Of a stretch of 64,000 bases of DNA, positions 1-64,000 are shown piece after piece. The DNA lies in assembly GCA_016874755.1 (NCBI GenBank), contig VGTH01000001.1, positions 62,001 to 126,000 of the forward strand, in the 5' to 3' direction. A program made the position numbers and the translations under genes. Source of the DNA: Deltaproteobacteria bacterium. Its GTDB lineage: Bacteria; Desulfobacterota; Binatia; UBA9968. The notes under the pieces are model-generated. The model was not told the origin of the DNA, did not search any database, and saw only the letters and a program-made list of their open reading frames with translations. The first letter of the stretch is position 1, and each line of letters begins with the position of its first letter.

Positions 1-2230
1 GCAGTCTAGTTACGCGTACTCCTGTGGCGTTGTAGATGGCGTTGGCGATGCAGGCCATTGGCGGGACGCAGGCGATTTCACCGGCGCCTTTGGCGCCGTA
101 GGGGCCGGCGCCGGGGTAGCCTTCGACCAAGGTCGTTTCGATGCGCGGCATCATGTTGATGGTCGGCATCAAATAATCGACGAAGCTCGGGTTCATCGTG
201 CGGCCGTCTTTGTCGAAGACGACTTGCTCGCATAGGGCTTGGCCGATGGACATGGCCGCGGCGCCTTCGATCTGGCCTTCGGCAGCGGCGCGGTGGATCG
301 GTTGGCCGATGTCGTGCACGGCGACGTATTTTAGGATTTTTACGTTGCCGGTGTCGGGGCTCACTTCGACGATGCAGGCGTGGGTCGTAAACGGCTGCGA
401 GCTGCCGTGGGCTTTTTCTTCGGCCATGAGCGCTAAGTTGTCGCAGTAGCCGCGGCCGATGACTTCGCCGATAACGTTGTGGGCGTCGGTGGCTACGGTC
501 GCGAGTGGGATGGTTTTCGACGGCGTGCCTTTGACGCGGATTTGTTTGTCGACGATTTCCAAATCGTCCGGGCTTGCTTCGAGTTTGCCGGCGGCCATCT
601 TGAAAAGCTGGTTGCGCGCGTCGATGGCGGCGAGCTTGCTCGCCGTGCCCGAAACGAGGATGCCGCGGCTGCCGACGGTGCCGGCGTCCCATGGGCTGGC
701 ATCGGTGTCGACGTTAGTGACGGTCACGTCGCTGACCGGAATACCGAGCTCTTCGGCAACGATCATCGGAATGCCGAAGCCGGGAATGGTGCCCATGTCG
801 ATCTTGCCGATGTGCACGGTCACCGAGCCGTCTTCGTTGACTTTCACAATCGACCCGCCGCCGGGGCCGGCGCTTTCGATCCACGATCCCGTCGCGATGC
901 CCATGCCTTGGTTCTTTTCGAGTTTTACATTGCCCCAGCCGATTTTTTCCTTGGCGAGTCTAACCGTCTCACCGAGGGAAACATCGCGCAGCTTGGGCAC
1001 CCCGACGATTTTGTCGCCCGCCTTCGGCATGTTTTTCATTCTGAATTCCCCTGGGTCCATGCCGAGCTTGGCGGCGATCGTATCCATGTGCGACTCGACG
1101 GCGAACGCGGCTTGCGGGCCGCCGGGGCCGCGCACCGGGCCGCAGACCTGTTTGTTGGTGTAGGCGGTGAAGCCTTCGATGTGGCAATTGGGCATCAGGT
1201 ACCAGCCGCCGAGCATGTTGGCGCAGCGGCCGCCGGCCTGCACGCCGAAGCCCGAGTAGCCGCCGGCATCGTAGAAGACCCTGCCGGTGCGGGCGACGAT
1301 GGTGCCGTCCTTTTTCACGCCGGTCTTGATGTACATGCGCGCGCCGGCGCGGATGGTGGTGGAAATCGTTTCCTCGGCCTTGTCGAGGATGATCATCACC
1401 GGCCGCTTGGTCTTGATCGCGAGCAGGCCGCAGATCGGCTCGACGGCGGCGCTGGAGGTGATGCCGCTGCCCTTGCCGCCGAAGCCGCCGCCCAAACCCG
1501 CGGAGATGACGCGCACGTCGTTCAACTTCAAACCCAACATCTTCGCGGTTTCCTGGCGCACTGGGAAAGGCGCCTGGGCATTCGCCCACACTGTGAGGCG
1601 GCCGTTGGGCTCCATCTGTGCTGCGGCGATGCGCGGCTCGAGATACTGCGGATGGATCATCTTGGTTTCGTAAACTTGTTCGACGACAACGTCGGCTTCA
1701 GCCATCGCTTTGTCGGGATCGCCGACGTGAACGACCGCGTGGCCGCAGACATTTTTCATGTCCGCGGGACAGGTCTTCGGCAGCGGCATGTCATCGTGCA
1801 GCACCGGCGCATTTGCTTTGGTTGCTTCTTCCGGATCGATCACCACTGGCAGCGGCTCGTAGGTGACTTTGATTTTTTTCAGCGCGGCTTTCGCGATGGC
1901 CGGCGAGACCGCGGCAACGGCGGCGACGGGGTCGCCCATGAAGCGCACTTTGCCGCGCGCGAGAATGTGGCGGTCGATGTAACTGCGGCCGTAGCGGACG
2001 TTGGGCGCATCGGCTGATGTGACAACGGCGTGCACGCCCGGATAGGCTGCCGCTTCACTGGTGTCGATGCTGACGATTTTGGCATGGGCGTACTGGCTGC
2101 GCAGGATCGCGCCATGCAGTTGGTCCTTGAACATTAAGTCAATGCCGTAGACACCTTTGCCAACCACGCGGTCAACGCCGCCCAAGCGGGCCGGGCTCGA
2201 GCCGACGACTTTGAATTCTGCTTTTGCCAT
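1..2230 (-). CDS. Molybdenum hydroxylase large subunit (xanthine dehydrogenase / CO dehydrogenase CoxL family), 3' end cut by window edge
   Basis: Molybdopterin-binding catalytic subunit of a xanthine dehydrogenase-family hydroxylase, which hydroxylates an aldehyde, N-heterocycle or acyl compound with water-derived oxygen. Reading from ATG at 2230 gives 743 uninterrupted codons that run off the window at residues GVRVTRL, a sequence typical of the last 20-30 residues of the family, so only a short tail is missing. A GGGFGGKG cofactor loop lies near residue 247 and the KGAGE segment holding the usual catalytic Glu near residue 716. It is last in a medium-small-large operon with the two genes upstream. 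The loop is not the AYRCSFR form of true CO dehydrogenase, so the substrate is open. Confidence 0.93.
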   Translation of the reverse strand, partial: MAKAEFKVVGSSPARLGGVDRVVGKGVYGIDLMFKDQLHGAILRSQYAHAKIVSIDTSEAAAYPGVHAVVTSADAPNVRYGRSYIDRHILARGKVRFMGDPVAAVAAVSPAIAKAALKKIKVTYEPLPVVIDPEEATKANAPVLHDDMPLPKTCPADMKNVCGHAVVHVGDPDKAMAEADVVVEQVYETKMIHPQYLEPRIAAAQMEPNGRLTVWANAQAPFPVRQETAKMLGLKLNDVRVISAGLGGGFGGKGSGITSSAAVEPICGLLAIKTKRPVMIILDKAEETISTTIRAGARMYIKTGVKKDGTIVARTGRVFYDAGGYSGFGVQAGGRCANMLGGWYLMPNCHIEGFTAYTNKQVCGPVRGPGGPQAAFAVESHMDTIAAKLGMDPGEFRMKNMPKAGDKIVGVPKLRDVSLGETVRLAKEKIGWGNVKLEKNQGMGIATGSWIESAGPGGGSIVKVNEDGSVTVHIGKIDMGTIPGFGIPMIVAEELGIPVSDVTVTNVDTDASPWDAGTVGSRGILVSGTASKLAAIDARNQLFKMAAGKLEASPDDLEIVDKQIRVKGTPSKTIPLATVATDAHNVIGEVIGRGYCDNLALMAEEKAHGSSQPFTTHACIVEVSPDTGNVKILKYVAVHDIGQPIHRAAAEGQIEGAAAMSIGQALCEQVVFDKDGRTMNPSFVDYLMPTINMMPRIETTLVEGYPGAGPYGAKGAGEIACVPPMACIANAIYNATGVRVTRL

Positions 2231-2254
2231 GACTGTCTCCTTAATCGGATTCGG

Positions 2255-2356
2255 ATTAAGAAATTTTCTTGCGCAAAGGCGCAAAGGGCGCAAAGTTCGG
2301 AGTTGGTTTTCTTTCCTTTGCGTTCTTTGCGTGCTTTGCGCGAGACATTCTTTGTC
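2255..2356. repeat. Dispersed intergenic inverted repeat, copy 1
   Basis: Spacer between the small and large hydroxylase subunits. It has tandem GCGCAAAGG-type units (from about 2270) followed, after a TTCGGA core and a short loop, by the complementary CTTTGCG units up to CTTTGCGCGAGA. The same design recurs at 4945, 10285, 19507, 28337, 56599 and 63105. The transcript would fold into a long imperfect hairpin inside the operon. Confidence 0.8.
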
Positions 2357-2821
2357 TTAGAGCTTACTCGCTGCCAAGTGAATCGCGTCGACGATTTTGT
2401 TGTAGCCGGTGCAGCGGCAGATGTTGCCGGAGACCGCTTCTTCAATGTCGGCGGCGGTCGGTTTTTTCGTCCGGTCGAGCAGCGCTTTGACCGACATGAT
2501 AAATCCCGGCGTGCAGTAGCCGCACTGGACCGCGCCGGTGTCGATGAACGCTTGCTGCACTGGGTGCAATTTGTCGCCGTCGGCCAAGCCTTCGACCGTC
2601 GTGATCTGCGCGCCGTTGGCGTCGGCGGCCATGGTCACGCAGGAGTTGATCGGCTTGCCGTTGTGAATCACCGTGCAGGCGCCGCACTCACCGGTGTTGC
2701 AGCAGAGCTTGGTGCCTTTCAGTTCCAAAACATCGCGGAGAAATTCCAACAGCGAAGTCTCCGCTTCCGCGCTGACGCTGTAAATCTTACCGTTAATCGT
2801 GGTGTTGATCGGAACGAACAT
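2357..2821 (-). CDS. Molybdenum hydroxylase 2Fe-2S small subunit (CoxS/XdhC-like)
   Basis: Iron-sulfur electron-transfer subunit of the hydroxylase. Its 154 residues are the normal family length. The N-terminal plant-type ferredoxin domain has Cys41, Cys46, Cys49 and Cys61 (CNTGECGAC then C). The C-terminal helical domain has the second cluster at Cys100, Cys103, Cys135 and Cys137 (CGYC ... CRC). The start codon at 2821 directly abuts the stop of the FAD subunit (2824-2822), which implies translational coupling. It passes electrons from the Mo site to the FAD subunit. Confidence 0.95.
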   Translation of the reverse strand: MFVPINTTINGKIYSVSAEAETSLLEFLRDVLELKGTKLCCNTGECGACTVIHNGKPINSCVTMAADANGAQITTVEGLADGDKLHPVQQAFIDTGAVQCGYCTPGFIMSVKALLDRTKKPTAADIEEAVSGNICRCTGYNKIVDAIHLAASKL

Positions 2822-3685
2822 TTACGCAACCTCCTTGCCGGTGGCGGCTTTCCAAGTTTGGGCCAGACCGCGCCGGGTCAATGCTTCGACAATCCAGCGG
2901 CGATTCTCCGCGCTGCTGCGCTGATCGCTGATCGGGCTTGCTTCGCTGCCCGACAGCGTGCCGGCTTCTTTGAGCAATGCCGCGGTGAGCGGTTTGCCTT
3001 TTAACAAAGCTTCCGTCTTCGGCGCGCGGACTGGCGTCGGTGCGACTGCGCCGAGGCCGATGCGGGCCTCTTGCACGCCGCTACCGTTGGCCGCGAGCAG
3101 CACGGCAACGCCGACCATGGCGATATCCATGGCGCCGCGCACGGCGTGCTTCAAATAAACGCCTTTGCTGCCGGCAGCGGGGATCGGGATTTCGATTTCC
3201 TTCAACAATCCTTTGGCACCGACGGCGCTTTTGCCGGGGCCTTGGAAGAAAGAAGAAAACGGCTCGCTACGCTCACCGTCGGAAAACGCGCAAATCGCCG
3301 TGGCGTTGAGCACGAGCAGCGGGGTTAACGTTTCACCCGACGGCGAAGCGCGGCAGATGTTGCCGCCGAGGGTCGCGGTGTTGCGCACTTGCAGCGAAGC
3401 AAACTGATGTGACGCTTCCCAGAGCACTGGCAATTTCTCGCGGATCAGCGAGCTGGTTTCGATCTCACGAATCGTCGTCAGCGCGCCGATGCGAATGGCA
3501 CCGCCGCTCTCTGAGATGCCGGAAAGGCCGGAGATTTTTTTGATATTCACCAGCGCGCTCGGCTCTTCTTTGAATTTGATGTCGACCATCACGTCCGTGC
3601 CGCCGGCGATGACCTTGGCCTCAGCACCATGCTTGGCCAGCACCGACAGCGCGTCGCCGATCGATTTCGGTTCGAAATACTCCAT
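2822..3685 (-). CDS. Molybdenum hydroxylase FAD-binding medium subunit (CoxM-like)
   Basis: FAD subunit that receives electrons from the 2Fe-2S subunit. Its 287 residues match the family. The N-terminal AGGTD motif is at residues 27-31 and the second FAD motif, TATLGGNIC, is near residues 103-111. It is the first gene of the operon; the promoter should lie in 3686-3900, the divergent spacer shared with the cupin gene. The gene order medium, small, large is the one used by CO dehydrogenase-like and aldehyde oxidase-like operons. Confidence 0.95.
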   Translation of the reverse strand: MEYFEPKSIGDALSVLAKHGAEAKVIAGGTDVMVDIKFKEEPSALVNIKKISGLSGISESGGAIRIGALTTIREIETSSLIREKLPVLWEASHQFASLQVRNTATLGGNICRASPSGETLTPLLVLNATAICAFSDGERSEPFSSFFQGPGKSAVGAKGLLKEIEIPIPAAGSKGVYLKHAVRGAMDIAMVGVAVLLAANGSGVQEARIGLGAVAPTPVRAPKTEALLKGKPLTAALLKEAGTLSGSEASPISDQRSSAENRRWIVEALTRRGLAQTWKAATGKEVA

Positions 3686-3808
3686 AAAGGATTGCCTCGT
3701 GTTTGGATTTGTTAAATGCGTTTTTGTCTTAGCCCAATTGGTAGGAAGTTAGCAAGGGGTTGTGACGAATTGGTGGCCTGGGTAGTCGTGGTCGTCGTCT
3801 GGATGTAG

Positions 3809-3828
3809 GGGCGACCGGTTGGTCGCCC
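3809..3828. repeat. REP-like hairpin (GGGCGACC / GGTCGCCC)
   Basis: An 8-bp perfect inverted repeat with a 4-nt loop, preceded by GTAG, in the divergent spacer between the hydroxylase operon and the cupin gene. Similar GTAGGGGC-type hairpins occur at 24303 and 56686. It could act as a bidirectional transcript-end structure or simply be a dispersed repeat. Confidence 0.6.
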
Positions 3829-3900
3829 TTTCTTGCAGTTTCTCCACACCGAGAATATACAAACGGGTGTGATACGTTCGAGATAGGAGACCCTGTTTTC

Positions 3901-4938
3901 ATGCGCTTGCCACATCGCGATCCGATCCGTTTAGGGCCGACGGCCTATGAAGTGTTTCAGGAGAAGGAAGGTATTCCTTCCGTCACCGGGTTTTTCATTG
4001 AGGACTTGATGGACGTCGCGGTCAAACCCTGGGCGCGCATGGGGGCGTTGGGGTCGTATCTAAATCTCGGCGAGCAGCAGGAGACCGACGCCTACATCTG
4101 CGAAATTCCTGCCGGCAAAGAGACCCTTCCGCAGCATCATATGTTCGAGATGCTGGTCTATATTCACAAAGGCCGCGGCGCGACCACGGTTTGGTTCGAG
4201 GGCGAGGGCAAGCAGACCTTTGAGTGGGCAGCGGGGGCGATCTTCGCTATTCCATTGAATGTCTCGTACCAGCACTTCAACGTTTCCAACGAGCCGGTGC
4301 GTTTTCTCGCTGGCACCAATGCGCCGCATGTGATCAATCTGTTTCACAACGAAGACTTTATTTTTCGCAATCCGTTTCAGTTCCGCGACCGCTTCACGCC
4401 GGAACGGGAGTTTTTCAATTACAACAAAAAGCTGACGGTGCGGTCGTGGGAGTCGAACCTGGTGCCGGACGTGAATACGTTTGCCCTCGACGACTATCCG
4501 ATGAAGGGCAAAGGCGTGAAGATCATGCGCTTCGGCTTGGCGGGAACAACGTATGGGTGCCACGTGCAAGAGTTCCCCGTCGGCAGCCGCAGCTTGTTTC
4601 ATCGGCATGGTCCCGGCGCGATCGTTTGCGTCACGCAGGGCACCGGCTTTGCAATGGTTTGGCGCGAAGGGGAGGATCGCACGCGCTTTGAGATCAAACC
4701 GGGCTCCATCTACTCGCCGGGTGATCTGATGTATCACGGCCACTTCAATACGGGGCATGAAACGCTGCGACATTTCGCCATGCGCGGCCGCAGTCCTAAA
4801 TTCAGCCAGGATCGGTTTCGGACGAAGCTGCACGAGATGATCCCCCTCGAAGAGGAGCCTCCGGAGATTCATCCGATATATTTGGAGGAGCTGAAGAGAA
4901 ATGGCGTGAAGTCGGAAATTTCGCTTGTTGAAGAGTAG
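3901..4938 (+). CDS. Bicupin protein, probable partner of the UbiD decarboxylase
   Basis: A 345-residue protein with two cupin barrels, broadly like gentisate or homogentisate-type ring-cleaving dioxygenases, although the exact reaction cannot be read from sequence. The first barrel has a QHH motif (His79, His80) followed by EM (Glu83); the second has FHRHG near residue 234. Both are positions where cupins bind a metal. The gene lies 179 bp upstream of a UbiD decarboxylase on the same strand, separated by a dispersed repeat. A second UbiD gene at 10.4 kb also has an adjacent cupin remnant, which supports a shared pathway. Confidence 0.8.
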   Translation: MRLPHRDPIRLGPTAYEVFQEKEGIPSVTGFFIEDLMDVAVKPWARMGALGSYLNLGEQQETDAYICEIPAGKETLPQHHMFEMLVYIHKGRGATTVWFEGEGKQTFEWAAGAIFAIPLNVSYQHFNVSNEPVRFLAGTNAPHVINLFHNEDFIFRNPFQFRDRFTPEREFFNYNKKLTVRSWESNLVPDVNTFALDDYPMKGKGVKIMRFGLAGTTYGCHVQEFPVGSRSLFHRHGPGAIVCVTQGTGFAMVWREGEDRTRFEIKPGSIYSPGDLMYHGHFNTGHETLRHFAMRGRSPKFSQDRFRTKLHEMIPLEEEPPEIHPIYLEELKRNGVKSEISLVEE

Positions 4939-4944
4939 GGAGAT

Positions 4945-5103
4945 TTAACCACAAAGGGCACAAAGGATTCGGATTCGGAGAATTAACCGCAAAAAGCGCA
5001 AAAGGCGCAAGAAGTAATGACTCACCACGAAGGACACGAAGAGCACGAAGCTCGGAAAATGATTTTTCTGCTTCTTTCCTTCGTGCCTTCGTGGTGAAAA
5101 GTA
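4945..5103. repeat. Dispersed intergenic inverted repeat, copy 2 (composite)
   Basis: A composite of a CACAAAGG unit, a TTAACCGC unit with AAAAGCGC, then a full hairpin of CACCACGAAGGACACGAAG against CTTCGTGCCTTCGTGGTG with a loop near 5058. It fills the whole spacer between the bicupin gene and ubiD and ends just before the AGGAG ribosome-binding site. Confidence 0.8.
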
Positions 5104-5117
5104 TTTGAGGAGATCAT

Positions 5118-6575
5118 ATGTCTGAGCTGGCTTACACAGACTTTCGCAGCTTCGTTGCCGAAGCGATCAAGATTAGCGACCACCGCGTGATCGAGGGCGC
5201 GGATTGGGACGCCGAGATTGGCGCGCTGGTGGAATCCACTGCAGAGTTGGTGCCGCAGCCGCCGCTTTTGTTGTTCGACAAAGTGAAAGGCTACCCGGCG
5301 GGGTTTCGCGTTTGCAGTCTGCCCTACGCGGCTTATAAGCGTGTCGCCTTGGCGCTCGGCTTGCCGCTCGACAAGACGAAACTGGAAACTTTGCGTCTCG
5401 CCGCTCGCAAGGTGCGCACGACGCAGCGGATTGCACCGAAAGAAGTCAGTACGTCGCCGCTGTTAGAAAACGTCTTGAAGGGCGGCGATGTCAATCTTCT
5501 CAAGTTTCCCGCGCTGCGTTTTCACGAAAATGACGGCGGGCGCTACTTTGGACCAGGCGGCGGCTTGATCAACCAGGATCCGGATTCCGGCTACGTCAAC
5601 ACGGGCACCTACCGGATGCAGCTTCATGATAAGAACACGCTTGGTTTGTGGATGAGCCCAGGCCAAAATGGCCGGCAGATCGCTGCGAAGTACTGGGAGA
5701 AGGGCAAGAGCTGCCCGGTGGCGGCGACCTATGGGCAGCATCCAATGGTCTTCATGCCGTCGTACACGAAATTCCCTTACGGTGCGCAAGAGATGGAAGT
5801 TACCGGCGGGCTGATTGGTAAACCGCTCGAAGTGTTGCGCGGGCCGATCACGGGTTTGCCGATTCCGGCGTCGTCGGAGATCGCGATTGAAGGCGAGATT
5901 CCGCCGCCGTCCGAAGAGTCGCGTGCCGAGGGACCCTTCGGTGAATGGCCCGGCTACTACTCAGGCGGCACCACCGGCACCGGCGAAAACCAACCGATCA
6001 TTCGTGTCAAAGCGATCTATCACCGCAACGATCCGATCCTTGAAGACGAAGCGCCGCTCTGGCCCGGTGCGGTGAAAATGGACCTGCATATCTCCGCTGG
6101 GGTGTTGTGGGATCAGCTGGAAAGCGCCGGCATTCAAGATATCGTCGGCGTGTATAACCACACCTCTTATATGACGGTGGTGTCGATCCGACAAAAGTAT
6201 GCCGGCCACGCCAAGCAGACCGGTTTGGCCGCGGTCAGCGCCGCCGCCGCGGCGCGCAACGGCCGCTACGTCGTCGTCGTGGACGAAGACATCGACCCGA
6301 CCAACATGAAAGAAGTGCTCTGGGCGATGATGACGCGCGTCGATCCGGCGACCAATATCGATATCGTCGACGGCTGCTGGTCGACGCCGCTCGATCCGCG
6401 CATGCCGCCGAGCAAACGGAAGAACAAAGATCACACCAACAGCCGCGGCATTTTCTACGCGGTGCGGCCGTGGGAATGGCGCGACAAGTTCCCGAAAACG
6501 AGCCGCTCGAGCCGCGAGCTGCGCGAGAAGACGATCGCCAAGTTCAAAGGCGTGATTCCGTTTCCGGGCTCGTGA
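5118..6575 (+). CDS. UbiD-family decarboxylase
   Basis: A 485-residue UbiD-type (de)carboxylase, an enzyme family that uses prenylated FMN to remove or add CO2 on aromatic or alpha,beta-unsaturated acids. NTGTYR near residue 161 matches the prFMN-binding strand. The paired acidic segments EIAIEGE (about 257) and GPFGEW (about 272) carry the family's catalytic glutamates. AGGAG precedes the ATG at the right spacing. No UbiX prenyltransferase is in this window. It is paralogous to the UbiD at 10440-11861. Substrate unknown; the cupin neighbour suggests an aromatic acid. Confidence 0.93.
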   Translation: MSELAYTDFRSFVAEAIKISDHRVIEGADWDAEIGALVESTAELVPQPPLLLFDKVKGYPAGFRVCSLPYAAYKRVALALGLPLDKTKLETLRLAARKVRTTQRIAPKEVSTSPLLENVLKGGDVNLLKFPALRFHENDGGRYFGPGGGLINQDPDSGYVNTGTYRMQLHDKNTLGLWMSPGQNGRQIAAKYWEKGKSCPVAATYGQHPMVFMPSYTKFPYGAQEMEVTGGLIGKPLEVLRGPITGLPIPASSEIAIEGEIPPPSEESRAEGPFGEWPGYYSGGTTGTGENQPIIRVKAIYHRNDPILEDEAPLWPGAVKMDLHISAGVLWDQLESAGIQDIVGVYNHTSYMTVVSIRQKYAGHAKQTGLAAVSAAAAARNGRYVVVVDEDIDPTNMKEVLWAMMTRVDPATNIDIVDGCWSTPLDPRMPPSKRKNKDHTNSRGIFYAVRPWEWRDKFPKTSRSSRELREKTIAKFKGVIPFPGS

Positions 6576-6663
6576 TCTCGTCTTGTGTTACCCTGTCAAT
6601 GTCGGGTCGTAATCAATCCAAGTCAGTTCCTAGTTCCTTCCCCCGCCTCGGGGGAAGGATAGA

Positions 6664-8382
6664 ATGGGGGCCGCTGCCCGAGTGAAAGGCCGTAGTCTTT
6701 TCGTCGCCGTCTCGGTGGCTAGTCTGCTTCCGGTCCTAGCGTTCCTCGTCATCATCATCTGGATGGGGTTCTGGCAGGGCAGTCCGGGCGAGCCGGTGGA
6801 GCACACGCTTAAGCACTACCGGACGCTCTTCAGCGATGCATCCACGTACAAAACTCTGTTGAACACGCTCGGCTTTGCCGCGACTACGGTGCTGGTGTCG
6901 CTGTTGTTTGCCGTGCCCACGGCGTGGTTAGTCGAGCGCACGGATTTGCCCGGGAAAAATCTGGTTTACGCGCTGGTCACCATCGGCGCGCTGGTGCCGA
7001 CATTTTTTACTTCCATGGGGTGGGTGTTCTTGCTCCATCCGCGCATCGGCATCATCAACAAATCGCTGATGGAGCTTTTCAACCTGGAGAACGCGCCGTT
7101 CAACATCGCATCGCTCGTCGGTATGGGCTGGGTCGAGGGGTTGGGCCTCTCGTCCATCGCCTTCATCATGATCGTCGCTACTTACCGGACGATGGACCCG
7201 GCGCTGGAAGAGGCGGCGCGGGTGCATGGTTTGGGTCTGTTTCGCACGCTGTGCTACGTGACGCTGCCGCTGACGTTTCCCGGCATCATCGCGGCGTCGA
7301 TATATGTTTTCACCATCGGCCTGTCGGCCTTCGAGGTGCCGGCCATCATCGGCATGTCGAATAAGATATTTACTTTTGCGACGTTCATTTTCTACAAGAT
7401 TCAGCCACTCGAAGAGTTGCCGAGCTACGGCATGGCTGGCGCCGTGAGCAGTTTGTTGGTGGTGCTGGCGCTGCTCTTGAGTTGGAGTTACTTCAGCGTC
7501 CTGCGCTATTCGCATCGTTACGCGGTGGTCACGGGCAAGGGCTACCGGCCGCGCCTGGTCGAGTTGGGCAAGCGAGGTTGGCTACTGGCGTGGCTGTTTC
7601 TCGGTGGCTTTTTTCTCGTTGCCAAGGTCCTGCCGTTTTTGCTCCTGGTCTGGGCGTCGCTGCTGAAGTTTTTTCAGCCGCCCTCTTGGGCCGCGTTGGA
7701 GCAAGTCTCACTGGCCAATTTCTATGGCCTGCCGTGGAAGCTCATGGCCAGCGGCGCTTGGAACACTTTCATCCTGATGCTGGTCGTGCCAACGCTGACG
7801 ATCGTTCTCTGTCTGGCGATCTCTTGGACCGTGCTGCGCTCGGGGCTGAAATGGCGCCTCCTGTTCGATGCGGTGGCGTTTTTGCCGCACGCGGTGCCCA
7901 ATTTAATTCTTGCCATCGCCGCGGTGTTCGCGGCGTTGTTTCTCATGCCCAGGGCCATTCCGATCTATGGGAGCCTGGCGATTCTCATTTTCGTTTACAC
8001 GATTAGCCGCATCAGTTTTGCCACGCGCATCATCAACAACTCGCTGGCGCAGATTCATCCCGAGTTGGAAGAGGCGGCGTTTGTCGGCGGTCTGCCGCTG
8101 CTGCAAGTGATGCGCAAGATTCTGTTGCCGCTGCTCAAGCCGGCGCTCGTCTACGCTTGGCTGTGGATGGCGCTGTTGTGCTTTCGCGAGCTGACCATGG
8201 CTTCGGTGCTGGTCACGAGCCAAGGCAACGTCACGCTGCCGATGATTGTCTGGGGCCTGTGGCTCGGCGGTAGTCTCAATCAAGCGGCGGCGGCGAACCT
8301 GGTCGTGCTGGCGTTGATGGTGCCGTTCGTCGTGCTCTATTTGATCTTTGGCCGGCGCAGTCGGTTTTCGGAGGCGGCGTGA
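6664..8382 (+). CDS. Fe3+-type ABC transporter permease, two fused domains (FbpB/AfuB family)
   Basis: Inner-membrane permease of 572 residues with two binding-protein-dependent transport domains in one chain, the usual form for ferric iron importers and related systems. EAA coupling motifs are visible near residue 181 (EEAARVHGLG) and residue 469 (EEAAFVGGLP), each within a hydrophobic multi-helix half. Its stop overlaps the GTG start of the ATPase gene (GTGA). No periplasmic binding protein gene is adjacent, so the ligand cannot be assigned; iron, thiamine and 2-aminoethylphosphonate importers share this layout. Confidence 0.9.
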   Translation: MGAAARVKGRSLFVAVSVASLLPVLAFLVIIIWMGFWQGSPGEPVEHTLKHYRTLFSDASTYKTLLNTLGFAATTVLVSLLFAVPTAWLVERTDLPGKNLVYALVTIGALVPTFFTSMGWVFLLHPRIGIINKSLMELFNLENAPFNIASLVGMGWVEGLGLSSIAFIMIVATYRTMDPALEEAARVHGLGLFRTLCYVTLPLTFPGIIAASIYVFTIGLSAFEVPAIIGMSNKIFTFATFIFYKIQPLEELPSYGMAGAVSSLLVVLALLLSWSYFSVLRYSHRYAVVTGKGYRPRLVELGKRGWLLAWLFLGGFFLVAKVLPFLLLVWASLLKFFQPPSWAALEQVSLANFYGLPWKLMASGAWNTFILMLVVPTLTIVLCLAISWTVLRSGLKWRLLFDAVAFLPHAVPNLILAIAAVFAALFLMPRAIPIYGSLAILIFVYTISRISFATRIINNSLAQIHPELEEAAFVGGLPLLQVMRKILLPLLKPALVYAWLWMALLCFRELTMASVLVTSQGNVTLPMIVWGLWLGGSLNQAAAANLVVLALMVPFVVLYLIFGRRSRFSEAA

Positions 8383-9458
8383 TCTCGATTCGAAAGCTCG
8401 TCAAGCAATTTGCCACCGGCGAGCAAACCGTCGCAGCCCTTCAAGGCGTCGACCTCGAGGTGAGCAAGGGCGAGTTTTTCGTGCTGCTCGGACCGAGCGG
8501 CTCGGGCAAAACCACGCTGCTGCGCAGCGTCGCCGGTTTGGAAAAGCCCGATAGCGGTGAAATCAGCCTCAACGGCAAGACGGTGTTTTCCGGTAGCCGC
8601 AAGATCGCCGCGCTGCCCGAGGAGCGCGAGATCGGCATGGTGTTTCAGTCCTACGCGATCTGGCCACATTTGACGGTCGCCGAAAATATCGGTCTGGTGT
8701 TGACCCACGGCCGGTCGCGCCTATCGAAAAGCGCGGCGCAGGAGCGCATTCGCCATGCGCTCAGCCTGGTGCAGCTCGACGATTATGGCAGCCGGCCGTC
8801 GCGCCTATTGAGCGGCGGCCAGCAGCAGCGCGTGGCGTTGGCGCGGGCGTTGGCGGTGAATCCGGCGCTGTTGTTGATGGACGAGCCGCTCAGCAATCTC
8901 GACGCGCGGCTGCGCGAAGAGGTGCGCACCAGCATCAAGAAAGTCGCCATGCAATTGGGCATCACGGTGCTCTATGTCACCCACGATCAAGTCGAAGCGA
9001 TGGTGCTGGCCGACCGCATCGCGGTCATGTCGCATGGGCAGATTCTGCAAATCGGCAATCCCTTCGAGCTGTACCGCGCGCCGGCCAATGCGCTGGTGGC
9101 CGAGTTCTTCGGCTCGATCAATTGGCTGCGCGGGAAAATCGCGGGCAACGGCACGGTCGAAAGTGAAGTCGGCACGCTTGTCATCGAAAACCAACGACAG
9201 TATGAAGGAGACGTGGTGGTTGGCGTGCGGCCGGAGGACGTCCGGCTCGCTGCGAACAGCGACAGCGGTGAAAATATTCTCACCGGCGGGATCGTTGGCT
9301 CAGTATTTTTAGGCGACCAGATTACTGCTGAAGTGAAGATTAAAGACAAAGTGTTGATCGCCAAAGCAAGCCCCGAGCGGGAATACCCAGTGGGCAATAT
9401 TTCAGTGCGATTACCCAAAGAACGTTTGGTGATTTTTCCCGATACTACGGCTAAATAA
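8379..9458 (+). CDS. ABC transporter ATP-binding protein (FbpC/PotA type)
   Basis: ATPase of 359 residues that energises the preceding permease. Walker A GPSGSGKTT is at residues 38-46, the signature LSGGQQQ at 144-150, and Walker B LLLMDEP follows. A C-terminal regulatory (TOBE-like) domain fills the last 120 residues. The start is GTG at 8379, overlapping the permease stop by 4 nt, a standard coupled arrangement. Specificity is unclear because the binding protein is missing from the operon. Confidence 0.93.
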   Translation: MISIRKLVKQFATGEQTVAALQGVDLEVSKGEFFVLLGPSGSGKTTLLRSVAGLEKPDSGEISLNGKTVFSGSRKIAALPEEREIGMVFQSYAIWPHLTVAENIGLVLTHGRSRLSKSAAQERIRHALSLVQLDDYGSRPSRLLSGGQQQRVALARALAVNPALLLMDEPLSNLDARLREEVRTSIKKVAMQLGITVLYVTHDQVEAMVLADRIAVMSHGQILQIGNPFELYRAPANALVAEFFGSINWLRGKIAGNGTVESEVGTLVIENQRQYEGDVVVGVRPEDVRLAANSDSGENILTGGIVGSVFLGDQITAEVKIKDKVLIAKASPEREYPVGNISVRLPKERLVIFPDTTAK

Positions 9459-9474
9459 TAGAAGGAGAATGATT

Positions 9475-10281
9475 ATGGCAAAAGGCGATGTGCGACACTT
9501 GGATCATTTCGTCGTCGCGGTGATGGAACCCGATCGAGCGGAAAAGTTTTTCACCGAAGTCATGGGCGCGCGGACCCTCAAATCCGAGAACGAGCCCAAC
9601 ATGACGCGCATTTTCATGAAGCTGGGCGAAAATCACATCGGGCTTTTCTCTCAGGGCAAGAACAAGCTGCCCAATCGGCAGAGTGCCAACTCCTACCCGC
9701 GCCATTCGTTTCAGGTGCCCGCCGGAGAATATGACGCGATGGCGGCGAAGATTCGCAAGGCTAGTCCCTTCGTCAAAGACATCAGCGGCGATCTGGGTTG
9801 CTGCTGGAACGAAGGTCTGGTGTTTCAAGATTCAGAAGGCAACTTCTGGGAAATCGCTGAGACGCCCGGCATTGCCAAGACCCGGCTGCATCACTTGCAC
9901 TTCGACGCCACCGATGTTGGTGCAAGCGTGGACTTCTACAAGAAATTTTTGAACTGCACGGTGAAGGCGCAGAACGTGACCATGGCCGAGGTCGTTGCAC
10001 CTTCGGGACAAAGCGTCGTGCTGAACAAGGTCGATGAGCTGAGTGAGGTGACCAAGGCGACCTGGCGCGGACGCCATTTCGCGTTCTACGTGCAAGACGA
10101 TGATTTTCACGCCATCGTCGACAAACTGCACGCTAGCGGCATCGAAGAGCGCGACGATCACGGCGAGCGCGCCGGCAGAAAGCCGGGGCAATTGGGGACT
10201 TATTTCAGGGAGCCGAGTGGATTCCGCCTGCAGATTACCAACGAAGACTCAGCGACGTTCGCGGCGCATGCGAACGATTAA
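9475..10281 (+). CDS. Two-domain VOC (vicinal oxygen chelate) protein
   Basis: About 268 residues with two betaalphabetabetabeta VOC modules, the size of small extradiol ring-cleavage dioxygenases. The second module begins RLHHLHFDATD and has a later RHFAFYV strand, two His positions where extradiol enzymes hold Fe or Mn. The third ligand Glu is not obvious (LQITN at the end), so activity is uncertain. ATG at 9475 is chosen over 9469 because AAGGAG is 8 nt upstream of it. It follows the ABC ATPase by 16 nt and lies between two UbiD genes, which suits an aromatic degradation role. Confidence 0.8.
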   Translation: MAKGDVRHLDHFVVAVMEPDRAEKFFTEVMGARTLKSENEPNMTRIFMKLGENHIGLFSQGKNKLPNRQSANSYPRHSFQVPAGEYDAMAAKIRKASPFVKDISGDLGCCWNEGLVFQDSEGNFWEIAETPGIAKTRLHHLHFDATDVGASVDFYKKFLNCTVKAQNVTMAEVVAPSGQSVVLNKVDELSEVTKATWRGRHFAFYVQDDDFHAIVDKLHASGIEERDDHGERAGRKPGQLGTYFREPSGFRLQITNEDSATFAAHAND

Positions 10282-10284
10282 TCG

Positions 10285-10439
10285 GATGATTTAACCGCAA
10301 AGCCTATCCTGAGCCACGTCGAAGCGGACGCAGAGTACGCAAAAATTCGGAACGATATTTTCCCCTTTGCGTTCTCTGCGTTCTTCGCGGTTGATCCTTC
10401 CGAATCCGAACTTTGCGTCCTTCGCGCCTTTGCGCGAGA
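10285..10439. repeat. Dispersed intergenic inverted repeat, copy 3
   Basis: TTAACCGCAAAG ... GCAAAAATTCGGA and, after a short loop, TTTGCGTTCTCTGCG ... CGCGGTT, followed by a half copy ending CCTTTGCGCGAGAT. It occupies the convergent spacer between the VOC gene and ubiD and could serve as a transcript end for both. Confidence 0.75.
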
Positions 10440-11861
10440 TCAAATCTTATCGAGAAATCCGCGCCACTCCTTCGCGACTTTTTCTTTTAGCTCTCTACTT
10501 GCGCCGCTCGATTTGGGGAATTTATCGCGCCATTCATAGGGGCGCGTCGCGTCGATGATGGCGCGCGAGCTGAAGCCTTTGTCCTGGACCGGGATGCGCG
10601 GGTCGAGCGGACCGCTCCAGCAGCGGCGCAGGATTTCGATCGACTCCACCGGATCGGAGCGCGAGCTGATCGCCCAGATCACTTCTTCGGAATTGGTAAT
10701 ATCGATGTCGTCGTCGACGACAATCACATAGCGGCCGAGATAGGCGCCGGAGCGGCACTGACTGGCGATCATCGCCGCTTGGCGCGCGTGCCCGGGGTAG
10801 CGCTGCTTGATCGAGAGCACGGTCATGAACCTGCCGCCCGAAGGATGCGACCAAACCGCCGATACGTCGGGGACACCGGCTTCGTCGAGGGCGTTCCAGA
10901 TCAACGCCGAGCGCATCAATGAGAAATGCAAGTTGTCACCGCTCGAAGGTTTCAATAACGGAAAGCCGCACATGATCGGGTCGTTGCGGTAATAAACGGC
11001 TTTGACGCGAATCACCGGCACGGCCGTTTGATTGCTGGCATAATAACCTGTCCACTCACCGAAGGGTCCTTCGGGCATGAAGTCGTTGGGCACGACTTCG
11101 CCTTCGATGGCGATTTCGGAATCTGCGGGAATCGGCAAACCGGTGAGCGGACCGTCGACGACGTCGAGCGGCTTACCGGTGATGCCGCCGGCGTAGGCAT
11201 ATTCGTTGACGCGATTGGGCACGTCGGTGGATGCAACAAGAAAATTGATCGGATGATGACCGAAGGAAACCGCGATCGGCAAGGCCCTGCCGGCGGCATG
11301 CTCTTTGTCACGATGGACGCGGCCATGCTTGCCCGGCGACATGTGCAGGCCCATGTGATCGCGGCCGTGAATCATGATCCGATAGGTGCCGACGTTGACC
11401 CAGCCCTCTTCAGGATCGCGCGTTACGCACAGATCGTCGGTGCCGATGTAGCGGCCGCCGTCGAGCTCGTGCCAACGCGGCACCGGGAATTTGAGTAAAT
11501 CGATGTCGCTGCCCTTCTGCACGTTCTCGAACAGCGGCGCGGTTTTCACTTTGCGCGGCTCGATGGGCTGAATCGATTTCACCTGCTGGCGCCATTTCTG
11601 GACGAAGTCGAACTCGCCGATCTTCGGGTCCATGCCCATGGTGAGCGCCAGCCGCTGCACGGAAGAGAGCAGGTTGACCGCCATGCGGTAGCCCTTGGGG
11701 TATTCTTTGATGTTGTCAAAGACAATCGCCGGGCGTGTCTTCGAGCGCTCGTTGATGATCTCCGTCAGCGTCGATAACTCGAGATCCCAATGGGCATCGT
11801 TGACGGTCATTAGTTGACCGAACTTGTCGACATCCGCTAACCAAGAACGCAGGTCTGACAT
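10440..11861 (-). CDS. UbiD-family decarboxylase (second copy)
   Basis: A 473-residue prFMN-dependent decarboxylase family member, clearly paralogous to the one at 5118. NVGTYR is near residue 154, EIAIEGE near 246 and GPFGEW near 263, so the cofactor strand and both catalytic acidic segments are present. It is downstream of an enolase-superfamily gene and a truncated cupin on the same strand. The different N-terminus and neighbour enzymes suggest a related but distinct substrate from the first UbiD. Confidence 0.93.
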   Translation of the reverse strand: MSDLRSWLADVDKFGQLMTVNDAHWDLELSTLTEIINERSKTRPAIVFDNIKEYPKGYRMAVNLLSSVQRLALTMGMDPKIGEFDFVQKWRQQVKSIQPIEPRKVKTAPLFENVQKGSDIDLLKFPVPRWHELDGGRYIGTDDLCVTRDPEEGWVNVGTYRIMIHGRDHMGLHMSPGKHGRVHRDKEHAAGRALPIAVSFGHHPINFLVASTDVPNRVNEYAYAGGITGKPLDVVDGPLTGLPIPADSEIAIEGEVVPNDFMPEGPFGEWTGYYASNQTAVPVIRVKAVYYRNDPIMCGFPLLKPSSGDNLHFSLMRSALIWNALDEAGVPDVSAVWSHPSGGRFMTVLSIKQRYPGHARQAAMIASQCRSGAYLGRYVIVVDDDIDITNSEEVIWAISSRSDPVESIEILRRCWSGPLDPRIPVQDKGFSSRAIIDATRPYEWRDKFPKSSGASRELKEKVAKEWRGFLDKI

Positions 11862-11869
11862 AATTTCCT

Positions 11870-12241
11870 TTATTGCTTTGTTGGTGCCGGCACCGCGGGC
11901 ACCGCCATCGATCGAAACGTGTTTTCCGGCTCTTCGCGATAGTGTCCGAACGCGCTGACGATCGGCGTGTCGTTTACCGAAAACAAAATCGCGTCCTGGG
12001 TCTTCGAGCGATTGACATGCTCATGCCATGCCCAGTTGGGGACGACGAAGGAATCGTGGGTGGTCCAATCCATCGCCTTGTCGCCGACATTCGTTGTGCC
12101 TGCGCCGCCGGCGACGAAGTAGACCGCGCTCGACGTGTGGCGATGTTTCTTGGCGTGCTCTCCTGGGCGGAGCAGCTGAATCCAGCAGCTGAGCGTCGGC
12201 AGCGTCGGCCCGCCCTTCCGCTTCCATCCTTCATACTTCTC
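11870..12241 (-). pseudogene. Truncated cupin (gentisate dioxygenase-like C-terminal domain) without its own start
   Basis: Reading in frame from 12241 gives about 122 residues beginning EKYEGWKRKGGPTLP, containing the cupin signature HAKKHRHTSS and the later WAWHEH, then a normal stop at 11870. This is the C-terminal cupin of gentisate 1,2-dioxygenase-like proteins. There is no ATG, GTG or TTG before Met-Asp-Trp at 12073: the codon immediately upstream is the TGA stop of the enolase-superfamily gene, in the same frame. Either the N-terminal part was deleted up to that stop, or translation restarts at 12073 and makes only a 67-residue piece. I treat it as a remnant. Confidence 0.7.
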
Positions 12242-13309
12242 TCAGAATCCGCGCAAACTAACTCCCAACCCTTCGCCCTCGGGCACGGCGATGGTTCCTT
12301 TCTCCACCGAAAGTCCAAAGAACGGATCGCCGGTAATCACCTCGAATTCGCCCAGCTCGCAGAGCGGCGAAATACCGGGGGTCGCAGCGGCCAAATGCAC
12401 CGCGGCGGCGTCACCGACCATGCTGCCGGCGGTGTTCGACAGCGCGCAGCGGATGCCGTTTTGCTCGCACAGCTCGGCGATGCGGCGCACTTCGTTGAGG
12501 CTGCCGACTTTCGGGATGCCGGTGTTGATCGAATCGACCATGCGGTTCTTGATCAGTATCTGCGCATCGGCGAAGTTACGGCAGGACTGATCGGCTTCGA
12601 TTTTGATCGGCGCGTGCTGTTTCACTTCCCACAAAGCATCGAACTGATCGCGCGGCACCGGCTGCTCGAAGACTCCCACGCCCAAATCGGCCAAACCTTT
12701 TGCCAGGCGAATGGCATCTTTCGCATTGTAAGCTTCGTTAGCGTCGATCTTGATGAACACGTCGTCGCCCACGGCCTTGCGCACCGCGGCGACGCGCGGC
12801 AAATCTTTACGAATATCGCCGCTGACTTTGAGCTTCAGCGCCAATCCGCCGGCGGCAAGCTCCTTGGCTTCCTGGGCCATGGCGTCGGGAGCGCCGACGC
12901 TGACCATTTTTATGACTTGGATCTCACTGCGACATTTGCCGCCGAGCATCACCGACAGCGGAATATGATAGGCGCGCGCCAAAGCATCGATCATCGCGCC
13001 TTCTAGGGCGGACTTCGCGCGCGGGTGGCCGGTCAGCGTACGATCCATTTCGGCGCGAATTTTCGCCAGGTCTTCAAGCTCTTTGCCAATGACCTTCGGC
13101 GTGAGAATCGCATCGATGACATGGCGCGCGGTCTCGGGCGTTTCACCGGCGCGCGGAAAAAGATCGGCATAGCCGTAGCCCTCGATGCCTTGCAGCGTCA
13201 CGACGCTCACCAACACGCCGCGCGCCACGGTAAAATTATTGGTCGCCGTCACCAGCGGCTTGGTATACGGCATTTCCAGCGTGCGGGTTTCGACTTTTTC
13301 GATTTTCAT
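12242..13309 (-). CDS. Mandelate racemase / muconate lactonizing enzyme-family protein (enolase superfamily)
   Basis: A 355-residue barrel enzyme of the enolase superfamily, which abstracts a proton alpha to a carboxylate. The KLKVS segment near residue 157 carries the Lys pair, followed by metal-ligand segments KIDANEAY (about 185), EQPVP (about 213) and EADQS (about 237), and a later GIPKVGS with the opposite-face Lys. This pattern fits the MLE or dipeptide epimerase branch rather than mandelate racemase itself. It is the first gene of a minus-strand set with the cupin remnant and UbiD. The exact substrate is not predictable. Confidence 0.88.
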   Translation of the reverse strand: MKIEKVETRTLEMPYTKPLVTATNNFTVARGVLVSVVTLQGIEGYGYADLFPRAGETPETARHVIDAILTPKVIGKELEDLAKIRAEMDRTLTGHPRAKSALEGAMIDALARAYHIPLSVMLGGKCRSEIQVIKMVSVGAPDAMAQEAKELAAGGLALKLKVSGDIRKDLPRVAAVRKAVGDDVFIKIDANEAYNAKDAIRLAKGLADLGVGVFEQPVPRDQFDALWEVKQHAPIKIEADQSCRNFADAQILIKNRMVDSINTGIPKVGSLNEVRRIAELCEQNGIRCALSNTAGSMVGDAAAVHLAAATPGISPLCELGEFEVITGDPFFGLSVEKGTIAVPEGEGLGVSLRGF

Positions 13310-13416
13310 GGCAGCTCCTCGGTTCGTAAACTGACGAGGTCTTTAGGACTGTTTAATATCGCCGGCCGAACATTACAACCGTTTCCGCCCGGTGGTTAGG
13401 TTGCTATAAAAGAACC

Positions 13417-15030
13417 ATGCGGGTTTTGCTGATCCAACCGCCGGTGCATGACTTCTATGACACCGACGTGCGGCTCCAGCCCATCGGGCTGGCTTATATC
13501 AAGGCCGCAGTGCGCGCGCATTCGCCGCAGGTCGAAGTCATCGTCAAAGATTTCCACGGCGGTCACGGCCGGCGCACAGTGGCCATCCCAAAAGAGCTGC
13601 GCTACCTGGCCGAATACTATCCCGTCGCCGACAAGTCGCCGTTCTCGACGTTCCATCAGTACTATCACTTTGGCAAATCCTTCGATGACATCGAAACCGA
13701 GATCACCGACCTGCAACCCGACGTGGTCGGCATCTCATCGCTGTTTACACCGTATTACCGCGAAGCGTTGGAAGTCGCCGCCCGCACCAAGAGAAGCACT
13801 GATGCCATCGTCGTCATGGGCGGATCGCACGCCTCCGCCGTTCCTGAGTCGCTGCTGCTCTCGCCGCATGTCGACTACGTGATTCGCGGCGAGGGCGAAC
13901 GCCCGATGGTCGAACTGCTGCGCGCGCTCGAACGCGGCGAGGCCGTCGATCGAGTGCCCAATCTTGCCTACAAACGGGCCGGCGCGCTTGTCTACAATCC
14001 TATCGAAGACAACTTTCCCATCGATGCACTGCCGGCTCCCGACCTAAACGACTGCCGAGCAACATCGTACAACCTGGCCGGCAAACCGATGACGTTTATG
14101 ATCACATCGCGGAGCTGCCCGCACAAATGCTCCTTTTGCTCGGTGCACACGACCTTCGGCACCGAATATCGGCGGCGTTCGTTGGACAGCGTGTTGGCGG
14201 AGATTGAGCTGCGTTACCACCAGGGCTTCCGTGTTATCGATTTCGAAGACGACAACCTGACTTATTACAAGCACACCTTCAAAGAACTCTGCGGCCACTT
14301 GATCGCGCGCTTTCCGCGGCGCGAAATGCAATTCGTCGCCATGAACGGCATCAGCTACCTGAGCCTCGACGACGAATTGCTGGAACTGATGCAGCGGGCC
14401 GGCTTTACGCACCTGAATCTTGCGCTGGTATCATCCGACAAAACCGTACGCGAGACCACCAAGCGGCCGCATACACTGGACGCCTATGTGAAAGTTGTCG
14501 ACAAAGCGCACGCGCTCGGCTTTAAGATCGTTTCCTATCAAATCCTCGGCCTGCCGAATGAAAGCCTCGACAGCATGATTCAAACCTTGGCATTTAACGC
14601 GCGCCTGCCCGTGTTGCTCGGCGCCTCGCCGTTCTATCAGACGCCCAAGGCTCCCATTGCCCGTGGATTGGACTTGTGCGAAGCGGATTTCGTCAGGGCG
14701 AGACTGACCGCCCTGGGCATCGGAGCGCCTGGCTTTGACCGTGACGACGTTTACACGTTGTTTGTGACCACGAGGATTCTCAACTTTTTGAAAGGCATCG
14801 AGCTCGACAAGCCAGCGAGCCTGGAAGAACTAATGCGCTTCCGTTGGTCGGAGCAACGCACACAGATTGGCTTTGATCTGCTCGGGCGGTTGCTGGAAAA
14901 CCGAGCTCTCTATTTTCACACGCAAGCGGGTTTGATCGAAAACCGGCGCTTCAAGAGTGAAATTTTCCAGCGAGTACTTCGAGAGGCAAAGAAACTATCT
15001 TGTCTAAACGGGCGGGCGATTGCTCTATAG
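13417..15030 (+). CDS. B12-binding-domain radical SAM protein
   Basis: A 537-residue protein with an N-terminal cobalamin-binding-like Rossmann domain (about residues 1-150) and a radical SAM core. The 4Fe-4S motif is CPHKCSFC, near residue 234. Such proteins do methylations or rearrangements; nothing nearby fixes the substrate. A TATAAA box at 13405-13410 lies only 6 nt before the ATG and no Shine-Dalgarno is seen, so the mRNA may be leaderless. Its last 115 nt overlap, tail to tail, with the membrane protein gene on the other strand, which suggests one of the two has an extended C-terminus. Confidence 0.9.
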   Translation: MRVLLIQPPVHDFYDTDVRLQPIGLAYIKAAVRAHSPQVEVIVKDFHGGHGRRTVAIPKELRYLAEYYPVADKSPFSTFHQYYHFGKSFDDIETEITDLQPDVVGISSLFTPYYREALEVAARTKRSTDAIVVMGGSHASAVPESLLLSPHVDYVIRGEGERPMVELLRALERGEAVDRVPNLAYKRAGALVYNPIEDNFPIDALPAPDLNDCRATSYNLAGKPMTFMITSRSCPHKCSFCSVHTTFGTEYRRRSLDSVLAEIELRYHQGFRVIDFEDDNLTYYKHTFKELCGHLIARFPRREMQFVAMNGISYLSLDDELLELMQRAGFTHLNLALVSSDKTVRETTKRPHTLDAYVKVVDKAHALGFKIVSYQILGLPNESLDSMIQTLAFNARLPVLLGASPFYQTPKAPIARGLDLCEADFVRARLTALGIGAPGFDRDDVYTLFVTTRILNFLKGIELDKPASLEELMRFRWSEQRTQIGFDLLGRLLENRALYFHTQAGLIENRRFKSEIFQRVLREAKKLSCLNGRAIAL

Positions 15031-16136
15031 CCCGGATTGTTCACATAGGGGAGAGCGATCCAGATGCCCGCTTCGACGGCGGCAAAGCGCAGACCGACTA
15101 CGAGTCGCAAATAGCTGATCACGAGGGTCAGCGACACCACCGAGCAGATGACAAAGGCGAGATGGATGGCGATGTGATCGACGGTGTAGGCGAACAATAG
15201 ATGAAACGCAAAGAACGCACAGGCCAGGAAAAAATAGTTCATCGGATGGAGCTCGATGCCGCGCCGCGTGGTGATGATCAACATTAAAAAGAAGAAGAAC
15301 AGCAGCGACACCGGCGCGAAAAAACTGATCCGCCCGGCGAGTGGCCCCGGTTGCAGCTTCTCGGGCAGGATCATGCCGATTTGAAAGCCGGAGAGCAGGT
15401 TCTTCGATTCCCAGACGAGCTCCCAACCTTTTTGCGTTGGTTTTTTGTGGGCCGGCGCTAAAGTATTCTCAGGAAAATCGATGTCCTTGAAATTGGTTGT
15501 CATCCGCAGTTGAAAGTTGCGCACCTGGGTGACATCCTCGCCAAAGTGGTAGCGCCAGCTATCCAAGCCCTGGGAGCGATAGCTGACTTTGAGCACCGCG
15601 CTCTTGCCGCGCGCCAGCGTGATCGGCGCGAGTAGCGATGACCGTTCGTTGGTAAACGTCAATGGTTCGCCATCTAGGGTAAAGACGAGATCATCGTAAA
15701 TCGCCTGGGCGGTGGGGAAGTGCAGCGTGAGCGTCACCTTCTCATCCTCGGTGGTGTTCTTAAAGGTGTATTCACCGGCGAAGGCGACTTTGTAGGTGCT
15801 GTACCACAGCAGACCCTTTTGCCGGTGCTCGAGGTCGAGATCGACGGCCACCTGACTCGCTTCCAGTGACAGCGGTGTGACAATATTTTCTTTCACGGTG
15901 CGGACGACGTTGACGCCGTTCTCCTGCGCTGCGACCTTCTGGAAGACTTCTTTGGAGATCGTCGCCGAGAGAGAGCGCTGGGTATGCGGCGCGCCCCAGA
16001 TCGACGCGACCCTTTCCTTCAAACTGGAATCGTAAGAATAAGTCCTGGTAAAAATCGTCGTGCCTAGCACCGCCCAGGCGATGCTCGTGCAGATGAAGAT
16101 AAAAATGAGCGCCTTGATTTGCTGGTACATAGACAT
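14916..16136 (-). CDS. CreD-like inner-membrane protein
   Basis: A 406-residue membrane protein with one N-terminal transmembrane helix (IFIFICTSIAWAVLG), a large extracytoplasmic beta-rich region, and a C-terminal cluster of four to five helices beginning ISFFAPVSLLFFFF. The C-terminal helices (HPMNYFFLACAFFAFHLL) resemble the CreD inner-membrane family, but I cannot confirm this without an alignment. The start at 16136 is supported by GAGGAGG 5-10 nt upstream. Its 3' end overlaps the radical SAM gene by 115 nt. The role is unknown. Confidence 0.7.
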   Translation of the reverse strand: MSMYQQIKALIFIFICTSIAWAVLGTTIFTRTYSYDSSLKERVASIWGAPHTQRSLSATISKEVFQKVAAQENGVNVVRTVKENIVTPLSLEASQVAVDLDLEHRQKGLLWYSTYKVAFAGEYTFKNTTEDEKVTLTLHFPTAQAIYDDLVFTLDGEPLTFTNERSSLLAPITLARGKSAVLKVSYRSQGLDSWRYHFGEDVTQVRNFQLRMTTNFKDIDFPENTLAPAHKKPTQKGWELVWESKNLLSGFQIGMILPEKLQPGPLAGRISFFAPVSLLFFFFLMLIITTRRGIELHPMNYFFLACAFFAFHLLFAYTVDHIAIHLAFVICSVVSLTLVISYLRLVVGLRFAAVEAGIWIALPYVNNPGYRAIARPFRQDSFFASRSTRWKISLLKRRFSIKPACV

Positions 16137-16284
16137 AGTTTCCTCCTCAATTGTGATGGGAGCGATTCTAAGCAGCGCCTGTGCAGCGCCGATGAGCCGG
16201 ATGCGGCTTTGTTGCGGCGATTTGGTGCAGATTTGGTGCAGCGACGGGGTTTTGCTCAGGCGCCCGTTGCGGTAGAAGAATTTC

Positions 16285-17484
16285 ATGGCACTTTTGGAAG
16301 GCGTGCGGGTGCTCGACCTGACCAATGTTCTTGCTGGGCCATTTTGCTGTTATCAGCTAGCCCAGTTGGGCGCGGAGGTGCTCAAGGTTGAGGTGCCCGG
16401 TAGCGGCGATCTCGCGCGGCAGCTGGGCGCCGATCCCGAGTTAAATAGCAAATTGATGGGGGCGTCGTTCTTGGCCCAGAACGCCGGCAAGCGCTCGATC
16501 ACCGTCAATTTGAAACATGCCGATGGCAAAGCGATTTTTCGCAAGCTGGTGACAACCGCCGACGTCGTCGTCGAGAATTTTCGCCCGCGTGTGATGGAAC
16601 GTTTGGGCCTGGGATACAAAGAACTTCAGACGAGTAAAGGCGATCTGATCTACTGTGCCATCTCCGGCTTCGGTCAGGATGGACCTCTCAAAGACAACCC
16701 CGCCTACGATCAAATCGTCCAGGGCTTGTCCGGCGTCATGAGCATAACCGGCGACCGGCATTCGGCGCCGCTTCGGGTGGGTTATCCGATTGCTGACACC
16801 ATCGGCGGCGTTACCGCCGCCTTCGCCATCGCTGCGGCTCTGTTTCGCCGCGCGCGCAGCGGTGCGGGTGAGTTTATCGATGTGTCGATGCTCGAAGCGA
16901 CGATCGCTAGCATGGGTTGGGCCGTGTCGAATTGGTTGATAGCCGGCATGGCGCCGCAGCCGATGGGTAACGAAAACATGACTGCCAGCCCGTCTGGAAC
17001 GTTCTCGACGAGAGACGGCTTGCTCAATATCGCCGCCAACGAGCAAAACCAGTTCGTTACGCTCTGCGGGTTGACTGGGCGGCAGGACTTGATCGCCGAC
17101 CCGCGCTTTGCCCAGCGCGAGGAGCGCAAACATTACCGTCAAGAGCTGAAGAGGGAAATCGAAAAGGCCCTGGCGGCAAAATCGGCGCGCGAGTGGTCGG
17201 ACATCTTCAATCGAAACGGCGTCCCAGCCGGCGAAGTGCTATCGATTCCCGAAGTTCTGAAACACCGCCAAGTCGTCGAACGCGGCTTGGTTAAGCGCTT
17301 CCCTGCAGCCACCGGCGCCGACCGGGAGCTTGCGATGGTGCGCTCAGGGTTTCGACTCGCGAGCGGCGATCCCGCGCCGGCCGCGCCGCCGCCTACCCTG
17401 GGTGCCGACACGGAAGCCATTTTGCTCGAGCTAGGCTATGACAGGGAAAGCATCGCGCAGCTGAGAAGTTCACAGGTGATATGA
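16285..17484 (+). CDS. Class III CoA-transferase (CaiB/BaiF family)
   Basis: A 399-residue family III CoA-transferase that moves CoA between acyl-CoA and a free carboxylic acid. The N-terminus LDLTNVLAGPFCCY and the later VENFRP and GQDGP segments are characteristic of the family. The gene ends in an ATGA overlap with the citryl-CoA lyase gene, and a TctCBA importer follows, so a plausible role is activating an imported di- or tricarboxylate to its CoA thioester before cleavage. The specific acid is an inference and could be citramalate-, citrate- or itaconate-like. Confidence 0.92.
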   Translation: MALLEGVRVLDLTNVLAGPFCCYQLAQLGAEVLKVEVPGSGDLARQLGADPELNSKLMGASFLAQNAGKRSITVNLKHADGKAIFRKLVTTADVVVENFRPRVMERLGLGYKELQTSKGDLIYCAISGFGQDGPLKDNPAYDQIVQGLSGVMSITGDRHSAPLRVGYPIADTIGGVTAAFAIAAALFRRARSGAGEFIDVSMLEATIASMGWAVSNWLIAGMAPQPMGNENMTASPSGTFSTRDGLLNIAANEQNQFVTLCGLTGRQDLIADPRFAQREERKHYRQELKREIEKALAAKSAREWSDIFNRNGVPAGEVLSIPEVLKHRQVVERGLVKRFPAATGADRELAMVRSGFRLASGDPAPAAPPPTLGADTEAILLELGYDRESIAQLRSSQVI

Positions 17485-18361
17485 AACGACCCAGACCAGC
17501 AAAGACCGCAGCCCTTCGTCCAGAACAGTCTGTCGAAGACTGGTGGCCGACCTCGATCATCGAGATGCACCCGGGCGAGATCCGCTACCGCGGCTATGCT
17601 ATCGAAGATTTGATTGGTCGCGTCGGCTTCGCCGAAATGATTTGGCTCTTGACGCGCGGCGATCTGCCGAACCGGTGGCAGGCCGGACTGCTCGAAGCTG
17701 CGCTGGTTGCGGCTGTCGATCATGGCCCACAGGCGCCCTCCATTGCCATCGCGCGCATGGCGATCACCTGCGGTGTCGGCATCAACAACGCCATGGCCTC
17801 GGCGATCAACGCGCTCGGCGATGTCCACGGCGGCGCCGGTGAACAGTGCGTTGAGCTTTACCAGGCCATTGCCAGGCGGCTCGATGGCCGGAAACCTCTC
17901 AGCCGTAGCGCTATTCAAGCCGCCGTCAGCGAAGAGATCCGCTCCTCCGCGACAGAGGCATAGCGCTGCTGCCCGGTTTCGGTCACCGCTTCCACCCTGT
18001 CGATCCGCGCGCACCTAGATTATTGCGCCTGATCGACACTGCCGCCCGCGCCGGCCAAGTGACGGGACGCTTCGCGATCATTGGCCGCGCTGTCGAATCG
18101 GTCCTTGCGAAGCAAAAAGGCCGCAAGATTCCGATGAACATCGACGGCGCCACAGCGGTGGTTTTCGCCGAGCTGGGCTTCGCGCCGCCGCTCTGCCGCG
18201 GCTTGTTCGTGATCTCGCGGTCCGTCGGCGCGTTGGCCCATGCTTGGGAGGAAAGCCAATCCGGCCAACGCAACAAAGGGCCGCTGCCGCGCCACTTACT
18301 TTGGCGCTACACTGGGAGCGAGCCACGGGTGCTCCGCAAGAAGCCGCTGAAAGGGCGTTAG
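17481..18361 (+). pseudogene. Citryl-CoA lyase / short citrate synthase-family protein, split by a -1 frameshift
   Basis: The first frame (from ATG 17481) gives a citrate synthase-like N-terminal half ending ...AAVSEEIR, then runs to a stop at 17963. The next frame, readable from 17942, continues without loss as LLRDRGIALLPGFGHRF and ends at 18361. The joined protein is about 293 residues, normal for citryl-CoA lyases. It keeps the active-site positions: His in DVHGGAG, His in GFGHRF and Asp in NIDGATA. Total length is 881 nt, one short of a multiple of three, which fits a single deleted base near 17935-17942. It could be a real mutation or a sequencing error. It overlaps the CoA-transferase stop by 4 nt. 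Confidence 0.8.
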
Positions 18362-18534
18362 AGAGCCCACGATCGGTCTCCCGTGAATAGCCCGAACAAA
18401 GGGCGCAAAGTCGTGCCTCGCGAGGCGGATTTGGTGCAGCGACTTGAAGCTTGTCAATTCTCGCGTCGTCTACTATACATCCTACATCCTACATCCGTAG
18501 CCCGGAGTGGGACTCAAAATACCAAGGAGGCACT

Positions 18535-19491
18535 ATGCGCAAGTGGTTTTCTCGCCTGTGGGTCGTTTTAGCGATCACCGGCATGGCGGCTTTGGCTCAG
18601 GCCCAGCCCAGTTTTAAGATGATGATTCCGGCGAACCCGGGCGGCGGCTGGGATCAGACGGGACGCAACCTCGCCCAAGCCTTGATTAGCTCGAAGCAAG
18701 CTGTCGCCGTGCAATTTGAAAATCGTGGCGGCGCCGGCGGCACCATCGGCTTGGCGCAGTTCGTCAACGCCTCCAAAGGCGACCCCGCGGCGCTCCTAAT
18801 CGGCGGCATGGTCATGGTCGGCGCGATTCATCTCGAAGGTTCGCCGGTTAATCTGAATATGGTGACGCCGCTGGCGCGCTTGACCGGCGAATACGAAATC
18901 ATCGTCGTGCCGGCAAACTCTCCACATAAGACCATGGCCGATCTGATCAAAGCCTTTAAGGCCAACCCCGGTAGTGTATCGTGGGGCGGCGGCTCGGCCG
19001 GCGGCACTGACCACATTCTCGCCGGCTTGATCGCCAAGGCCAACGGCGTCGACGCGGCGAAAGTCAATTATGTCCCGTACAAGGGCGGCGGCGAAGCGAT
19101 CGCGGCGATCGTCGGCGGCCATGTCACCGTCGGCATTTCCGGCGTCGGCGAGTTTGCCGAACAGATCAAAGGCGGCCGCATGCGCGCCCTGGCGGTGTCG
19201 AGCCCGAAACGCATCGACAACTACCCGACGCTGAAAGAGCAAGGCAACGATATCGAACTTGCCAACTGGCGCGGCGTCTTCGGGGCGCCGGGCATCACCA
19301 CGGCGCAGCGCGACGGCTTGATCAAAAGCCTGGTTGCCGCGACAACGTCGAAGCCGTGGAAAGACACTTTGGAGAAGCTCGGCTGGTCGCCGATCTTCTT
19401 GAGCGGCGATGCCTATAAGAAATTCATCGACGAAGATACCAAGAGAATCGCCGGCATCATCGACTCGCTCGGCATCAAGCCGAACAAGTAA
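18535..19491 (+). CDS. tctC: Tripartite tricarboxylate transporter substrate-binding protein (TctC/Bug family)
   Basis: Periplasmic binding protein of 318 residues with a cleavable signal peptide (about residues 1-23, ending ALAQAQP). It has the family hallmark IPANPGGGWDQTGR and the later VPYKGGGEAIAAI. AAGGAGG 4 nt upstream of ATG 18535 fixes the start. It captures a carboxylate for the TctB/TctA membrane pair encoded next. The ligand may be the acid handled by the CoA-transferase and lyase upstream. Confidence 0.93.
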   Translation: MRKWFSRLWVVLAITGMAALAQAQPSFKMMIPANPGGGWDQTGRNLAQALISSKQAVAVQFENRGGAGGTIGLAQFVNASKGDPAALLIGGMVMVGAIHLEGSPVNLNMVTPLARLTGEYEIIVVPANSPHKTMADLIKAFKANPGSVSWGGGSAGGTDHILAGLIAKANGVDAAKVNYVPYKGGGEAIAAIVGGHVTVGISGVGEFAEQIKGGRMRALAVSSPKRIDNYPTLKEQGNDIELANWRGVFGAPGITTAQRDGLIKSLVAATTSKPWKDTLEKLGWSPIFLSGDAYKKFIDEDTKRIAGIIDSLGIKPNK

Positions 19492-19506
19492 GTCGGCAAA
19501 CAACTG

Positions 19507-19577
19507 TTCACCACAAAGGCACGAGGAGCACGAAGACTTTTTTCCGAGCTTCGCGTCCTTCGTGCCTTCGCGGTGAA
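19507..19577. repeat. Dispersed intergenic inverted repeat, copy 4
   Basis: Short copy: TTCACCACAAAGGCACGAGG ... ACGAAG, a small loop with TTCCGAGCTTCG, then CCTTCGTGCCTTCGCGGTGAA. It sits between tctC and tctB and would form a hairpin in the operon transcript, a position where such structures often lower expression of the genes after the highly made binding protein. Confidence 0.8.
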
Positions 19578-19626
19578 GAATCCCAGCCGGCAAGCTCAAT
19601 CGTCGAAACCAACCGTCGCATCGCCT

Positions 19627-20127
19627 ATGAAAGCCAAGCCAGCGGAGGTGATTCTGTCCATCGCCACTCTCGGCCTGGGTATCGCCACCGCGATCGGCAC
19701 GGCGCAGCTCCCCAGCGCCGGCGGCTACGCGAAAATCGGCCCCAACGTCGCGCCGGCAGTCATCGCCGGCGGACTTATCCTGCTCGGTTGCTGGTTATTG
19801 TACGAGGCTCTCTACGGCGGCTGGCGCAACGCCGTCGCCGACGATCCGGCAGTGCGCGGCGAGCACGCTTTTCAAGCCAGCGCCTTTCTTTGGGTAACCG
19901 CCGGCATCGTCTTGCAGATCGTTTTGATCCACAGCGCGGGATTCTTGCTCGCTCAAGCCGCGCTCTTCGCCTGTGTTGCCCGTGGTTTTGGCAGCAAGAA
20001 GCTACCGCGCGATTTTGCCATCGGCCTGGTTTTGGGTTTGGCGGTATTCTTGTTCTTCGTAAAATTCTTGAACGTCAACTTGCCGGCTGGCTGGCTTAAA
20101 CCCATCCTCGGTGGCGCGGGGATTTAG
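19627..20127 (+). CDS. tctB: Tripartite tricarboxylate transporter small membrane subunit (TctB)
   Basis: A 166-residue inner-membrane protein with four hydrophobic helices, the standard TctB size and topology. ATG at 19627 is preferred over upstream codons, which lie inside the dispersed repeat. It is between tctC and tctA, with only a 6-nt gap to tctA. It is needed with TctA for sodium- or proton-driven uptake, although its own role in the complex is poorly known. Confidence 0.88.
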   Translation: MKAKPAEVILSIATLGLGIATAIGTAQLPSAGGYAKIGPNVAPAVIAGGLILLGCWLLYEALYGGWRNAVADDPAVRGEHAFQASAFLWVTAGIVLQIVLIHSAGFLLAQAALFACVARGFGSKKLPRDFAIGLVLGLAVFLFFVKFLNVNLPAGWLKPILGGAGI

Positions 20128-20133
20128 GTTCCG

Positions 20134-21618
20134 ATGACGGAGACCTTTGGTTTGCTCATGCACGGCTTCAGCATCGCGCTGACGCCGATCAATTTGCTCT
20201 GGGGGTTCTTGGGGACCATTCTCGGCACTTTCATTGGTGTTCTACCTGGTGTCGGCCCGGCGCTCACGGTTGCCATGCTGATGCCGCTGACGGTCAAGCT
20301 CGATCCCACCGGCGCGCTCATTATGTTCGCGGGTATCTACTACGGCGCCATGTACGGCGGCTCGACGACGACGATCTTGCTCAACACGCCGGGTGAATCG
20401 GCTTCCATCGCCACCGCCCTCGAAGGCAACATGATGGCAAAGAACGGCCGGGCCGGACCGGCGCTGGCCACTTGCGCCATCGGCTCGTTTGTCGCCGGCA
20501 CGATTGCGACGGTTCTCGTTACCTTGCTTGCGCCGTTGGTCGTTGAAGTGGCGCTTAAATTTGGCCCAGCAGAATACTTCGCCTTGATGGTTTTCGCTTT
20601 TACGACAGTGTCGGCCGTGATTGGCAGCTCCACTGTGCGCGGTTTGACCAGTTTGTTTCTCGGCTTGCTCTTGGGCGTAGTTGGCATCGACAGTCAGACT
20701 GGGAAATCGCGCTTTGCCTTCGGCGTGCCAGAGTTGCTAGACGGCATCGACGTGGTTGTCCTTGCCGTCGGCTTGTTCGCCGTGGGTGAGGCTCTTTATG
20801 TTGGCGCCTATGCGAGCCGTCTCGATGAAAAAATCGAACAGCTCAAGGGCTCGCTCTGGATGTCGAAACAAGATTGGCAGCGCTCCTGGCCTGCCTGGCT
20901 GCGCGCCACGGCCATCGGTTTTCCGTTCGGCTCGATTCCCGCCGGCGGCGCCGAGATTCCAACGTTTCTGGCCTACGCCACCGAGAAAAAGTTGACGAAG
21001 CATCCCGAAGAGTTTGGCAAGGGCGCCATCGAAGGCGTCGCCGGGCCGGAAGCCGCGAATAACGCGTCGGTCACCGGCGCGCTGGTGCCGCTGTTAACCC
21101 TCGGCATCCCCACCTCTGCGACAGCCGCGGTGCTCCTGAGCGCTTTTCAGAATTATGGCATTTCGCCCGGGCCGCTGTTGTTTCAGATGCAAGCGGACTT
21201 GGTCTGGGGTTTATTGGCGAGCTTGTATGTCGGTAATGTCTTGCTGCTGATTTTGAACCTGCCCCTGGTGGGCATATGGGTCAAAGTGCTGACGATTCCG
21301 CAGCCGCTGCTCTACGCCGGCATCTTGGTGTTCGCGACCCTGGGCGCGTACAGCCTGCACCAATCGGTGGTCGATCTGATCATGCTCTATATTTTCGGCT
21401 TGTTGGGATTTGTCATGCGCCGCTGGGATATTCCGGTAGCACCCGCTGTGATCGGCCTGATCTTGGGACCGCTCGCCGAAACCCAAGCGCGTCGCGCCCT
21501 GGCCATCAGCCAGGGTGATCCGTCGGTGTTCATTACTCATCCAATCTCCGCGAGCATCTTGGCCTTGTCGGCGGTTCTACTGTGCTTGCCGCTGATCATC
21601 AAGTTAATGCGCCGCTAA
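20134..21618 (+). CDS. tctA: Tripartite tricarboxylate transporter large permease subunit (TctA)
   Basis: A 494-residue permease with about twelve hydrophobic segments. Family hallmarks are [15 protein letters not shown] near the N-terminus, [20 protein letters not shown] around residues 70-90, and its internal repeat around [12 protein letters not shown]. It forms the transport path for the TctC-delivered substrate. Its last 4 nt overlap, on the opposite strand, the end of the AsnC-type gene. Confidence 0.95.
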
Positions 21619-21899
21619 GGATGCTCCATTCCAATAGAAAACATCCGCTCCAGATCGTGGCGCGAATAGACGCGAAAGGCGATCAGTGTCTCCGAAGCGG
21701 TAATCCCCGGCACGCCGCGAATCTTTTCGGTCACGACTCGGGCCAGTTGATCGTTGTCGCTGGCGCGCACAATGGCGGCCAAATCGTAGCGCCCGGCAAC
21801 CGAATAGACCTCAGTAACGCCGTCCAAATCGGCGAGCATCTCGGCAACTTTGTTGGTTTTGTCCCGCTCGGTCGTCAAAAGCACAATGGCAGAAAGCAT
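21615..21899 (-). CDS. Stand-alone Lrp/AsnC ligand-binding (RAM) domain protein
   Basis: A 94-residue protein made of the effector-binding domain of Lrp/AsnC regulators alone, without the helix-turn-helix part. It contains [23 protein letters not shown] and [11 protein letters not shown], typical of these ferredoxin-fold RAM domains. Stand-alone versions are common and may sense amino acids or modulate full-length Lrp proteins. It converges on tctA with a 4-nt overlap. Confidence 0.88.
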
Positions 21900-22008
21900 A
21901 GAAAAATTTCTCCTGACTTTGAGAGTAACCGACCGAGCGCACTAAAATCAACGCTATCTTGACCGTGACAACCCGCTTCAATACTATGCGACGCGAAACG
22001 GAGGACCG

Positions 22009-22998
22009 ATGACGAAGGCATATTCGTTTTTGCTTTTTGCGGCTTTGGCGTTTTTTGCGGCCATTGCGAGTCTTTCTGCCCAGGAAAAACTCACGGTCTC
22101 TTACAGCTCCGTCGACGCCCCGAGCGCCAACTGGTACATCGCCCAGGACAAGGGCCTGTACAAAAAATACGGCCTCGACGTTGAATCGATCTTCATCCCA
22201 GCGTCATCGACCAATGTCGCCGTGCTGGTCGCCGGCCAGCTAAAATTCGGCAACGGCACCGGCGGCACCATCGCCAGCGCCGCCGTCGGCGGTGCCAGCC
22301 TGGTGGCGGTGGCCTGCTTCATGAACACGCTGCCCTACGAGCTGGTTGTGCAGGAGTCGATCAAGACCAAAGAACAGTTGAAGGGCAAGAGCCTCGGCAT
22401 CAGCCGCATCGGCAGCTCGTCGGACGTCGTCGCGCGGGTGTTCCTGCGCAACTTGGGATTGGAGCCCGACAAGGACGTCGCGATCATTCAGGTCGGCGGC
22501 GCCGGTGAGCGCGCCGCAGCCTTTCGCACCGGCCGGATCGCCGCCTTTCCCGCGCCTCCCGGCGTGCTCCATCTGACCAAAGGCATGGCGCAGCGCGTGC
22601 TGATCAGCACGGCCGATTTTCAAAAGCCGTATTTGTTCCCTTATATTTGCGGCACGACGACCAAAGCGTATTTGGCCAACAATCGCCCCACGGTGAAACG
22701 CTTGGTGATGGCGCTGAGCGAAGGTTCGCAATTTTTCAAAACGCGCAAGGAAGAGAGCAAACAGATTCTCGCCAAGTATTCACGCCAGAGCGACGCTGCT
22801 TATTTGGAAGCCGCCTGGGCGGTCAACGCCAAACTATTCGAGCGCGTGCCCTACGTCACCCGCGAAGGCATGGACATCCAGCTAAAAGATGCCCTGTCCA
22901 AAAAGCCAGGGTCGACCGTGAAAGTCGAAGACATCGTCGACGACTCGATCGTCGCGGAATTGGAAAAGGAAGGGTTCTTCGAAAAATTTCACAAATGA
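22009..22998 (+). CDS. ABC transporter substrate-binding protein (NitT/TauT, SsuA/THI5-like)
   Basis: A 329-residue exported binding protein with signal peptide about 1-24 (ending SLSAQE). It then has the NitT/TauT-type pattern: APSANWYIAQDKGLYKKYGL, a hinge with LVAGQLKFGNG, and KGKSLGISRIGSSSDVV. No ATPase or permease is adjacent. Such orphan binding proteins are abundant in uncultured lineages like the one suggested here, and the ligand cannot be predicted. Confidence 0.9.
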   Translation: MTKAYSFLLFAALAFFAAIASLSAQEKLTVSYSSVDAPSANWYIAQDKGLYKKYGLDVESIFIPASSTNVAVLVAGQLKFGNGTGGTIASAAVGGASLVAVACFMNTLPYELVVQESIKTKEQLKGKSLGISRIGSSSDVVARVFLRNLGLEPDKDVAIIQVGGAGERAAAFRTGRIAAFPAPPGVLHLTKGMAQRVLISTADFQKPYLFPYICGTTTKAYLANNRPTVKRLVMALSEGSQFFKTRKEESKQILAKYSRQSDAAYLEAAWAVNAKLFERVPYVTREGMDIQLKDALSKKPGSTVKVEDIVDDSIVAELEKEGFFEKFHK

Positions 22999-23005
22999 TG
23001 GCGCG

Positions 23006-23136
23006 TCCCTCGATACGCGCTACGTACTACTGCCCTCGATACATGACCTCAGAAGATCATTACTCGGGACTCACGGGGAACAGCCGACAATACATCGGTT
23101 TTCCCGAGTAGCGGCCAAGGGGCGCGTATCGAGGGA
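23006..23136. repeat. Nested inverted-repeat element (15-bp outer, 9-bp inner arms)
   Basis: Outer arms TCCCTCGATACGCGC (23006-23020) and GCGCGTATCGAGGGA (23122-23136) are perfectly complementary. Inner arms TACTCGGGA (23061-23069) and TCCCGAGTA (23102-23110) are also perfect. It lies between the convergent ends of two binding-protein genes and has no coding potential I can see. It looks like a small non-autonomous element or a bidirectional terminator. Confidence 0.75.
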
Positions 23137-23155
23137 TGAACCTTAAGCCGGTCGG

Positions 23156-24187
23156 TTAACGCCACAACTGCTCGAAAAACCCCGACCTTTTCACTTCATC
23201 GACGTAGCGATTGTCATAATAGGCGGTGACCGGCGTTGCGGCGGCGGCTTTGGCATCGATCAAATTGCTCTGCACCATCTGCTTGGTCATCGAGCGCAGC
23301 GCGCCTTCCGGCGTGAAGCCTTCTTTGGCGTAGTTTTCCGTGGCGAAGCGATAGAGATCTTCCAAGATGTCGGCGTCCTTCAGCGGCATCCATTTAGTAA
23401 TGATCTTCCTAGTCCCCTCGCGATTGGTCTGAATGTACTTGATCGATTCCGCCGTCAGCTTGATCACCCGATGGACCATGTCGCGATCCTTTTCGGCCAC
23501 CGAGCGGCGCGCCACGATGCCGTTGGTGATGAACTCGGTGAGCTTTGCCAAGTCGTTGGGCGAAAACAGCTCGTTGTAGCCTTGCTTCTTCAGTTGGAAA
23601 TTGTACGGCGGCGAAAACACCGCGCCATCCACCGAACCACGGATCAAACCGGTCATCGCTTCCGGCTGCCCGCCCATTTGCAGGATCGTGACATTCTTCA
23701 CGCCGTGGCCATCGATGGCGGTTTGCAGCGCGAAATGGGTCACGGTACCGAGGCGGCTGACACCGATCTTTCGACCAGCCATGTCCTCGGGCCGCTTGAT
23801 CTCAGGCTTCACCATGATCGATTGGGTGAAGCGCGGCACCATCGAAGTGATGTGGATGATATCGCCGCCGCGCAGCACGTTGGAAATCACCGCCGGGCCA
23901 CCGGAACCGGAGAAGTCGGCGGCGCCGGAGAGCATCGACTGAAACAGCGCCGAGGATGCGCCGATGAAGACCGGGTCGAAGTCGATGCCGTACTTCTCGG
24001 CGATCTTTGCCTCCTTGGCGACGAACCAAGGGAGGCAGTTGACGCCGATAGGCGAGAACGGAAACGGGACTTTCTTGAGGGCTTGGCCCCAGACCGACGT
24101 TGGGGCGATGATGAAAAACAAGACCGCGGACACTGCGGCGAACGTGCGGCGCTGTTTTGCAGACAGAAAACCGACCGAGGATCTCAT
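23156..24187 (-). CDS. ABC transporter substrate-binding protein (NitT/TauT-like), second orphan
   Basis: A 343-residue exported binding protein. A basic N-terminus and hydrophobic stretch (about residues 12-35) form the signal peptide. The mature part has CLPWFVAKEAKIAEKYGIDF, AGRKIGVSRLG and MGGQPEAMTGLIRG, typical of the NitT/TauT class. It converges with the gene at 22009 but the two are only distantly alike, so they probably bind different ligands. No cognate permease or ATPase is present. Confidence 0.9.
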   Translation of the reverse strand: MRSSVGFLSAKQRRTFAAVSAVLFFIIAPTSVWGQALKKVPFPFSPIGVNCLPWFVAKEAKIAEKYGIDFDPVFIGASSALFQSMLSGAADFSGSGGPAVISNVLRGGDIIHITSMVPRFTQSIMVKPEIKRPEDMAGRKIGVSRLGTVTHFALQTAIDGHGVKNVTILQMGGQPEAMTGLIRGSVDGAVFSPPYNFQLKKQGYNELFSPNDLAKLTEFITNGIVARRSVAEKDRDMVHRVIKLTAESIKYIQTNREGTRKIITKWMPLKDADILEDLYRFATENYAKEGFTPEGALRSMTKQMVQSNLIDAKAAAATPVTAYYDNRYVDEVKRSGFFEQLWR

Positions 24188-24491
24188 AATCGAACCCCCT
24201 TTGCTTTTGTACAGTGCCGCTCTATTACAGTTGGGTGGCTAATGTCAATGCGATGGTCATTCTCACCAGGAAGGCGCGCAGGACTGTGGTCGCCCCTCCG
24301 GAGGGCAGACACTGGGGTCTGCCCCTACACCGGAACCGGATGGTGCCGCCAACCCACAGGCTGATTTCATGTTCCGTGGGCGAGCGTAAGATCATGAATC
24401 ACTTCGTGGTGAGTGAACGCGCCTGTGAGTTTGACTCTTTCCACGATTGGCAGTAGGTCGGGAATGTACTCAGCGAAAATTCGGAGGCAGC
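24188..24491. other. Intergenic region with one REP-like hairpin
   Basis: A 304-bp divergent spacer. It contains the hairpin GGGCAGAC / GTCTGCCC (24303-24310, 24317-24324) flanked by GGGGC and CCCCTAC, related to the hairpins at 3809 and 56686. Otherwise I see only promoter-length sequence and the GGAGG ribosome-binding site of the next gene. Confidence 0.55.
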
Positions 24492-25649
24492 ATGTTCTAT
24501 CCCGATCTGACCCGCTTCGGCGTCGACAACGAACGATTGAAACGCGAACGGCTGGCGCGCTTGCAAAAAGTCATGAAGCAGCACGAGCTCGGCGCGCTCT
24601 TGCTCACCGACTGGCTCAACATTCGCTACGCCACCAACACCGTCATGATGCTCGGCCTGCGCACCTATGCGATTCAGCGCTTTGCGTTGATTCCCGCAGA
24701 GGGCGAGCCGTTGATCTGCCAGCGCGAGCTGTCGCGCAAACCGCAGTACAAGAGCCTGCGCTTCGATGCTTTCATGTTCGGTATGCGGCCGGCAGTGGCG
24801 ACGGAGGATTTTGTCAAGCAAGCGGTCGCAGGGCTAAAGGAGCTCGCAGTGAGTGGCGAGCGCGTCGGCGTCGATGCGTTGAATCTCGAAGCAGCCGATG
24901 CGCTGCGCGGCGCCGGCGTCAAGCTGGTCGACGGCAACCGGGCGATCAACCAGTCGCGCGCGGTGAAAACCACCGATGAAGTGCAGCTGATTCGCTGGAC
25001 CAGCAAGGCCAAAGAACGGGGCTACGATCTGGTGCGCAAAGAATTGCGCGAACCGGATATTGCCGAAGAGCAGTTGAGCCGCATCATGCTCGACGTGCTG
25101 TTGGATCAAGGATTCGAGGCGGGCAGCGAGTTCATCTCAATTTACGATTCGTCGATGGCCGACAGCCGGCCGCACAATGAGCCGATGGGCAGCGACTTGG
25201 TGGTGGTCGAAGGGGATTTGGTGATTACCGATGCGACGGTGGCAGGGCCAGGCGGCTACTACAGCGACTTCTGCCGGACGTTTAGCCGCGGCAAGCCAAC
25301 TCAGCAGAGCCGCGACCGCTACAAAGAAGCCTTCGAGAGCATGCAAAAAGCCCTGCCGCTGGTAAAACCGGGCCCGCTCACCGAAGCGCACCAACACTTC
25401 GGCAAAGGCGCGACCAAAAGACTGCCCGGTTTCGACGGTTTCCACGGCGTCGGCATGTGTATCTACGAAGCGCCCTGGCTGCGCGGCGGCGACCCGGCAG
25501 AATACATGGTCAGTCTCGAAGCGAACATGATCGTCGCGTTGGAGATCAACCACTATCCGGTGAAGCTGGAAAACTTACTCCGAGTAACGGCGAACGGCTA
25601 CGAGATCTTGTCGGAATATCCGATGGATCCCGAGCTCGTGCCGGCGTAA
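24492..25649 (+). CDS. M24-family metallopeptidase (Xaa-Pro aminopeptidase/creatinase-like)
   Basis: A 385-residue protein with the two-domain layout of creatinase/prolidase-fold proteins. The C-terminal pita-bread domain has the five metal-ligand positions: Asp in ITDATVAG, Asp in YYSDFCRTF, His in FHGVG, Glu in LEINHYP and a final Glu in ANGYE. ATG at 24492 has GGAGG 5-9 nt before it. It may cleave an Xaa-Pro peptide or an amidinohydrolase-type substrate; sequence alone does not decide. Confidence 0.88.
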   Translation: MFYPDLTRFGVDNERLKRERLARLQKVMKQHELGALLLTDWLNIRYATNTVMMLGLRTYAIQRFALIPAEGEPLICQRELSRKPQYKSLRFDAFMFGMRPAVATEDFVKQAVAGLKELAVSGERVGVDALNLEAADALRGAGVKLVDGNRAINQSRAVKTTDEVQLIRWTSKAKERGYDLVRKELREPDIAEEQLSRIMLDVLLDQGFEAGSEFISIYDSSMADSRPHNEPMGSDLVVVEGDLVITDATVAGPGGYYSDFCRTFSRGKPTQQSRDRYKEAFESMQKALPLVKPGPLTEAHQHFGKGATKRLPGFDGFHGVGMCIYEAPWLRGGDPAEYMVSLEANMIVALEINHYPVKLENLLRVTANGYEILSEYPMDPELVPA

Positions 25650-25650
25650 T

Positions 25651-26868
25651 TTACGCGACGATGCCCAACGCATTGGCCGCGCGGAAATTCGGGAACACGC
25701 GGCTCATTTCTTTTACGCCCAAATGGCGCGCGACCGCTTCGCTGCAGACGGCGCGAAAGTCGGTGGTCAGCGCGAGGTCGCGGCCTTCGTGCAGCACCTC
25801 CTGTGCTAGCCCCGGCCAGCGGCCGTAGACTTTGCCGCCGCGGACTTTGCCGCCCATGGCGAACATGACATTGGCGTGGCCGTGGTCGGTGCCGCGGTTG
25901 CCGTTTTCTTTGGCGGTGCGGCCGAACTCGGACATGGTAACCACGAGGACGTCGTCCATGCGATCGCCCAGGTCTTGATAGAACGCTGCCAAACCGGCGC
26001 CGAACTCTTTCAGGCGATTGGCCAGCTGGCCGGTGGCGCCGCCTTGACCGACATGGGTGTCCCAGCCGCCGATCTCGGTGAAAGCGATCTCCACGCCCAA
26101 ATCGGCTTTGATCATTCGGGCGATTTGCTTGAGTCCATTGCCGAAAGCGCCGCCGGGGTATGCCGCTGCGCTGGCGGGAATCTTCGACTCGACGGCTTTC
26201 AACTGAGACATCGCCTCGAACAGGCTGTTGCCGCCTTGGCGGAACAACGGATCGCTCGAGTTGGCATAAAGCTTCTGCAGCGTCGCGCTCATCGCCGGGT
26301 TGCGCAGGCGAAACTCTTCGATGGATGACAGGGTCAGCACCGGTTTCAAGCCGGCGAGCATGCGCGGGGTTTGCGCCGTCATGGCGACGCCGCGAAACGG
26401 AGCCTCACTCTTAACTTCGACAAGCGAGCGGTTGAGCCATCCATCGGGAGTGCTCTTGAGGCCTGGCGTGCCGATCTCCATGTAGTCTTGGGCGTCGAAA
26501 TGGGAGCGCGTCGGATCGGGCGATCCCGAAGCATGCACGATGGCCAAGTGGCCTTTGAGATAAATGTTGTGCAGCGGCGTCAGCGCCGGGTGCAGGCCGT
26601 AAAATCCGTCGAGATCGATGGCGCGATCTTCGCCGCCAGCTGGCTCCGCCACTGCGATACTCGGCCGCAGCTGATAGTAGGCCGGGTCCTTGAAAGGAAT
26701 GACGACATTCAAGCCGTCCATGCCGCCGCGCTGAAAGACGACCACGAGGGTTTTGCCGCGGCCTTTCTGCTGGGCGCCGGCGGCGCGCACGAGAAAACCC
26801 GGCGGCATGCCGAAAGCGAGAAAGCCGAGACCGGCGGATTTGAGAAACGAGCGGCGTGAGCTATTCAT
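25651..26868 (-). CDS. DUF1501 protein, Tat-exported
   Basis: A 405-residue member of DUF1501 (related to sulfatase/alkaline phosphatase-fold proteins). A twin-arginine signal SRRSFLK is at residues 4-10, followed by a hydrophobic stretch. MDGLNVVIP and MSEFGRTAKENGN are typical of the family. It is encoded 2 nt after the DUF1800 gene; the DUF1800-DUF1501 pair is conserved in many bacteria and thought to act in the envelope, with no proven reaction. Confidence 0.93.
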   Translation of the reverse strand: MNSSRRSFLKSAGLGFLAFGMPPGFLVRAAGAQQKGRGKTLVVVFQRGGMDGLNVVIPFKDPAYYQLRPSIAVAEPAGGEDRAIDLDGFYGLHPALTPLHNIYLKGHLAIVHASGSPDPTRSHFDAQDYMEIGTPGLKSTPDGWLNRSLVEVKSEAPFRGVAMTAQTPRMLAGLKPVLTLSSIEEFRLRNPAMSATLQKLYANSSDPLFRQGGNSLFEAMSQLKAVESKIPASAAAYPGGAFGNGLKQIARMIKADLGVEIAFTEIGGWDTHVGQGGATGQLANRLKEFGAGLAAFYQDLGDRMDDVLVVTMSEFGRTAKENGNRGTDHGHANVMFAMGGKVRGGKVYGRWPGLAQEVLHEGRDLALTTDFRAVCSEAVARHLGVKEMSRVFPNFRAANALGIVA

Positions 26869-26870
26869 GC

Positions 26871-28310
26871 TTACCTCCTCTGAAATTCGGGGGCGGCCAT
26901 CAGCAAAGCGATGGCATCTTTGCCTTCGGTTTCGCCAAGGGCTGCGCGAGTCGCGGGTGCCAAGGAATCCGGCGCGATCAAGCGGACGAACGCATCGCTA
27001 TCGCTCAGCAACTCCGGGCGAACCCGCGAGCCGTCAAGGCGATTGCCGACCAGATCGCTTGCAAAATTCATCCGAGTCAAAAGCATGTCTGGGCTGATCC
27101 AAGACGCGCCGCGATCGGGAAAGCCGGTGGGCGGCTGCGCCAAAAAGAGCGGCTCGCCCATGCGCGCCAGGTAGCGCACCAACTGGTGGGGGACCTTGGT
27201 CTCCGCTCCGGTGGCGCGCAGCGCGCTGGCGACGTATTCCACCGGTTTTTTTACCTTGGCGCGGTAAGATTCCTCCGAAAAAAATTCCGGCGAATCGATG
27301 ATGGTGCGCAGCACGGCGCGGATGTCGCCGTCGGTTTCACGGAAAGTAGCGGCAGCTTTGCTGACGATCGCTACCGGCGGGTCGTCGGAAACCAAGCGCC
27401 GCGCCAATTTGGTGGCGATAAACTTGGCCGTCGACGGATGGCGCGCCAAGAGGTCCAAGACTTTCAACCCTTCATCGACGCCGGTCGCGGGGATGCGCGT
27501 GCCAAGGACGATCTTCTCGCCCTCGTCGTGCATGCGCGGATTGAATGTGAACTCGCCCTGTTTTTGCGGCTCGCGAATGGTCCAGCCGGTGAAGCAGCGG
27601 GCGACTTCGTGAACGTCCTTCTGAGTGTAGCCGCCGTCGACACCCAGGGTGTGCAGCTCCATCAGCTCGCGGGCGTAGTTTTCGTTCAAGCCGCGCCGGC
27701 GATTGTTGGCCGCGGCCACCCGCGATGCCGGTGAATCGGGCCCGGTGCTAAGCCAGTTGTCGAGGTAAAAAAGCATCGCCGGACTCTCGGCGGTGGCGCG
27801 CAAAAGCGTGCCGAAGCGGCCGAGCGCGTGGGGGCGAATGGTGTCGCGGTCGTAGGCGGTGGTCAACCAGCGGTCGGCGCCCTTGCCGGCGAAAATATTG
27901 AAATGGTTGCTCCAGAAATCGACGACGATCTCATAGAGTTGCCGCCGGCTATAGATCGAGCGCAAGAGGCGCGCCAGCTGCAATTCCAAAATCACCTGGC
28001 GCGGTCCCTGCATCTCCATTGGCAGCATCGACATTTGCTGCTGGGCTTGCTGCTGTTTGGCTTGTTGCTGGGCCTGGCGCGGCAGCGGGTAGAGCTCGAT
28101 CAACTCGCGGCTGCTGAGCCGCATGGTCTTCAAGCCGGCGAGTTTTTCCTCGACGTAGGGATCGGCGATCCTGTCGGGCTCGAGCTGCTCGTCCAAGTAG
28201 GCGCGAAAGCCGAGACGGTCGACGCGCGCGGCTTCCTCGCGCGTCGGTCCGAAGCTGATGCGGTTGAGCAGGTGAGTGATTTTTTGTTCGCGAGTCAGTG
28301 GTGTGCTCAT
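26871..28310 (-). CDS. DUF1800 protein
   Basis: A 479-residue DUF1800 protein, the conserved partner of the DUF1501 gene downstream. The segment GLNENYARELMELHTLGV and the following CFTGWTI are hallmarks. There is a Gln-rich insert (QQQAKQQQAQQQ) near residue 90. The start is set at 28310 because GGAGGAAATACCC precedes it. Function is unknown; the pair is often linked to cell-surface processes. Confidence 0.92.
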   Translation of the reverse strand: MSTPLTREQKITHLLNRISFGPTREEAARVDRLGFRAYLDEQLEPDRIADPYVEEKLAGLKTMRLSSRELIELYPLPRQAQQQAKQQQAQQQMSMLPMEMQGPRQVILELQLARLLRSIYSRRQLYEIVVDFWSNHFNIFAGKGADRWLTTAYDRDTIRPHALGRFGTLLRATAESPAMLFYLDNWLSTGPDSPASRVAAANNRRRGLNENYARELMELHTLGVDGGYTQKDVHEVARCFTGWTIREPQKQGEFTFNPRMHDEGEKIVLGTRIPATGVDEGLKVLDLLARHPSTAKFIATKLARRLVSDDPPVAIVSKAAATFRETDGDIRAVLRTIIDSPEFFSEESYRAKVKKPVEYVASALRATGAETKVPHQLVRYLARMGEPLFLAQPPTGFPDRGASWISPDMLLTRMNFASDLVGNRLDGSRVRPELLSDSDAFVRLIAPDSLAPATRAALGETEGKDAIALLMAAPEFQRR

Positions 28311-28336
28311 GGGTATTTCCTCCATGCGAACAGATT

Positions 28337-28438
28337 TATTTACCACGAAGGCATGAAGGACACGAAGTTCGGAGAAGGATAGTTACAAGAATTACTTTTC
28401 TTCACTTCGTGCTCTTCGTGTCTTCGTGGTGAGTCGTT
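28337..28438. repeat. Dispersed intergenic inverted repeat, copy 5
   Basis: TTACCACGAAGGCATGAAGGACACGAAG with a TTCGGAG core, an A/T-rich loop of about 25 nt, then CTTCGTGCTCTTCGTGTCTTCGTGGT. It fills the spacer between the Spy-like gene and the DUF1800 gene on the same strand. Confidence 0.8.
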
Positions 28439-28444
28439 TCTCCT

Positions 28445-28918
28445 CTAACTCGCTTGCCCGCCGCGCCGCCCGCGTTGCCGTCCCATGCCGTCTTTAAACT
28501 GCGCTTTGCGCTGAGCGCGTTGCTCCTGCCATTTGGCGCGCTGTTCTGGCGTTAGCACGGTCGAGATGCGGTTCATCATGGCGGCGCGGTGGACCATCAT
28601 CTCGCTTTGCAGCTTGGCGAGCTCTTGGGCTTGTGAGCGCACGCCAGCTTCGTCGAAGGGCTGCCGTTGCCCAGCCTCGTTGAGCCGTTGGCGCTGCTCG
28701 CGCAGCCGCTGCATCAAGGGCCGCATGCTTTCGCGGTTCGATGCCATCATATCACCGATGGTTTTTTTTTGGCTATCGGTCAGGTTCAAGTTCTCGAACA
28801 TTCTGCCGTGGTGCATGCCGCGGCCACGTCCTGGACCCACCTGCGCCTCGACCTGGGCGGCGGCGAGAATGCCGCTTAGCAGGAGCGCGCCGACAATAAC
28901 TTTATTCGACTTTTTCAT
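28445..28918 (-). CDS. Spy/CpxP-like periplasmic protein (LTXXQ type)
   Basis: A 157-residue exported protein. The signal peptide is about residues 1-25 (ending VEAQ). The mature part is rich in Arg, Gln and Met and has two Spy-family signatures, LTDSQKK and LTPEQRAKW. Spy/CpxP proteins are periplasmic chaperones or stress sensors; related ones bind metals. It is last in a row of envelope genes headed by an ECF sigma factor, which suggests an envelope stress response. GGAGG precedes the start. Confidence 0.85.
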   Translation of the reverse strand: MKKSNKVIVGALLLSGILAAAQVEAQVGPGRGRGMHHGRMFENLNLTDSQKKTIGDMMASNRESMRPLMQRLREQRQRLNEAGQRQPFDEAGVRSQAQELAKLQSEMMVHRAAMMNRISTVLTPEQRAKWQEQRAQRKAQFKDGMGRQRGRRGGQAS

Positions 28919-28976
28919 ATTGTTCCTCCGGTGATTCGTTAAACCCGAGACTTTAGTGTGCGTTTAAGCGATCTTT

Positions 28977-29591
28977 CTATTGCGCATCTTTTAGACGCTT
29001 CTCGGCGCGTTCCCTTAGCCGCTCACGTATCTTCTCTCTCCTTTCCTCAAGCTCGATCTGTTTTTGTTCGCGCAGCGCCTTTTGTTCGAGCGGCTGGCGC
29101 TCGCGCGCTTCGCGCTTTTCTTCGAGCTCTTGTCTGCGTGCACGCGCCTTTTCGCGGGCCTCGGCCTTTTCTTCCGCCGACATGCCACGATAGGTTTCAA
29201 GCCTGCGCCGCAGGGCTTCGCGTTTTTCTTCCGGCATGTCGCGGAAGCGCTGCCAGCGTTCGTGTAGGGCTTGACGCTCGCTGTTCTTGAGTTTTTGCCA
29301 GGTCTCGAAATTTTTGCGCATCAGCGCTTTTTCTTCCGGTTTGGCCTTGCGCCAGGCATCCATACTGCGCTGCATATCGGCTTTGTCTTCGGGGTTGAGA
29401 TTTTTCCAGTTTTGAAATTTCTCGCGCAGCTCCTGCTTCTCGCTCTCTTTCATGCCGCGCCATTTCTCCAACAATTCGCTGTCGCTGGCCGCCGGGTCGG
29501 CGAACGAGCCGGTTTGACTGAGGGCTGCAACGGGGACGCACAGCAGGCCGAGCAAGAGAAGCCACCCGGTCAAGCGAACGACCGTCTTCAT
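28977..29591 (-). CDS. DUF3106-like exported coiled-coil protein
   Basis: A 204-residue protein with a signal peptide (residues 1-26, ending ALSQ), then highly charged helical repeats such as WRGMKESEKQELREKF and WQKLKNSERQALHERW, which recur about every 20-25 residues. The C-terminal third is almost only Glu, Arg, Lys and Gln. This matches DUF3106 proteins. The start at 29591 overlaps the stop of the 82-residue gene by 4 nt and has GGAGAG upstream, so the genes are coupled. Confidence 0.85.
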   Translation of the reverse strand: MKTVVRLTGWLLLLGLLCVPVAALSQTGSFADPAASDSELLEKWRGMKESEKQELREKFQNWKNLNPEDKADMQRSMDAWRKAKPEEKALMRKNFETWQKLKNSERQALHERWQRFRDMPEEKREALRRRLETYRGMSAEEKAEAREKARARRQELEEKREARERQPLEQKALREQKQIELEERREKIRERLRERAEKRLKDAQ

Positions 29592-29836
29592 TTCACGCTC
29601 TCCTTGGGCTTCGGCGCCGGCGATTTCCGGACAGTCGGTTCGGTGGGTTTGCCGTCGCTGCGAACCTGCTGCATCTCTTTGAGCATCTCCATATTCTTGA
29701 ACATCTCCCAATCCTTCAGAAACTCCAGCATGCGCAGCAGCTCCGGGTCGGGTTTGTCACCGACTTTTTCCGCGGCCATGCTCGGGCTGCCGCTGGCAAA
29801 CCAGGTCACTGCGCCGATCATGATGAGTCGCCGCAC
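29588..29836 (-). CDS. Small exported protein of the sigma/anti-sigma operon
   Basis: 82 residues from GTG at 29836 (GGAG 8 nt upstream). The N-terminus MIGAVTWFASGSPSMA looks like a signal peptide. The mature part has LLRMLEFLKDWEMFKNME, a short amphipathic helix that resembles the C-terminal LLKNLEILDALEVLEAM of the anti-sigma factor encoded just upstream. I do not recognise a family. It overlaps the DUF3106 gene by 4 nt. The shared helix pattern hints at interaction or common ancestry. Confidence 0.7.
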   Translation of the reverse strand: MRRLIMIGAVTWFASGSPSMAAEKVGDKPDPELLRMLEFLKDWEMFKNMEMLKEMQQVRSDGKPTEPTVRKSPAPKPKESVK

Positions 29837-29840
29837 CCCT

Positions 29841-30350
29841 CTAAGCTCCGCGTTTCTCCGGGCTCATGGCTTCGAGCACTTCGAGCGCATCGAGGATTTC
29901 CAGGTTCTTCAACAGGTCTAAATCTTGACTCGATGACATGATCGCGACGACTTCATCATCGAGCAACGCCTGGGGTTTTGCCCAATATTTTTTGCCGACC
30001 GTGAAGGTCATGGCGAGCAGCACCACAGCGCCGGTGGCGAACGCGGTCAGTGGCAGCGGTCGGAGCCACGCGGTCAACCAATTCCACAACGAGGTCTGAT
30101 CGGCAACGGCGTCGATCTTGTGGCGCAGCTCGCGGCTGTAGGTCATCCAGAAAGCCGGCGGCGGCTCGTCGCGAGCGATGGTCAGCGGCATGAGCCTTTG
30201 CATTTCTTCGAGAGAGCCGCAGCAACCCGCGCAGGCGCGCAAATGAGCTTCGACATTGGCGCGCGCCGCCGCATCCGTTTCGCCGTAATGATACAAAACC
30301 AGATCCTCTTCGAAGTTGGCGCATGCCATGGTATTCTCCGGGGTGGCCAT
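29841..30350 (-). CDS. Zinc-finger anti-sigma factor (ZAS type)
   Basis: 169 residues. The N-terminal H-x3-C-x2-C motif (His36, Cys40, Cys43) is the anti-sigma zinc finger. One transmembrane helix lies near residues 98-116 (AFATGAVVLLAMTFTV), and the C-terminal part ends in an amphipathic LLKNLEILDAL helix. It should hold the ECF sigma factor inactive at the membrane. It starts 8 nt after the sigma gene with TAGGAG upstream. Confidence 0.9.
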   Translation of the reverse strand: MATPENTMACANFEEDLVLYHYGETDAAARANVEAHLRACAGCCGSLEEMQRLMPLTIARDEPPPAFWMTYSRELRHKIDAVADQTSLWNWLTAWLRPLPLTAFATGAVVLLAMTFTVGKKYWAKPQALLDDEVVAIMSSSQDLDLLKNLEILDALEVLEAMSPEKRGA

Positions 30351-30358
30351 AAACGCTC

Positions 30359-30922
30359 CTAGGCGAATTCCGCGAGACTTTGCCGCAAGCTGATGACGGC
30401 GCGGTGCAGGTGAACTTTCACGGTGCCCTCCGCCGTGTCCATCATCGCGGCGATTTCTTTGATCGATAGACCCTGGTGATTCTTCAAAATAAACGCCGTG
30501 CGCTGCCGCGCCGGCAGGGCTTCCAATGCGATGCTGACCTTGTGCGAGATCTGCCCCGCGATCACTTGCTGGTAGGGCGATGGTGCGTGGCTGCTTTGAT
30601 GGCTTGCTTCGATGCGTTGTTCGGTAGTTTCGTCGAACTCTTCGGTCGCCTTGCGCTGTTTGCTGCGTCTGTAATCGAGACAGACATTGACGAGAATCCG
30701 ATAAAACCAGGTATAAAAACTCGAGCGGCCGTCGAAGTTCTTCAAGCTGGTAAAGGCTTTTAGAAACGCGTCCTGCGACAAGTCCTTGGCTTCCTCGCGG
30801 TTGCGGGCGAAGTCATAGGCGATGTGATAGGCCTTCTGCTTGTGTCGTTCCACCAGTTCCTCAAACGCGCGCCGGTCGCCTTTGCGGGCCAGGTCCACCA
30901 GCCGCTCGTCTCCTCCGTTCAC
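30359..30922 (-). CDS. RNA polymerase ECF-type sigma factor (RpoE-like)
   Basis: About 187 residues from GTG at 30922 (GGAG 7 nt upstream); a longer form from TTG at 31018 is possible but has a poor ribosome site. Region 2 is seen as DLSQDAFLKAFTSLKNF and region 4 as LEALPARQRTAFILKNHQGL followed by the helix-turn-helix SIKEIAAMMDTAEGTVKVHL. It heads an operon with its zinc-finger anti-sigma factor and three small envelope proteins (82 aa, DUF3106, Spy-like). This gene order suggests control of envelope or metal stress. Confidence 0.92.
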   Translation of the reverse strand: MNGGDERLVDLARKGDRRAFEELVERHKQKAYHIAYDFARNREEAKDLSQDAFLKAFTSLKNFDGRSSFYTWFYRILVNVCLDYRRSKQRKATEEFDETTEQRIEASHQSSHAPSPYQQVIAGQISHKVSIALEALPARQRTAFILKNHQGLSIKEIAAMMDTAEGTVKVHLHRAVISLRQSLAEFA

Positions 30923-31306
30923 CCATGAGCTCCAGTCGTCCAGTAAAGTCGCGGCGAGAGAGCGAGCACCGGTAGCCAAGACGGAAGCTTGCAGATTGAC
31001 GATCGTGCTGCCGCCCAAGTCTTCCGTAGGCTACGCTCCATCTTTAAGGTCGTTGATTCTTTGCCGCGGCAGTGATCTTACCCAAGGCAGCAAATCCCGC
31101 AACTGCCGCGAAAACTAACCTTTTTCGCTAACCCTGTTGCCGGAAAGGTCATTCTTGTCGAGCGCGGGTCATTTCTCTTCGGCCCCTCCGGCCGGGCTGT
31201 AGAGTTAGACGATGGAAGGCTATGGGGGTTTACCAGGGGCGCTGGATTATCCAAGCCATGGAGCCTGCAGATAGGATCGGGTCGTAGGCGAAGTGGGCCA
31301 GTCCCG
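30923..31306. other. Spacer upstream of the ECF sigma factor gene
   Basis: About 380 bp between the disrupted methyltransferase (downstream end at 31307) and the sigma gene. It should hold the promoter of the sigma operon. I see no clear ECF-type promoter, repeat or coding sequence in it beyond the optional N-terminal extension of the sigma factor up to 31018. Confidence 0.4.
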
Positions 31307-32137
31307 TCATATGGCTGCGGCCATCGAAAAGCCGTTTAAAACTCCTGTCCACTTCAATGTTCGTAGCCGGTAAAGCCGTGCGGAACTGCCTAGGATGGCT
31401 GCTAGACGACGGCGAGTCGGAACTGACAACTGCGGCCCAAGCAAATAGAAGCCAGTATAGAGGACCCCCATGGGTTTAGTGATTTCGATAGAAAAACCGG
31501 TTCGCTTGAACCGCGCTTTCCAAGCAAAATTTGCGAACGCAACCATTTCGCTTAGAAACGTCGCGTGGCCACTGGAGGTTAACCTCAGTCCAGAACGAAA
31601 ATGGTAGAACGCCACCAGAGCGAAAGCGATGAATTGGTGAAGAAATGCCGGAATGTTTCTGGCACGGGCACCCAATTTAGGCGGACAGCAGATCGCATCG
31701 CGAAAAATTGCCGGAATGCAGGCGAGCGTCGACCATAGCCGCTACGAAGGCGTCGGCAAAGTATGAATACAATAGCCTCCCGGTTTCAGAACACGCCGAA
31801 TATCCGTTTGCAGTTCATCAAAATTGCCGATCTGCACCATGACCTGGGAACTCAGAACAACATCCACACTGCCATTTGGGAGCGGTATATTTACGCCATC
31901 GTAGTCGAGAACCTCGCCCACCCTTTGGCGCGCCCATACCGAGGTGGAGATATCGAGCGCCGTTACAGTATAACCCTTCGATCTCAGGAGGTTGGAAAAC
32001 GAGCCGTCTCCGGCACCTAGTTCGAGAATGTGGCTAGAACCGGCAGGGAGCAGCCGAATGATTTCAGCGAACTCTGTCGCCCGCACCTGGTTTAAGGCCC
32101 TGAGTTGAAGACGTGCTGCCTTGGAAAGTGACTTCAT
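31307..32137 (-). pseudogene. Class I SAM-dependent methyltransferase interrupted by an in-frame amber codon
   Basis: From ATG 32137 the protein has the SAM-binding motif ILELGAGDG, then VDVVLSSQVM and LKPGGYCIHTLPTPS. A TAG at 31744-31742 follows, where relatives usually have Trp (TPSWR). The same frame continues without further stops for 144 codons, as RLWSTLACIPAIF and on to WKARFKRTGF and GVLYTGFYLLG, a normal methyltransferase C-terminus, ending at 31307. Full length would be about 276 residues. The base composition is visibly lower in GC than the neighbours, which hints at transfer. A single TGG to TAG change explains the break. Confidence 0.75.
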
Positions 32138-32304
32138 TTCGGACTCCCTGATCAGAGGCCAGATACGATTCCCCACCCCAAACCTGAATAGTATTCTTAT
32201 TCGCTATTCGCAGGCTGTGATCAACACCGAATGTAAAAAAACTCGTCTCGTATGTGGTGATCTATCCCGACAGGGTGCCCTATAAGGGGCAAGAAGCGCC
32301 TCCG

Positions 32305-32333
32305 TTGACACTGTCCAAGGTCATACGGTAGGC
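32305..32333 (+). promoter_or_regulatory. Candidate sigma-70-type promoter, leaderless, upstream of small HxH/CxC protein 1
   Basis: TTGACA at 32305-32310, a 17-nt spacer, then GTAGGC at 32328-32333, and exactly 7 nt to the GTG start at 32341. The paralogous gene at 51809 has the same layout (TTGACA, 17 nt, TAGGTT, 7 nt, GTG), and both are preceded by CCG. No Shine-Dalgarno exists in either, so transcription probably begins at or next to the start codon. Confidence 0.6.
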
Positions 32334-32340
32334 TTTTGGC

Positions 32341-32667
32341 GTGTTTCCTTCGACGAACAAAAGCCGCGGAGGATGGCGCACGGTTCTGGGAGCGGCGCTT
32401 GTGCTATTTGTGTTTTGCCTGCCTTTGCACGTCCACGGCCTTTCGGAAGAAGACGAGTTAAGTTACGGATGCAGCTGTGTCCTCGGGCGCAGCGCCAAGT
32501 TGGCCTTGGCGCCAGCGCCGGCCGAGGTTGCGCCGAGGCTCGTGGGCATGTTTCGACCGCCGGTCCGCAATACCGTGGTTTCCCAAGATGACGATTTCTC
32601 CCAGGCCTGTCGCGCACCCCCGCTTCTTTCCATGTCAGCAGGCATCTCCGTATTTGCCGATATTTAG
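32341..32667 (+). CDS. Small membrane/exported protein with LPLHxH and CxC motifs, copy 1
   Basis: 108 residues from GTG 32341. One hydrophobic helix (TVLGAALVLFVFCLPLH) is followed by HVHG, then YGCSCVLG, and near the C-terminus CRAPPLL. It is paralogous to the 99-residue protein at 51809, which has FVLPLHEHA, CACVHG and VRAPPAV in the same order. I do not recognise the family. The His and Cys positions suggest metal binding on the outer face of the inner membrane. It marks the left end of the metal island and is followed by the ZrgABCDE-like genes. Confidence 0.65.
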   Translation: MFPSTNKSRGGWRTVLGAALVLFVFCLPLHVHGLSEEDELSYGCSCVLGRSAKLALAPAPAEVAPRLVGMFRPPVRNTVVSQDDDFSQACRAPPLLSMSAGISVFADI

Positions 32668-32845
32668 TGATAGCTCACGGATTTCCCCGAGAGCTCAGGA
32701 ACGGGCGATTGATTGCCCTGGGGATTTTGGCGATCATGGTTCAAGAGACGACATTGACCCCCGCAGCCTGGTTAGATCGAGCGGGCACCACGGTTTCCAT
32801 TGCTTGCGCGATGCAACGCGGCCAAACTAAAAGGAGGGTGGGAAG

Positions 32846-33349
32846 ATGAAATTTTGGATAAGGATGGCGCCGGCCTGTTTGATCTTGCTGGCCGTAGGCG
32901 CACCCGGCATGCATGTTTGCCGAATTGCCGCGCCGACGAATTTGACTTTTGCGCCGCAACCGGCCAACGCCGCCGAGCCGACGCCCATGCTGACTTGGGA
33001 ACAGTTGCGCGGTCTGGATTATCAGACCGGTAAGATGCCCGCCGACCTGAAGAAACTCGATGGCACCGTGGTGCGCGTGCCGGGCTTCGTCATTCCGCTG
33101 GAAGACAGCGATCGGACGGTTTCCGAGTTCTTGTTGGTGCCGTTCCCGATGGCCTGTATCCATGTGCCGGCGCCGCCGCCCAATCAAATCGTTCACGTCA
33201 AGATGGACAAGGGAAGAAAGATTCCGTTCGACTTCTACGGACCGGTTTGGCTGCAAGGGCGTCTAAAGATCCAGCGCACCGAGAACATGTACACCGAGTC
33301 GTCATATTTTATGACCGGGCTTTTGGCCGAGCCCTATAGAGAAAGGTAG
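32846..33349 (+). CDS. DUF3299 exported protein, ZrgE-like
   Basis: 167 residues with an N-terminal hydrophobic signal (residues 7-22). The mature domain has LDGTVVRVPGFVIPLE and MACIHVPAPPPNQIVHV, hallmarks of DUF3299. DUF3299 proteins are encoded with DUF2796, ABC ATPase and FtsX-type permease genes in the zinc-regulated zrgABCDE locus described in Vibrio cholerae; the same set follows here. AGGAGG is 9 nt before the ATG. Role in metal uptake is inferred from that context. Confidence 0.85.
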   Translation: MKFWIRMAPACLILLAVGAPGMHVCRIAAPTNLTFAPQPANAAEPTPMLTWEQLRGLDYQTGKMPADLKKLDGTVVRVPGFVIPLEDSDRTVSEFLLVPFPMACIHVPAPPPNQIVHVKMDKGRKIPFDFYGPVWLQGRLKIQRTENMYTESSYFMTGLLAEPYRER

Positions 33350-33358
33350 GAGGATATC

Positions 33359-33922
33359 ATGCAGCTGACAGGAGCGGCCGTATCGGTCGGCTTAATCTAT
33401 TGCCTCGCCGGCTTTTTGAATCCTGCCGCCGGCGCGGAAAAACGGCATTCCCATGCCCACGTGCATGGAGCTGCCGAAGTCAACATCGCGGTGGAAGGAA
33501 AGAAAGTGACGATCGAGCTGCGCACGGCGTCCGAAGGCGTGATGGGCTTCGAGCACGAAGCCAAGAGCGATGCCGACAAGAAAAAAAGAGACGCGGCGCT
33601 CAAACGCGTGGAAGAGAAGTTTGGCGAGATGATCGTGCTCGACAAGAAACTTGGCTGCAAGTCACAGGGCGGCAACGTGACGCTGGTGCAGACCGATGAG
33701 AAGGGCGGCAAGGACGCCAAATCCGGCGCCAAGAGCGGCGAGCACCGCGAAGTGCGCGCCCGTTATCAATACGAATGCGATAAAGCTCCGGCCGGCAGCC
33801 GGGTCAAGTTCGGCATCACAAAGGTTTTTCCAGCCATCCGCGATGTGAAGGTCCAGGTGCTCGCCGATGCCAAGCAGTCGGGCGCGACGATCAAGAAAGA
33901 CCGCGGCGACGTCGGCCTCTAG
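33359..33922 (+). CDS. zrgA: DUF2796 zinc-binding periplasmic protein, ZrgA-like
   Basis: 187 residues with a signal peptide (about 1-25, ending AGA), then HSHAHVHGAAE, the His-rich start typical of DUF2796. Two cysteines (KLGCKS and YECDKAP) are conserved in the family. ZrgA of Vibrio binds zinc in the periplasm. The C-terminal 60 residues are nearly repeated by a fragment at 50041-50233, showing that a second copy once existed. AGGAGG precedes the start. It lies between the DUF3299 gene and its ABC ATPase. Confidence 0.87.
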   Translation: MQLTGAAVSVGLIYCLAGFLNPAAGAEKRHSHAHVHGAAEVNIAVEGKKVTIELRTASEGVMGFEHEAKSDADKKKRDAALKRVEEKFGEMIVLDKKLGCKSQGGNVTLVQTDEKGGKDAKSGAKSGEHREVRARYQYECDKAPAGSRVKFGITKVFPAIRDVKVQVLADAKQSGATIKKDRGDVGL

Positions 33923-33927
33923 CGCGC

Positions 33928-34605
33928 ATGCAAGACGCCGTCGAGATCACCGACCTGACATTTTCCTACCGTCCGCCCAAGGCGGTGCTCGACGTGGCTC
34001 AGTTGAACGTCGCTCGCGGCGAGAAAGTGTTTCTGCACGGGCCGAGCGGCTGCGGCAAGACCACGCTGCTCGGCATTCTGGCCGGTGTGCTCCAGGCTAA
34101 GAGCGGCAGCGTCAAGATTCTCGGCCACGACCTGGCGCGCCTCTCCGGGCCGGCGCGCGACCGGGTGCGCGGCGCGCACATCGGCTACATCTTCCAGATG
34201 TTCAATTTGATCCCCTACCTGAGCGTTTTAGACAACATCACGCTGCCCTGCCGGATCAGCGGTGGCCGCAGCAAGCGGCTCAACGGCAAATCCGCCGTCG
34301 ACGAGGCGCGGGCGCTGGCCGGCGCGCTGGGCATCGATAACTTGATTGCCGAGAGCGTGGTGGATTTGAGTGTCGGGCAGCAGCAGCGGGTGGCGGCGGC
34401 GCGGGCGCTGATCGGCGCGCCGGAGCTGATCATCGCCGATGAGCCGACTTCGGCCTTGGACGAAGATCATCGCGAGAACTTTTTGACTCTTTTGTTCAAG
34501 CAATGCGCTGCGATTAAATCCACGCTCGTCTTCGTCAGCCACGACCGGCGCATGATGCCGCTGTTCGATCGCGCCGTGTCGCTGCGCGAGGTCAATCGAG
34601 CCTAG
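33928..34605 (+). CDS. ABC ATPase of the Zrg-like system (LolD/MacB type)
   Basis: 225 residues. Walker A is GPSGCGKTT at residues 38-46; the signature is LSVGQQQR near 148 and Walker B IIADEPTSALD follows. It belongs to the LolD/MacB class that pairs with FtsX-type permeases, as encoded 14 nt downstream. With DUF2796 and DUF3299 partners it matches the Zrg zinc-regulated transporter. Whether this moves zinc or remodels a metal-binding protein is not settled by sequence. Confidence 0.9.
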   Translation: MQDAVEITDLTFSYRPPKAVLDVAQLNVARGEKVFLHGPSGCGKTTLLGILAGVLQAKSGSVKILGHDLARLSGPARDRVRGAHIGYIFQMFNLIPYLSVLDNITLPCRISGGRSKRLNGKSAVDEARALAGALGIDNLIAESVVDLSVGQQQRVAAARALIGAPELIIADEPTSALDEDHRENFLTLLFKQCAAIKSTLVFVSHDRRMMPLFDRAVSLREVNRA

Positions 34606-34619
34606 GACGCGAATCCGCC

Positions 34620-35885
34620 ATGCTGCTCCTTTCGCTCGCCTATCGCTCGCTCAAGAATCGCAAGCTGACATCGATCGTCACACTCATTTCCCTAGCGCTG
34701 AGCGTCAGCCTGTGGGTGGGCATCGAGCATATTCGCGGCGGCGCGCGGGAAAGTTTTTCCAATACGATTAGCCAGACCGATCTGATCGTCGGCGCGCGCG
34801 GCGGCGCGCTGCAGCTTTTGCTCTACACGGTGTTTCACATCGGCTCGCCGACCGCCAACGTCACCTACGAGTCCTACGAGAAGATCAAAAATCACAAAGC
34901 GGTGGCTTGGACGATTCCCATCTCACTGGGCGACAGCCACCGCGGCTACCGCGTGGTCGGCACCAATGAAGATTTCTATCGGCACTACCGCTTTCGCCAG
35001 GACCGGCAAATCGAGTTCGCCCAGGGGAAGGCGGCTTCGGAGATTTTCGATGTAGTTTTGGGCAGTGAAGTGGCCGAGCGGCTCGGCTATCAGCTGGGCA
35101 GACGCATCGTGGTCACCCACGGCATCACCGGCGCCACCGGCATTATGGACCACGATGACAAGCCGTTCACCGTGGTTGGCATTCTCAAACCGACGCGCAC
35201 GCCCATCGACCGATCGCTCTACGTGACGCTCGAAGGCATCGAGGCGATGCACATCGACTGGAAGCAAGGCGCGCCGCCGATCAAAGGGCAGGAAACGCCG
35301 GCCGAGAAAATCACCAAAGAAAATATCAAGATCGAAAGTATCACGGCATTTTTCTTGCGCACCAAAATGCGCGTGCAGACCCTGGCGCTGCAGCGCGAGG
35401 TGGTCAACTTCCCTGAAGAACCGCTCATGGCGGTGGTGCCGGGCGTGGCCTTGAGCGAGCTCTGGAGCACGCTGGGCGTCGTCGAAGAGGTGCTCAAGGT
35501 CGTGGCTCTATTCGTCGTGTTGGTTGGCCTGCTCGGCATGCTGATGGCGCTTTACACGTCGCTCAACGAGCGGCGCCGCGAGATCGCCATACTGCGTGCC
35601 TTGGGTGTCGGACCGTGGAAGGTGACCGGACTTCTGGTAATGGAGTCGGGCTTGTTGACCTTTATTGGCGCGCTGCTTGGGGTTGGCGTTGTCTATAGTT
35701 CCGTGCTGCTGCTCCAGCCGGTGATCGAGCAATTCTACGGCTTGCATATTCCGCTCAAGCCGTTTACCGCGACAGAATATCGTTATCTTTTGGCGGTGAT
35801 TTGCGCCGGCCTGATTGTCGGGCTAATTCCAGCCTGGAAGGCCTATCGCAACGCGCTCTCCGATGGACTGAGCGTGCGGCTCTAA
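34620..35885 (+). CDS. FtsX/MacB-type ABC permease of the Zrg-like system
   Basis: 421 residues: one N-terminal transmembrane helix (VTLISLALSVSLWVGI), a large extracytoplasmic domain, and three C-terminal helices around VVALFVVLVGLLGMLM, LTFIGALLGVGVVY and YLLAVICAGLIVGL. NERRREIAILRALGVG is the cytoplasmic coupling segment of FtsX-family permeases. It completes the DUF3299, DUF2796, ATPase, permease set. Confidence 0.9.
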   Translation: MLLLSLAYRSLKNRKLTSIVTLISLALSVSLWVGIEHIRGGARESFSNTISQTDLIVGARGGALQLLLYTVFHIGSPTANVTYESYEKIKNHKAVAWTIPISLGDSHRGYRVVGTNEDFYRHYRFRQDRQIEFAQGKAASEIFDVVLGSEVAERLGYQLGRRIVVTHGITGATGIMDHDDKPFTVVGILKPTRTPIDRSLYVTLEGIEAMHIDWKQGAPPIKGQETPAEKITKENIKIESITAFFLRTKMRVQTLALQREVVNFPEEPLMAVVPGVALSELWSTLGVVEEVLKVVALFVVLVGLLGMLMALYTSLNERRREIAILRALGVGPWKVTGLLVMESGLLTFIGALLGVGVVYSSVLLLQPVIEQFYGLHIPLKPFTATEYRYLLAVICAGLIVGLIPAWKAYRNALSDGLSVRL

Positions 35886-36038
35886 GCGCGATTAATGCAC
35901 CCCCTCGCTGCATGGAGCGCGCAAACCCCACGTCTAAATATCGGAGACGCCGAGCTTGCGGCCATCTTCACGGCAGCGGGAAAAAGCGCCCTTTGGTTTG
36001 CCTCCTTTGGGTGCTCCCGCCGCCGGTTTTTTTGCCCC

Positions 36039-36329
36039 ATGATATGCCTTAGGCAGGTTTTGATCGCCATCTGGCTTGGCCTGACTCCGGCCATGGCCGC
36101 GCAAGTCTGCCATATCCATCCACCCGGCACAGAGCTGAAAGAACCGGAAATAAAAGACGCGCAGTTTTACAATTCCCTGGAGGATTGCGAATCCGCCAAT
36201 TCCAAAGTTTTTGGCGGCAGCGGCCGCTGTCACTGCTTCCCGGACGGCTTTGGGCGCAGCCGCGAGTTCGACTTTCGACGGCGTCCGGTTGACCCGTTCG
36301 GCAGCCCCGAAAAGCTTCCTCCGCCGTGA
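36039..36329 (+). CDS. Small exported Cys/His protein
   Basis: 96 residues from ATG 36039. A signal peptide (MICLRQVLIAIWLGL, cleavage near MAAQ) is followed by VCHIHPPGTE, EDCESAN and GRCHCFPDG, giving four cysteines and three histidines in about 50 mature residues. I do not recognise the family. It sits between the Zrg-like permease and the P-type ATPase (opposite strand), and a metal-binding role is an inference from residue content and place. The upstream 150 bp shows no other feature. Confidence 0.5.
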   Translation: MICLRQVLIAIWLGLTPAMAAQVCHIHPPGTELKEPEIKDAQFYNSLEDCESANSKVFGGSGRCHCFPDGFGRSREFDFRRRPVDPFGSPEKLPPP

Positions 36330-36410
36330 TGGCTGCGCTTCAAGCGTATTTCAGATGCGCATTCCCTTCCTTGGCGTGCAGCTCTTCGCTCGATATTTGC
36401 CGGACTGGTG

Positions 36411-38645
36411 TTAAACGTTTTCCGCTTCGGGATCGTAGCCGATCAGCCGGGCCGAATTGAAGATTACCAGCAGGGTGCTCAGATTGTGCAGCGCGGCGGC
36501 GATGAATGGATTGATCGCTCCCAGCGCGCCGACGACGATGCCGCCGGCGTTGACCGCCAGGGCGGCGCCGTAGTTCTGGCGGATGACTCGGATGGTGCGC
36601 CGGCTCAGGCGCATGGTCGCCGCCACGCCGGTGAGATTGTCGGAGGCGAGCGCAATATCGGCCGCTTCGATGGCGACATCGGAGCCGGAGGTGCCCATGG
36701 CGATGCCGACGTTGGCCAATGCCAGCGCCGGCGCGTCGTTGATGCCGTCGCCGACCATGGCGACTCTATGTCCTTCGGCCTTGAGCCGGTGAATCACTTG
36801 ATGTTTTTCTTCCGGGGTGAGCTGGGCGCGCCAGTCGTGGAGGCCGACGGACTGAGCCACCGCGCGGGCGGCTTCTTCTTCGTCGCCGGTGAGCATCATC
36901 AAATGCTTCACTCCCAAACCGCGCAGCGCCGCCAGCGCGGCGTCGCACTCCGGCCGCAGCCGGGTGTGCACGCCGATCATACCGATCAGCTTTCTTTGGT
37001 GCGCGACATACATAATGGTTTCGCCGCGCGCGGCATGCTCGTTGTAGGCGTGCTGCGGGTCGGCAGCGATAGCAACGTCGAAGCTTGTCAGCAGGGCCTT
37101 GCTGCCGACGAGTATCTCGTTGCCCTGCCAGTCGGCGCGCATGCCGCGGCCGACGAAGATTTCGCACTCGTCGTGCAGCGGGATTTCGATTTCGCGGTCG
37201 CGGGCGTGGCGCACGATGGCGAGAGCCAGGGGATGCTGCGAATGGAGTTCGCCGTTGGCGGCGAGCGAGAGAACCTGGTCGGCGCTGTAATCGTCGTCGA
37301 ACGATTTGACCATATCCACGCTGGGAATGCCCGCCGTCAAAGTGCCGGTCTTGTCGAAAACCACGGCGTCAAGCTCAGCCGCGGCTTCGAGATGGGTGCC
37401 GCCTTTGATTAAGATACCGCGGCGCGCGCCGTTGCCGATCGCCGCGCTGACGGCTGTCGGAGTCGCCATGCCGGCGGCGCACGGACAGGCGATCAACAAC
37501 ATCGTCAGCGCGCGATTCAAGTCGCGGGTTGCGGCAAACACGCCGATCGAGAGCAAGAAAGAAAAAGGCACGAAGCGCGCGGCGAAGCGCTCGCCGATGG
37601 TTTCCATGGGCGCGCGCAGCTCCTGCGCCTCTTCAACGCGGTGGATCAAACGGCCGACGACCGTATCGGCGCCGACTCGTTGGGCGCGCACCCGGATCTC
37701 GCCGGCGAGGAGCACCGTGCCGGCAAATATCCTGTCGCCGGGGTTTTTTAGCACCGGCATGCTCTCGCCGGTGATCGGCGCTTCGTTGATGGTGGCGACG
37801 CCGGCCTCAATATCGCCGTCGACGGGAATCCGCTGCCCGGCATAGACAGCTATGAGGTCGCCGGCGCGCACGCTTGCCAGCGGCTGCTCGACTTCGGTCG
37901 TGCCGACCACGAGCCAGACTTTTTCGTCGTCCAGGCTGAGCAGCGCGCTAATCGCGTGGCGCGTGCGGCGCAGCACCAGTGCCTGCAGGTACTCGCCCAG
38001 GTTGATCAGCCAGATCACCACCAACGCCGTCACGCTCTCGCGCATGACAATGCTGGCAACGGTGGCGGAGCTGACAAGCGTGTCGGTGGTCAATTTGCCG
38101 CGCGATGCCGAGCGCAGCGCGTCGCGCAGAAACGGGTAGCCGGAGAGGATGGTCGCCGCGGCGCTGATGCCGAATAAGACCGGGCTTGCCGCCAGCGGCC
38201 CAGGGCCGCTGATCAACCGTTTGATGAAGAAGCCGAGCAACACCGAACCGCCCAACACGAGATTTCGCATGCCGCCGGCGAGATCGGCATCGCCCTGATC
38301 GCGGCTGTGCTCGTGGTCGTGACCGTGGTGCCCGTGCTCCGGGCCGTGCGCCGGATTATGCTTGGTCTCCAGGCGCGTCCGATAGGTTGCGACGTCGAGA
38401 GGCGGCCGCGCCAGCGCGGCGATAACGATATCAGTGAGGGTCGCGGCGGTCTGCGGTTTTTTGTAGTGAACCAGCAGGCGGCCGGTGCTGGGCGTCGCTT
38501 CGACCGAGACGATGCCCGGGTGCCGCTCGATTGCCATTTCAACCGCAGCAGCGTAGCGCGGCCGCTGGCGCAGCTGCGGAACATCCCAACGGATGCGACC
38601 GGCAATCGCAGAGCGAATACGCATTCTAGGTAAAGTGGAACTCAC
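36411..38645 (-). CDS. P1B-type heavy-metal transporting ATPase (CtpC-like features)
   Basis: 744 residues. An N-terminal domain without CxxC is followed by a His-rich stretch at residues 96-113 (HNPAHGPEHGHHGHDHEH). Then come TGES, the transmembrane CPC (in CPCAAGMATP near residue 386), DKTGTLT near 428, HP in SQHPLAL, and GDGINDAP near 630. The last helices contain HNLSTLLVIFNSARL, closer to Mn/Zn-type CtpC ATPases than to Cu (no MxxSS) or classic ZntA (no conserved Asp there). It probably exports Zn or Mn. A small PacL-like gene precedes it on the same strand. Confidence 0.9.
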   Translation of the reverse strand: MSSTLPRMRIRSAIAGRIRWDVPQLRQRPRYAAAVEMAIERHPGIVSVEATPSTGRLLVHYKKPQTAATLTDIVIAALARPPLDVATYRTRLETKHNPAHGPEHGHHGHDHEHSRDQGDADLAGGMRNLVLGGSVLLGFFIKRLISGPGPLAASPVLFGISAAATILSGYPFLRDALRSASRGKLTTDTLVSSATVASIVMRESVTALVVIWLINLGEYLQALVLRRTRHAISALLSLDDEKVWLVVGTTEVEQPLASVRAGDLIAVYAGQRIPVDGDIEAGVATINEAPITGESMPVLKNPGDRIFAGTVLLAGEIRVRAQRVGADTVVGRLIHRVEEAQELRAPMETIGERFAARFVPFSFLLSIGVFAATRDLNRALTMLLIACPCAAGMATPTAVSAAIGNGARRGILIKGGTHLEAAAELDAVVFDKTGTLTAGIPSVDMVKSFDDDYSADQVLSLAANGELHSQHPLALAIVRHARDREIEIPLHDECEIFVGRGMRADWQGNEILVGSKALLTSFDVAIAADPQHAYNEHAARGETIMYVAHQRKLIGMIGVHTRLRPECDAALAALRGLGVKHLMMLTGDEEEAARAVAQSVGLHDWRAQLTPEEKHQVIHRLKAEGHRVAMVGDGINDAPALALANVGIAMGTSGSDVAIEAADIALASDNLTGVAATMRLSRRTIRVIRQNYGAALAVNAGGIVVGALGAINPFIAAALHNLSTLLVIFNSARLIGYDPEAENV

Positions 38646-38707
38646 TGCAGTGGAGGGGCTGCGTCGGTGCGAGCGAGAAATTCAATGCCGGCGCAATCGC
38701 ATCCCGA

Positions 38708-39007
38708 TTAGCTAGCGGTTTTCCTGCTGCGCGGTTTGCGCTGGCGCGGCTCGGCTTCATCGCCGTCCTTTTCCCGCTCGGCGATTTCGGCCTTGGCTTC
38801 AGCGGTGATGTCTTCGATATCCTGCCAGGTTTCTTGAGCCGCAGTCGAGATTTGCTTCTGCAGCACCAAGCCGCCTTTGATCACATCTTTCACGACTGGG
38901 CGCACGGTGCGACCCACCGCCGGTCCGAACAGTTTCCAAGCTGCGGCCGATGCCGCGCCCAACGCGAACAGCGCCGGCTTCGAGGTCAAAAGTTTTAGCA
39001 TTACCAT
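38708..39007 (-). CDS. Small single-helix protein, DUF5132/PacL-like partner of the P-type ATPase
   Basis: 99 residues from ATG 39007 (GGGAGG upstream). A hydrophobic N-terminus (LTSKPALFALGAASAAAWKL) is followed by VVKDVIKGGLVLQ and an Ala/Glu-rich amphipathic region (EDITAEAKAEIAE), ending in a basic tail. It resembles DUF5132 proteins and the layout of mycobacterial PacL proteins, small membrane partners encoded with P-ATPases such as CtpC. The C-terminal metal motif of PacL is not present. It is 62 bp upstream of the ATPase on the same strand. Confidence 0.7.
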   Translation of the reverse strand: MVMLKLLTSKPALFALGAASAAAWKLFGPAVGRTVRPVVKDVIKGGLVLQKQISTAAQETWQDIEDITAEAKAEIAEREKDGDEAEPRQRKPRSRKTAS

Positions 39008-39116
39008 GGCGGCCCTCCCATGAACTAGCGTAACCCCTTTTTGGACGAGTAAACCACAATCGTCACGCCAATGTAAAGCGCTTTTCCATGTCCAACCGCT
39101 CCGGATAAAATTGTTG

Positions 39117-39133
39117 TTGCAAACAACTTGCAA
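39117..39133. promoter_or_regulatory. 17-bp metal-regulator box 1 (Zur-type candidate)
   Basis: TTGCAAACAACTTGCAA, two TTGCAA half-sites spaced by 5 nt. It lies in the divergent spacer between the PacL-like/P-ATPase genes and ZIP transporter 1. On the minus strand TTGCAA (39133-39128), 17 nt and TTTTAT could be the promoter of the ATPase genes, so bound protein would cover the -35. Matches at 40885, 47765 and 47864. Confidence 0.6.
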
Positions 39134-39153
39134 TTTTGACACATACAACGGAT

Positions 39154-39891
39154 ATGCTTTCGTTCGCTTTGTTTCTCGGTGTGCTCACCACTATTGCCAA
39201 CGTCGTTGGAAGCGCCTTGGCTTTACTGCAACGTCAACCGTCGCGCCGCTTTACCGCCAGCGCTCTGGGCTTTAGCGGCGGGTTCATTCTCGCCGCCGCT
39301 TTGATGGAGATGATTCCGGCGACCATTGAGCGCGGCCACGATATGGCGCTGTATGTGGCGATCGGTTATCTGCTGGTGTTTCTCGTCGAGCAGTTTTTTA
39401 ACGTGCATCTCCACAGTCTGCCCGACGAGAGCCATCCCGTTGTCATACCCGCCGCCGCTGGGATTGCGTCGCTGGTTGCCTTCAACGTGCATGACTTTGT
39501 CGATGGCCTTGCCATGGGCGCCGGAATGATTGCCGGCTCCGAGTTGGGCATTTTGGTTTTCGTCGCGGTGCTTTTGCACGAGCTGCCCGCGGGATTTGTC
39601 ATCACCGCGATCATGCGCGGTGCCGGCTGGAGCCGCTGGGCTGCATTTGCCGCCGGCGGCAGCATCGGCATCATCACCCTGGTCGGTATCGTCCTGCCGT
39701 TTTGGGTGCACCACTTCAATCCGGAGATTGCCAATATGCTGCTGGCGCTGGCGAGCGGCACGTTCATTTATCTCGGCGCGACGCTGCTCGTGCCGCTCTC
39801 CGAAGCCGGCAAGTCGCGGGCGATTACACTGCTCGTGCTGTTGGGCGTCGTGGCCTTCTACATTTCCAAGGAGCTGGTTCACAGCCACTAG
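39154..39891 (+). CDS. ZIP-family metal transporter 1
   Basis: 245 residues with eight predicted helices. The family's metal-site motifs are present as FNVHDFVDGLAMG (helix 4) and LLHELPAGFVI (helix 5), where HNxxDG/HEIPH-type sites bind Zn2+ or Fe2+. The cytosolic loop is short, with HLHSLPDESH. ATG 39154 is used; the upstream TTG lies in the operator. The box at 39117-39133 ends 20 nt before the start. It probably imports zinc under starvation. Confidence 0.9.
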   Translation: MLSFALFLGVLTTIANVVGSALALLQRQPSRRFTASALGFSGGFILAAALMEMIPATIERGHDMALYVAIGYLLVFLVEQFFNVHLHSLPDESHPVVIPAAAGIASLVAFNVHDFVDGLAMGAGMIAGSELGILVFVAVLLHELPAGFVITAIMRGAGWSRWAAFAAGGSIGIITLVGIVLPFWVHHFNPEIANMLLALASGTFIYLGATLLVPLSEAGKSRAITLLVLLGVVAFYISKELVHSH

Positions 39892-40040
39892 GCTGGGCGC
39901 GCGCTGCTGGCGGCGCGCCTGCAAGGGCCGCCGCAGCCAGTGAAGGCGTGAACTATTTTCTTGCCCTCCGGTTGCCCAATGGCGGGACGTCGACATTGGG
40001 CCGGCTTGACAGTCTTATTGCGATTTGATTATCAATAGTC

Positions 40041-40060
40041 CGCCGGCCGGCAAGCCGGCG
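40041..40060. terminator. GC-rich hairpin after ZIP transporter 1 / small gene
   Basis: CGCCGGC (40041-40047) and GCCGGCG (40054-40060) form a perfect 7-bp stem with a 6-nt loop, between ZIP 1 (plus strand) and the small minus-strand gene ending at 40073. No T-run follows on either strand, so intrinsic termination is uncertain. Confidence 0.4.
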
Positions 40061-40072
40061 CACAGCTATGAC

Positions 40073-40235
40073 TCAGCGGTCCAGGCGCACGAGAAAGGGA
40101 ATGTGCGGCTGCACCCAGATGGCGAACTCGTCGATGTGGCTGGGCGGCTGTGCCGAGGGCGCGCAAGGGGGGGCGCAGTTTGGTCGGGCGCTGCACGGCG
40201 AACCGGTTGGCGGCGCAATCGGGCGTATAAGACAT
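40073..40235 (-). CDS. Candidate small protein, probable 1-nt insertion in a G7/C7 run
   Basis: ATG at 40235 has AGGAG 8 nt upstream and begins MSYTPDCAANRF. In the next frame the 3' part reads SHIDEFAIWVQPHIPFLV and stops at 40073, a much more protein-like sequence than the uninterrupted frame. The two frames join at seven consecutive C (G at 40167-40173 on the plus strand). The total of 163 nt is one more than a multiple of three, so one extra C would explain it. The protein would be about 53 residues. The family is not recognised. It has a strong promoter and a palindromic operator (40262-40290). Confidence 0.35.
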
Positions 40236-40261
40236 GATTCGGCTCCTCATGGGGGAGACTA

Positions 40262-40290
40262 TCGATATTAAAATATCAATATCGTGTCAA
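40262..40290 (-). promoter_or_regulatory. Promoter with palindromic operator for the small gene at 40073-40235
   Basis: On the minus strand TTGACA (40290-40285), a 17-nt spacer and TATCGA (40267-40262). The perfect inverted repeat CGATATT / AATATCG (40263-40269, 40278-40284) covers the -10 and the spacer. The sequence differs from the 17-bp TTGC box, so a second regulator may act here. Confidence 0.5.
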
Positions 40291-40357
40291 CCCCGGCCGG
40301 GCTGGGCAGTGCAAGTCGCGCCGGCCTGAAGCGCCGGGCTGTACCGGCGCGAAGAGC

Positions 40358-40765
40358 TCAATGCTGGCGGGCCGCGCGCCGCGTAGACTTGACCGAGGCG
40401 GGACAAATGGGACAGCGGCCATAGATTACGAGATCGTGGTGCTCGGCGTGAAAACCGTTGGGCAAGTGCTTGTCGAAATCGAATACGCAGCCTTCCAACT
40501 CAAAGACCTTCTGGCACTGACGGCAGCGGAAGTGATGGTGATGGGTCTTGCCCGCGGGTTCGTAGTACGGGTTCTCTCCGGGAATTTGCACCGGGGTGAG
40601 CCACTTTTCGTCGACCATTCCTTTGATTGCCCGATAAACCGTGGCGATGCCGAGGGCCGGTAAGATTTTCTGGCCGGCTTCAAGAACGTCTTGCACGCTC
40701 AAAGGCCGGTCAGCGGCTTTGAAAACCAATTCAATGGCGTGGCGTTGGCGGGTGTTGCGATCCAT
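40358..40765 (-). CDS. Fur-family metalloregulator 1 (Zur-like)
   Basis: About 135 residues from ATG 40765. The winged-helix part (NTRQRHAIELVF, GIATVYRAIKGM) is followed by a THHHHFRC metal site and two CxxC zinc motifs, CRQC and CPIC. This is the Fur/Zur/PerR layout. TATAAT at 40777-40772 is only 6 nt before the ATG and no Shine-Dalgarno is seen, so the mRNA may be leaderless. The setting between two ZIP genes suggests it is the zinc regulator for the 17-bp boxes, though a second Fur homologue lies at 47.3 kb. Confidence 0.88.
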   Translation of the reverse strand: MDRNTRQRHAIELVFKAADRPLSVQDVLEAGQKILPALGIATVYRAIKGMVDEKWLTPVQIPGENPYYEPAGKTHHHHFRCRQCQKVFELEGCVFDFDKHLPNGFHAEHHDLVIYGRCPICPASVKSTRRAARQH

Positions 40766-40884
40766 CTCATCATTATACGGAAGCGGGATAATTTGAAAAC
40801 CCATCGCGGTTTTCGCGCGCGGCAGATTCGACTGTCCGCAAAAATTAAAAATTGGTGCTTGACAGAAATCCCGGTGTTTGATAA

Positions 40885-40901
40885 TTGCGAATTGTTTGCA
40901 A
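40885..40901. promoter_or_regulatory. 17-bp metal-regulator box 2 (Zur-type candidate)
   Basis: TTGCGAATTGTTTGCAA, half-sites TTGCGAA and TTTGCAA with a 3-nt centre. On the plus strand TTGACA (40859-40864), 17 nt and TAATTG (40882-40887) form a promoter whose -10 overlaps the box; transcription would run into the structured leader and ZIP transporter 2. It lies 120 bp upstream of the fur start on the other strand. Confidence 0.65.
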
Positions 40902-40924
40902 TTACATGCGTGCGGTCCGATGCT

Positions 40925-41124
40925 GGGCGCGCATGATGCCCAATGGTTTTACGATGTGGAGAACCGAGCCATAGCGGTTCTTCATGGGCGGCGGGGTAAG
41001 CGCTGTGAACGCTTTGCCTCCTCGTGGCGACCCCGCCGCCGTTTCCTTGTCAGCACAATACCTAACTGAGGCTTGCTTAGGCCGTGGCGGCTGGCCTGGC
41101 AGCGGCCTAGCAGATTTTTCGGGT
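40925..41124 (+). ncRNA. Candidate structured 5' leader of ZIP transporter 2
   Basis: The 240-nt leader between the box and the ZIP 2 start has three strong hairpins. H1 is AGAACCG / CGGTTCT (40960-40966, 40975-40981). H2 is GGCGGCGGGGT / ACCCCGCCGCC (40987-40997, 41030-41040), with an inner hairpin AAGCG / CGCTT (40998-41002, 41010-41014). H3 is TAGGCCG / CGGCCTA (41078-41084, 41103-41109), followed 6 nt later by TTTTT (attenuator-like). I do not recognise a known riboswitch. No compensatory changes can be tested from one sequence. Confidence 0.4.
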
Positions 41125-41149
41125 TCGAAGCGGAGCGAAGATAAGCAAG

Positions 41150-42037
41150 ATGGAGATTTGGATTTTTACTTTGGCGAGTGCGGCACTGGTCAGCGCGGTG
41201 TCGCTGGTCGGCGGAGTCGGTCTGCTCCTGCGCGAAGAGTTTTTGCGCAAGATCGTGACCGTGCTCGTCGGCCTGGCCGTCGGCGTGCTGCTGGGCGATG
41301 TGTTTATTCATCTTTTGCCCGAGTCGCTGAGCGAGATTCAGTCGCCGCGTTTGGTGTCCGCTCTGATTTTGCTCGGCATCTTCTTATTTTTCGCGCTGGA
41401 AAAATTCGTCAAGTGGCAGCATCACCATGTGGTCAGTCAGCAAGACTGCGATCTGGGCGCGCGATCGTGCGCGCACATGTGCCTGGTGGGCGACGCGGTG
41501 CACAACTTCACCGATGGCATGATCATCGCGTCGAGCTTCCTGGTGAGTCCGGTGGTCGGCTTGACCACGACCGTGGCCGTCATCGCCCATGAGATTCCCC
41601 AGGAGCTCAGCGACGTCGGTGTGCTGTTTTACGGCGGCTACTCGACGCGGCGCGCGGTCTGGCTCAATTATCTTTGTTCGTTGACCGTCATCCCCGGAGC
41701 GTTGCTGACGCTGCTGTTGAGCGGCTGGATCGATGGCGTTGCGGTCTATCTTCTGCCAATCGCTGCCGGTGGCTTTATCTACATCGCCGCTTCGGATCTG
41801 ATTCCGCAGCTGCAGCACAAATCGCCGCTGCGCATCGAGTTTGCCCAGACGGCCACCATGGCGGTCGGTGTTTTGTTGATGGCCGGCGTGATTCTGCTCG
41901 AAGAGCGGCTGGAGCAACACGCGAAGCTGGCCGATGAAGCGGTTCTTGCGGCACCCCGAGGACCGCAGGTCACCGGGGCCATGGACGACGCTGCGTGGGC
42001 GAGCGGATCTGCCGCTAGGAACGACAATGGGATTTGA
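41150..42037 (+). CDS. ZIP-family metal transporter 2
   Basis: 295 residues with eight hydrophobic helices. Metal-site motifs are AVHNFTDGMIIASSF and AHEIPQELSDVGVL, very close to canonical ZIP zinc transporters. The cytosolic loop has WQHHHVVSQQDC, and the extended hydrophilic C-terminus of about 40 residues is unusual. It begins after a long structured leader and overlaps the next small gene by 11 nt. Likely zinc import. Confidence 0.92.
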   Translation: MEIWIFTLASAALVSAVSLVGGVGLLLREEFLRKIVTVLVGLAVGVLLGDVFIHLLPESLSEIQSPRLVSALILLGIFLFFALEKFVKWQHHHVVSQQDCDLGARSCAHMCLVGDAVHNFTDGMIIASSFLVSPVVGLTTTVAVIAHEIPQELSDVGVLFYGGYSTRRAVWLNYLCSLTVIPGALLTLLLSGWIDGVAVYLLPIAAGGFIYIAASDLIPQLQHKSPLRIEFAQTATMAVGVLLMAGVILLEERLEQHAKLADEAVLAAPRGPQVTGAMDDAAWASGSAARNDNGI

Positions 42038-42302
42038 AATTTTGCAGTCGCGCGGGCTGGCCAATCCGGCGCACACTCAGCGCATTAAACAATGGGTCAT
42101 TGAAACCTTCGAGTTAGGCGAAGATGTTTCGGTGTTGGTCACCGAGCTGCAATGCAGCGAGCCCGGCTGCCCGCCGCTGGAAACTGTCATCGCGATCATG
42201 GGCGCGGACAAGACCAAGAAACAGCACAAGCTGCATAAACCGCTGGCCGAGGTTACGCCAGCGGACATCGCCGAGCTCAAAGACGGCAAGCCGCTGCATT
42301 GA
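42027..42302 (+). CDS. Small conserved-looking protein with CxxxxCPPxE motif
   Basis: 91 residues from ATG 42027, overlapping the end of ZIP 2. It has LVTELQCSEPGCPPLETVIA, a later KQHKLHKPLAEVTPADIAEL and no signal peptide, so it is cytosolic. I do not recognise a named family. The two cysteines with PPLE and the basic HKLHKP stretch could form a metal or anion site. The translational overlap with a zinc transporter and the following permease argues for a role in metal handling. Confidence 0.75.
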   Translation: MGFEILQSRGLANPAHTQRIKQWVIETFELGEDVSVLVTELQCSEPGCPPLETVIAIMGADKTKKQHKLHKPLAEVTPADIAELKDGKPLH

Positions 42303-42326
42303 TTTTTACACATAAGGGGATCGTGG

Positions 42327-43349
42327 GTGGACACATTCTTGGAGACGATAAAGTCATTTCTCGCCGCGCCGGATAAACCCTTCGCCGATGTCGGCAAATG
42401 GATAGGCGCTCTATTGACCGCGTGGATGCCGGCGATGCCCGTCGAGCTTTGGGGCGTGACTTTCGACATCAAGGCTATTACAGCCTATTGGATCTACGAT
42501 GCTTTCAAGATCGTCGCCTTAGTCGCGTTCACCAGCTACTTCATGTCCGTGCTGCGCCAGTCGATGCCGCGGGCGCTGCTCGATCGTTGGATGAAAGCGG
42601 ATGGCCTCGGCGGCGCCGTGGCGGGCGGTCTGTTCGGGGTGGTGACACCGGTTTGCTCGTGCACCATCGTGCCGCTGTACCAGGGCTTGCTCCGTTCCGG
42701 CGCCTCGACGCGCGCCAGCGCGGCGTATCTAATCACTGGCTGCGGTGTCAACGAGTTCGCCATTTATGTTCTCTTGATTGTCGGTGGTTTGAAAGCCACG
42801 GCGATCTACGTTGGCTTCGGGTTCGCTTCCGCAATCGCATTTTCCTGGTATGCCGGGCGCATGGGCTTCGATGCCGAACGCATTCGCGCCGCTTCCTGCA
42901 GCGGCAGCCTGCGCCTCGATAGGCAGCTGGGCAACCGTTTCGTGGTCGCCTTCGATGAGTCGCTCAGCGTCCTGCGGCGCATGTGGCTGCCGCTCGTGAT
43001 CGCCGGCCTGCTTGCCGCTGTGCTCGTGCCGCTAAACAAAACCCCGGTGGGCATTCTGATTGCCAACGCTGCCACCGACTGGTGGTGGCTTGGCCCCATA
43101 CTCGCCGCTTTGCTCGCCATCCCTCTCGATATGAACGCGGCGATCATGCAGCCCTTCATGATCCCGCTAATGCGCGCGGTGCCGATGGGGACGGCCTTGA
43201 CTTTCATGGCGGGCGCGACGTTTAGCAGCATTCCCGAGATTGCGCTGCTCAAGACCCTCGCTGGCGCGCGCACGACGGCGGTTTTTGTCACCGTGCTTTT
43301 CGTTTATCTCAGCACAATCGGGATGGTGGTGAATCTGGTGCAGCCATAG
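42327..43349 (+). CDS. COG0701/PF03773-type permease
   Basis: 340 residues from GTG 42327 (AAGGGGA upstream) with about eight to ten transmembrane helices. TPVCSCTIVPLYQGLLRSGA is the hallmark of this permease family, which includes ArsP organoarsenical exporters and putative Cu/Zn exporters. The CSC in the first repeat is a likely metal or metalloid site. It stands between a ZIP gene and COG0523 GTPases, so zinc movement is the working guess. The direction of transport is not known. Confidence 0.85.
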   Translation: MDTFLETIKSFLAAPDKPFADVGKWIGALLTAWMPAMPVELWGVTFDIKAITAYWIYDAFKIVALVAFTSYFMSVLRQSMPRALLDRWMKADGLGGAVAGGLFGVVTPVCSCTIVPLYQGLLRSGASTRASAAYLITGCGVNEFAIYVLLIVGGLKATAIYVGFGFASAIAFSWYAGRMGFDAERIRAASCSGSLRLDRQLGNRFVVAFDESLSVLRRMWLPLVIAGLLAAVLVPLNKTPVGILIANAATDWWWLGPILAALLAIPLDMNAAIMQPFMIPLMRAVPMGTALTFMAGATFSSIPEIALLKTLAGARTTAVFVTVLFVYLSTIGMVVNLVQP

Positions 43350-43360
43350 GCGAGGCAGGC

Positions 43361-44836
43361 ATGGCGAAAAAGAACACAACCACGGGCAAGAGCCGGGCGA
43401 CGAAGAAGCGCAAGCCGAGCGCCACGAAGCCGCGCACGCCGGTGTACGTGCTGACCGGGTTTCTCGGCTCTGGCAAGACCACTCTGCTCAATCATTTTCT
43501 GGCGCAGACCCGGCACTTGAAAATCGCCGTGCTGGAAAACGAATTCGGCGCCGTCAGCATCGATACCGAGCTGATCATCGGCGCAAAAGAAGAGATCATG
43601 GAGATCAAGAACGGCTGCATGTGCTGCACGGTGCGGCGCGACCTGATCCGGGTCTTGCGCCGTTTGATCAAGCAAGGCCGCCCCTATGACGCCATTGTGC
43701 TGGAAACCACCGGCATCGCCAATCCGAGTCCCATCGCGCAGACTTTCATGGCGCTAAAAGATCTGTGGACGAACTACGACCTCAAAGGCATCGTCACCGT
43801 GGTCGATGCCAAACATGTGCGCGCCCAGGTAAAATCCGAAACCATCGCGCAGGACCAGATCGCTTTTGCCGACCTGCTGGTGCTGAACAAAGCCGACCTG
43901 GTGAGCGCGCAGGAGTTGGCTGAGGTGACCGAGTTGCTGCGCCGCGTCAATAGCGACGCGGTCATTCGCCCGACGACCATGGCCCAGCTCGACGCTGAAG
44001 AGCTATTGGCGCTCCACGCTTTCAAGCCAGCGCGTGGCTTGAAAGCGGATGCTGGGTTCAATCAGCCCGACTATCCGTTCAAGTGGGTCGGCGCCTATCG
44101 TTTCGAGCCCGGGAGCTATCGCGTCGAATGGCATGCCAGCGGCGCGCCGCACAGCAATGAGCTGGTCTGGCTGATGCCGATGGTCGAGCCAACCGACAGC
44201 GACGTGCAGAAGAGTCTGCCCTTGGCGGTAAAAACCTTTTTCGAACCGGAAGTGAATTTCGCTTGCGGCGAAACCATCGAGGTCGATCGCTTCGTGTGGA
44301 ACACGCCCCTTGAGGAAAATCGCAGCGAGTTTGGCATTCATATTTTGCAGCCCGGTTACTACGCGGTTTTTACCCAGCATCCGCCACGGTCCGTGTCGGT
44401 GACCGGATCGCAGGGCGTAATCGAGCCGGTTTACCAGCGCGCCTGGGAGTCGCGCTACGCCGAAGACGAGTCGCTGACATCGGTCGCGATTTCGCTGGGC
44501 GGCACGTTAAGCCAAGAGAAAGTTAGAGAGTACTTCACTTGGGCGCTCTACGGCGACGAAGAGCATCGCACAGTGCTTAGAATGAAGGGCATTTTGAGCA
44601 TCGCTGGGCGCGACGAGAAGTTCGTCTTTCAGCAAGTTAACACGGTTTCTAACTCCGGGTTCATCAATGAGACCTGGGGTGAGCGGCCGCGCGTCAATCA
44701 TTTCGTCTTGATCGGCCGCGGTCTCGACCGCGGCGAGCTGACCAAGAGATTCGCCGAATGTTTGATCGGCGATTGGGCGACGTCGCGTCCCACGCAGGAA
44801 GAGGAATTGCGAGAGGGCGTCCAAGCCGGGGCGTGA
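43361..44836 (+). CDS. COG0523 (CobW/ZNG1-like) GTPase metallochaperone 1
   Basis: 491 residues. Walker [10 protein letters not shown] is at 33-41, the metal motif CMCC at residues 86-89 and ETTGIANP follows; a CobW C-terminal domain occupies the second half. COG0523 GTPases bind zinc at CxCC and deliver it to client enzymes under starvation. The N-terminal 25 residues are Lys/Arg-rich. It is followed by a close paralogue 27 nt downstream. The client is not evident. Confidence 0.93.
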   Translation: MAKKNTTTGKSRATKKRKPSATKPRTPVYVLTGFLGSGKTTLLNHFLAQTRHLKIAVLENEFGAVSIDTELIIGAKEEIMEIKNGCMCCTVRRDLIRVLRRLIKQGRPYDAIVLETTGIANPSPIAQTFMALKDLWTNYDLKGIVTVVDAKHVRAQVKSETIAQDQIAFADLLVLNKADLVSAQELAEVTELLRRVNSDAVIRPTTMAQLDAEELLALHAFKPARGLKADAGFNQPDYPFKWVGAYRFEPGSYRVEWHASGAPHSNELVWLMPMVEPTDSDVQKSLPLAVKTFFEPEVNFACGETIEVDRFVWNTPLEENRSEFGIHILQPGYYAVFTQHPPRSVSVTGSQGVIEPVYQRAWESRYAEDESLTSVAISLGGTLSQEKVREYFTWALYGDEEHRTVLRMKGILSIAGRDEKFVFQQVNTVSNSGFINETWGERPRVNHFVLIGRGLDRGELTKRFAECLIGDWATSRPTQEEELREGVQAGA

Positions 44837-44863
44837 CGATGAAAGATCATGACGGAGGACAAG

Positions 44864-46219
44864 ATGGCAGTTGAATTCGAAACACCGCAGCGCGTGCCGG
44901 TCACGGTGTTGACCGGGTTTCTTGGCTCGGGCAAGACGACGCTACTAAACCGAATTCTCACCGAGAATCATGGCAAGCGGATTGCCGTGATCGAAAATGA
45001 GTTCGGCGAAGTCGGCGTCGACCAGGAGTTGGTGATTGGCGCCGAAGAAGAAATCTTCGAGATGAACAACGGCTGCATCTGCTGCACGGTGCGCGGCGAT
45101 CTGATCCGGATTCTCGGCAACTTGATGAAGCGGCGCGAACGCTTCGACTACATCATGGTCGAAACGACCGGGTTGGCCGACCCGGGCCCGGTGGCGCAGA
45201 CCTTTTTTGTCGATGATGAAATGCAGGCCAAGTTGATGCTCGATGGCGTTGTCACGCTGATCGACGCCAAGCACATCGCGCAGCACATTGACGACAGCTC
45301 GGAGGCGCGGGAACAGATCGCCTTTGCCGACGTGATTCTCTTGAACAAGACCGATCTGGTTTCGCCCGACGTGCTCGACAAGCTCGAAGCGCGGATTCGC
45401 GGCATGAACTCTGCGGCCAAGGTTTATCGGACCAAGGATGCGATCGTCGACATGAACAAAGTGCTCAACGTCGGCGGCTTCAACCTCGATCGCGCCCTCG
45501 AGGTGGACCCCAAGTTCATGGAGCCGGAGTATCCGTTCGAGTGGGGCGGCATCTTTACACTAGAAGCGGGGAACTATGAGCTGCTCCTCAAAGAAGGGCC
45601 CGATCCGGCGATAAACGTTGTTCTTCTACCGGCAGCGGAAGCCAACGGCGAAGCGTTGAAAGAGCGCGAGATGGACGCGGTGTTGTTGTTTTCGGATCAA
45701 GAGACCGTGCTTGAGTCCGGCGCGATGCTGCAGCCCGAAAAGAAACTATTTCAGCTCAAGCTCGCGCCGAGAGAAAGCCGCTATACGATCAAAATCGAGC
45801 AGCGCGGTCACTACGCGCTATTTACCCAGCACATGCCCAGCGAGTTTCAGATGGAGCTGCGCGCGCCGGAGCTGATTGTGCAGCCGGTGCTCGGCCGTGA
45901 GTACAAACCTGATCATGTGCACAACGAAGAGATTACCTCGGTGGGTATCGAAGCGCCGGGCGATCTCGACGGCAAAAAATTCAACGACTGGATGCGCGGC
46001 ATCTTGACGGAGCAGGGGACGGACATTTTCCGGATGAAAGGCGTGCTGAGCATCAGGGGCGAAGCCAATCGGTTCGTATTTCAGGGCGTGCACATGCTGT
46101 TTGACGCCAAGCAGGAGCGGCCCTGGGGCGCTGCGGCGCGGCGCAACTCCCTGATCTTCATCGGTCGCAAGCTCAACCGCCAGCAATTAAACGAGGGGTT
46201 CCGTGCCTGCCTTGCTTAA
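44864..46219 (+). CDS. COG0523 (CobW/ZNG1-like) GTPase metallochaperone 2
   Basis: 451 residues from ATG 44864, chosen because GGAGG is 6 nt upstream; an ATG at 44849 would add five residues. Walker [10 protein letters not shown] is at 18-26, CICC at 71-74 and [11 protein letters not shown] follows. It shares layout with the preceding gene along the full length, including the long C-terminal domain, so the two arose by tandem duplication. The stop overlaps the GTG start of the WD40 gene by 17 nt. Confidence 0.93.
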
Positions 46220-47270
46220 GAGCAAAGTCAATGTGCTGGCGCCGTCGTGGCAGCACAAAATGGACGATCACGTCGTTTCGGTGGCCTGGTCGCCGGACAG
46301 CCAATGGCTTGCGGCCGCCTGCGTCTCCGGGCCGATTCAGATTTTTTATGTCAAGGACGGCTCCAAGGTGTGCCGTTTGCCTGGCCATGCCTTTGGCACG
46401 ACCATGATCGGCTGGAGTCCCAACGGCAAGCAGTTCGCTAGCGCCGGGCAGGACGGCACGATCAAATACTGGGATATGCTGCAGTGTTCGGAGAGTCATT
46501 CCATGGACGCCGGCGCGGCGTGGGTCGAAGCGATCGCCTGGGGAGCGGCCAATGGCAGCGGCCCGGTGCTCGCCAGCGCGGCGGGAAAAAAATTACGGCT
46601 ATGGACCATGGATGGACAGTTGTTGCGCGAATATCCGGACCATCCGAGCACGATCAGCGACGTTAAGTGGAGGCCGCTGCGCGAGGGAGCGAAGGAAGAG
46701 CGACTTGCTTCGGCGGCCTACGGCCAGCTGGCGTTTTGGCGCGCGCAATCGAACGAGCCGGTTACCAAACTCGAATGGAAGGGGTCTCTCTTGACCATCG
46801 CCTGGAGTCCCGATGGAGCGTTTGTTGCCACCGGCAACCAGGACTCGACCGTGCACTTCTGGTTCGTCAAGAGCGGTGAAGATCTGCAAATGTCCGGCTA
46901 TCCAACCAAGGTCCGAGAGCTGTCATGGGACTTCAACAGCCGCTATCTCGCCACCGGCGGCGGCGACCAGATCACCATCTGGGATTGCAGCGGCAAGGGG
47001 CCGGCGGACACACAACCGATCGTCCTCAAGGGCCACCAAGGCGTGCTGCATTGCTTGGCCTATCAGCCCTACGGGGTTTTGTTGGCGTCGGGCGGCGACG
47101 ATGGGATGGTAGGGTTGTGGAATCCGAAAAAAGACAAGAAGCCCGTCGGCGTTCATGCGCTCGAGGACGCGGTGTCCGAGGTGGTTTGGTCGCCGGACAG
47201 CCGGAGCTTGGCGGTCGCAGGGCACAACGGCGAGGTGAGACTGATACGAGTCGCAAAGGGCGGGGAATAA
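46203..47270 (+). CDS. WD40-repeat protein linked to COG0523 GTPases
   Basis: 355 residues forming about seven WD40 blades, seen as repeated [43 protein letters not shown] and [14 protein letters not shown]. No signal peptide or enzyme motif. The start is GTG 46203, inside the end of the GTPase 2 gene. A beta-propeller encoded in translational overlap with metallochaperones could act as a docking platform between GTPase and client; that is an inference. Confidence 0.9.
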
Positions 47271-47285
47271 AGCATCGACATCGGT

Positions 47286-47747
47286 TTGAAAATCGCCGGC
47301 GAGCGGAGTATTTCAGGGGTCGTGAGCAAGGCTTCGGAAATAATACAGAAGACGCTCGTTGCGGAGGGTTACAGCCAGACCGAGCCGCGGCGCCAAGTGC
47401 TGGAGGTTTTTCTCGACGACGACAAACCGCTGACGCCGGCGGCGGTGCACAAAAAGTTGCACGACCGCAATATCAACCTGGCTTCGGTCTACCGCGCCAT
47501 CGAGTTGTTCTGCCGGCTCGGCGTTTTGACGGAGGTCGATCATGTGGCCGAGGGGCAGCGTTTTGAGCTGTCGGACGAGTATCGCGGCCACCATCATCAC
47601 TTGATCTGCGGCGGCTGCGGCAAGACCGAAGATATCGAAGATTGCGGCATGGAGGATTTTGAAAAACTGATCAGCCAGCGATTTCGTTTTAAGATTACGC
47701 GCCACGAGCTGCGGTTTATCGGTTTGTGCCAGCGCTGCCAGCGCTAA
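47286..47747 (+). CDS. Fur-family metalloregulator 2 (Zur-like)
   Basis: 153 residues from TTG 47286, or 141 from GTG 47322; neither has a good ribosome site. The helix-turn-helix region has SQTEPRRQVLEVF and NINLASVYRAIELF, followed by GHHHHLICGGCG and the final CQRC, giving the usual two CxxC zinc sites and the His cluster. It lies right after the WD40 gene and just before two of the 17-bp boxes. Which of the two Fur homologues senses zinc is open; the other may respond to Fe, Mn or peroxide. Confidence 0.88.
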   Translation: MKIAGERSISGVVSKASEIIQKTLVAEGYSQTEPRRQVLEVFLDDDKPLTPAAVHKKLHDRNINLASVYRAIELFCRLGVLTEVDHVAEGQRFELSDEYRGHHHHLICGGCGKTEDIEDCGMEDFEKLISQRFRFKITRHELRFIGLCQRCQR

Positions 47748-47764
47748 AATTTTTTGCTGGCGTA

Positions 47765-47781
47765 GTGCGAACGATTTGCAT
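47765..47781. promoter_or_regulatory. 17-bp metal-regulator box 3 (weaker match)
   Basis: GTGCGAACGATTTGCAT. It matches the TTGCRAN-NNN-TTTGCAA pattern except at the outer positions. It is 18 nt after the stop of Fur 2 and upstream of the HAF/PEP-CTERM gene. Confidence 0.45.
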
Positions 47782-47863
47782 TTATCAATAATGGCTTTCT
47801 CGGGTCCTCAGTAAGGCTCGGGTCGCTAGCGTCATCAGAGCCGGGAGTTCGTGTGTGCCGGTA

Positions 47864-47880
47864 CTGCAAATGATTCGCAA
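47864..47880. promoter_or_regulatory. 17-bp metal-regulator box 4 (Zur-type candidate)
   Basis: CTGCAAATGATTCGCAA; on the minus strand it reads TTGCGAATCATTTGCAG, very close to box 2. A further TTGCAA half-site follows at 47882-47887. It is 75 nt upstream of the HAF/PEP-CTERM gene start, placing a surface protein under the same control as the transporters. Confidence 0.55.
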
Positions 47881-47954
47881 TTTGCAAGAAGAGTTTACAA
47901 GTGATGAAAGCAAAGAAGTGACCCCGTTAGGGGCGAAACAGCCTGGAGGAGATC

Positions 47955-49151
47955 ATGTTAATTTCCCACGCCCTTGTCGCGAAGCGCGTTTTTTCACTGA
48001 TGAGCGCGGTTCTCGTCGTTGCGCTATGGACCCATTTGGCGCTGGCGCTGAACTACAACGTCACCGACCTGGGCACGCTCGGCGGAACTTTCGGTTTCGC
48101 CAACGGCATCAATAACCACGGCCAGGTGGTCGGTGAAGCGAGCCGGGGCGACGGCGTGGTGCGGCCGGTGCTTTGGCAAAACGGCCAGATCGTTGACCTG
48201 GGCACGCTCGGTGGCAACGACGGCAAGGCCTTCGACATTAATGAGAGCGGCGTGATTGTCGGCCGCGCGGCCAACGCCGCGGGCAGGCTGCGGCCCTTCA
48301 TCATGGACTACGCCAATGGCGGACCGATGCGCGAGATTCCACCGCACGCCGGCGCCGTGCCGGCTGCCAACACCACCGATGGCACCGCCTATGGAATAAA
48401 CTCCAGCGGCGTAGCCGCGGGGCACGGACGCAACGGCGCGGCGCTGTTTCAAGCCTTTACTTCCAACGGCACTTCGACGACGACAGTACCGACGCCAGGC
48501 GGTTCCAACGGCCGCGCTTGGGATATCAACGACGCCGGACAGATCGCCGGCTGGGGACGCGACGCCAGCAATGCCATCGTCGGCTATCGGTGGGACCCGA
48601 TTGCCGGGCTAGTGATCGTCGGCAACCTCGTGCCCGGTGCCGACGTCTTTGGCGTTGGCATCAACAACAGCGGGCACGTCAGCGGCGCGATCCAAAAAGA
48701 CTTCGGCCATCAGACACCGGGCCGCACAGCGATCTCGCGGTCGTTTCTATGGAACGGCTCGACAATCATCGACATCGGCTTGGTCCCCGGCTTCGACGGC
48801 TCGGCAGCAAATCTGATCAACGATCATGGCCAGATCGTCGGCTTAGCCTTCAACTTCGATGTGAACGGCAACGCCATCAACTCGACCGCGTTCCTCCATG
48901 AAAACGGCGTCAACCACAATCTCAACACACTCATCCCCGCCAGCTCCGGTTGGTACCTCACCAATGCCTACGACATCAACGAGCGTGGCCAAATTGTCGG
49001 ACAGGGTGTGTTTCAAGGGCAGACGAGAGCGTTTCTACTAACCCCGCTGAGTGTGCCGGAACCGGCGAATGTGGTTTTGCTCGGCATGGGGCTGATCGCT
49101 TGTGCGTGGCTCGTCAAACGCACCGGCAAACGGCGCCGGGAAATTCTGTAA
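47955..49151 (+). CDS. HAF-repeat extracellular protein with PEP-CTERM sorting signal
   Basis: 398 residues. The signal peptide is about residues 1-33 (ending LALA). The body consists of HAF-type repeats such as VTDLGTLGG, FANGINNHGQVVG and AFDINESGVIVG. The C-terminus VPEPANVVLLGMGLIACA followed by a basic tail is a PEP-CTERM signal, recognised by exosortase (not in this window), so the protein is surface-attached or secreted. GGAGGAGAT precedes the ATG. Its place after Fur 2 and two boxes suggests metal-dependent expression. Confidence 0.9.
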   Translation: MLISHALVAKRVFSLMSAVLVVALWTHLALALNYNVTDLGTLGGTFGFANGINNHGQVVGEASRGDGVVRPVLWQNGQIVDLGTLGGNDGKAFDINESGVIVGRAANAAGRLRPFIMDYANGGPMREIPPHAGAVPAANTTDGTAYGINSSGVAAGHGRNGAALFQAFTSNGTSTTTVPTPGGSNGRAWDINDAGQIAGWGRDASNAIVGYRWDPIAGLVIVGNLVPGADVFGVGINNSGHVSGAIQKDFGHQTPGRTAISRSFLWNGSTIIDIGLVPGFDGSAANLINDHGQIVGLAFNFDVNGNAINSTAFLHENGVNHNLNTLIPASSGWYLTNAYDINERGQIVGQGVFQGQTRAFLLTPLSVPEPANVVLLGMGLIACAWLVKRTGKRRREIL

Positions 49152-49153
49152 AA

Positions 49154-49846
49154 GTGGCTGCCCAAATCGCCATAGCCGTGCCCGGCGCCGAGCGCCTGCC
49201 GCCTGCGGCGCTGCTCGGGCCGCCACCAGAGGCCGAGCCTCCGCAGGCGCTTTGGCTGGCGCCGGACGTGCGGTTGTGCGGCAAATTACTTTTCGACCAG
49301 CAGATCTGGTGCTGGGGCTGCGACGTGGAAAACCCGCACGGCAATCTACTTTTGCGCTACGGCTTCAAGCGGCGCCGGCCGCCCAAAGGACGCGACGGGT
49401 GCAGTCAGTATTCGCTGGCGCTCGAGCGCGGCGAGATCCGGCTTTGGGGTTGGGGCGTCTTGTGCCGCTTGGGCGGACGCGGAATTTTTTTGCGCCGCTA
49501 TCGCTTTTTCCCCCAACTGCGTCCACCGGCGCGCCTGCGAGCCATGGTTTTTCTGCCGAACCAAGTGGCGCCGCTGTGTGACCCTGTGAGCGAGCCAGAG
49601 CAGAAGGCGGCGCGCGCCCGGCTTGCCGAGCTTTGCTGGTGGATCGCCGGCTACGAACGTTGGATCGCCAGGAACTGCGGCAGTGATTATCGCAAAACCG
49701 CTCTCGACAAGTGGCACAAACCGCTCGGTGCCTATGCCCATGAGATGGCGCAGACCTGGCAGGTGATCGCGGCGCGGTGTCAGCCGCCGACGCCCGGGCG
49801 ACGCGCCGGCGCTTTATTAAGTATGCAGAGGAGAACATTCGGATGA
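49154..49846 (+). CDS. Protein of unknown function, Trp/Cys-rich, in the metal island
   Basis: 230 residues from GTG 49154, 2 nt after the previous stop. No signal peptide. It has many Trp, Cys and Arg residues, for example QQIWCWGCDVENPHGN, IRLWGWGVLCRLGGRG, LCWWIAGYERW and a C-terminal Tyr/His region (DKWHKPLGAYAHEM). I recognise no family. Its stop overlaps the start of the HAF fragment (ATGA), so it is translated as part of the HAF/COG0523 transcript. Confidence 0.7.
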   Translation: MAAQIAIAVPGAERLPPAALLGPPPEAEPPQALWLAPDVRLCGKLLFDQQIWCWGCDVENPHGNLLLRYGFKRRRPPKGRDGCSQYSLALERGEIRLWGWGVLCRLGGRGIFLRRYRFFPQLRPPARLRAMVFLPNQVAPLCDPVSEPEQKAARARLAELCWWIAGYERWIARNCGSDYRKTALDKWHKPLGAYAHEMAQTWQVIAARCQPPTPGRRAGALLSMQRRTFG

Positions 49847-50233
49847 AGCAAAGCTCTATAGGTTTACATACGCTCATGTGGGCGGTTTTCTTGGCCATCC
49901 TGTTGGTGGTTTTCAAACTGGCCGAGGCGCAAACCAAGTACAAAGTTAGCGACCTCGGAACCCTGGGCGGCAACCAGAGCTTTGCGCTCGACGTCAACAA
50001 CTCGCGCCAGGTGACCGGCAACTCACGGACGACCAACAGCACGCTGCCGCGAGCACCGCGAGGTGCATGCGTCGTTCTCGTATGACTGCGAGCGTTCGCC
50101 GGCCGGGAGCCGGGTGAGTTTCGGTGTGACCAAAATGTTCCCGGAGATCCACGAGCTCAAAGTGCAAGTGCTGAGCGACGCCAAGCAGAGCGGCGCGACG
50201 ATCAAGAAAGATAGGGGGGATGTCGGCCTATGA
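49843..50233 (+). pseudogene. Chimera: HAF-protein N-terminus joined out of frame to a ZrgA (DUF2796) C-terminus
   Basis: ATG 49843 encodes a signal peptide and the start of a HAF protein (KVSDLGTLGGNQSFALDVNN). Around 50049-50055 (GCGAGCA) the sequence switches, in another frame, to EHREVHASFSYDCERSPAGS and on to [13 protein letters not shown], which ends at 50233. The last 13 residues are identical to the ZrgA-like protein at 33359, whose native sequence has the same GCGAGCA. The join looks like a deletion at a 7-nt microhomology that removed the HAF C-terminus and the ZrgA N-terminus. The HAF frame itself stops at 50085. Confidence 0.8.
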
Positions 50234-51243
50234 ATGCCTTACAAACCCAAACACTAGTTTCGCCCGTTTACGTTATCGGCGGCTTTCTCGGCAGCGGCAA
50301 GACGACGCTGTTGAAGCGGCTGCTCAAGCGCGCGATCGAGCGCGGCGTCAAGCCGGGCGTTTTGATGAACGAGTTCGGCGAAGCCGACGTCGACGGCGCG
50401 TCCCTGTGCGACGGCGATCGCGACGACGATATCGAGCTCAAAGCGATTCTCAACGGCTGCATGTGCTGTGATTTATCCGGCACCGTCGATCAAACGCTGC
50501 GCCATTTGCTGGAGGAAGTTAAAGGCGCGCCGGTGTTCATCGAGACCACCGGCCTTGCCTCCACCGGCCAGGTGCTCGACAGCGTGCGCGAGTCGCTCGC
50601 CAAGTCCGAGCCGGGAAAAGCGAAAGGACGCTTGGCGTCCTCGGTGGTGGTCGTCGACACGCCGCGCTTCGAGGCGGTTGCCACCGCCTGGTCGGAAGGC
50701 ATCAATCACCTGCGCCATGTCGATACAGTGATCCTTAACAAGATGGACGGCGCGGACGGCCAAACAGCCGAGCAGGTCGAGCGGCGTGTGCGGCAGGCGA
50801 ATCCCGATGCCAATATAGTCCGCGCAACCTTCGCTGACATCGCGCCAGAAGCAATTACGGAAAGCATCGCGCGCGCCGCGCAGACGACGGCGCCGGGCGA
50901 GGCGACGGCCGACTCAACGGCGGGCTTTCGCAGTTTGACCGTCCGCATTCTCTACCCCATCGATGTCGAGAAACTGAAGGATCTGCTGGGCCGCTACCGC
51001 GCGTCGATCGTGCGCGCCAAGGGCTTTGTGCGCACGACCACGGAGCGGGGCATCCAAGAAATCCAATGGGTGCCCGGCGCGTTGACCGTTACGCCTTATC
51101 GCACTGAAAAGCGCGTCACCGCCCATCTTGTCGTCATCGGCAGGCGCGTGCCGTGGAATCGCTTTTTCGAGCAGCTCGACAAAGCGGTGCCGACGCCGAA
51201 AAAACAACGCAGCAAGTCAGCCAGGCCAAAAAAGAAGCGATGA
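50230..51243 (+). CDS. COG0523 (CobW/ZNG1-like) GTPase metallochaperone 3
   Basis: 337 residues, shorter than copies 1 and 2 and from another subgroup. Walker [11 protein letters not shown] is at 17-26, CMCC at 77-80 in [10 protein letters not shown] and ETTGLAS follows. The C-terminal 20 residues are Lys/Arg-rich. The start overlaps the stop of the truncated ZrgA fragment (ATGA), which suggests that an intact zrgA copy originally preceded it. It probably delivers zinc to a specific client or stores it during starvation. Confidence 0.92.
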
Positions 51244-51590
51244 AGCAAAGGACAACAATGAAACCGATCGTTTTGTTATCGGGGGTTTTTTTTGCCGTCG
51301 TCAATGACCTCGGCCACGTTGTGGGCTATGACGGTGCCGGCGCAGGCTTCCTGCGGATCAACGACAAGTTCTCTCCCTTCACTGTCCCCGGCGGGGTCGT
51401 CACCTTCCCCACGAGCATCAACAATGCTGGGCAAATCGCTGGCTTCGTCTCCTTGGACGGCGTGACGTCGCGGGCATTCCTGGCGACGCCAGTCCCCGAG
51501 CCGGCGTCGGTAGGCCTCATGAGTTTCGGGATTATTGGGCTGGCCGCTTGGCGTTATAGGAAACGCAGGAGCATTAGTTCATGGGTTTAG
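51240..51590 (+). CDS. Short HAF/PEP-CTERM protein, probably internally deleted
   Basis: 116 residues from ATG 51240 (overlapping the GTPase stop as ATGA) or 110 from ATG 51258. A short hydrophobic start ([11 protein letters not shown]) runs directly into HAF-type repeats ([24 protein letters not shown]) and ends with the PEP-CTERM segment [19 protein letters not shown] and a basic tail. Full HAF proteins here are about 400 residues, so most of the body is absent. It may still be exported, but it looks like the product of a deletion, like the chimera upstream. Confidence 0.6.
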
Positions 51591-51772
51591 CACCCGCTGA
51601 AATGCCTGCGGGCGGATTTCATCGCCCTCGAGCTGATACTGCACCGGTGCAGCAGTCTTCCACGAGGCGGCACCTCCCACAGTGGAAGAGCTTGCGCGAG
51701 ATCGGGAAGCGTACCCGAACTATGGCGCGGGTCGGGTCGCTCTATGTATCGATTGAGACATCTTGTCATCCG

Positions 51773-51801
51773 TTGACACCCAGCAGCACCTTGGATAGGT
51801 T
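51773..51801 (+). promoter_or_regulatory. Candidate sigma-70-type promoter, leaderless, upstream of small HxH/CxC protein 2
   Basis: TTGACA at 51773-51778, 17-nt spacer, TAGGTT at 51796-51801, then 7 nt to the GTG at 51809. The layout is identical to the promoter at 32305-32333 in front of the paralogous gene. Confidence 0.65.
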
Positions 51802-51808
51802 CAGAGCC

Positions 51809-52108
51809 GTGCATAAACAGAACAGTAAAGAGACGCGCAATTGGGCAGGCGCATTGGTTTGTGTTGCCCTGCTGTTGTTTCTTTTCGTTCTGCCGCTGCA
51901 CGAGCATGCCGCGGAAACGGGCACGCAAAGCAACGAATGCGCCTGCGTGCACGGGCAGCGAATACAGCTCGGTTTGCCCGCGGCCACTGTCAGTTTTGCG
52001 CTGGTGGCGCGGTTCTCTGCGGTTGCCGCAGTGCCGGCGTGCCGGCAAGTTTCCCGCAGTCTATTCTCCCAGGGCGTGCGCGCGCCGCCCGCTGTGCTCG
52101 CCGCATAG
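51809..52108 (+). CDS. Small membrane/exported protein with LPLHxH and CxC motifs, copy 2
   Basis: 99 residues from GTG 51809. The helix LVCVALLLFLFVLPLH is followed by EHAAET, then ECACVHGQR, a hydrophobic second half and VRAPPAVLA. It is paralogous to the protein at 32341. It is the first gene of the stretch with the outer-membrane barrel and ZnuABC. The family is not recognised; His and Cys residues just outside the membrane suggest a zinc or metal relay role. Confidence 0.65.
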   Translation: MHKQNSKETRNWAGALVCVALLLFLFVLPLHEHAAETGTQSNECACVHGQRIQLGLPAATVSFALVARFSAVAAVPACRQVSRSLFSQGVRAPPAVLAA

Positions 52109-52197
52109 TTCAGCTCTGTTTTTCTACCATTTTTTGGCGTCTTCCCTTTTTCACGGAAAGAGGAAGGCTATCTATGTTCGTTTGTGGGAGGTTCTCA

Positions 52198-53460
52198 ATG
52201 ATGATTTCATTTTCCGCAGCGCTGCGCCGCGCGGTGCTGCCAGCTTTGTTTGTTTGCACCGTGACAACGCCGGTAACCTATGGAGCGACTTCGGAGCTCG
52301 ATGCATTGCGCTCTTCGTTTAAGGGCATGCAGGAACAGCTGCAAAAAGCTTTACAGCGCATCGAACAGTTAGAAAAAGAAAAGACCGCGACCAGCTCGCG
52401 CGTCGAGCGGGTTGAGAAATCGGTAAAGTCGAGCGCCGGGGCGGCGAGCGCGCTCAATCCGGCCATCGGTGTCGTGATCGACACCACTGCCGAGCACCGC
52501 AGCACAGTGGGCGGCACGTTTAACTTCCGCGCCGCGGAACTCGGTCTGGCTGCGTCCATCGATCCCTACGCGCGTGGTTATGCAATCATCACCGGCAGCC
52601 GCGAAGGTGTCGAAGTCGAAGAAGCGGCGATGGTCACGACCTCTTTGCCGTGGAATCTGCAAGCGCGTGGCGGGCGTTTCTTCGCGGACTTTGGCCGCTT
52701 GGCCAAGTTTCATCCTCATGAATACGCTTTCGTCAACTCACCGCTATCGTTGGAACGTATCGTTGGCGGCGAATCGAAAGCTGATGGCGTCGAGTTGAGT
52801 TACTTATTCTCGACGCCGTTTTTTCTGCGCGCCACGCTCGGCGGCTACAACAAGATCGGCGCCGAAAACGAGCGCCTAGACGACAGCAAGTCGCGCTCGT
52901 GGAGCCGCTTTACTTACCTGGCGCGCTTGAATACCTATGCCGATTTGACCGACAACCACAATCTGGAGCTCGGCACGAGCATGGCTTACACGCCGTCGGT
53001 GCGGCTGGTGGACATCGGTGGCAGCACGCGCAACTTGGTGGGGCTCGACCTCACTTACCGTTATCAGCCGCTGGGTCGGACGACGGATCAGAGTGTGACC
53101 TGGGGCAACGAGCTTTTCGTCAATAGCGAGCGGCGCGCGAAAACTTACGACGATGGACGTGTTGTCGGTCGGCGCCGCAATGCCTTTGGCGGCTACAGCT
53201 ACGCCGAATGGCAGTTTAACCGGAACTGGGCCACGGGTTTTCTCTTCGACTATGCACCGAGCATCGACAGCCCAGGAAAAAAGACCAAGGGCTACTCGCC
53301 CTTCTTAACCTGGAGCCCGAGCGAGTTTAACCGCCTGCGCTTCCAGTTCACGCATCTCAGTGACATGGTTCGCGAGGAGAAAGCCGAGCGCGGCAATCAA
53401 GTATTTCTGCAATGGACGACCGTGCTCGGAAGCCATACGCATGGTTTCCGGACCCGTTGA
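52198..53460 (+). CDS. Outer-membrane beta-barrel protein with periplasmic coiled coil, candidate zinc porin
   Basis: About 420 residues from ATG 52198 (GGGAGG 6 nt upstream). The signal peptide is followed by a short coiled coil, LDALRSSFKGMQEQLQKAL, and then alternating amphipathic strands with aromatic girdle residues, for example SWSRFTYLARLNTYADL and FGGYSYAEWQFNRNW. It lacks a TonB box and plug, so it is porin-like, not a TonB receptor. It directly precedes ZnuABC, which argues for outer-membrane passage of zinc, but no ligand can be read from sequence. Confidence 0.72.
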   Translation: MMISFSAALRRAVLPALFVCTVTTPVTYGATSELDALRSSFKGMQEQLQKALQRIEQLEKEKTATSSRVERVEKSVKSSAGAASALNPAIGVVIDTTAEHRSTVGGTFNFRAAELGLAASIDPYARGYAIITGSREGVEVEEAAMVTTSLPWNLQARGGRFFADFGRLAKFHPHEYAFVNSPLSLERIVGGESKADGVELSYLFSTPFFLRATLGGYNKIGAENERLDDSKSRSWSRFTYLARLNTYADLTDNHNLELGTSMAYTPSVRLVDIGGSTRNLVGLDLTYRYQPLGRTTDQSVTWGNELFVNSERRAKTYDDGRVVGRRRNAFGGYSYAEWQFNRNWATGFLFDYAPSIDSPGKKTKGYSPFLTWSPSEFNRLRFQFTHLSDMVREEKAERGNQVFLQWTTVLGSHTHGFRTR

Positions 53461-53485
53461 GGGCTCGTCCCGGGAGAATATAGCA

Positions 53486-54412
53486 ATGAAAGTGAAACGA
53501 CGAAACTTTATAGTCCTGGCGATGCTGGCGCTCTTGGGCGCCGGCTCGTACGGGAACGCGACGGCCCAGTCGATCCGGGTGATCGCCACGGTGCCGGACT
53601 TGGCGGACATCGCCAAGCAAATCGGCAAAGAGCTGGTCGTCGTGGAGAGCTTGACTAAGGGCGTCGAGTTCATGCACTCGGTGCCGGTGAAGCCAAGCTT
53701 CGTGCCGAAGCTAAATCGCGCTAACATTCTGATCGAAATGGGCCTCGCTTTGGAGCATTCTTGGCTACCGGCCCTGTTGGAGGTAGCCAATAATCCGCGC
53801 ATCCTGGAGGGGCAGCCGGGCAACATCGATTGCTCGAACGGCGTGACGGTGTTGGAGGTGCCGACGAAGATCGATCGCGCCGAAGGCGATGTCCATCCAA
53901 AAGGCAACCCGCACTACAACTTGGATCCGCTCAACGGCAAGATCATCGCGCGCAACATCGCCGACGGATTGTCGCGCAACTTCCCGCAGCACAAGGCGAC
54001 GTTCGAAAAGAACTTGGCCGCTTACCTGGGCGAGCTCGACAAAGCGATTGCCCGCTGGCAGGGGAGCGCCGGGCCGTTGAAGGGAGTGAAGTTTGTCAGC
54101 TACCACGGCGACTGGACCTATTTCGCCAATCGCTACGGTTTGCAGCAGGTGGGCACCATCGAAGTAAAGCCCGGCATCGAGCCGACGCCGAACCATCTAG
54201 TGTCGTTGGTGCAGCGCATGCAGCAGGAAAAAGCCCAGGTGATTATCTACGGGCCGCAGAGCGACCGCTACCCGCGCCAGCTGGCGGGCCAGACCGGCGC
54301 CAGTATCGTGCGCCTGCAAACCAACGCCGGCGCGACGGCGGAAACCGACAGCTACATCAAGTTCATCGACTCTAACCTCAGGAGTTTGCTCTCGGCGCTG
54401 AAAAAGGGCTAA
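53486..54412 (+). CDS. znuA: Zinc/manganese ABC transporter substrate-binding protein (ZnuA family)
   Basis: 308 residues with a signal peptide (about 1-28). It belongs to the cluster 9 metal-binding proteins. Likely ligands are His64 (in FMHSVP), His137/His143 (HPKGNPHYN), His207 (SYHGDW) and an Asp near 253 (YGPQSD). The usual first-ligand motif DPHxYxP is replaced by EFMHSVPVKPS and there is no His-rich loop, so affinity or metal choice may differ from E. coli ZnuA. Confidence 0.88.
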   Translation: MKVKRRNFIVLAMLALLGAGSYGNATAQSIRVIATVPDLADIAKQIGKELVVVESLTKGVEFMHSVPVKPSFVPKLNRANILIEMGLALEHSWLPALLEVANNPRILEGQPGNIDCSNGVTVLEVPTKIDRAEGDVHPKGNPHYNLDPLNGKIIARNIADGLSRNFPQHKATFEKNLAAYLGELDKAIARWQGSAGPLKGVKFVSYHGDWTYFANRYGLQQVGTIEVKPGIEPTPNHLVSLVQRMQQEKAQVIIYGPQSDRYPRQLAGQTGASIVRLQTNAGATAETDSYIKFIDSNLRSLLSALKKG

Positions 54413-54446
54413 AGAGTTGAGCTGTGATGGGCGAATCTCCGTTTTC

Positions 54447-54485
54447 CCAGAGCGGGCGTCTCGATGGTTGAGACGCCCGCTCTGG
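54447..54485. promoter_or_regulatory. Perfect 16-bp hairpin with the znuC start codon in its loop
   Basis: Arms CCAGAGCGGGCGTCTC (54447-54462) and GAGACGCCCGCTCTGG (54470-54485) with the loop GATGGTT, whose ATG is the znuC start. In the mRNA this would bury the region just before and after the start codon. It may attenuate translation or end the znuA transcript. The GC-rich palindrome could also be an inserted REP-type repeat. Confidence 0.7.
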
Positions 54486-55144
54486 TTAGTTTCAGCGATG
54501 CCAGCCTCGGTTACCAAGACGCTGTCATCTTGCAGCAGGTTTCACTGCAGATCCATGCCGGCGATCTGATCGCCATGGCCGGACCGAACGGCTCCGGCAA
54601 GACCACGCTATTTCGCACACTGCTTGGTTTCTTACCCGTTCTCGGCGGTTCGCTTACACGGCGATGCCAGCTGGGGGAATTTGGCTATGTGCCGCAGAGC
54701 GCCGCGCTGGACGCGAGCTTTCCGATCTCGGTGCGTGAGCTGGTTGAGATGGGCAGCTACGGTCGTTTGAAACCGCATGAACGGCTGCCGCGCCACGAAA
54801 AAGCGCGCGTGCGGGAGGTCCTGCGGCAGGTCGGCCTTGAAGCGCTCGCGGAGCGCTTATTTTTTTCTCTTTCGGGCGGCCAGAAGCAGCGCATATTGAT
54901 TGCCCGGGCGCTGATGGTGCAGCCGAAGATTTTGGTCTTGGACGAGCCGCTCGCAGGCGTCGATGTCGAGTCGCGCGAAGCGATCACGGAGCTGCTGTTG
55001 AAGATCAATCGCGACGAGCACAGGGCGATCTTTTTCTCGAGTCACGATCTACGCATGGTGCGCGCCGTGACCAAGCGAGTTCTGCGCATCGACCGCGGCC
55101 GCGCGTGCTGGGAAGAGGGAGCGACGTCCGATCAGCCATGGTAG
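54464..55144 (+). CDS. znuC: Zinc/manganese ABC transporter ATPase (ZnuC family)
   Basis: 226 residues. Walker A is GPNGSGKTT at residues 40-48, the signature LSGGQKQR near 143, Walker B ILVLDEPLAGVD. It is typical of cluster 9 metal importers. The start ATG lies in the loop of a strong hairpin and has no clear Shine-Dalgarno. The stop overlaps the start of the permease gene by 7 nt. Together with ZnuA and ZnuB it imports zinc, or possibly manganese. Confidence 0.9.
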   Translation: MVETPALVSFSDASLGYQDAVILQQVSLQIHAGDLIAMAGPNGSGKTTLFRTLLGFLPVLGGSLTRRCQLGEFGYVPQSAALDASFPISVRELVEMGSYGRLKPHERLPRHEKARVREVLRQVGLEALAERLFFSLSGGQKQRILIARALMVQPKILVLDEPLAGVDVESREAITELLLKINRDEHRAIFFSSHDLRMVRAVTKRVLRIDRGRACWEEGATSDQPW

Positions 55145-56586
55145 GGTTCTTCGAGATCTTCAGTCCATCCTTTTTGCTATTTCCGGCGCTGCTGGGCAGC
55201 GTCATTTTGGCCTTTGTTTGCCCTTTGGTCGGCGCCCACTTGATGTTGCGCCGCCGCGTATTTCTCGGTTTGACCTTGCCGCAAATCGCCGCCTGTGGCG
55301 TGGCGTTTACGTTCTGGATCTATCACAGCATGGGGTACGCGCACGGCAGCGGCGGCGAGCGCTTGTTGGCGATGGCCGGCTCGCTGGCCCTCACACTGGT
55401 CGGCATGGGAATGCTTGCGTATCTCGATCGCCATGCAAGCGGCACCCCCGAAGGCCGCCTTGCGGCCGCGTACGCGCTGGCATCCGCGCTGACGATTCTC
55501 TTCATCGTTTTCAATCCGCAGGGCGAATTGGAAATTCTCAACTTGCTCAAAGGCGAAGTGATTACGCTATCGAGCGGGGAACTGAAATTGCTCGCGCTGA
55601 TCTATGGCATCGTTTATCTCTGTTTGGTGCTGTTCCGGCGCGAGTTTTTGCTCAATTCGTTCGATCGCGATCTGTCGTTCTTGCTAACCGGCGGCAGCAC
55701 GCAATGGAACTTTTGGCTTTACGTGCTGTGCGGCTTTTGCATTGCCATTGGCGTGATCATGGCCGGGCCGATGTTGATTTTTGGCTTTATGGTGCTGCCG
55801 CCGCTGGCAGCGCGCGCCCTGGCGCGCGGCATGAATCGTTTTTTCACCCTATCTTGTCTGATCGGCGTGTTTGTGGCCGTGGTCGGGTTTTACCTGTCGG
55901 TGCGGCTCGATCTCCCGTTGGGCCCGACCAACGTGGCCTTCGGCTGTGTGCTGATTTTTGTGATTTATGGAGTGCAAGTCATGATACGTAAATTTCGCGG
56001 TGGCGTCGTGTCGCTGCTGTTTGGGTTCGTTTTCGTTGGCGGTTGCGCGACGCAGTCGTCGCAGCATTCGTTAGATTGGCAGAGCCTGCGGCAAAGCCCG
56101 GTTTGGCTAGCATCGGTGCGCAACGCGACGCCGAGCGATCTGCGTTTGCCGAGCACCAATCCTTTGCGGTCGATCGCCGAGTGGGCGGGCAAAGTCTCGC
56201 CGGACTATCGCCCAACGGTGCCGGATATTCTGCGCGGCACGCTGCGCAAGGAGTTGGAGCAGCGTAAGGTCACCGTCTCCTTGCCCGAGGAGCGGGACAT
56301 GCGCATGCAGTCTTTTCCCTTTGACGCTTCCAGCGCCGCGGCCAACGCGCGCAGCACGGACTTGAGCGGCTGGCTCTTGCTTTCCGAGATTCGCCGCTGG
56401 CAAACCGATGGCCGCAGCCCGCTGCGGGCACTGGTCGAATTCAAGCTTGTGCGCATCGACAACGGTGCGGTGGCTTGGGAACGGCAAGTCAGCAAGACGG
56501 TGCCCATCGCCGGGTCGGGACGGCTCGACGAAGTAACGACCGATGGCGTGCGGGAAATTCTGCGCGATGTCCTTGGCGGCTCTTGA
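55138..56586 (+). CDS. znuB: ZnuB-type permease fused in frame to a lipoprotein domain
   Basis: 482 codons without a stop. Residues 1-281 are a cluster 9 metal permease (ABC-3 family) with eight or more helices, including QIAACGVAFTFW and MAGPMLIFGFMVLPPLAARA. From Met282 (ATG 55981) the sequence is a textbook lipoprotein start: a basic MIRKFRGG, a hydrophobic stretch and lipobox VGGC with Cys303, followed by about 180 hydrophilic residues. GGAG stands 8 nt before ATG 55981, so the lipoprotein could also be made separately. The lipoprotein domain is unrecognised. Confidence 0.85.
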   Translation: MVGFFEIFSPSFLLFPALLGSVILAFVCPLVGAHLMLRRRVFLGLTLPQIAACGVAFTFWIYHSMGYAHGSGGERLLAMAGSLALTLVGMGMLAYLDRHASGTPEGRLAAAYALASALTILFIVFNPQGELEILNLLKGEVITLSSGELKLLALIYGIVYLCLVLFRREFLLNSFDRDLSFLLTGGSTQWNFWLYVLCGFCIAIGVIMAGPMLIFGFMVLPPLAARALARGMNRFFTLSCLIGVFVAVVGFYLSVRLDLPLGPTNVAFGCVLIFVIYGVQVMIRKFRGGVVSLLFGFVFVGGCATQSSQHSLDWQSLRQSPVWLASVRNATPSDLRLPSTNPLRSIAEWAGKVSPDYRPTVPDILRGTLRKELEQRKVTVSLPEERDMRMQSFPFDASSAAANARSTDLSGWLLLSEIRRWQTDGRSPLRALVEFKLVRIDNGAVAWERQVSKTVPIAGSGRLDEVTTDGVREILRDVLGGS

Positions 56587-56598
56587 TGGGCCGGAAGA

Positions 56599-56680
56599 CT
56601 CACCACAGAGGGCCAGCGCGGCACAGCCGCAACCAAAGAAAAGAATAGCCGCAAAAAACGCCAAAGGCGCAAAAAGAATT
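56599..56680. repeat. Dispersed intergenic repeat, copy 6 (degenerate)
   Basis: CTCACCACAGAGGG, then ATAGCCGCAAAAAACGCCAAAGGCGCAAAAAG. Only the left-arm type units of the family are clear; the right arm is lost or replaced by the adjacent hairpin at 56686. Confidence 0.6.
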
Positions 56681-56685
56681 TCAAA

Positions 56686-56712
56686 GTAGGGCGGGTTTTA
56701 AACCCGCCCTAC
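56686..56712. repeat. Palindromic REP-like element
   Basis: GTAGGGCGGGTTT, one T, AAACCCGCCCTAC: a 13-bp perfect inverted repeat after the znuB fusion gene. It may help end the ZnuABC transcript. The promoter of the amidohydrolase gene should lie in the 130 bp after it. Confidence 0.7.
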
Positions 56713-56844
56713 GAGATTCGGAGGGTGCGCCGTGCGCACCGGGAAATTCACGCGCAGCGCTTTTTGTGCCCCTTGTGACGCTGTGTTGCGCTGCCATTGA
56801 ACACGCGCGAAGCGCACTGATATAGTCCGCGCAAGGTTGAAACT

Positions 56845-58017
56845 ATGACATCTATTCTTATCAAAAACATTGGCACGCTGGTTACCGGCAAGTTGGAAGC
56901 GCCGCTGCGGCAGGCGGACTCGATTTTTATCAAAGATGGCGTGGTTCAGGCGATCGGTAAGGGCTTGAATCAAGCCGCCGATCAAACCATCGATGCCCAC
57001 GGCATCACGGCGATTCCGGGCTTGATCGACTCGCATTCCCATCCATCGATTGGCGAGTACACGCCGGCGCAAAATTCGCTGTCGTGGATTACTAACTACA
57101 TGCACGGCGGGGTGACGGCGCTGATCTCCGCCGGTGAGCTGCACCTGCCGGGTTTGCCGCTGCCGCCCGACGCGCGCACGGCGTTGTCCGTCGCCATCGT
57201 CACTAAGAAGTGCTACGACAATTTGCGCCCATCCGGCGTCAAAGTTCACGCCGGCACGCTGCTCTTGGTTCCTGGGCTTACGGAAAAAGATTTCGATGAG
57301 ATTCAGTCGCTTGGCATCAAGCTGGTCAAGTTTATTTTCTACGATTACAGCTTGCTGCCCAACGGCGAGGCCAGTCGCTACGTCGATTGGGCGCACGCGC
57401 GCGGTATCAAAGTCAAAATTCATTCCGGCGGCGTGTCGCGTTCGGGGGTGAGCCAAGTGGCGGGCTTCGAGATGGTGCAGAAGATCCGCCCGGATATTAT
57501 CGGTCACATCACCGGCGGGCCGATTCCCATGCCCGAAGAAGACATGATCCGCATCGCCAACGAGACCGAGTGTTTCATGGAGATCTGCACATCGGGCAAT
57601 TATCGCTTGGCTTTGAGCTTGGCGCGGACGATCAAAGTGAATGGCCGATACGATCGCGTGCTGATCGGCACCGACACTCCGGGCGGCACTGGTATCGTGC
57701 CGCGCGGTATCCTGCGCGAGATCGCTTTTATTTCTTCGGTCGGTGAGATTGCGCCGGAGAAAACTATCTGCATGGCGACGGGCAATGTCGGCCGCGCCCA
57801 TGATTTGAATTTGGGCATTCTCGAAGAGGGGCGGCCCGCTGACATCGTGTTGCTGCACAAGATCACCGGCTCGGTGTCGAAGGATGCGCTCGACTCGTTT
57901 TCAAAGGGCGATTTGCCGGGGATTTCCTACGTGATCATCGACGGCGTTGTCCAAGTTGCCGGTCGCAGCCAGCAGACGCCGCCACCGGAAGTGGTTGCCA
58001 ACCAGTCTTGTTGTTGA
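56845..58017 (+). CDS. Amidohydrolase-superfamily enzyme, enamidase-like
   Basis: 390 residues of the cyclic amidohydrolase barrel. Metal ligands are the DSHSH pair near residue 62, a Lys region (IKLVKFIFYD), KIHSGG, GHITGG and GTDTPGG with the catalytic Asp. The sequence order, and the HSGG/GHITGG pair, recall enamidase of nicotinate fermentation, though a single assignment is not safe. The C-terminus ends CC. It is 10 nt upstream of a luciferase-like oxidoreductase and probably works with it on an N-containing ring compound. Confidence 0.82.
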   Translation: MTSILIKNIGTLVTGKLEAPLRQADSIFIKDGVVQAIGKGLNQAADQTIDAHGITAIPGLIDSHSHPSIGEYTPAQNSLSWITNYMHGGVTALISAGELHLPGLPLPPDARTALSVAIVTKKCYDNLRPSGVKVHAGTLLLVPGLTEKDFDEIQSLGIKLVKFIFYDYSLLPNGEASRYVDWAHARGIKVKIHSGGVSRSGVSQVAGFEMVQKIRPDIIGHITGGPIPMPEEDMIRIANETECFMEICTSGNYRLALSLARTIKVNGRYDRVLIGTDTPGGTGIVPRGILREIAFISSVGEIAPEKTICMATGNVGRAHDLNLGILEEGRPADIVLLHKITGSVSKDALDSFSKGDLPGISYVIIDGVVQVAGRSQQTPPPEVVANQSCC

Positions 58018-58027
58018 AGGAGTTACC

Positions 58028-59008
58028 GTGAGTAGTTTCGATTTCGGCGTCGGTTTATTTCCGACCGAGCCATTACAAAAAATGATTCACCTGGCCAAGG
58101 TGACTGAAGAAGTTGGCTTTAGCCACATTTGGGTGGGTGATTCCCATCTGATCTGGCGCGAAGCTTACGTCAACATGACCGCGATGATGCTCAACACGAG
58201 CAAGGTCAAATTCGGCACCGGCGTGACCAATCCGCTGACACGCCATCCATCCGTGGTCGCCAGCGGTTACGCGACGTTGGAAGAATACGCGCCGGGAAGA
58301 ATGATCGTTGGCATCGGCTTGGGTGATAGCTCAGTAGAGACCATGGGCATGAAGCCGTCGACGCTGGCGAATTTCGAAAAATCGCTGGCGATGATGCGGT
58401 CGATACTCGACGGCAAAGAGGCCGAGCTGCCAACAGGGAAAATTCACTTGCTCCATCCGACCAAGAGCCGCGTGCCAATCTACATCGCCGCCAGCGGGCC
58501 GAAGATGCTTGAGCTCTCCGGCCGCATCGCTGATGGCATCATTGTTCTCGTCGGCGTTGCCGACGATTACATTGCGCACGCGAAAGAGAAGATTGCCGCG
58601 GGCGCGAAAGCGGCCGAAAGGAAGCTAGAAGATATCAATCTAGTCTTATGGGTGCCTTGCGCGGTGTCCGACACGGCCAATGCCAAAGATGCCGTGAAAG
58701 CCCACGTTGCGCGCGTGGTGGCTCATCCGCTGCCCTACGTGCTCGACCCCAACGAGCAAAACGTGTTGGAAGAAATTCGCAAAACCTACGACTACTACCA
58801 TCACATGGACCAGCAGGCGAACCACGCCGAAGTAATCCCCGATTGGCTGGTCGACAAATTCGCCATCGCCGGCACCGTGGCCGAGTGTAAAAAACAGATT
58901 GAGCGAATCAAGAAAACCGGCATCCAGCAAATTGCGATCATCCCCTACAGCCCGCCGGGCTGCAGCCGAGAGGAGACGATTCGCGGGTTTGCCAAGGCGA
59001 TGAGTTAG
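58028..59008 (+). CDS. LLM-class (luciferase-like) flavin-dependent oxidoreductase
   Basis: 326 residues from GTG 58028 (GAAGGAG 5 nt upstream). It has the TIM-barrel pattern of bacterial luciferase-like proteins: VGFSHIWVGDSH, FGTGVTNPLTRHP and GRMIVGIGLGD. It may use FMN or F420. It is in an operon with the amidohydrolase, which suggests oxidation of the same substrate. Confidence 0.9.
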   Translation: MSSFDFGVGLFPTEPLQKMIHLAKVTEEVGFSHIWVGDSHLIWREAYVNMTAMMLNTSKVKFGTGVTNPLTRHPSVVASGYATLEEYAPGRMIVGIGLGDSSVETMGMKPSTLANFEKSLAMMRSILDGKEAELPTGKIHLLHPTKSRVPIYIAASGPKMLELSGRIADGIIVLVGVADDYIAHAKEKIAAGAKAAERKLEDINLVLWVPCAVSDTANAKDAVKAHVARVVAHPLPYVLDPNEQNVLEEIRKTYDYYHHMDQQANHAEVIPDWLVDKFAIAGTVAECKKQIERIKKTGIQQIAIIPYSPPGCSREETIRGFAKAMS

Positions 59009-59213
59009 TGTTCGCTCTCAGCTTCGTTGGTTGCCCATCACAATGAATGTTACTATGATTTTCTCGTGGCGCCGAGTGTGATAATTCGATTAGCCGGGAT
59101 GGTATCGCCGAAGCTGTTCGACTCGCTACACGTTCGTTCTCCGAGAAAAGCGCGGTGCGTCAAGCAACTTAGTCACTGGCCACTGGACTAAGCGATCGAA
59201 AGGGACCTACTCT

Positions 59214-59606
59214 ATGAAAATCGTCCACACCATGATCCGAGTCAATCATCTTGACGAGAGCTTAAAGTTTTACTGTGACGGCTTGGGCATGAAGCTCCTC
59301 AGTAAGAAAGACTACGAATCCGGCCGTTTCACCAACGCCTTTGTCGGTTATGGTTCCGTAGAAAAAGATGCGGTGATCGAGCTGACCTATAACTGGGACA
59401 CGCACTCCTACGACGTCGGCAATGGCTTCGGCCACATCGCTCTGGGTGTGCCGGATGTTTACAAGACCTGCGAAGAGCTGCGCGCCAAGGGCATCAAGAT
59501 CACCCGCGAGCCGGGGCCGATGAAGCATGGCACCGGCACCAACGCGATTGCGTTTATCGAAGATCCCAACGGCTATAAGATCGAGCTGACCACCCGGCGC
59601 GAGTAG
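59214..59606 (+). CDS. gloA: Lactoylglutathione lyase (glyoxalase I)
   Basis: 130 residues, close to the canonical GloA length. The four metal ligands are visible: His5 (KIVHTMIRV), Glu56, His74 (GFGHIALGV) and Glu124 (YKIELT). It converts the hemithioacetal of methylglyoxal and glutathione to S-lactoylglutathione in the cytosol. A 205-bp spacer precedes it without another recognisable feature. Confidence 0.93.
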   Translation: MKIVHTMIRVNHLDESLKFYCDGLGMKLLSKKDYESGRFTNAFVGYGSVEKDAVIELTYNWDTHSYDVGNGFGHIALGVPDVYKTCEELRAKGIKITREPGPMKHGTGTNAIAFIEDPNGYKIELTTRRE

Positions 59607-59720
59607 CGCGGGCAGGGAGCACGGAGCAGGGAAGCTGCGCCGATCAGTATTGCTCGAGATCGACTTGTTTGATGGCGATCGGCTCCCGCCGCTTCAAGGG
59701 CGATGGGCCGCTTATCTTCG

Positions 59721-60206
59721 CTAGAAGAATCGTGCGATTGCGAAAATGCCGATCATGGCGAAAGCCAGGGCCAACTTTACCGCGACTCCGAGGGCCAAAC
59801 CGAGCGCTGCGCCAAAACCGGCGCGCGCGGCTTGCTGTAAGCCGCGTTGTGCTGACAGCTCACCGATGACCGCGCCAATGAAGGGACCGAAAATGACGCC
59901 GGGGATTCCAAAGAAGATGCCGACGACGGCGCCGATCATGGCGCCGATCAGCGCGCGCTTGGAGGCGCCGAATTTTCTTGCGCCGAACATGGTTGCCCAG
60001 AAATCAGCGGCGTAAGTCATGACGGCCATCAGCGCGAGAATGACGATTGCGAGAAGACCGACGTAGTTGAAGCTCTCGGCCCAGGCGGCCAGCAGCAAAC
60101 CGCCAAACAGCAGCGGTGCGCCGGGGAGCGCCGGCAAAACGAGGCCCACGACGCCGAGTGCTACCAAGGCTGTGGCAAGGACTAGCAAAGGGAGTGCGGC
60201 GTCCAT
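59721..60206 (-). CDS. DUF456 membrane protein
   Basis: 161 residues with about five hydrophobic segments. The central Gly-rich part (GAMIGAVVGIFFGIPGVIFG, then FIGAVIGEL) is the DUF456 hallmark. Function is unknown. It starts 2 nt after the stop of the hydrolase gene on the same strand. Confidence 0.9.
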   Translation of the reverse strand: MDAALPLLVLATALVALGVVGLVLPALPGAPLLFGGLLLAAWAESFNYVGLLAIVILALMAVMTYAADFWATMFGARKFGASKRALIGAMIGAVVGIFFGIPGVIFGPFIGAVIGELSAQRGLQQAARAGFGAALGLALGVAVKLALAFAMIGIFAIARFF

Positions 60207-60208
60207 CG

Positions 60209-61069
60209 TTAGCGGCGAGCGTTGGCTTTGCGACGGTGCGGCAAGCGACGAGGGCGTTGGTGCTGCGCGGGCCGCGATGCCGCCAGGGCATCTTGCGCCA
60301 GACGTTGGGCGATGATCGTGTAGACGTCAGGAGAAAATCCGAAGCCCAGGTGAGTCGTGCGGACCTCGACATGCTCGACGTTTGACGCCTCAGCGTCGAT
60401 GCAGGCGCGCCAGGCGACAATATGATCGGCGCGCGAATAGATCGCCGTGACGGGAATGAGCAGTGAAATCCGGTTGCGGGCGTCGACTTCCGCCGCAATT
60501 GCGTCCACGTCCACGCCGCGGCGCCGATAGCTGTGCGCGACGACGGTATACTTTGGGCCACCGATAACCGGCGTGCCCAGCGTGATCACGCGACTTACGA
60601 GGTCAGGCCGCTCGCGCGCCAGTTCGCGCGCCAGATAGCCGCCCATGCTCCAACCGACCAGGGTGACGTGGCCATTGTTTCTGCGCGCCAGCGAGGCGAG
60701 TCGTTTGAGCAGACGCGGAAACAATCCCGGCACGTTTCCAGAGTTGCGTCCCATGCGCCAGCCATGCGCGCTGTAGCCCATCATGCGTAGATAGCTTTTG
60801 AGTAGTACCGTGGAACCGTCTCCCGCGCCGTAACCCGGCAGGACCAAGACTGCTTGGCCGTTGCCGCGTGGCTGACGGGCGAGGCTGGGGAAGCGGAGCA
60901 AGAGGCGAGGCAACTCGATCAAACCGCGTGCTTCGCGAATTACGCCGGATGAGTTTGGAGGTTGTAGTAAATTGTCTGAGTCGGTAGCCAGTGACGGTTC
61001 AAGCATGGCTTCAGCGGCAATCGAGTCCGTATAAATCATAAACCTCTCACCGCCAAAATCATAGCCCAA
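60209..61069 (-). CDS. Alpha/beta-hydrolase, lipase-like
   Basis: 286 residues from ATG 61069 (MIYTDS at 61039 is an alternative start). The nucleophile elbow GWSMGG is near residue 139, with LVLPGYGAGDGS near the oxyanion region, an Asp in YSRADHIV and a His in TTHLGFG as the likely triad. The Arg-rich C-terminal tail (RRLPHRRKANARR) is unusual. It could be a triacylglycerol lipase or esterase; the substrate is unknown. Confidence 0.85.
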   Translation of the reverse strand: MGYDFGGERFMIYTDSIAAEAMLEPSLATDSDNLLQPPNSSGVIREARGLIELPRLLLRFPSLARQPRGNGQAVLVLPGYGAGDGSTVLLKSYLRMMGYSAHGWRMGRNSGNVPGLFPRLLKRLASLARRNNGHVTLVGWSMGGYLARELARERPDLVSRVITLGTPVIGGPKYTVVAHSYRRRGVDVDAIAAEVDARNRISLLIPVTAIYSRADHIVAWRACIDAEASNVEHVEVRTTHLGFGFSPDVYTIIAQRLAQDALAASRPAQHQRPRRLPHRRKANARR

Positions 61070-61093
61070 AGTTCGACACCAGTGCTTGTGTAT

Positions 61094-61729
61094 TTACGTC
61101 GGTGTCTTCTGCGGAAACGGGCACAAATCTTTGATGGTGCACTGCGGGCACTTGGGCTTCTTGGCGAAGCAAACGCGCCGGCCGTGGTACTGCAGCAAAT
61201 GGCAAAAGCGCACGCGGCGTTTCTCCGGCACGATGGCGGTCAAGTCGGCTTCGATCTTGTCGGGATCGGTCCGGGTCGTGAATCCGAGTCTTTGAGAAAG
61301 ACGCATGACGTGAGTGTCGACGCCGATGGCTTGCTTGCCGAAGGCGTTGCCGAGGACGATGTTGCCGGTTTTCCTGCCGACGCCGGGGAGCGAAACAAGA
61401 TCGTCTAGGATGTCTGGCACTTTGCCGCCGAAGCGCTCGACTAATGCCGCGCAGCAGTTGTGAATCAACTTGGCTTTGTTGCGGTAGAAATTGATCCTGC
61501 GGATTCGTTCTTCGAGCTCGGGCAAGGGTGCCTCCGCGTAGGCTTTGGCGCTGCGATATTTCTTAAATAGCGGCAGGGTGACTTCGCAGACTAGCTCATC
61601 GCGCGCCTGGGCGGCTAAGATCAGCGCAATCACCAATTCCAGCGGATTGGTGAAATTAAGATCGAGCTTGGCATCGGGGTGAACCTTTTCCAGCCGGTCA
61701 ATTAGTTTTGTGATGTTTTGAGCTGCCAT
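61094..61729 (-). CDS. nth: Endonuclease III (DNA glycosylase/AP lyase)
   Basis: 211 residues. The helix-hairpin-helix is LPGVGRKTGN with catalytic Lys120; catalytic Asp138 is in GVDTHV. The C-terminal 4Fe-4S cluster has Cys187, Cys194, Cys197 and Cys203 in the C-x6-C-x2-C-x5-C spacing. It removes oxidised pyrimidines from DNA. The start at 61729 is divergent from the small coiled-coil gene. Confidence 0.95.
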   Translation of the reverse strand: MAAQNITKLIDRLEKVHPDAKLDLNFTNPLELVIALILAAQARDELVCEVTLPLFKKYRSAKAYAEAPLPELEERIRRINFYRNKAKLIHNCCAALVERFGGKVPDILDDLVSLPGVGRKTGNIVLGNAFGKQAIGVDTHVMRLSQRLGFTTRTDPDKIEADLTAIVPEKRRVRFCHLLQYHGRRVCFAKKPKCPQCTIKDLCPFPQKTPT

Positions 61730-61787
61730 TTTGGTTTCGCCGGGAAATATGTTACCAAAAAGCCTATTGCAAGGGGAGGAGTTTGAA

Positions 61788-62024
61788 ATGGAGCTGACTG
61801 AAATCAAGCAGAGCATCCGCCAGTTGAAAAAGCAAAAGGCGGAGATTCTGACCACGACCAAAGAAAAGAAAAAGATCAAACGCATTCAACGTAAGGTGAA
61901 GCTGCTCAAGCGCGAAAGCCGCGTTTTGGCAAAGGCCAAGAAAGAAGCGGTTGCGCAGGCTGCTGCCGAAGCTGCTTCGAGGGAAGCTGCGGAGAAAGCA
62001 GCCGCGGCGGCCAAATCCGCTTAG
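61788..62024 (+). CDS. Small basic coiled-coil protein
   Basis: 78 residues from ATG 61788 with AGGGGAGGAG upstream. It is almost entirely helical and charged (IKQSIRQLKKQKAEIL, KVKLLKRESRVLAKAKK), ending in an Ala/Glu-rich tail. No family is recognised. It could be a nucleic-acid-binding or structural protein. It precedes the radical SAM gene by 17 nt and is probably cotranscribed. Confidence 0.75.
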   Translation: MELTEIKQSIRQLKKQKAEILTTTKEKKKIKRIQRKVKLLKRESRVLAKAKKEAVAQAAAEAASREAAEKAAAAAKSA

Positions 62025-62041
62025 CAAAGAACTAAACGTCT

Positions 62042-63094
62042 ATGGAACCGTCGCGTCCGTTGCGCGGCCGCGGCTCGGCGACCAATCCCAAAAATCGTTT
62101 TGAGTCGGTCGAGCGCGTCCCGGAGCCAACGGACGACGACGAGATCTCCTCTCCCCGCACCCAGTTTTTCCCCGATCATTCTAAATCGCTGATCGCCTAC
62201 AACGACAGCCCCGACGTCGGTTTCGACGCCAGCATCAATCCCTATCGGGGATGCGAACATGGTTGCGTCTATTGTTACGCTCGGCCGACCCATGAGTATT
62301 TAGGTTTTTCTTCCGGCCTCGACTTTGAGACCAAGGTCATGGTCAAGGACGACGCACCGGAGTTGTTGCGCAAAGAGCTTTCCAGCCCCAAGTGGAAGCC
62401 GCAACTGGTGGCGCTCAGCGGCAATACCGATTGTTATCAACCCGTCGAAAAGAAGAAGCAGTTGACCCGCCGCTGTTTGGAAGTGTTTTTGGAATTTCGC
62501 AATCCGGTGGCGATCGTTACCAAGAATCATCTGGTGACGCGCGATATCGATATTCTCGTCGAGCTGGCGAAATACCAGTGCATCGGCGTGACGATTTCTC
62601 TGTCGACGTTGGATCACGACCTGTCGTCCAAAATGGAGCCGCGCGCGTCACGCCCGCTGCACCGACTGGCGGCGATCAAGATGTTGGCCGAAGCCGGCGT
62701 GCCAGTCGGTTATCTACAAGCGCCGATGATTCCCGGCTTGACCGATGCAGAAGCGCCGGCCATTGCGATGGCAGCCGCGCAAGCCGGCGCGACTTTTTCT
62801 GGCTATGTCGCGCTGCGGCTGCCGCACTCAGTCAAAGAACTGTTTGAAAATTGGCTTAAACAGCACTATCCCGACAAGAAAGAAAAAATCTTACATCGCG
62901 TCATGGAAATTCGCGGCGGCAAACTGAACGATCCGAATTTCAAAACGAGGATGCGCGGAGAAGGTGTTTCTGCCGAACAGATGGCCGAGCTGTTTGCGCT
63001 GGCACGCAAGAAATCGGGCATCACCGAGAGATGGCCAAAATTCTCAGTGGAGCATTTCCGCCGCGCCGAACGCGGGCAGTTGAGTTTGTTTTGA
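62042..63094 (+). CDS. PA0069-family radical SAM protein (SplB-like)
   Basis: 350 residues. The 4Fe-4S motif CEHGCVYC has Cys71, Cys75 and Cys78, preceded by SINPYRG, which is distinctive for the PA0069/SPL-related family. ALSGNTDCYQPVEK and the C-terminal GYVALRLPH are further family features. The biochemical role is not known; the relation to spore photoproduct lyase is only at family level. Confidence 0.92.
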   Translation: MEPSRPLRGRGSATNPKNRFESVERVPEPTDDDEISSPRTQFFPDHSKSLIAYNDSPDVGFDASINPYRGCEHGCVYCYARPTHEYLGFSSGLDFETKVMVKDDAPELLRKELSSPKWKPQLVALSGNTDCYQPVEKKKQLTRRCLEVFLEFRNPVAIVTKNHLVTRDIDILVELAKYQCIGVTISLSTLDHDLSSKMEPRASRPLHRLAAIKMLAEAGVPVGYLQAPMIPGLTDAEAPAIAMAAAQAGATFSGYVALRLPHSVKELFENWLKQHYPDKKEKILHRVMEIRGGKLNDPNFKTRMRGEGVSAEQMAELFALARKKSGITERWPKFSVEHFRRAERGQLSLF

Positions 63095-63104
63095 TTGAGA
63101 GCAA

Positions 63105-63238
63105 TCGGATTGGGAAATTAACCGCAAAAAGTGCAAAGGGCGCAAAATCGGAGTCGGATAATTGTCTCGCGCAAAGGCGCAGAGGACGCAAAGTTCGGAA
63201 AAAAATTTCTTTGTGCCTTTGCGCGAGATTCTTTTTAC
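63105..63238. repeat. Dispersed intergenic inverted repeat, copy 7
   Basis: TTAACCGCAAAAAGTGCAAAGGGCGC, then TCTCGCGCAAAGGCGCAGAGGACGC with a TTCGGAAAA core and the complementary TTTGTGCCTTTGCGCGAGA. It fills the spacer between two convergent genes. Confidence 0.8.
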
Positions 63239-63242
63239 TATT

Positions 63243-63593
63243 TTAGTCGCAGTAATACTCGAGCTGATAGCCGTTGGGGTCGGTGATGTAGAAAGCGCTT
63301 TTGCCGCGCCGGCCGTCGATCTTGATGCCGTGCTCTTTGATTCTTTTTTCTGTTTGCTTCAATCCGGCTGTAGTTACTTTGAAACCGATGTGCTCTAATC
63401 CCTGATTGCCGGATAATTTCTGGTTGCTCTTCACAAAGTTGAGCAGATCGTTGCTGCCCGGCGTGCTTAGAAAAATCATGCTGGGCGGGTGGCGAAACGC
63501 AACCTTTAAACCCAAGACCTCGGTGTAGAACGCCTCGGTTTGTTTCAAGTCGCCCACCTTCAGCGCTACGTGGGTGAGACCTTTGCTTGCCAT
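63243..63593 (-). CDS. VOC-family protein (glyoxalase/bleomycin-resistance fold)
   Basis: 116 residues, one VOC domain with two betaalphabetabetabeta units. His8 (LTHVALKV), His68 (LEHIGFKV) and the final Glu (YQLEYYCD) are in metal-ligand positions. It lacks the extra features of GloA and could be a dioxygenase-like or resistance-type enzyme; no context clue fixes the substrate. Confidence 0.88.
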   Translation of the reverse strand: MASKGLTHVALKVGDLKQTEAFYTEVLGLKVAFRHPPSMIFLSTPGSNDLLNFVKSNQKLSGNQGLEHIGFKVTTAGLKQTEKRIKEHGIKIDGRRGKSAFYITDPNGYQLEYYCD

Positions 63594-63733
63594 TGGGACG
63601 ATCCTCCAGCGGTTCGAAACTTGCGCTTGTTATAGCTCCGCCCGAGCTCCGGAATCAAATAGATCGGCGCGAACCTTCCACGGGGTCGATAATCTTGCTA
63701 GTTTGGAAAAGCGTTGGCTGCCGCGGTTCCGTC

Positions 63734-64000
63734 TTGAGTCTTTATCCCCAACATAAACCGAAAATTTTCTACGGCTGGTATATTGTCGCCGTTGGTTTTC
63801 TTTCTCACGTTACCTGCGCGTTTCACATGTCGAGCACGCTTAGCGTGTTTCTCAAACCGTTAACCGAAGACCTAAACGTCTCGCGCGGACTGTTCTCGAT
63901 CTTGCGTTCCGGCGAAATCTTGATCGGTGCCGCCATGGCACCGCTGGTGGGCCCGTTGGTCGACCGCTACGGCGGCCGCTGGTTGATGGCCGGCGGCGCG
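63734..64000 (+). CDS. MFS transporter, 5' part only (runs off the window)
   Basis: 89 codons from TTG 63734 to the window end; another in-frame TTG lies at 63695. It has KIFYGWYIVAVGFLSH in helix 1, VFLKPLTEDLNVSRG after it and the loop motif GPLVDRYGGRWLM, which is the MFS signature between helices 2 and 3. It resembles the monocarboxylate/oxalate-formate type. The substrate is unknown. Confidence 0.85.
   Translation, partial: MSLYPQHKPKIFYGWYIVAVGFLSHVTCAFHMSSTLSVFLKPLTEDLNVSRGLFSILRSGEILIGAAMAPLVGPLVDRYGGRWLMAGGA

Follow-up and report, generated by a model that had tools for sequence, protein, structure and literature searches.

We read the HAF-repeat genes at positions 47955-51590 of the window (the whole 64-kb stretch of DNA analysed here) as members of a partly decayed, metal-controlled operon within an island of about 20 kb, with HAF1 as a co-expressed exported accessory protein; judging from sequence, we give this reading about an even chance. 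By comparison with relatives, the metal-gene island was gained or built up between the gene of an ECF sigma factor and the native znu operon, and its last unit comprises two Fur/Zur-type boxes, HAF1, a protein that we call HYP, a HAF2 stub, a zrgA fragment, a COG0523 GTPase and a HAF3 remnant. Under metal scarcity, one of the two FUR-family regulators would leave the boxes and the HAF1 unit would be made. The locus is a zinc-gene island with partly decayed operons, at a site seen without the insertion in relatives. The most reusable leads are the HYP family beside znuACB and ZIP genes, and PEP-CTERM proteins without a recognisable exosortase.

An island between an ECF sigma factor gene and the znu operon

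The flanks and the main features outside the HAF unit are as follows.

30359-31018, minus strand: ECF sigma factor gene, native left flank (TIGR02937, 118.6 bits)
33359-33922, plus strand: complete zrgA (PF10986, 121.9 bits), in a DUF3299-zrgA-ABC-FtsX set inside the island
41150-47270, plus strand: ZIP transporter, ArsP-type permease, two COG0523 GTPases and a WD40 protein (Pfam)
51646-51693, plus strand: 16-residue putative transposase scrap (48 bp), znu end of the island
51809-56586, plus strand: native SHORT-OMP-ZnuA-ZnuC-ZnuB operon, right flank (ZnuA, ZnuC and ZnuB by Pfam)

The SHORT-OMP-znu operon is kept in seven relatives, and in six family relatives a homologue of the ECF gene is divergent from it. 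The distance from ECF to SHORT (or OMP) is 306-1251 bp in these six relatives compared with 20,791 bp here, and the arrangement without the island is also found in a same-genus genome. Gene order thus shows the intervening DNA, the HAF locus included, to be an island absent at that site in six relatives. The island, of about 20 kb, may have been built up in more than one step. The scrap at its znu end probably comes from a transposase that we take to be of the IS91 type; the resemblance to the Y2_Tnp transposase spans 16 residues only (87.5% identity, E 3e-4). The DNA of the scrap matches contig 54 at 98% and contig 6 at 90%, and the contig 6 copy matches PF04986 (Y2_Tnp) at 30.1 bits. Neither a tRNA as candidate attachment site nor an Rfam model above its gathering score was found in the 64-kb window. 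The island is known from a single draft genome of 101 contigs with 3.1% contamination.

ZrgA (PF10986) is a component of a zinc-uptake operon, and the neighbours of the complete zrgA match PF11736, PF00005 and PF02687. COG0523 GTPases are likewise linked to zinc.

The HAF unit, its boxes and its candidate regulators

The regulators, the boxes and the genes of the last unit are listed in order.

39118-39132: box with one mismatch, preceding the second ZIP gene (39172-39891)
40358-40804, minus strand: FUR-family regulator 2, FUR2 (PF01475, 61.8 bits)
40886-40900: exact box, with FUR2 on one side and the ZIP-ArsP-COG0523-COG0523-WD40-FUR1 run on the other
47286-47747, plus strand: FUR-family regulator 1, FUR1 (PF01475, 79.7 bits)
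47766-47780: exact box 1, upstream of HAF1
47865-47879: exact box 2, upstream of HAF1
47955-49151, plus strand: HAF1, intact, 398 aa, predicted exported, PEP-CTERM-like tail (TIGR02913, 92.5 bits)
49154-49846, plus strand: HYP, 230 aa, starting 2 bp past the HAF1 stop (no Pfam or NCBIfam match)
49843-50085, plus strand: HAF2 stub, one HAF unit after a signal sequence (TIGR02913, 21.0 bits, short of the cut-off)
50046-50233, plus strand: zrgA 3' fragment, the second copy (PF10986, 45.2 bits, positions 102-159 of 161)
50230-51243, plus strand: COG0523 GTPase, third copy, COG0523c (PF02492, 127.8 bits; PF07683, 43.4 bits)
51240-51590, plus strand: HAF3 remnant, short signal-like start, in-frame HAF unit and PEP-CTERM tail (PF07589, 28.4 bits)

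A reading made from the sequence only had described one intact HAF gene and two broken ones interleaved with a COG0523 GTPase and a piece of zrgA, and the profile matches confirm this layout. HAF1 is the sole gene of the genome with a TIGR02913 match at E<=0.001 (cut-off, 22.65 bits). The HAF2 stub enters ZrgA-homologous DNA at about 50046, where the zrgA fragment shares 72% DNA identity over 185 bp with the 3' end of the complete gene (33735-33918); this copy does not have a whole ZrgA domain with a signal sequence. The PEP-CTERM motif of the HAF3 remnant is evident by eye and scores above the PF07589 cut-off, with its HAF match (20.3 bits) below cut-off. We take the HAF2 stub, the HAF3 remnant and the second zrgA to be products of gene decay. 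The N-terminal signal sequences of the HAF proteins were read by eye from the sequence.

COG0523c has both the CobW nucleotide-binding and the C-terminal domain of its class. It is matched at E<=1e-20 in 12 of 24 other family genomes, with at most 33% identity; this lack of a near relative in the family speaks for the island reading, as does the rarity of HYP (below). The search of wider genome contigs gave one distant match (26%, Paenibacillus) and that of plasmids one Staphylococcus record (27%).

The sequence-only reading had overlooked HYP, which lies between HAF1 and the HAF2 stub. A relative was found in one other of 391 genomes (35% identical), where it adjoins OMP-znuACB-ZIP, and by this gene neighbourhood the apparent zinc link of HYP is stronger than that of HAF1. 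The plasmid search with HYP gave no match, three PDB sequence matches (E 0.54 or worse) were taken as chance, and its single-sequence structure model was too poor for use (mean pLDDT 39).

Two metal boxes had been placed among the HAF genes. Exact copies do exist, but just upstream of 47955-51590, at 47766 and 47865. In the window, the box TGCRAAYNRTTYGCA has exact copies at 40886, 47766 and 47865, and a further copy at 39118 differs from it by one mismatch; shuffled sequence has a mean of 0.28 matches, and four matches were reached in none of 100 shuffles. In the whole 5.56-Mb genome the exact box has three sites, every one within this cluster. HAF1 and HYP are separated by 2 bp, and HYP and the HAF2 stub, the zrgA fragment and COG0523c, and COG0523c and the HAF3 remnant each overlap by ATGA; because of these junctions, the unit from HAF1 to HAF3 would be a single transcript. 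Of the proposed zinc regulon, a metal-controlled transcription unit is supported (boxes, 2-bp gap, ATGA overlaps), but not its identity as a Zur regulon, for which a FUR gene identifiable as Zur and a box upstream of znu would be expected. Neither FUR protein reaches an NCBIfam equivalog cut-off (that of Zur included), so the genes present are the sole argument for zinc over iron or manganese. No box precedes SHORT-OMP-znu here or in seven relatives, so in this lineage the box is at most a candidate zinc box.

Recurrence, export and alternative explanations

Recurrence of the pairing between HAF and zinc genes had been set beforehand as the refutation test, and the outcome does not support the claim: no zinc operon was found in 50 HAF loci elsewhere. 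These comprise 44 loci from 39 of the 41 other HAF-bearing genomes of the phylum and six from all three other HAF-bearing genomes of the family (730 kb in total, among the matches listed; the weak matches of G311 and G349 were left out). COG0523, FUR, ZIP, ZnuB and ZrgA genes were found nearby in none of the 50 loci from 42 other genomes; 22 of the loci are at least 19 kb long, and most others stop at contig ends. One locus (L123) has a gene for a metal-binding protein, some 2.5 kb away on the other strand and separated from HAF by an ATPase gene, and it was excluded from the operon count. ZnuC, a general ABC ATPase, was left uncounted (matches in 5 of 50 HAF loci compared with 1 of 14 controls), and WD40 had no match. 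The 14 control regions contain no COG0523, FUR, ZIP, ZnuA, ZnuB or ZrgA gene. The six loci that were positive in the profile search had also supplied seeds for its profiles and are not independent, so the unused locus L043 was tried, and its COG0523 gene was detected.

On plasmids, no zinc operon was found near HAF genes in 10 loci (the best-matching place of each record, for 10 out of 13). Five of these HAF genes lie <8 kb from annotated transposases or recombinases, and a sixth is near an integrase and a transposase. Conversely, HAF1-like sequence is absent from 13 ZrgA loci in 12 other genomes. HAF and zinc genes as a recurrent pair are rejected on these 50 genome, 10 plasmid and 13 ZrgA loci.

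The sequence-only reading had also taken it that exosortase sorts PEP-CTERM proteins to the surface or extracellular matrix. Such sorting is not supported here: the 99.55%-complete genome has no match to the exosortase family PF09721, even at E<=10, and two TIGR04178 matches are below cut-off (best E 0.078). Among 25 family genomes, one has PF09721 above cut-off. The tail of HAF1 (VPEPANVV...RRR) is discernible by eye and falls just short in the profiles (PF07589, 17.0 bits with a cut-off of 20.7; TIGR02595, 15.7 with a cut-off of 16). HAF1 would be exported via its signal sequence, and because the genome has no recognisable exosortase, the tail probably serves merely to hold it in the inner membrane. 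Further genes with a signal-like start and a PEP-CTERM tail also exist, despite the lack of a recognisable exosortase. Our literature searches found nothing on PEP-CTERM proteins in the absence of exosortase, on the HAF repeat paired with PEP-CTERM, or on 'extracellular repeat' together with 'HAF family'.

It is possible, if somewhat doubtful, that the HAF genes arrived simply as cargo of mobile DNA that inserted beside zinc genes, and that they play no part in handling metals. The non-recurrence in genome and plasmid loci, the two broken copies out of three, the nearby transposase scrap and the mobility genes beside plasmid copies all point this way. HAF1, however, is intact, immediately behind two boxes and 2 bp before the next gene, and ATGA overlaps with upstream genes, as in the HAF2 and HAF3 remnants, are not expected of a random landing. 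We think it quite unlikely that exosortase-sorted surface proteins capture zinc here in the manner of ZepA (Anabaena All3515), as the sequence-only reading would have it. According to PMC10957091, ZepA is a Zur-controlled PEP-CTERM exoprotein encoded near COG0523 and FUR genes, with an H-X2-9-H-F/Y-H motif as predicted zinc site, so such proteins do exist, and boxes stand before HAF1. Yet the ZepA-type motif is not present in HAF1, histidine is scarce (2.4% between signal and tail), the whole protein has one cysteine, and both the exosortase result and the surveyed loci count against this view. The PDB sequence search with HAF1 gave no match, and its single-sequence structure model was too poor for use (mean pLDDT 41).

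A collapsed or chimeric assembly as the source of the truncated HAF and zrgA pieces is very improbable. The draft is in 101 contigs and the breakpoints lie within repeat-bearing genes, but the junctions keep their ATGA overlaps, the HAF3 remnant has an uninterrupted reading frame and native flanks stand on both sides. Over their common 185 bp the zrgA copies are 28% divergent and were therefore not confused in assembly. It seems most likely that HAF1 is an accessory protein of the envelope, expressed together with the zinc genes but no zinc scavenger. A bolder version is speculative and rather unlikely: HAF-repeat PEP-CTERM proteins would be a second, non-ZepA kind of exported metal-starvation protein, interleaved with zinc genes in this lineage through evolved translational overlaps and working in a genome that has no exosortase, with a tail that anchors the protein in the inner membrane or is cut by some other protease, and HYP as a further new zinc-operon family.

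Comparison with known systems

HAF1 resembles ZepA, as PMC10957091 describes it, in its predicted signal sequence, PEP-CTERM-like tail and upstream metal-regulator box (two exact palindromes, for zinc or another metal), and in its neighbourhood of COG0523, FUR and ZnuA/ZupT genes. Unlike ZepA in that account, it has HAF repeats in place of the ZepA body, without the histidine motif, and 398 aa compared with roughly 27 kDa for mature ZepA; its genome lacks a recognisable exosortase, and the pairing does not recur in the surveyed genomes. Provided that the metal control is real, PEP-CTERM exoproteins tied to metal starvation include a type other than ZepA.

With HAF repeat proteins (TIGR02913; DUF3466, PF11949) HAF1 shares a match well above cut-off, and some others likewise end in a PEP-CTERM tail, but their 50 genome and 10 plasmid loci have no zinc operon. 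The ZrgA operon is represented in the island by the complete DUF3299-zrgA-ABC-FtsX set, and DUF3299 is also present in 12 of 13 ZrgA loci elsewhere, whereas the copy at the HAF genes has been cut down to the final third of zrgA and joined to a HAF stub. Finally, the three island COG0523 copies adjoin FUR, ZIP and Znu genes as zinc-linked COG0523 GTPases do, and COG0523c is remote from the COG0523 proteins of family relatives.

The HAF block and its putative metal-regulator sites

The block runs on one strand, with HAF1 as its whole HAF/PEP-CTERM gene and HAF2 and HAF3 as broken ones.

Genes of the HAF block (window positions, strand)
47955-49151, +, HAF1
49154-49846, +, HYP, a 230-aa protein of unassigned family
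49843-50085, +, HAF2 stub
50046-50233, +, 3' fragment of zrgA
50230-51243, +, COG0523 GTPase
51240-51590, +, HAF3 remnant with a PEP-CTERM tail

The sequence-only reading had described one full and two truncated HAF genes, a GTPase, a ZrgA fragment and metal boxes; these are all present, but the interval it gave begins shortly after the boxes, and HYP was overlooked. Three HAF stretches are matched in HAF1, the sole TIGR02913 match (E<=0.001) in the 5.56-Mb genome. HYP starts 2 bp after the HAF1 stop, and ATGA overlaps join the HYP stop to the HAF2 start, the zrgA-fragment stop to the GTPase start, and the GTPase stop to the HAF3 start. Overlaps of this type are typical of evolved operons, which argues that the HAF genes were formerly settled members of this transcription unit. 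Since their first 11 bases are identical, HAF2 and HAF3 look like paralogous copies, each having lost different parts.

The palindrome TGCRAAYNRTTYGCA, a 7-1-7 form that we take to resemble FUR-family sites, has three exact copies genome-wide, every one in this cluster.

Boxes in the cluster (window positions)
39118, one-mismatch box, before the second ZIP gene
40886, exact box, between FUR2 (FUR-family regulator gene, 40358-40804, -) and a ZIP gene
47766 and 47865, exact boxes, before HAF1

Sites with at most one mismatch number 20 in the genome, compared with 5 for a backwards control pattern; 8 of the 12 one-mismatch sites examined (17 such sites exist in the genome) are inside long ORFs. 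It is likely that the HAF block is expressed under metal control. The proposed zinc regulon takes its zinc label from gene content only: no box (up to two mismatches) precedes the window's znu operon or that of seven relatives, and neither FUR2 nor the second FUR-family regulator, FUR1 (47286-47747), attains the cut-off for Zur or any other equivalog.

The island between the ECF sigma gene and the znu operon

In six family relatives (G011, G023, G006, G024, G022, G005), a homologue of the ECF sigma gene (30359-31018, -) is divergent from SHORT-OMP-znuACB (51809-56586, + in the window), and the homologous stretches are 306-1251 bp apart, compared with 20,791 bp in the window. The close spacing extends to the host's own genus (G011); in a seventh relative (G017), the znu operon was found and an ECF hit was absent.

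Contents of the island
DUF3299-zrgA-ABC-FtsX, heavy-metal P-type ATPase, two ZIP, two FUR, ArsP
Three COG0523 genes, WD40 gene, HAF block
51646-51693, 48-bp transposase scrap adjoining the znu operon

The scrap has counterparts in transposase genes at other places in the host genome, with 98% identity to contig 54, a contig 6 copy that is Pfam Y2_Tnp and a longer open copy on contig 10. Given this scrap and the close ECF/znu spacing in relatives, the interleaving of HAF and zinc genes is best read as accretion and decay within the island, rather than as a conserved arrangement. The likely history is that of a zinc-gene island beside znu, its HAF-bearing operon partly decayed.

The P-type ATPase (36411-38645, TIGR01525, 565 bits) lies inside this uptake island, and export and uptake genes thus stand together; the WD40 gene (46203-47270) is flanked by a COG0523 gene and a FUR gene. 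The window and six relatives (loci L056, L057, L058, L060, L061, L062) share a conserved element, TTAGACG-N16-GTTTAC (31205-31233 in the window), upstream of their ECF gene; reversed (GTAAAC-N16-CGTCTAA), it resembles an ECF promoter, divergent from znu. A short signal-bearing Cys/His protein (51809-52108) is encoded ahead of OMP-znu, with a tblastn homologue in five of seven relatives, and by eye a comparable reading frame also seems to stand ahead of the zrgA set, near 32342-32668. A short REP-like element (~56589-56700) recurs many times in the host and related genomes, its copies being ~76-95% similar.

Recurrence of HAF and HYP with zinc genes

Counting the host, 42 of the 395 genomes sampled in the phylum have HAF, as do 4 of the 25 in the family. 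Our survey covered 50 HAF loci in 42 genomes besides the host (39 of the phylum sample's 41 other HAF-bearing genomes and all three from the family), screened by tblastn with window proteins and by profiles built in this analysis. Neither approach found COG0523, FUR, ZIP, ZnuB or ZrgA near HAF at any of the 50 loci; at one locus (L123), a gene for a metal-binding protein lies on the opposite strand, with an ATPase gene in between. The profiles detected all six positive-control loci, but these had supplied the profile seeds; a locus unused for seeds (L043) was also detected. Some neighbourhoods are cut short, as only 22 of the 50 loci are at least 19 kb. For plasmids, the best HAF place was screened in 10 of 13 records, and none of the 10 had zinc genes nearby. 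HAF1-like sequence occurs at none of 13 ZrgA loci from 12 other genomes, and in the only other genome listed with both HAF and ZrgA (G348) the two are ~1.43 Mb apart. The association on whose recurrence the sequence-only reading had staked its proposal was therefore not found again in the 50 genome and 10 plasmid loci sampled.

HYP was found in 2 of 391 relatives' genomes, the host and G495, a genome of the same class (80% complete). The G495 homologue (35% identity) is encoded directly 3' of OMP-ZnuA-ZnuC-ZnuB-ZIP, with no HAF or COG0523 hits in the surrounding 19.5 kb. Zinc uptake genes adjoin both HYP members (window 49154-49846 and locus L170, 9250-10014), which have WCWG...GNLLL.YG in common. 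Of the block's two kinds of protein without a known zinc-uptake role, only HYP has a zinc link that recurs, in one further genome, and we consider this family of higher interest than the modest HAF finding.

PEP-CTERM tails, sorting and zinc binding

The host genome encodes eight PEP-CTERM tails over the PF07589 cut-off and two below it. One of the eight is the HAF3 remnant and another lies in a frame interrupted by a stop; by eye, four of the eight and the two weaker ones are the ends of full-length ORFs that open with a signal-like sequence. No exosortase was recognised in the host genome by PF09721 (up to E 10) or by TIGR04178 (over cut-off). A gap in the assembly could hide such a gene, but completeness is 99.55%. 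Among the 25 family genomes, 24 lack an exosortase over cut-off and one (G015) has it. PEP-CTERM proteins without a recognisable exosortase are of higher interest than the HAF finding itself.

HAF1 has 10 histidines in 398 residues, including one close pair (315, 321), and a single cysteine; its histidine content falls in the range seen for other HAF proteins of comparable length, and the motif H-X2-9-H-F/Y-H is absent from it. Judged from these sequences, the exosortase sorting and zinc capture suggested for the HAF proteins are not supported. In lacking that motif HAF1 differs from ZepA (Anabaena All3515), where, according to PMC10957091, it is the predicted zinc site. The same paper describes ZepA as a zinc-binding PEP-CTERM exoprotein under Zur control, with COG0523, FUR, ZnuA and ZupT genes in its gene neighbourhood.
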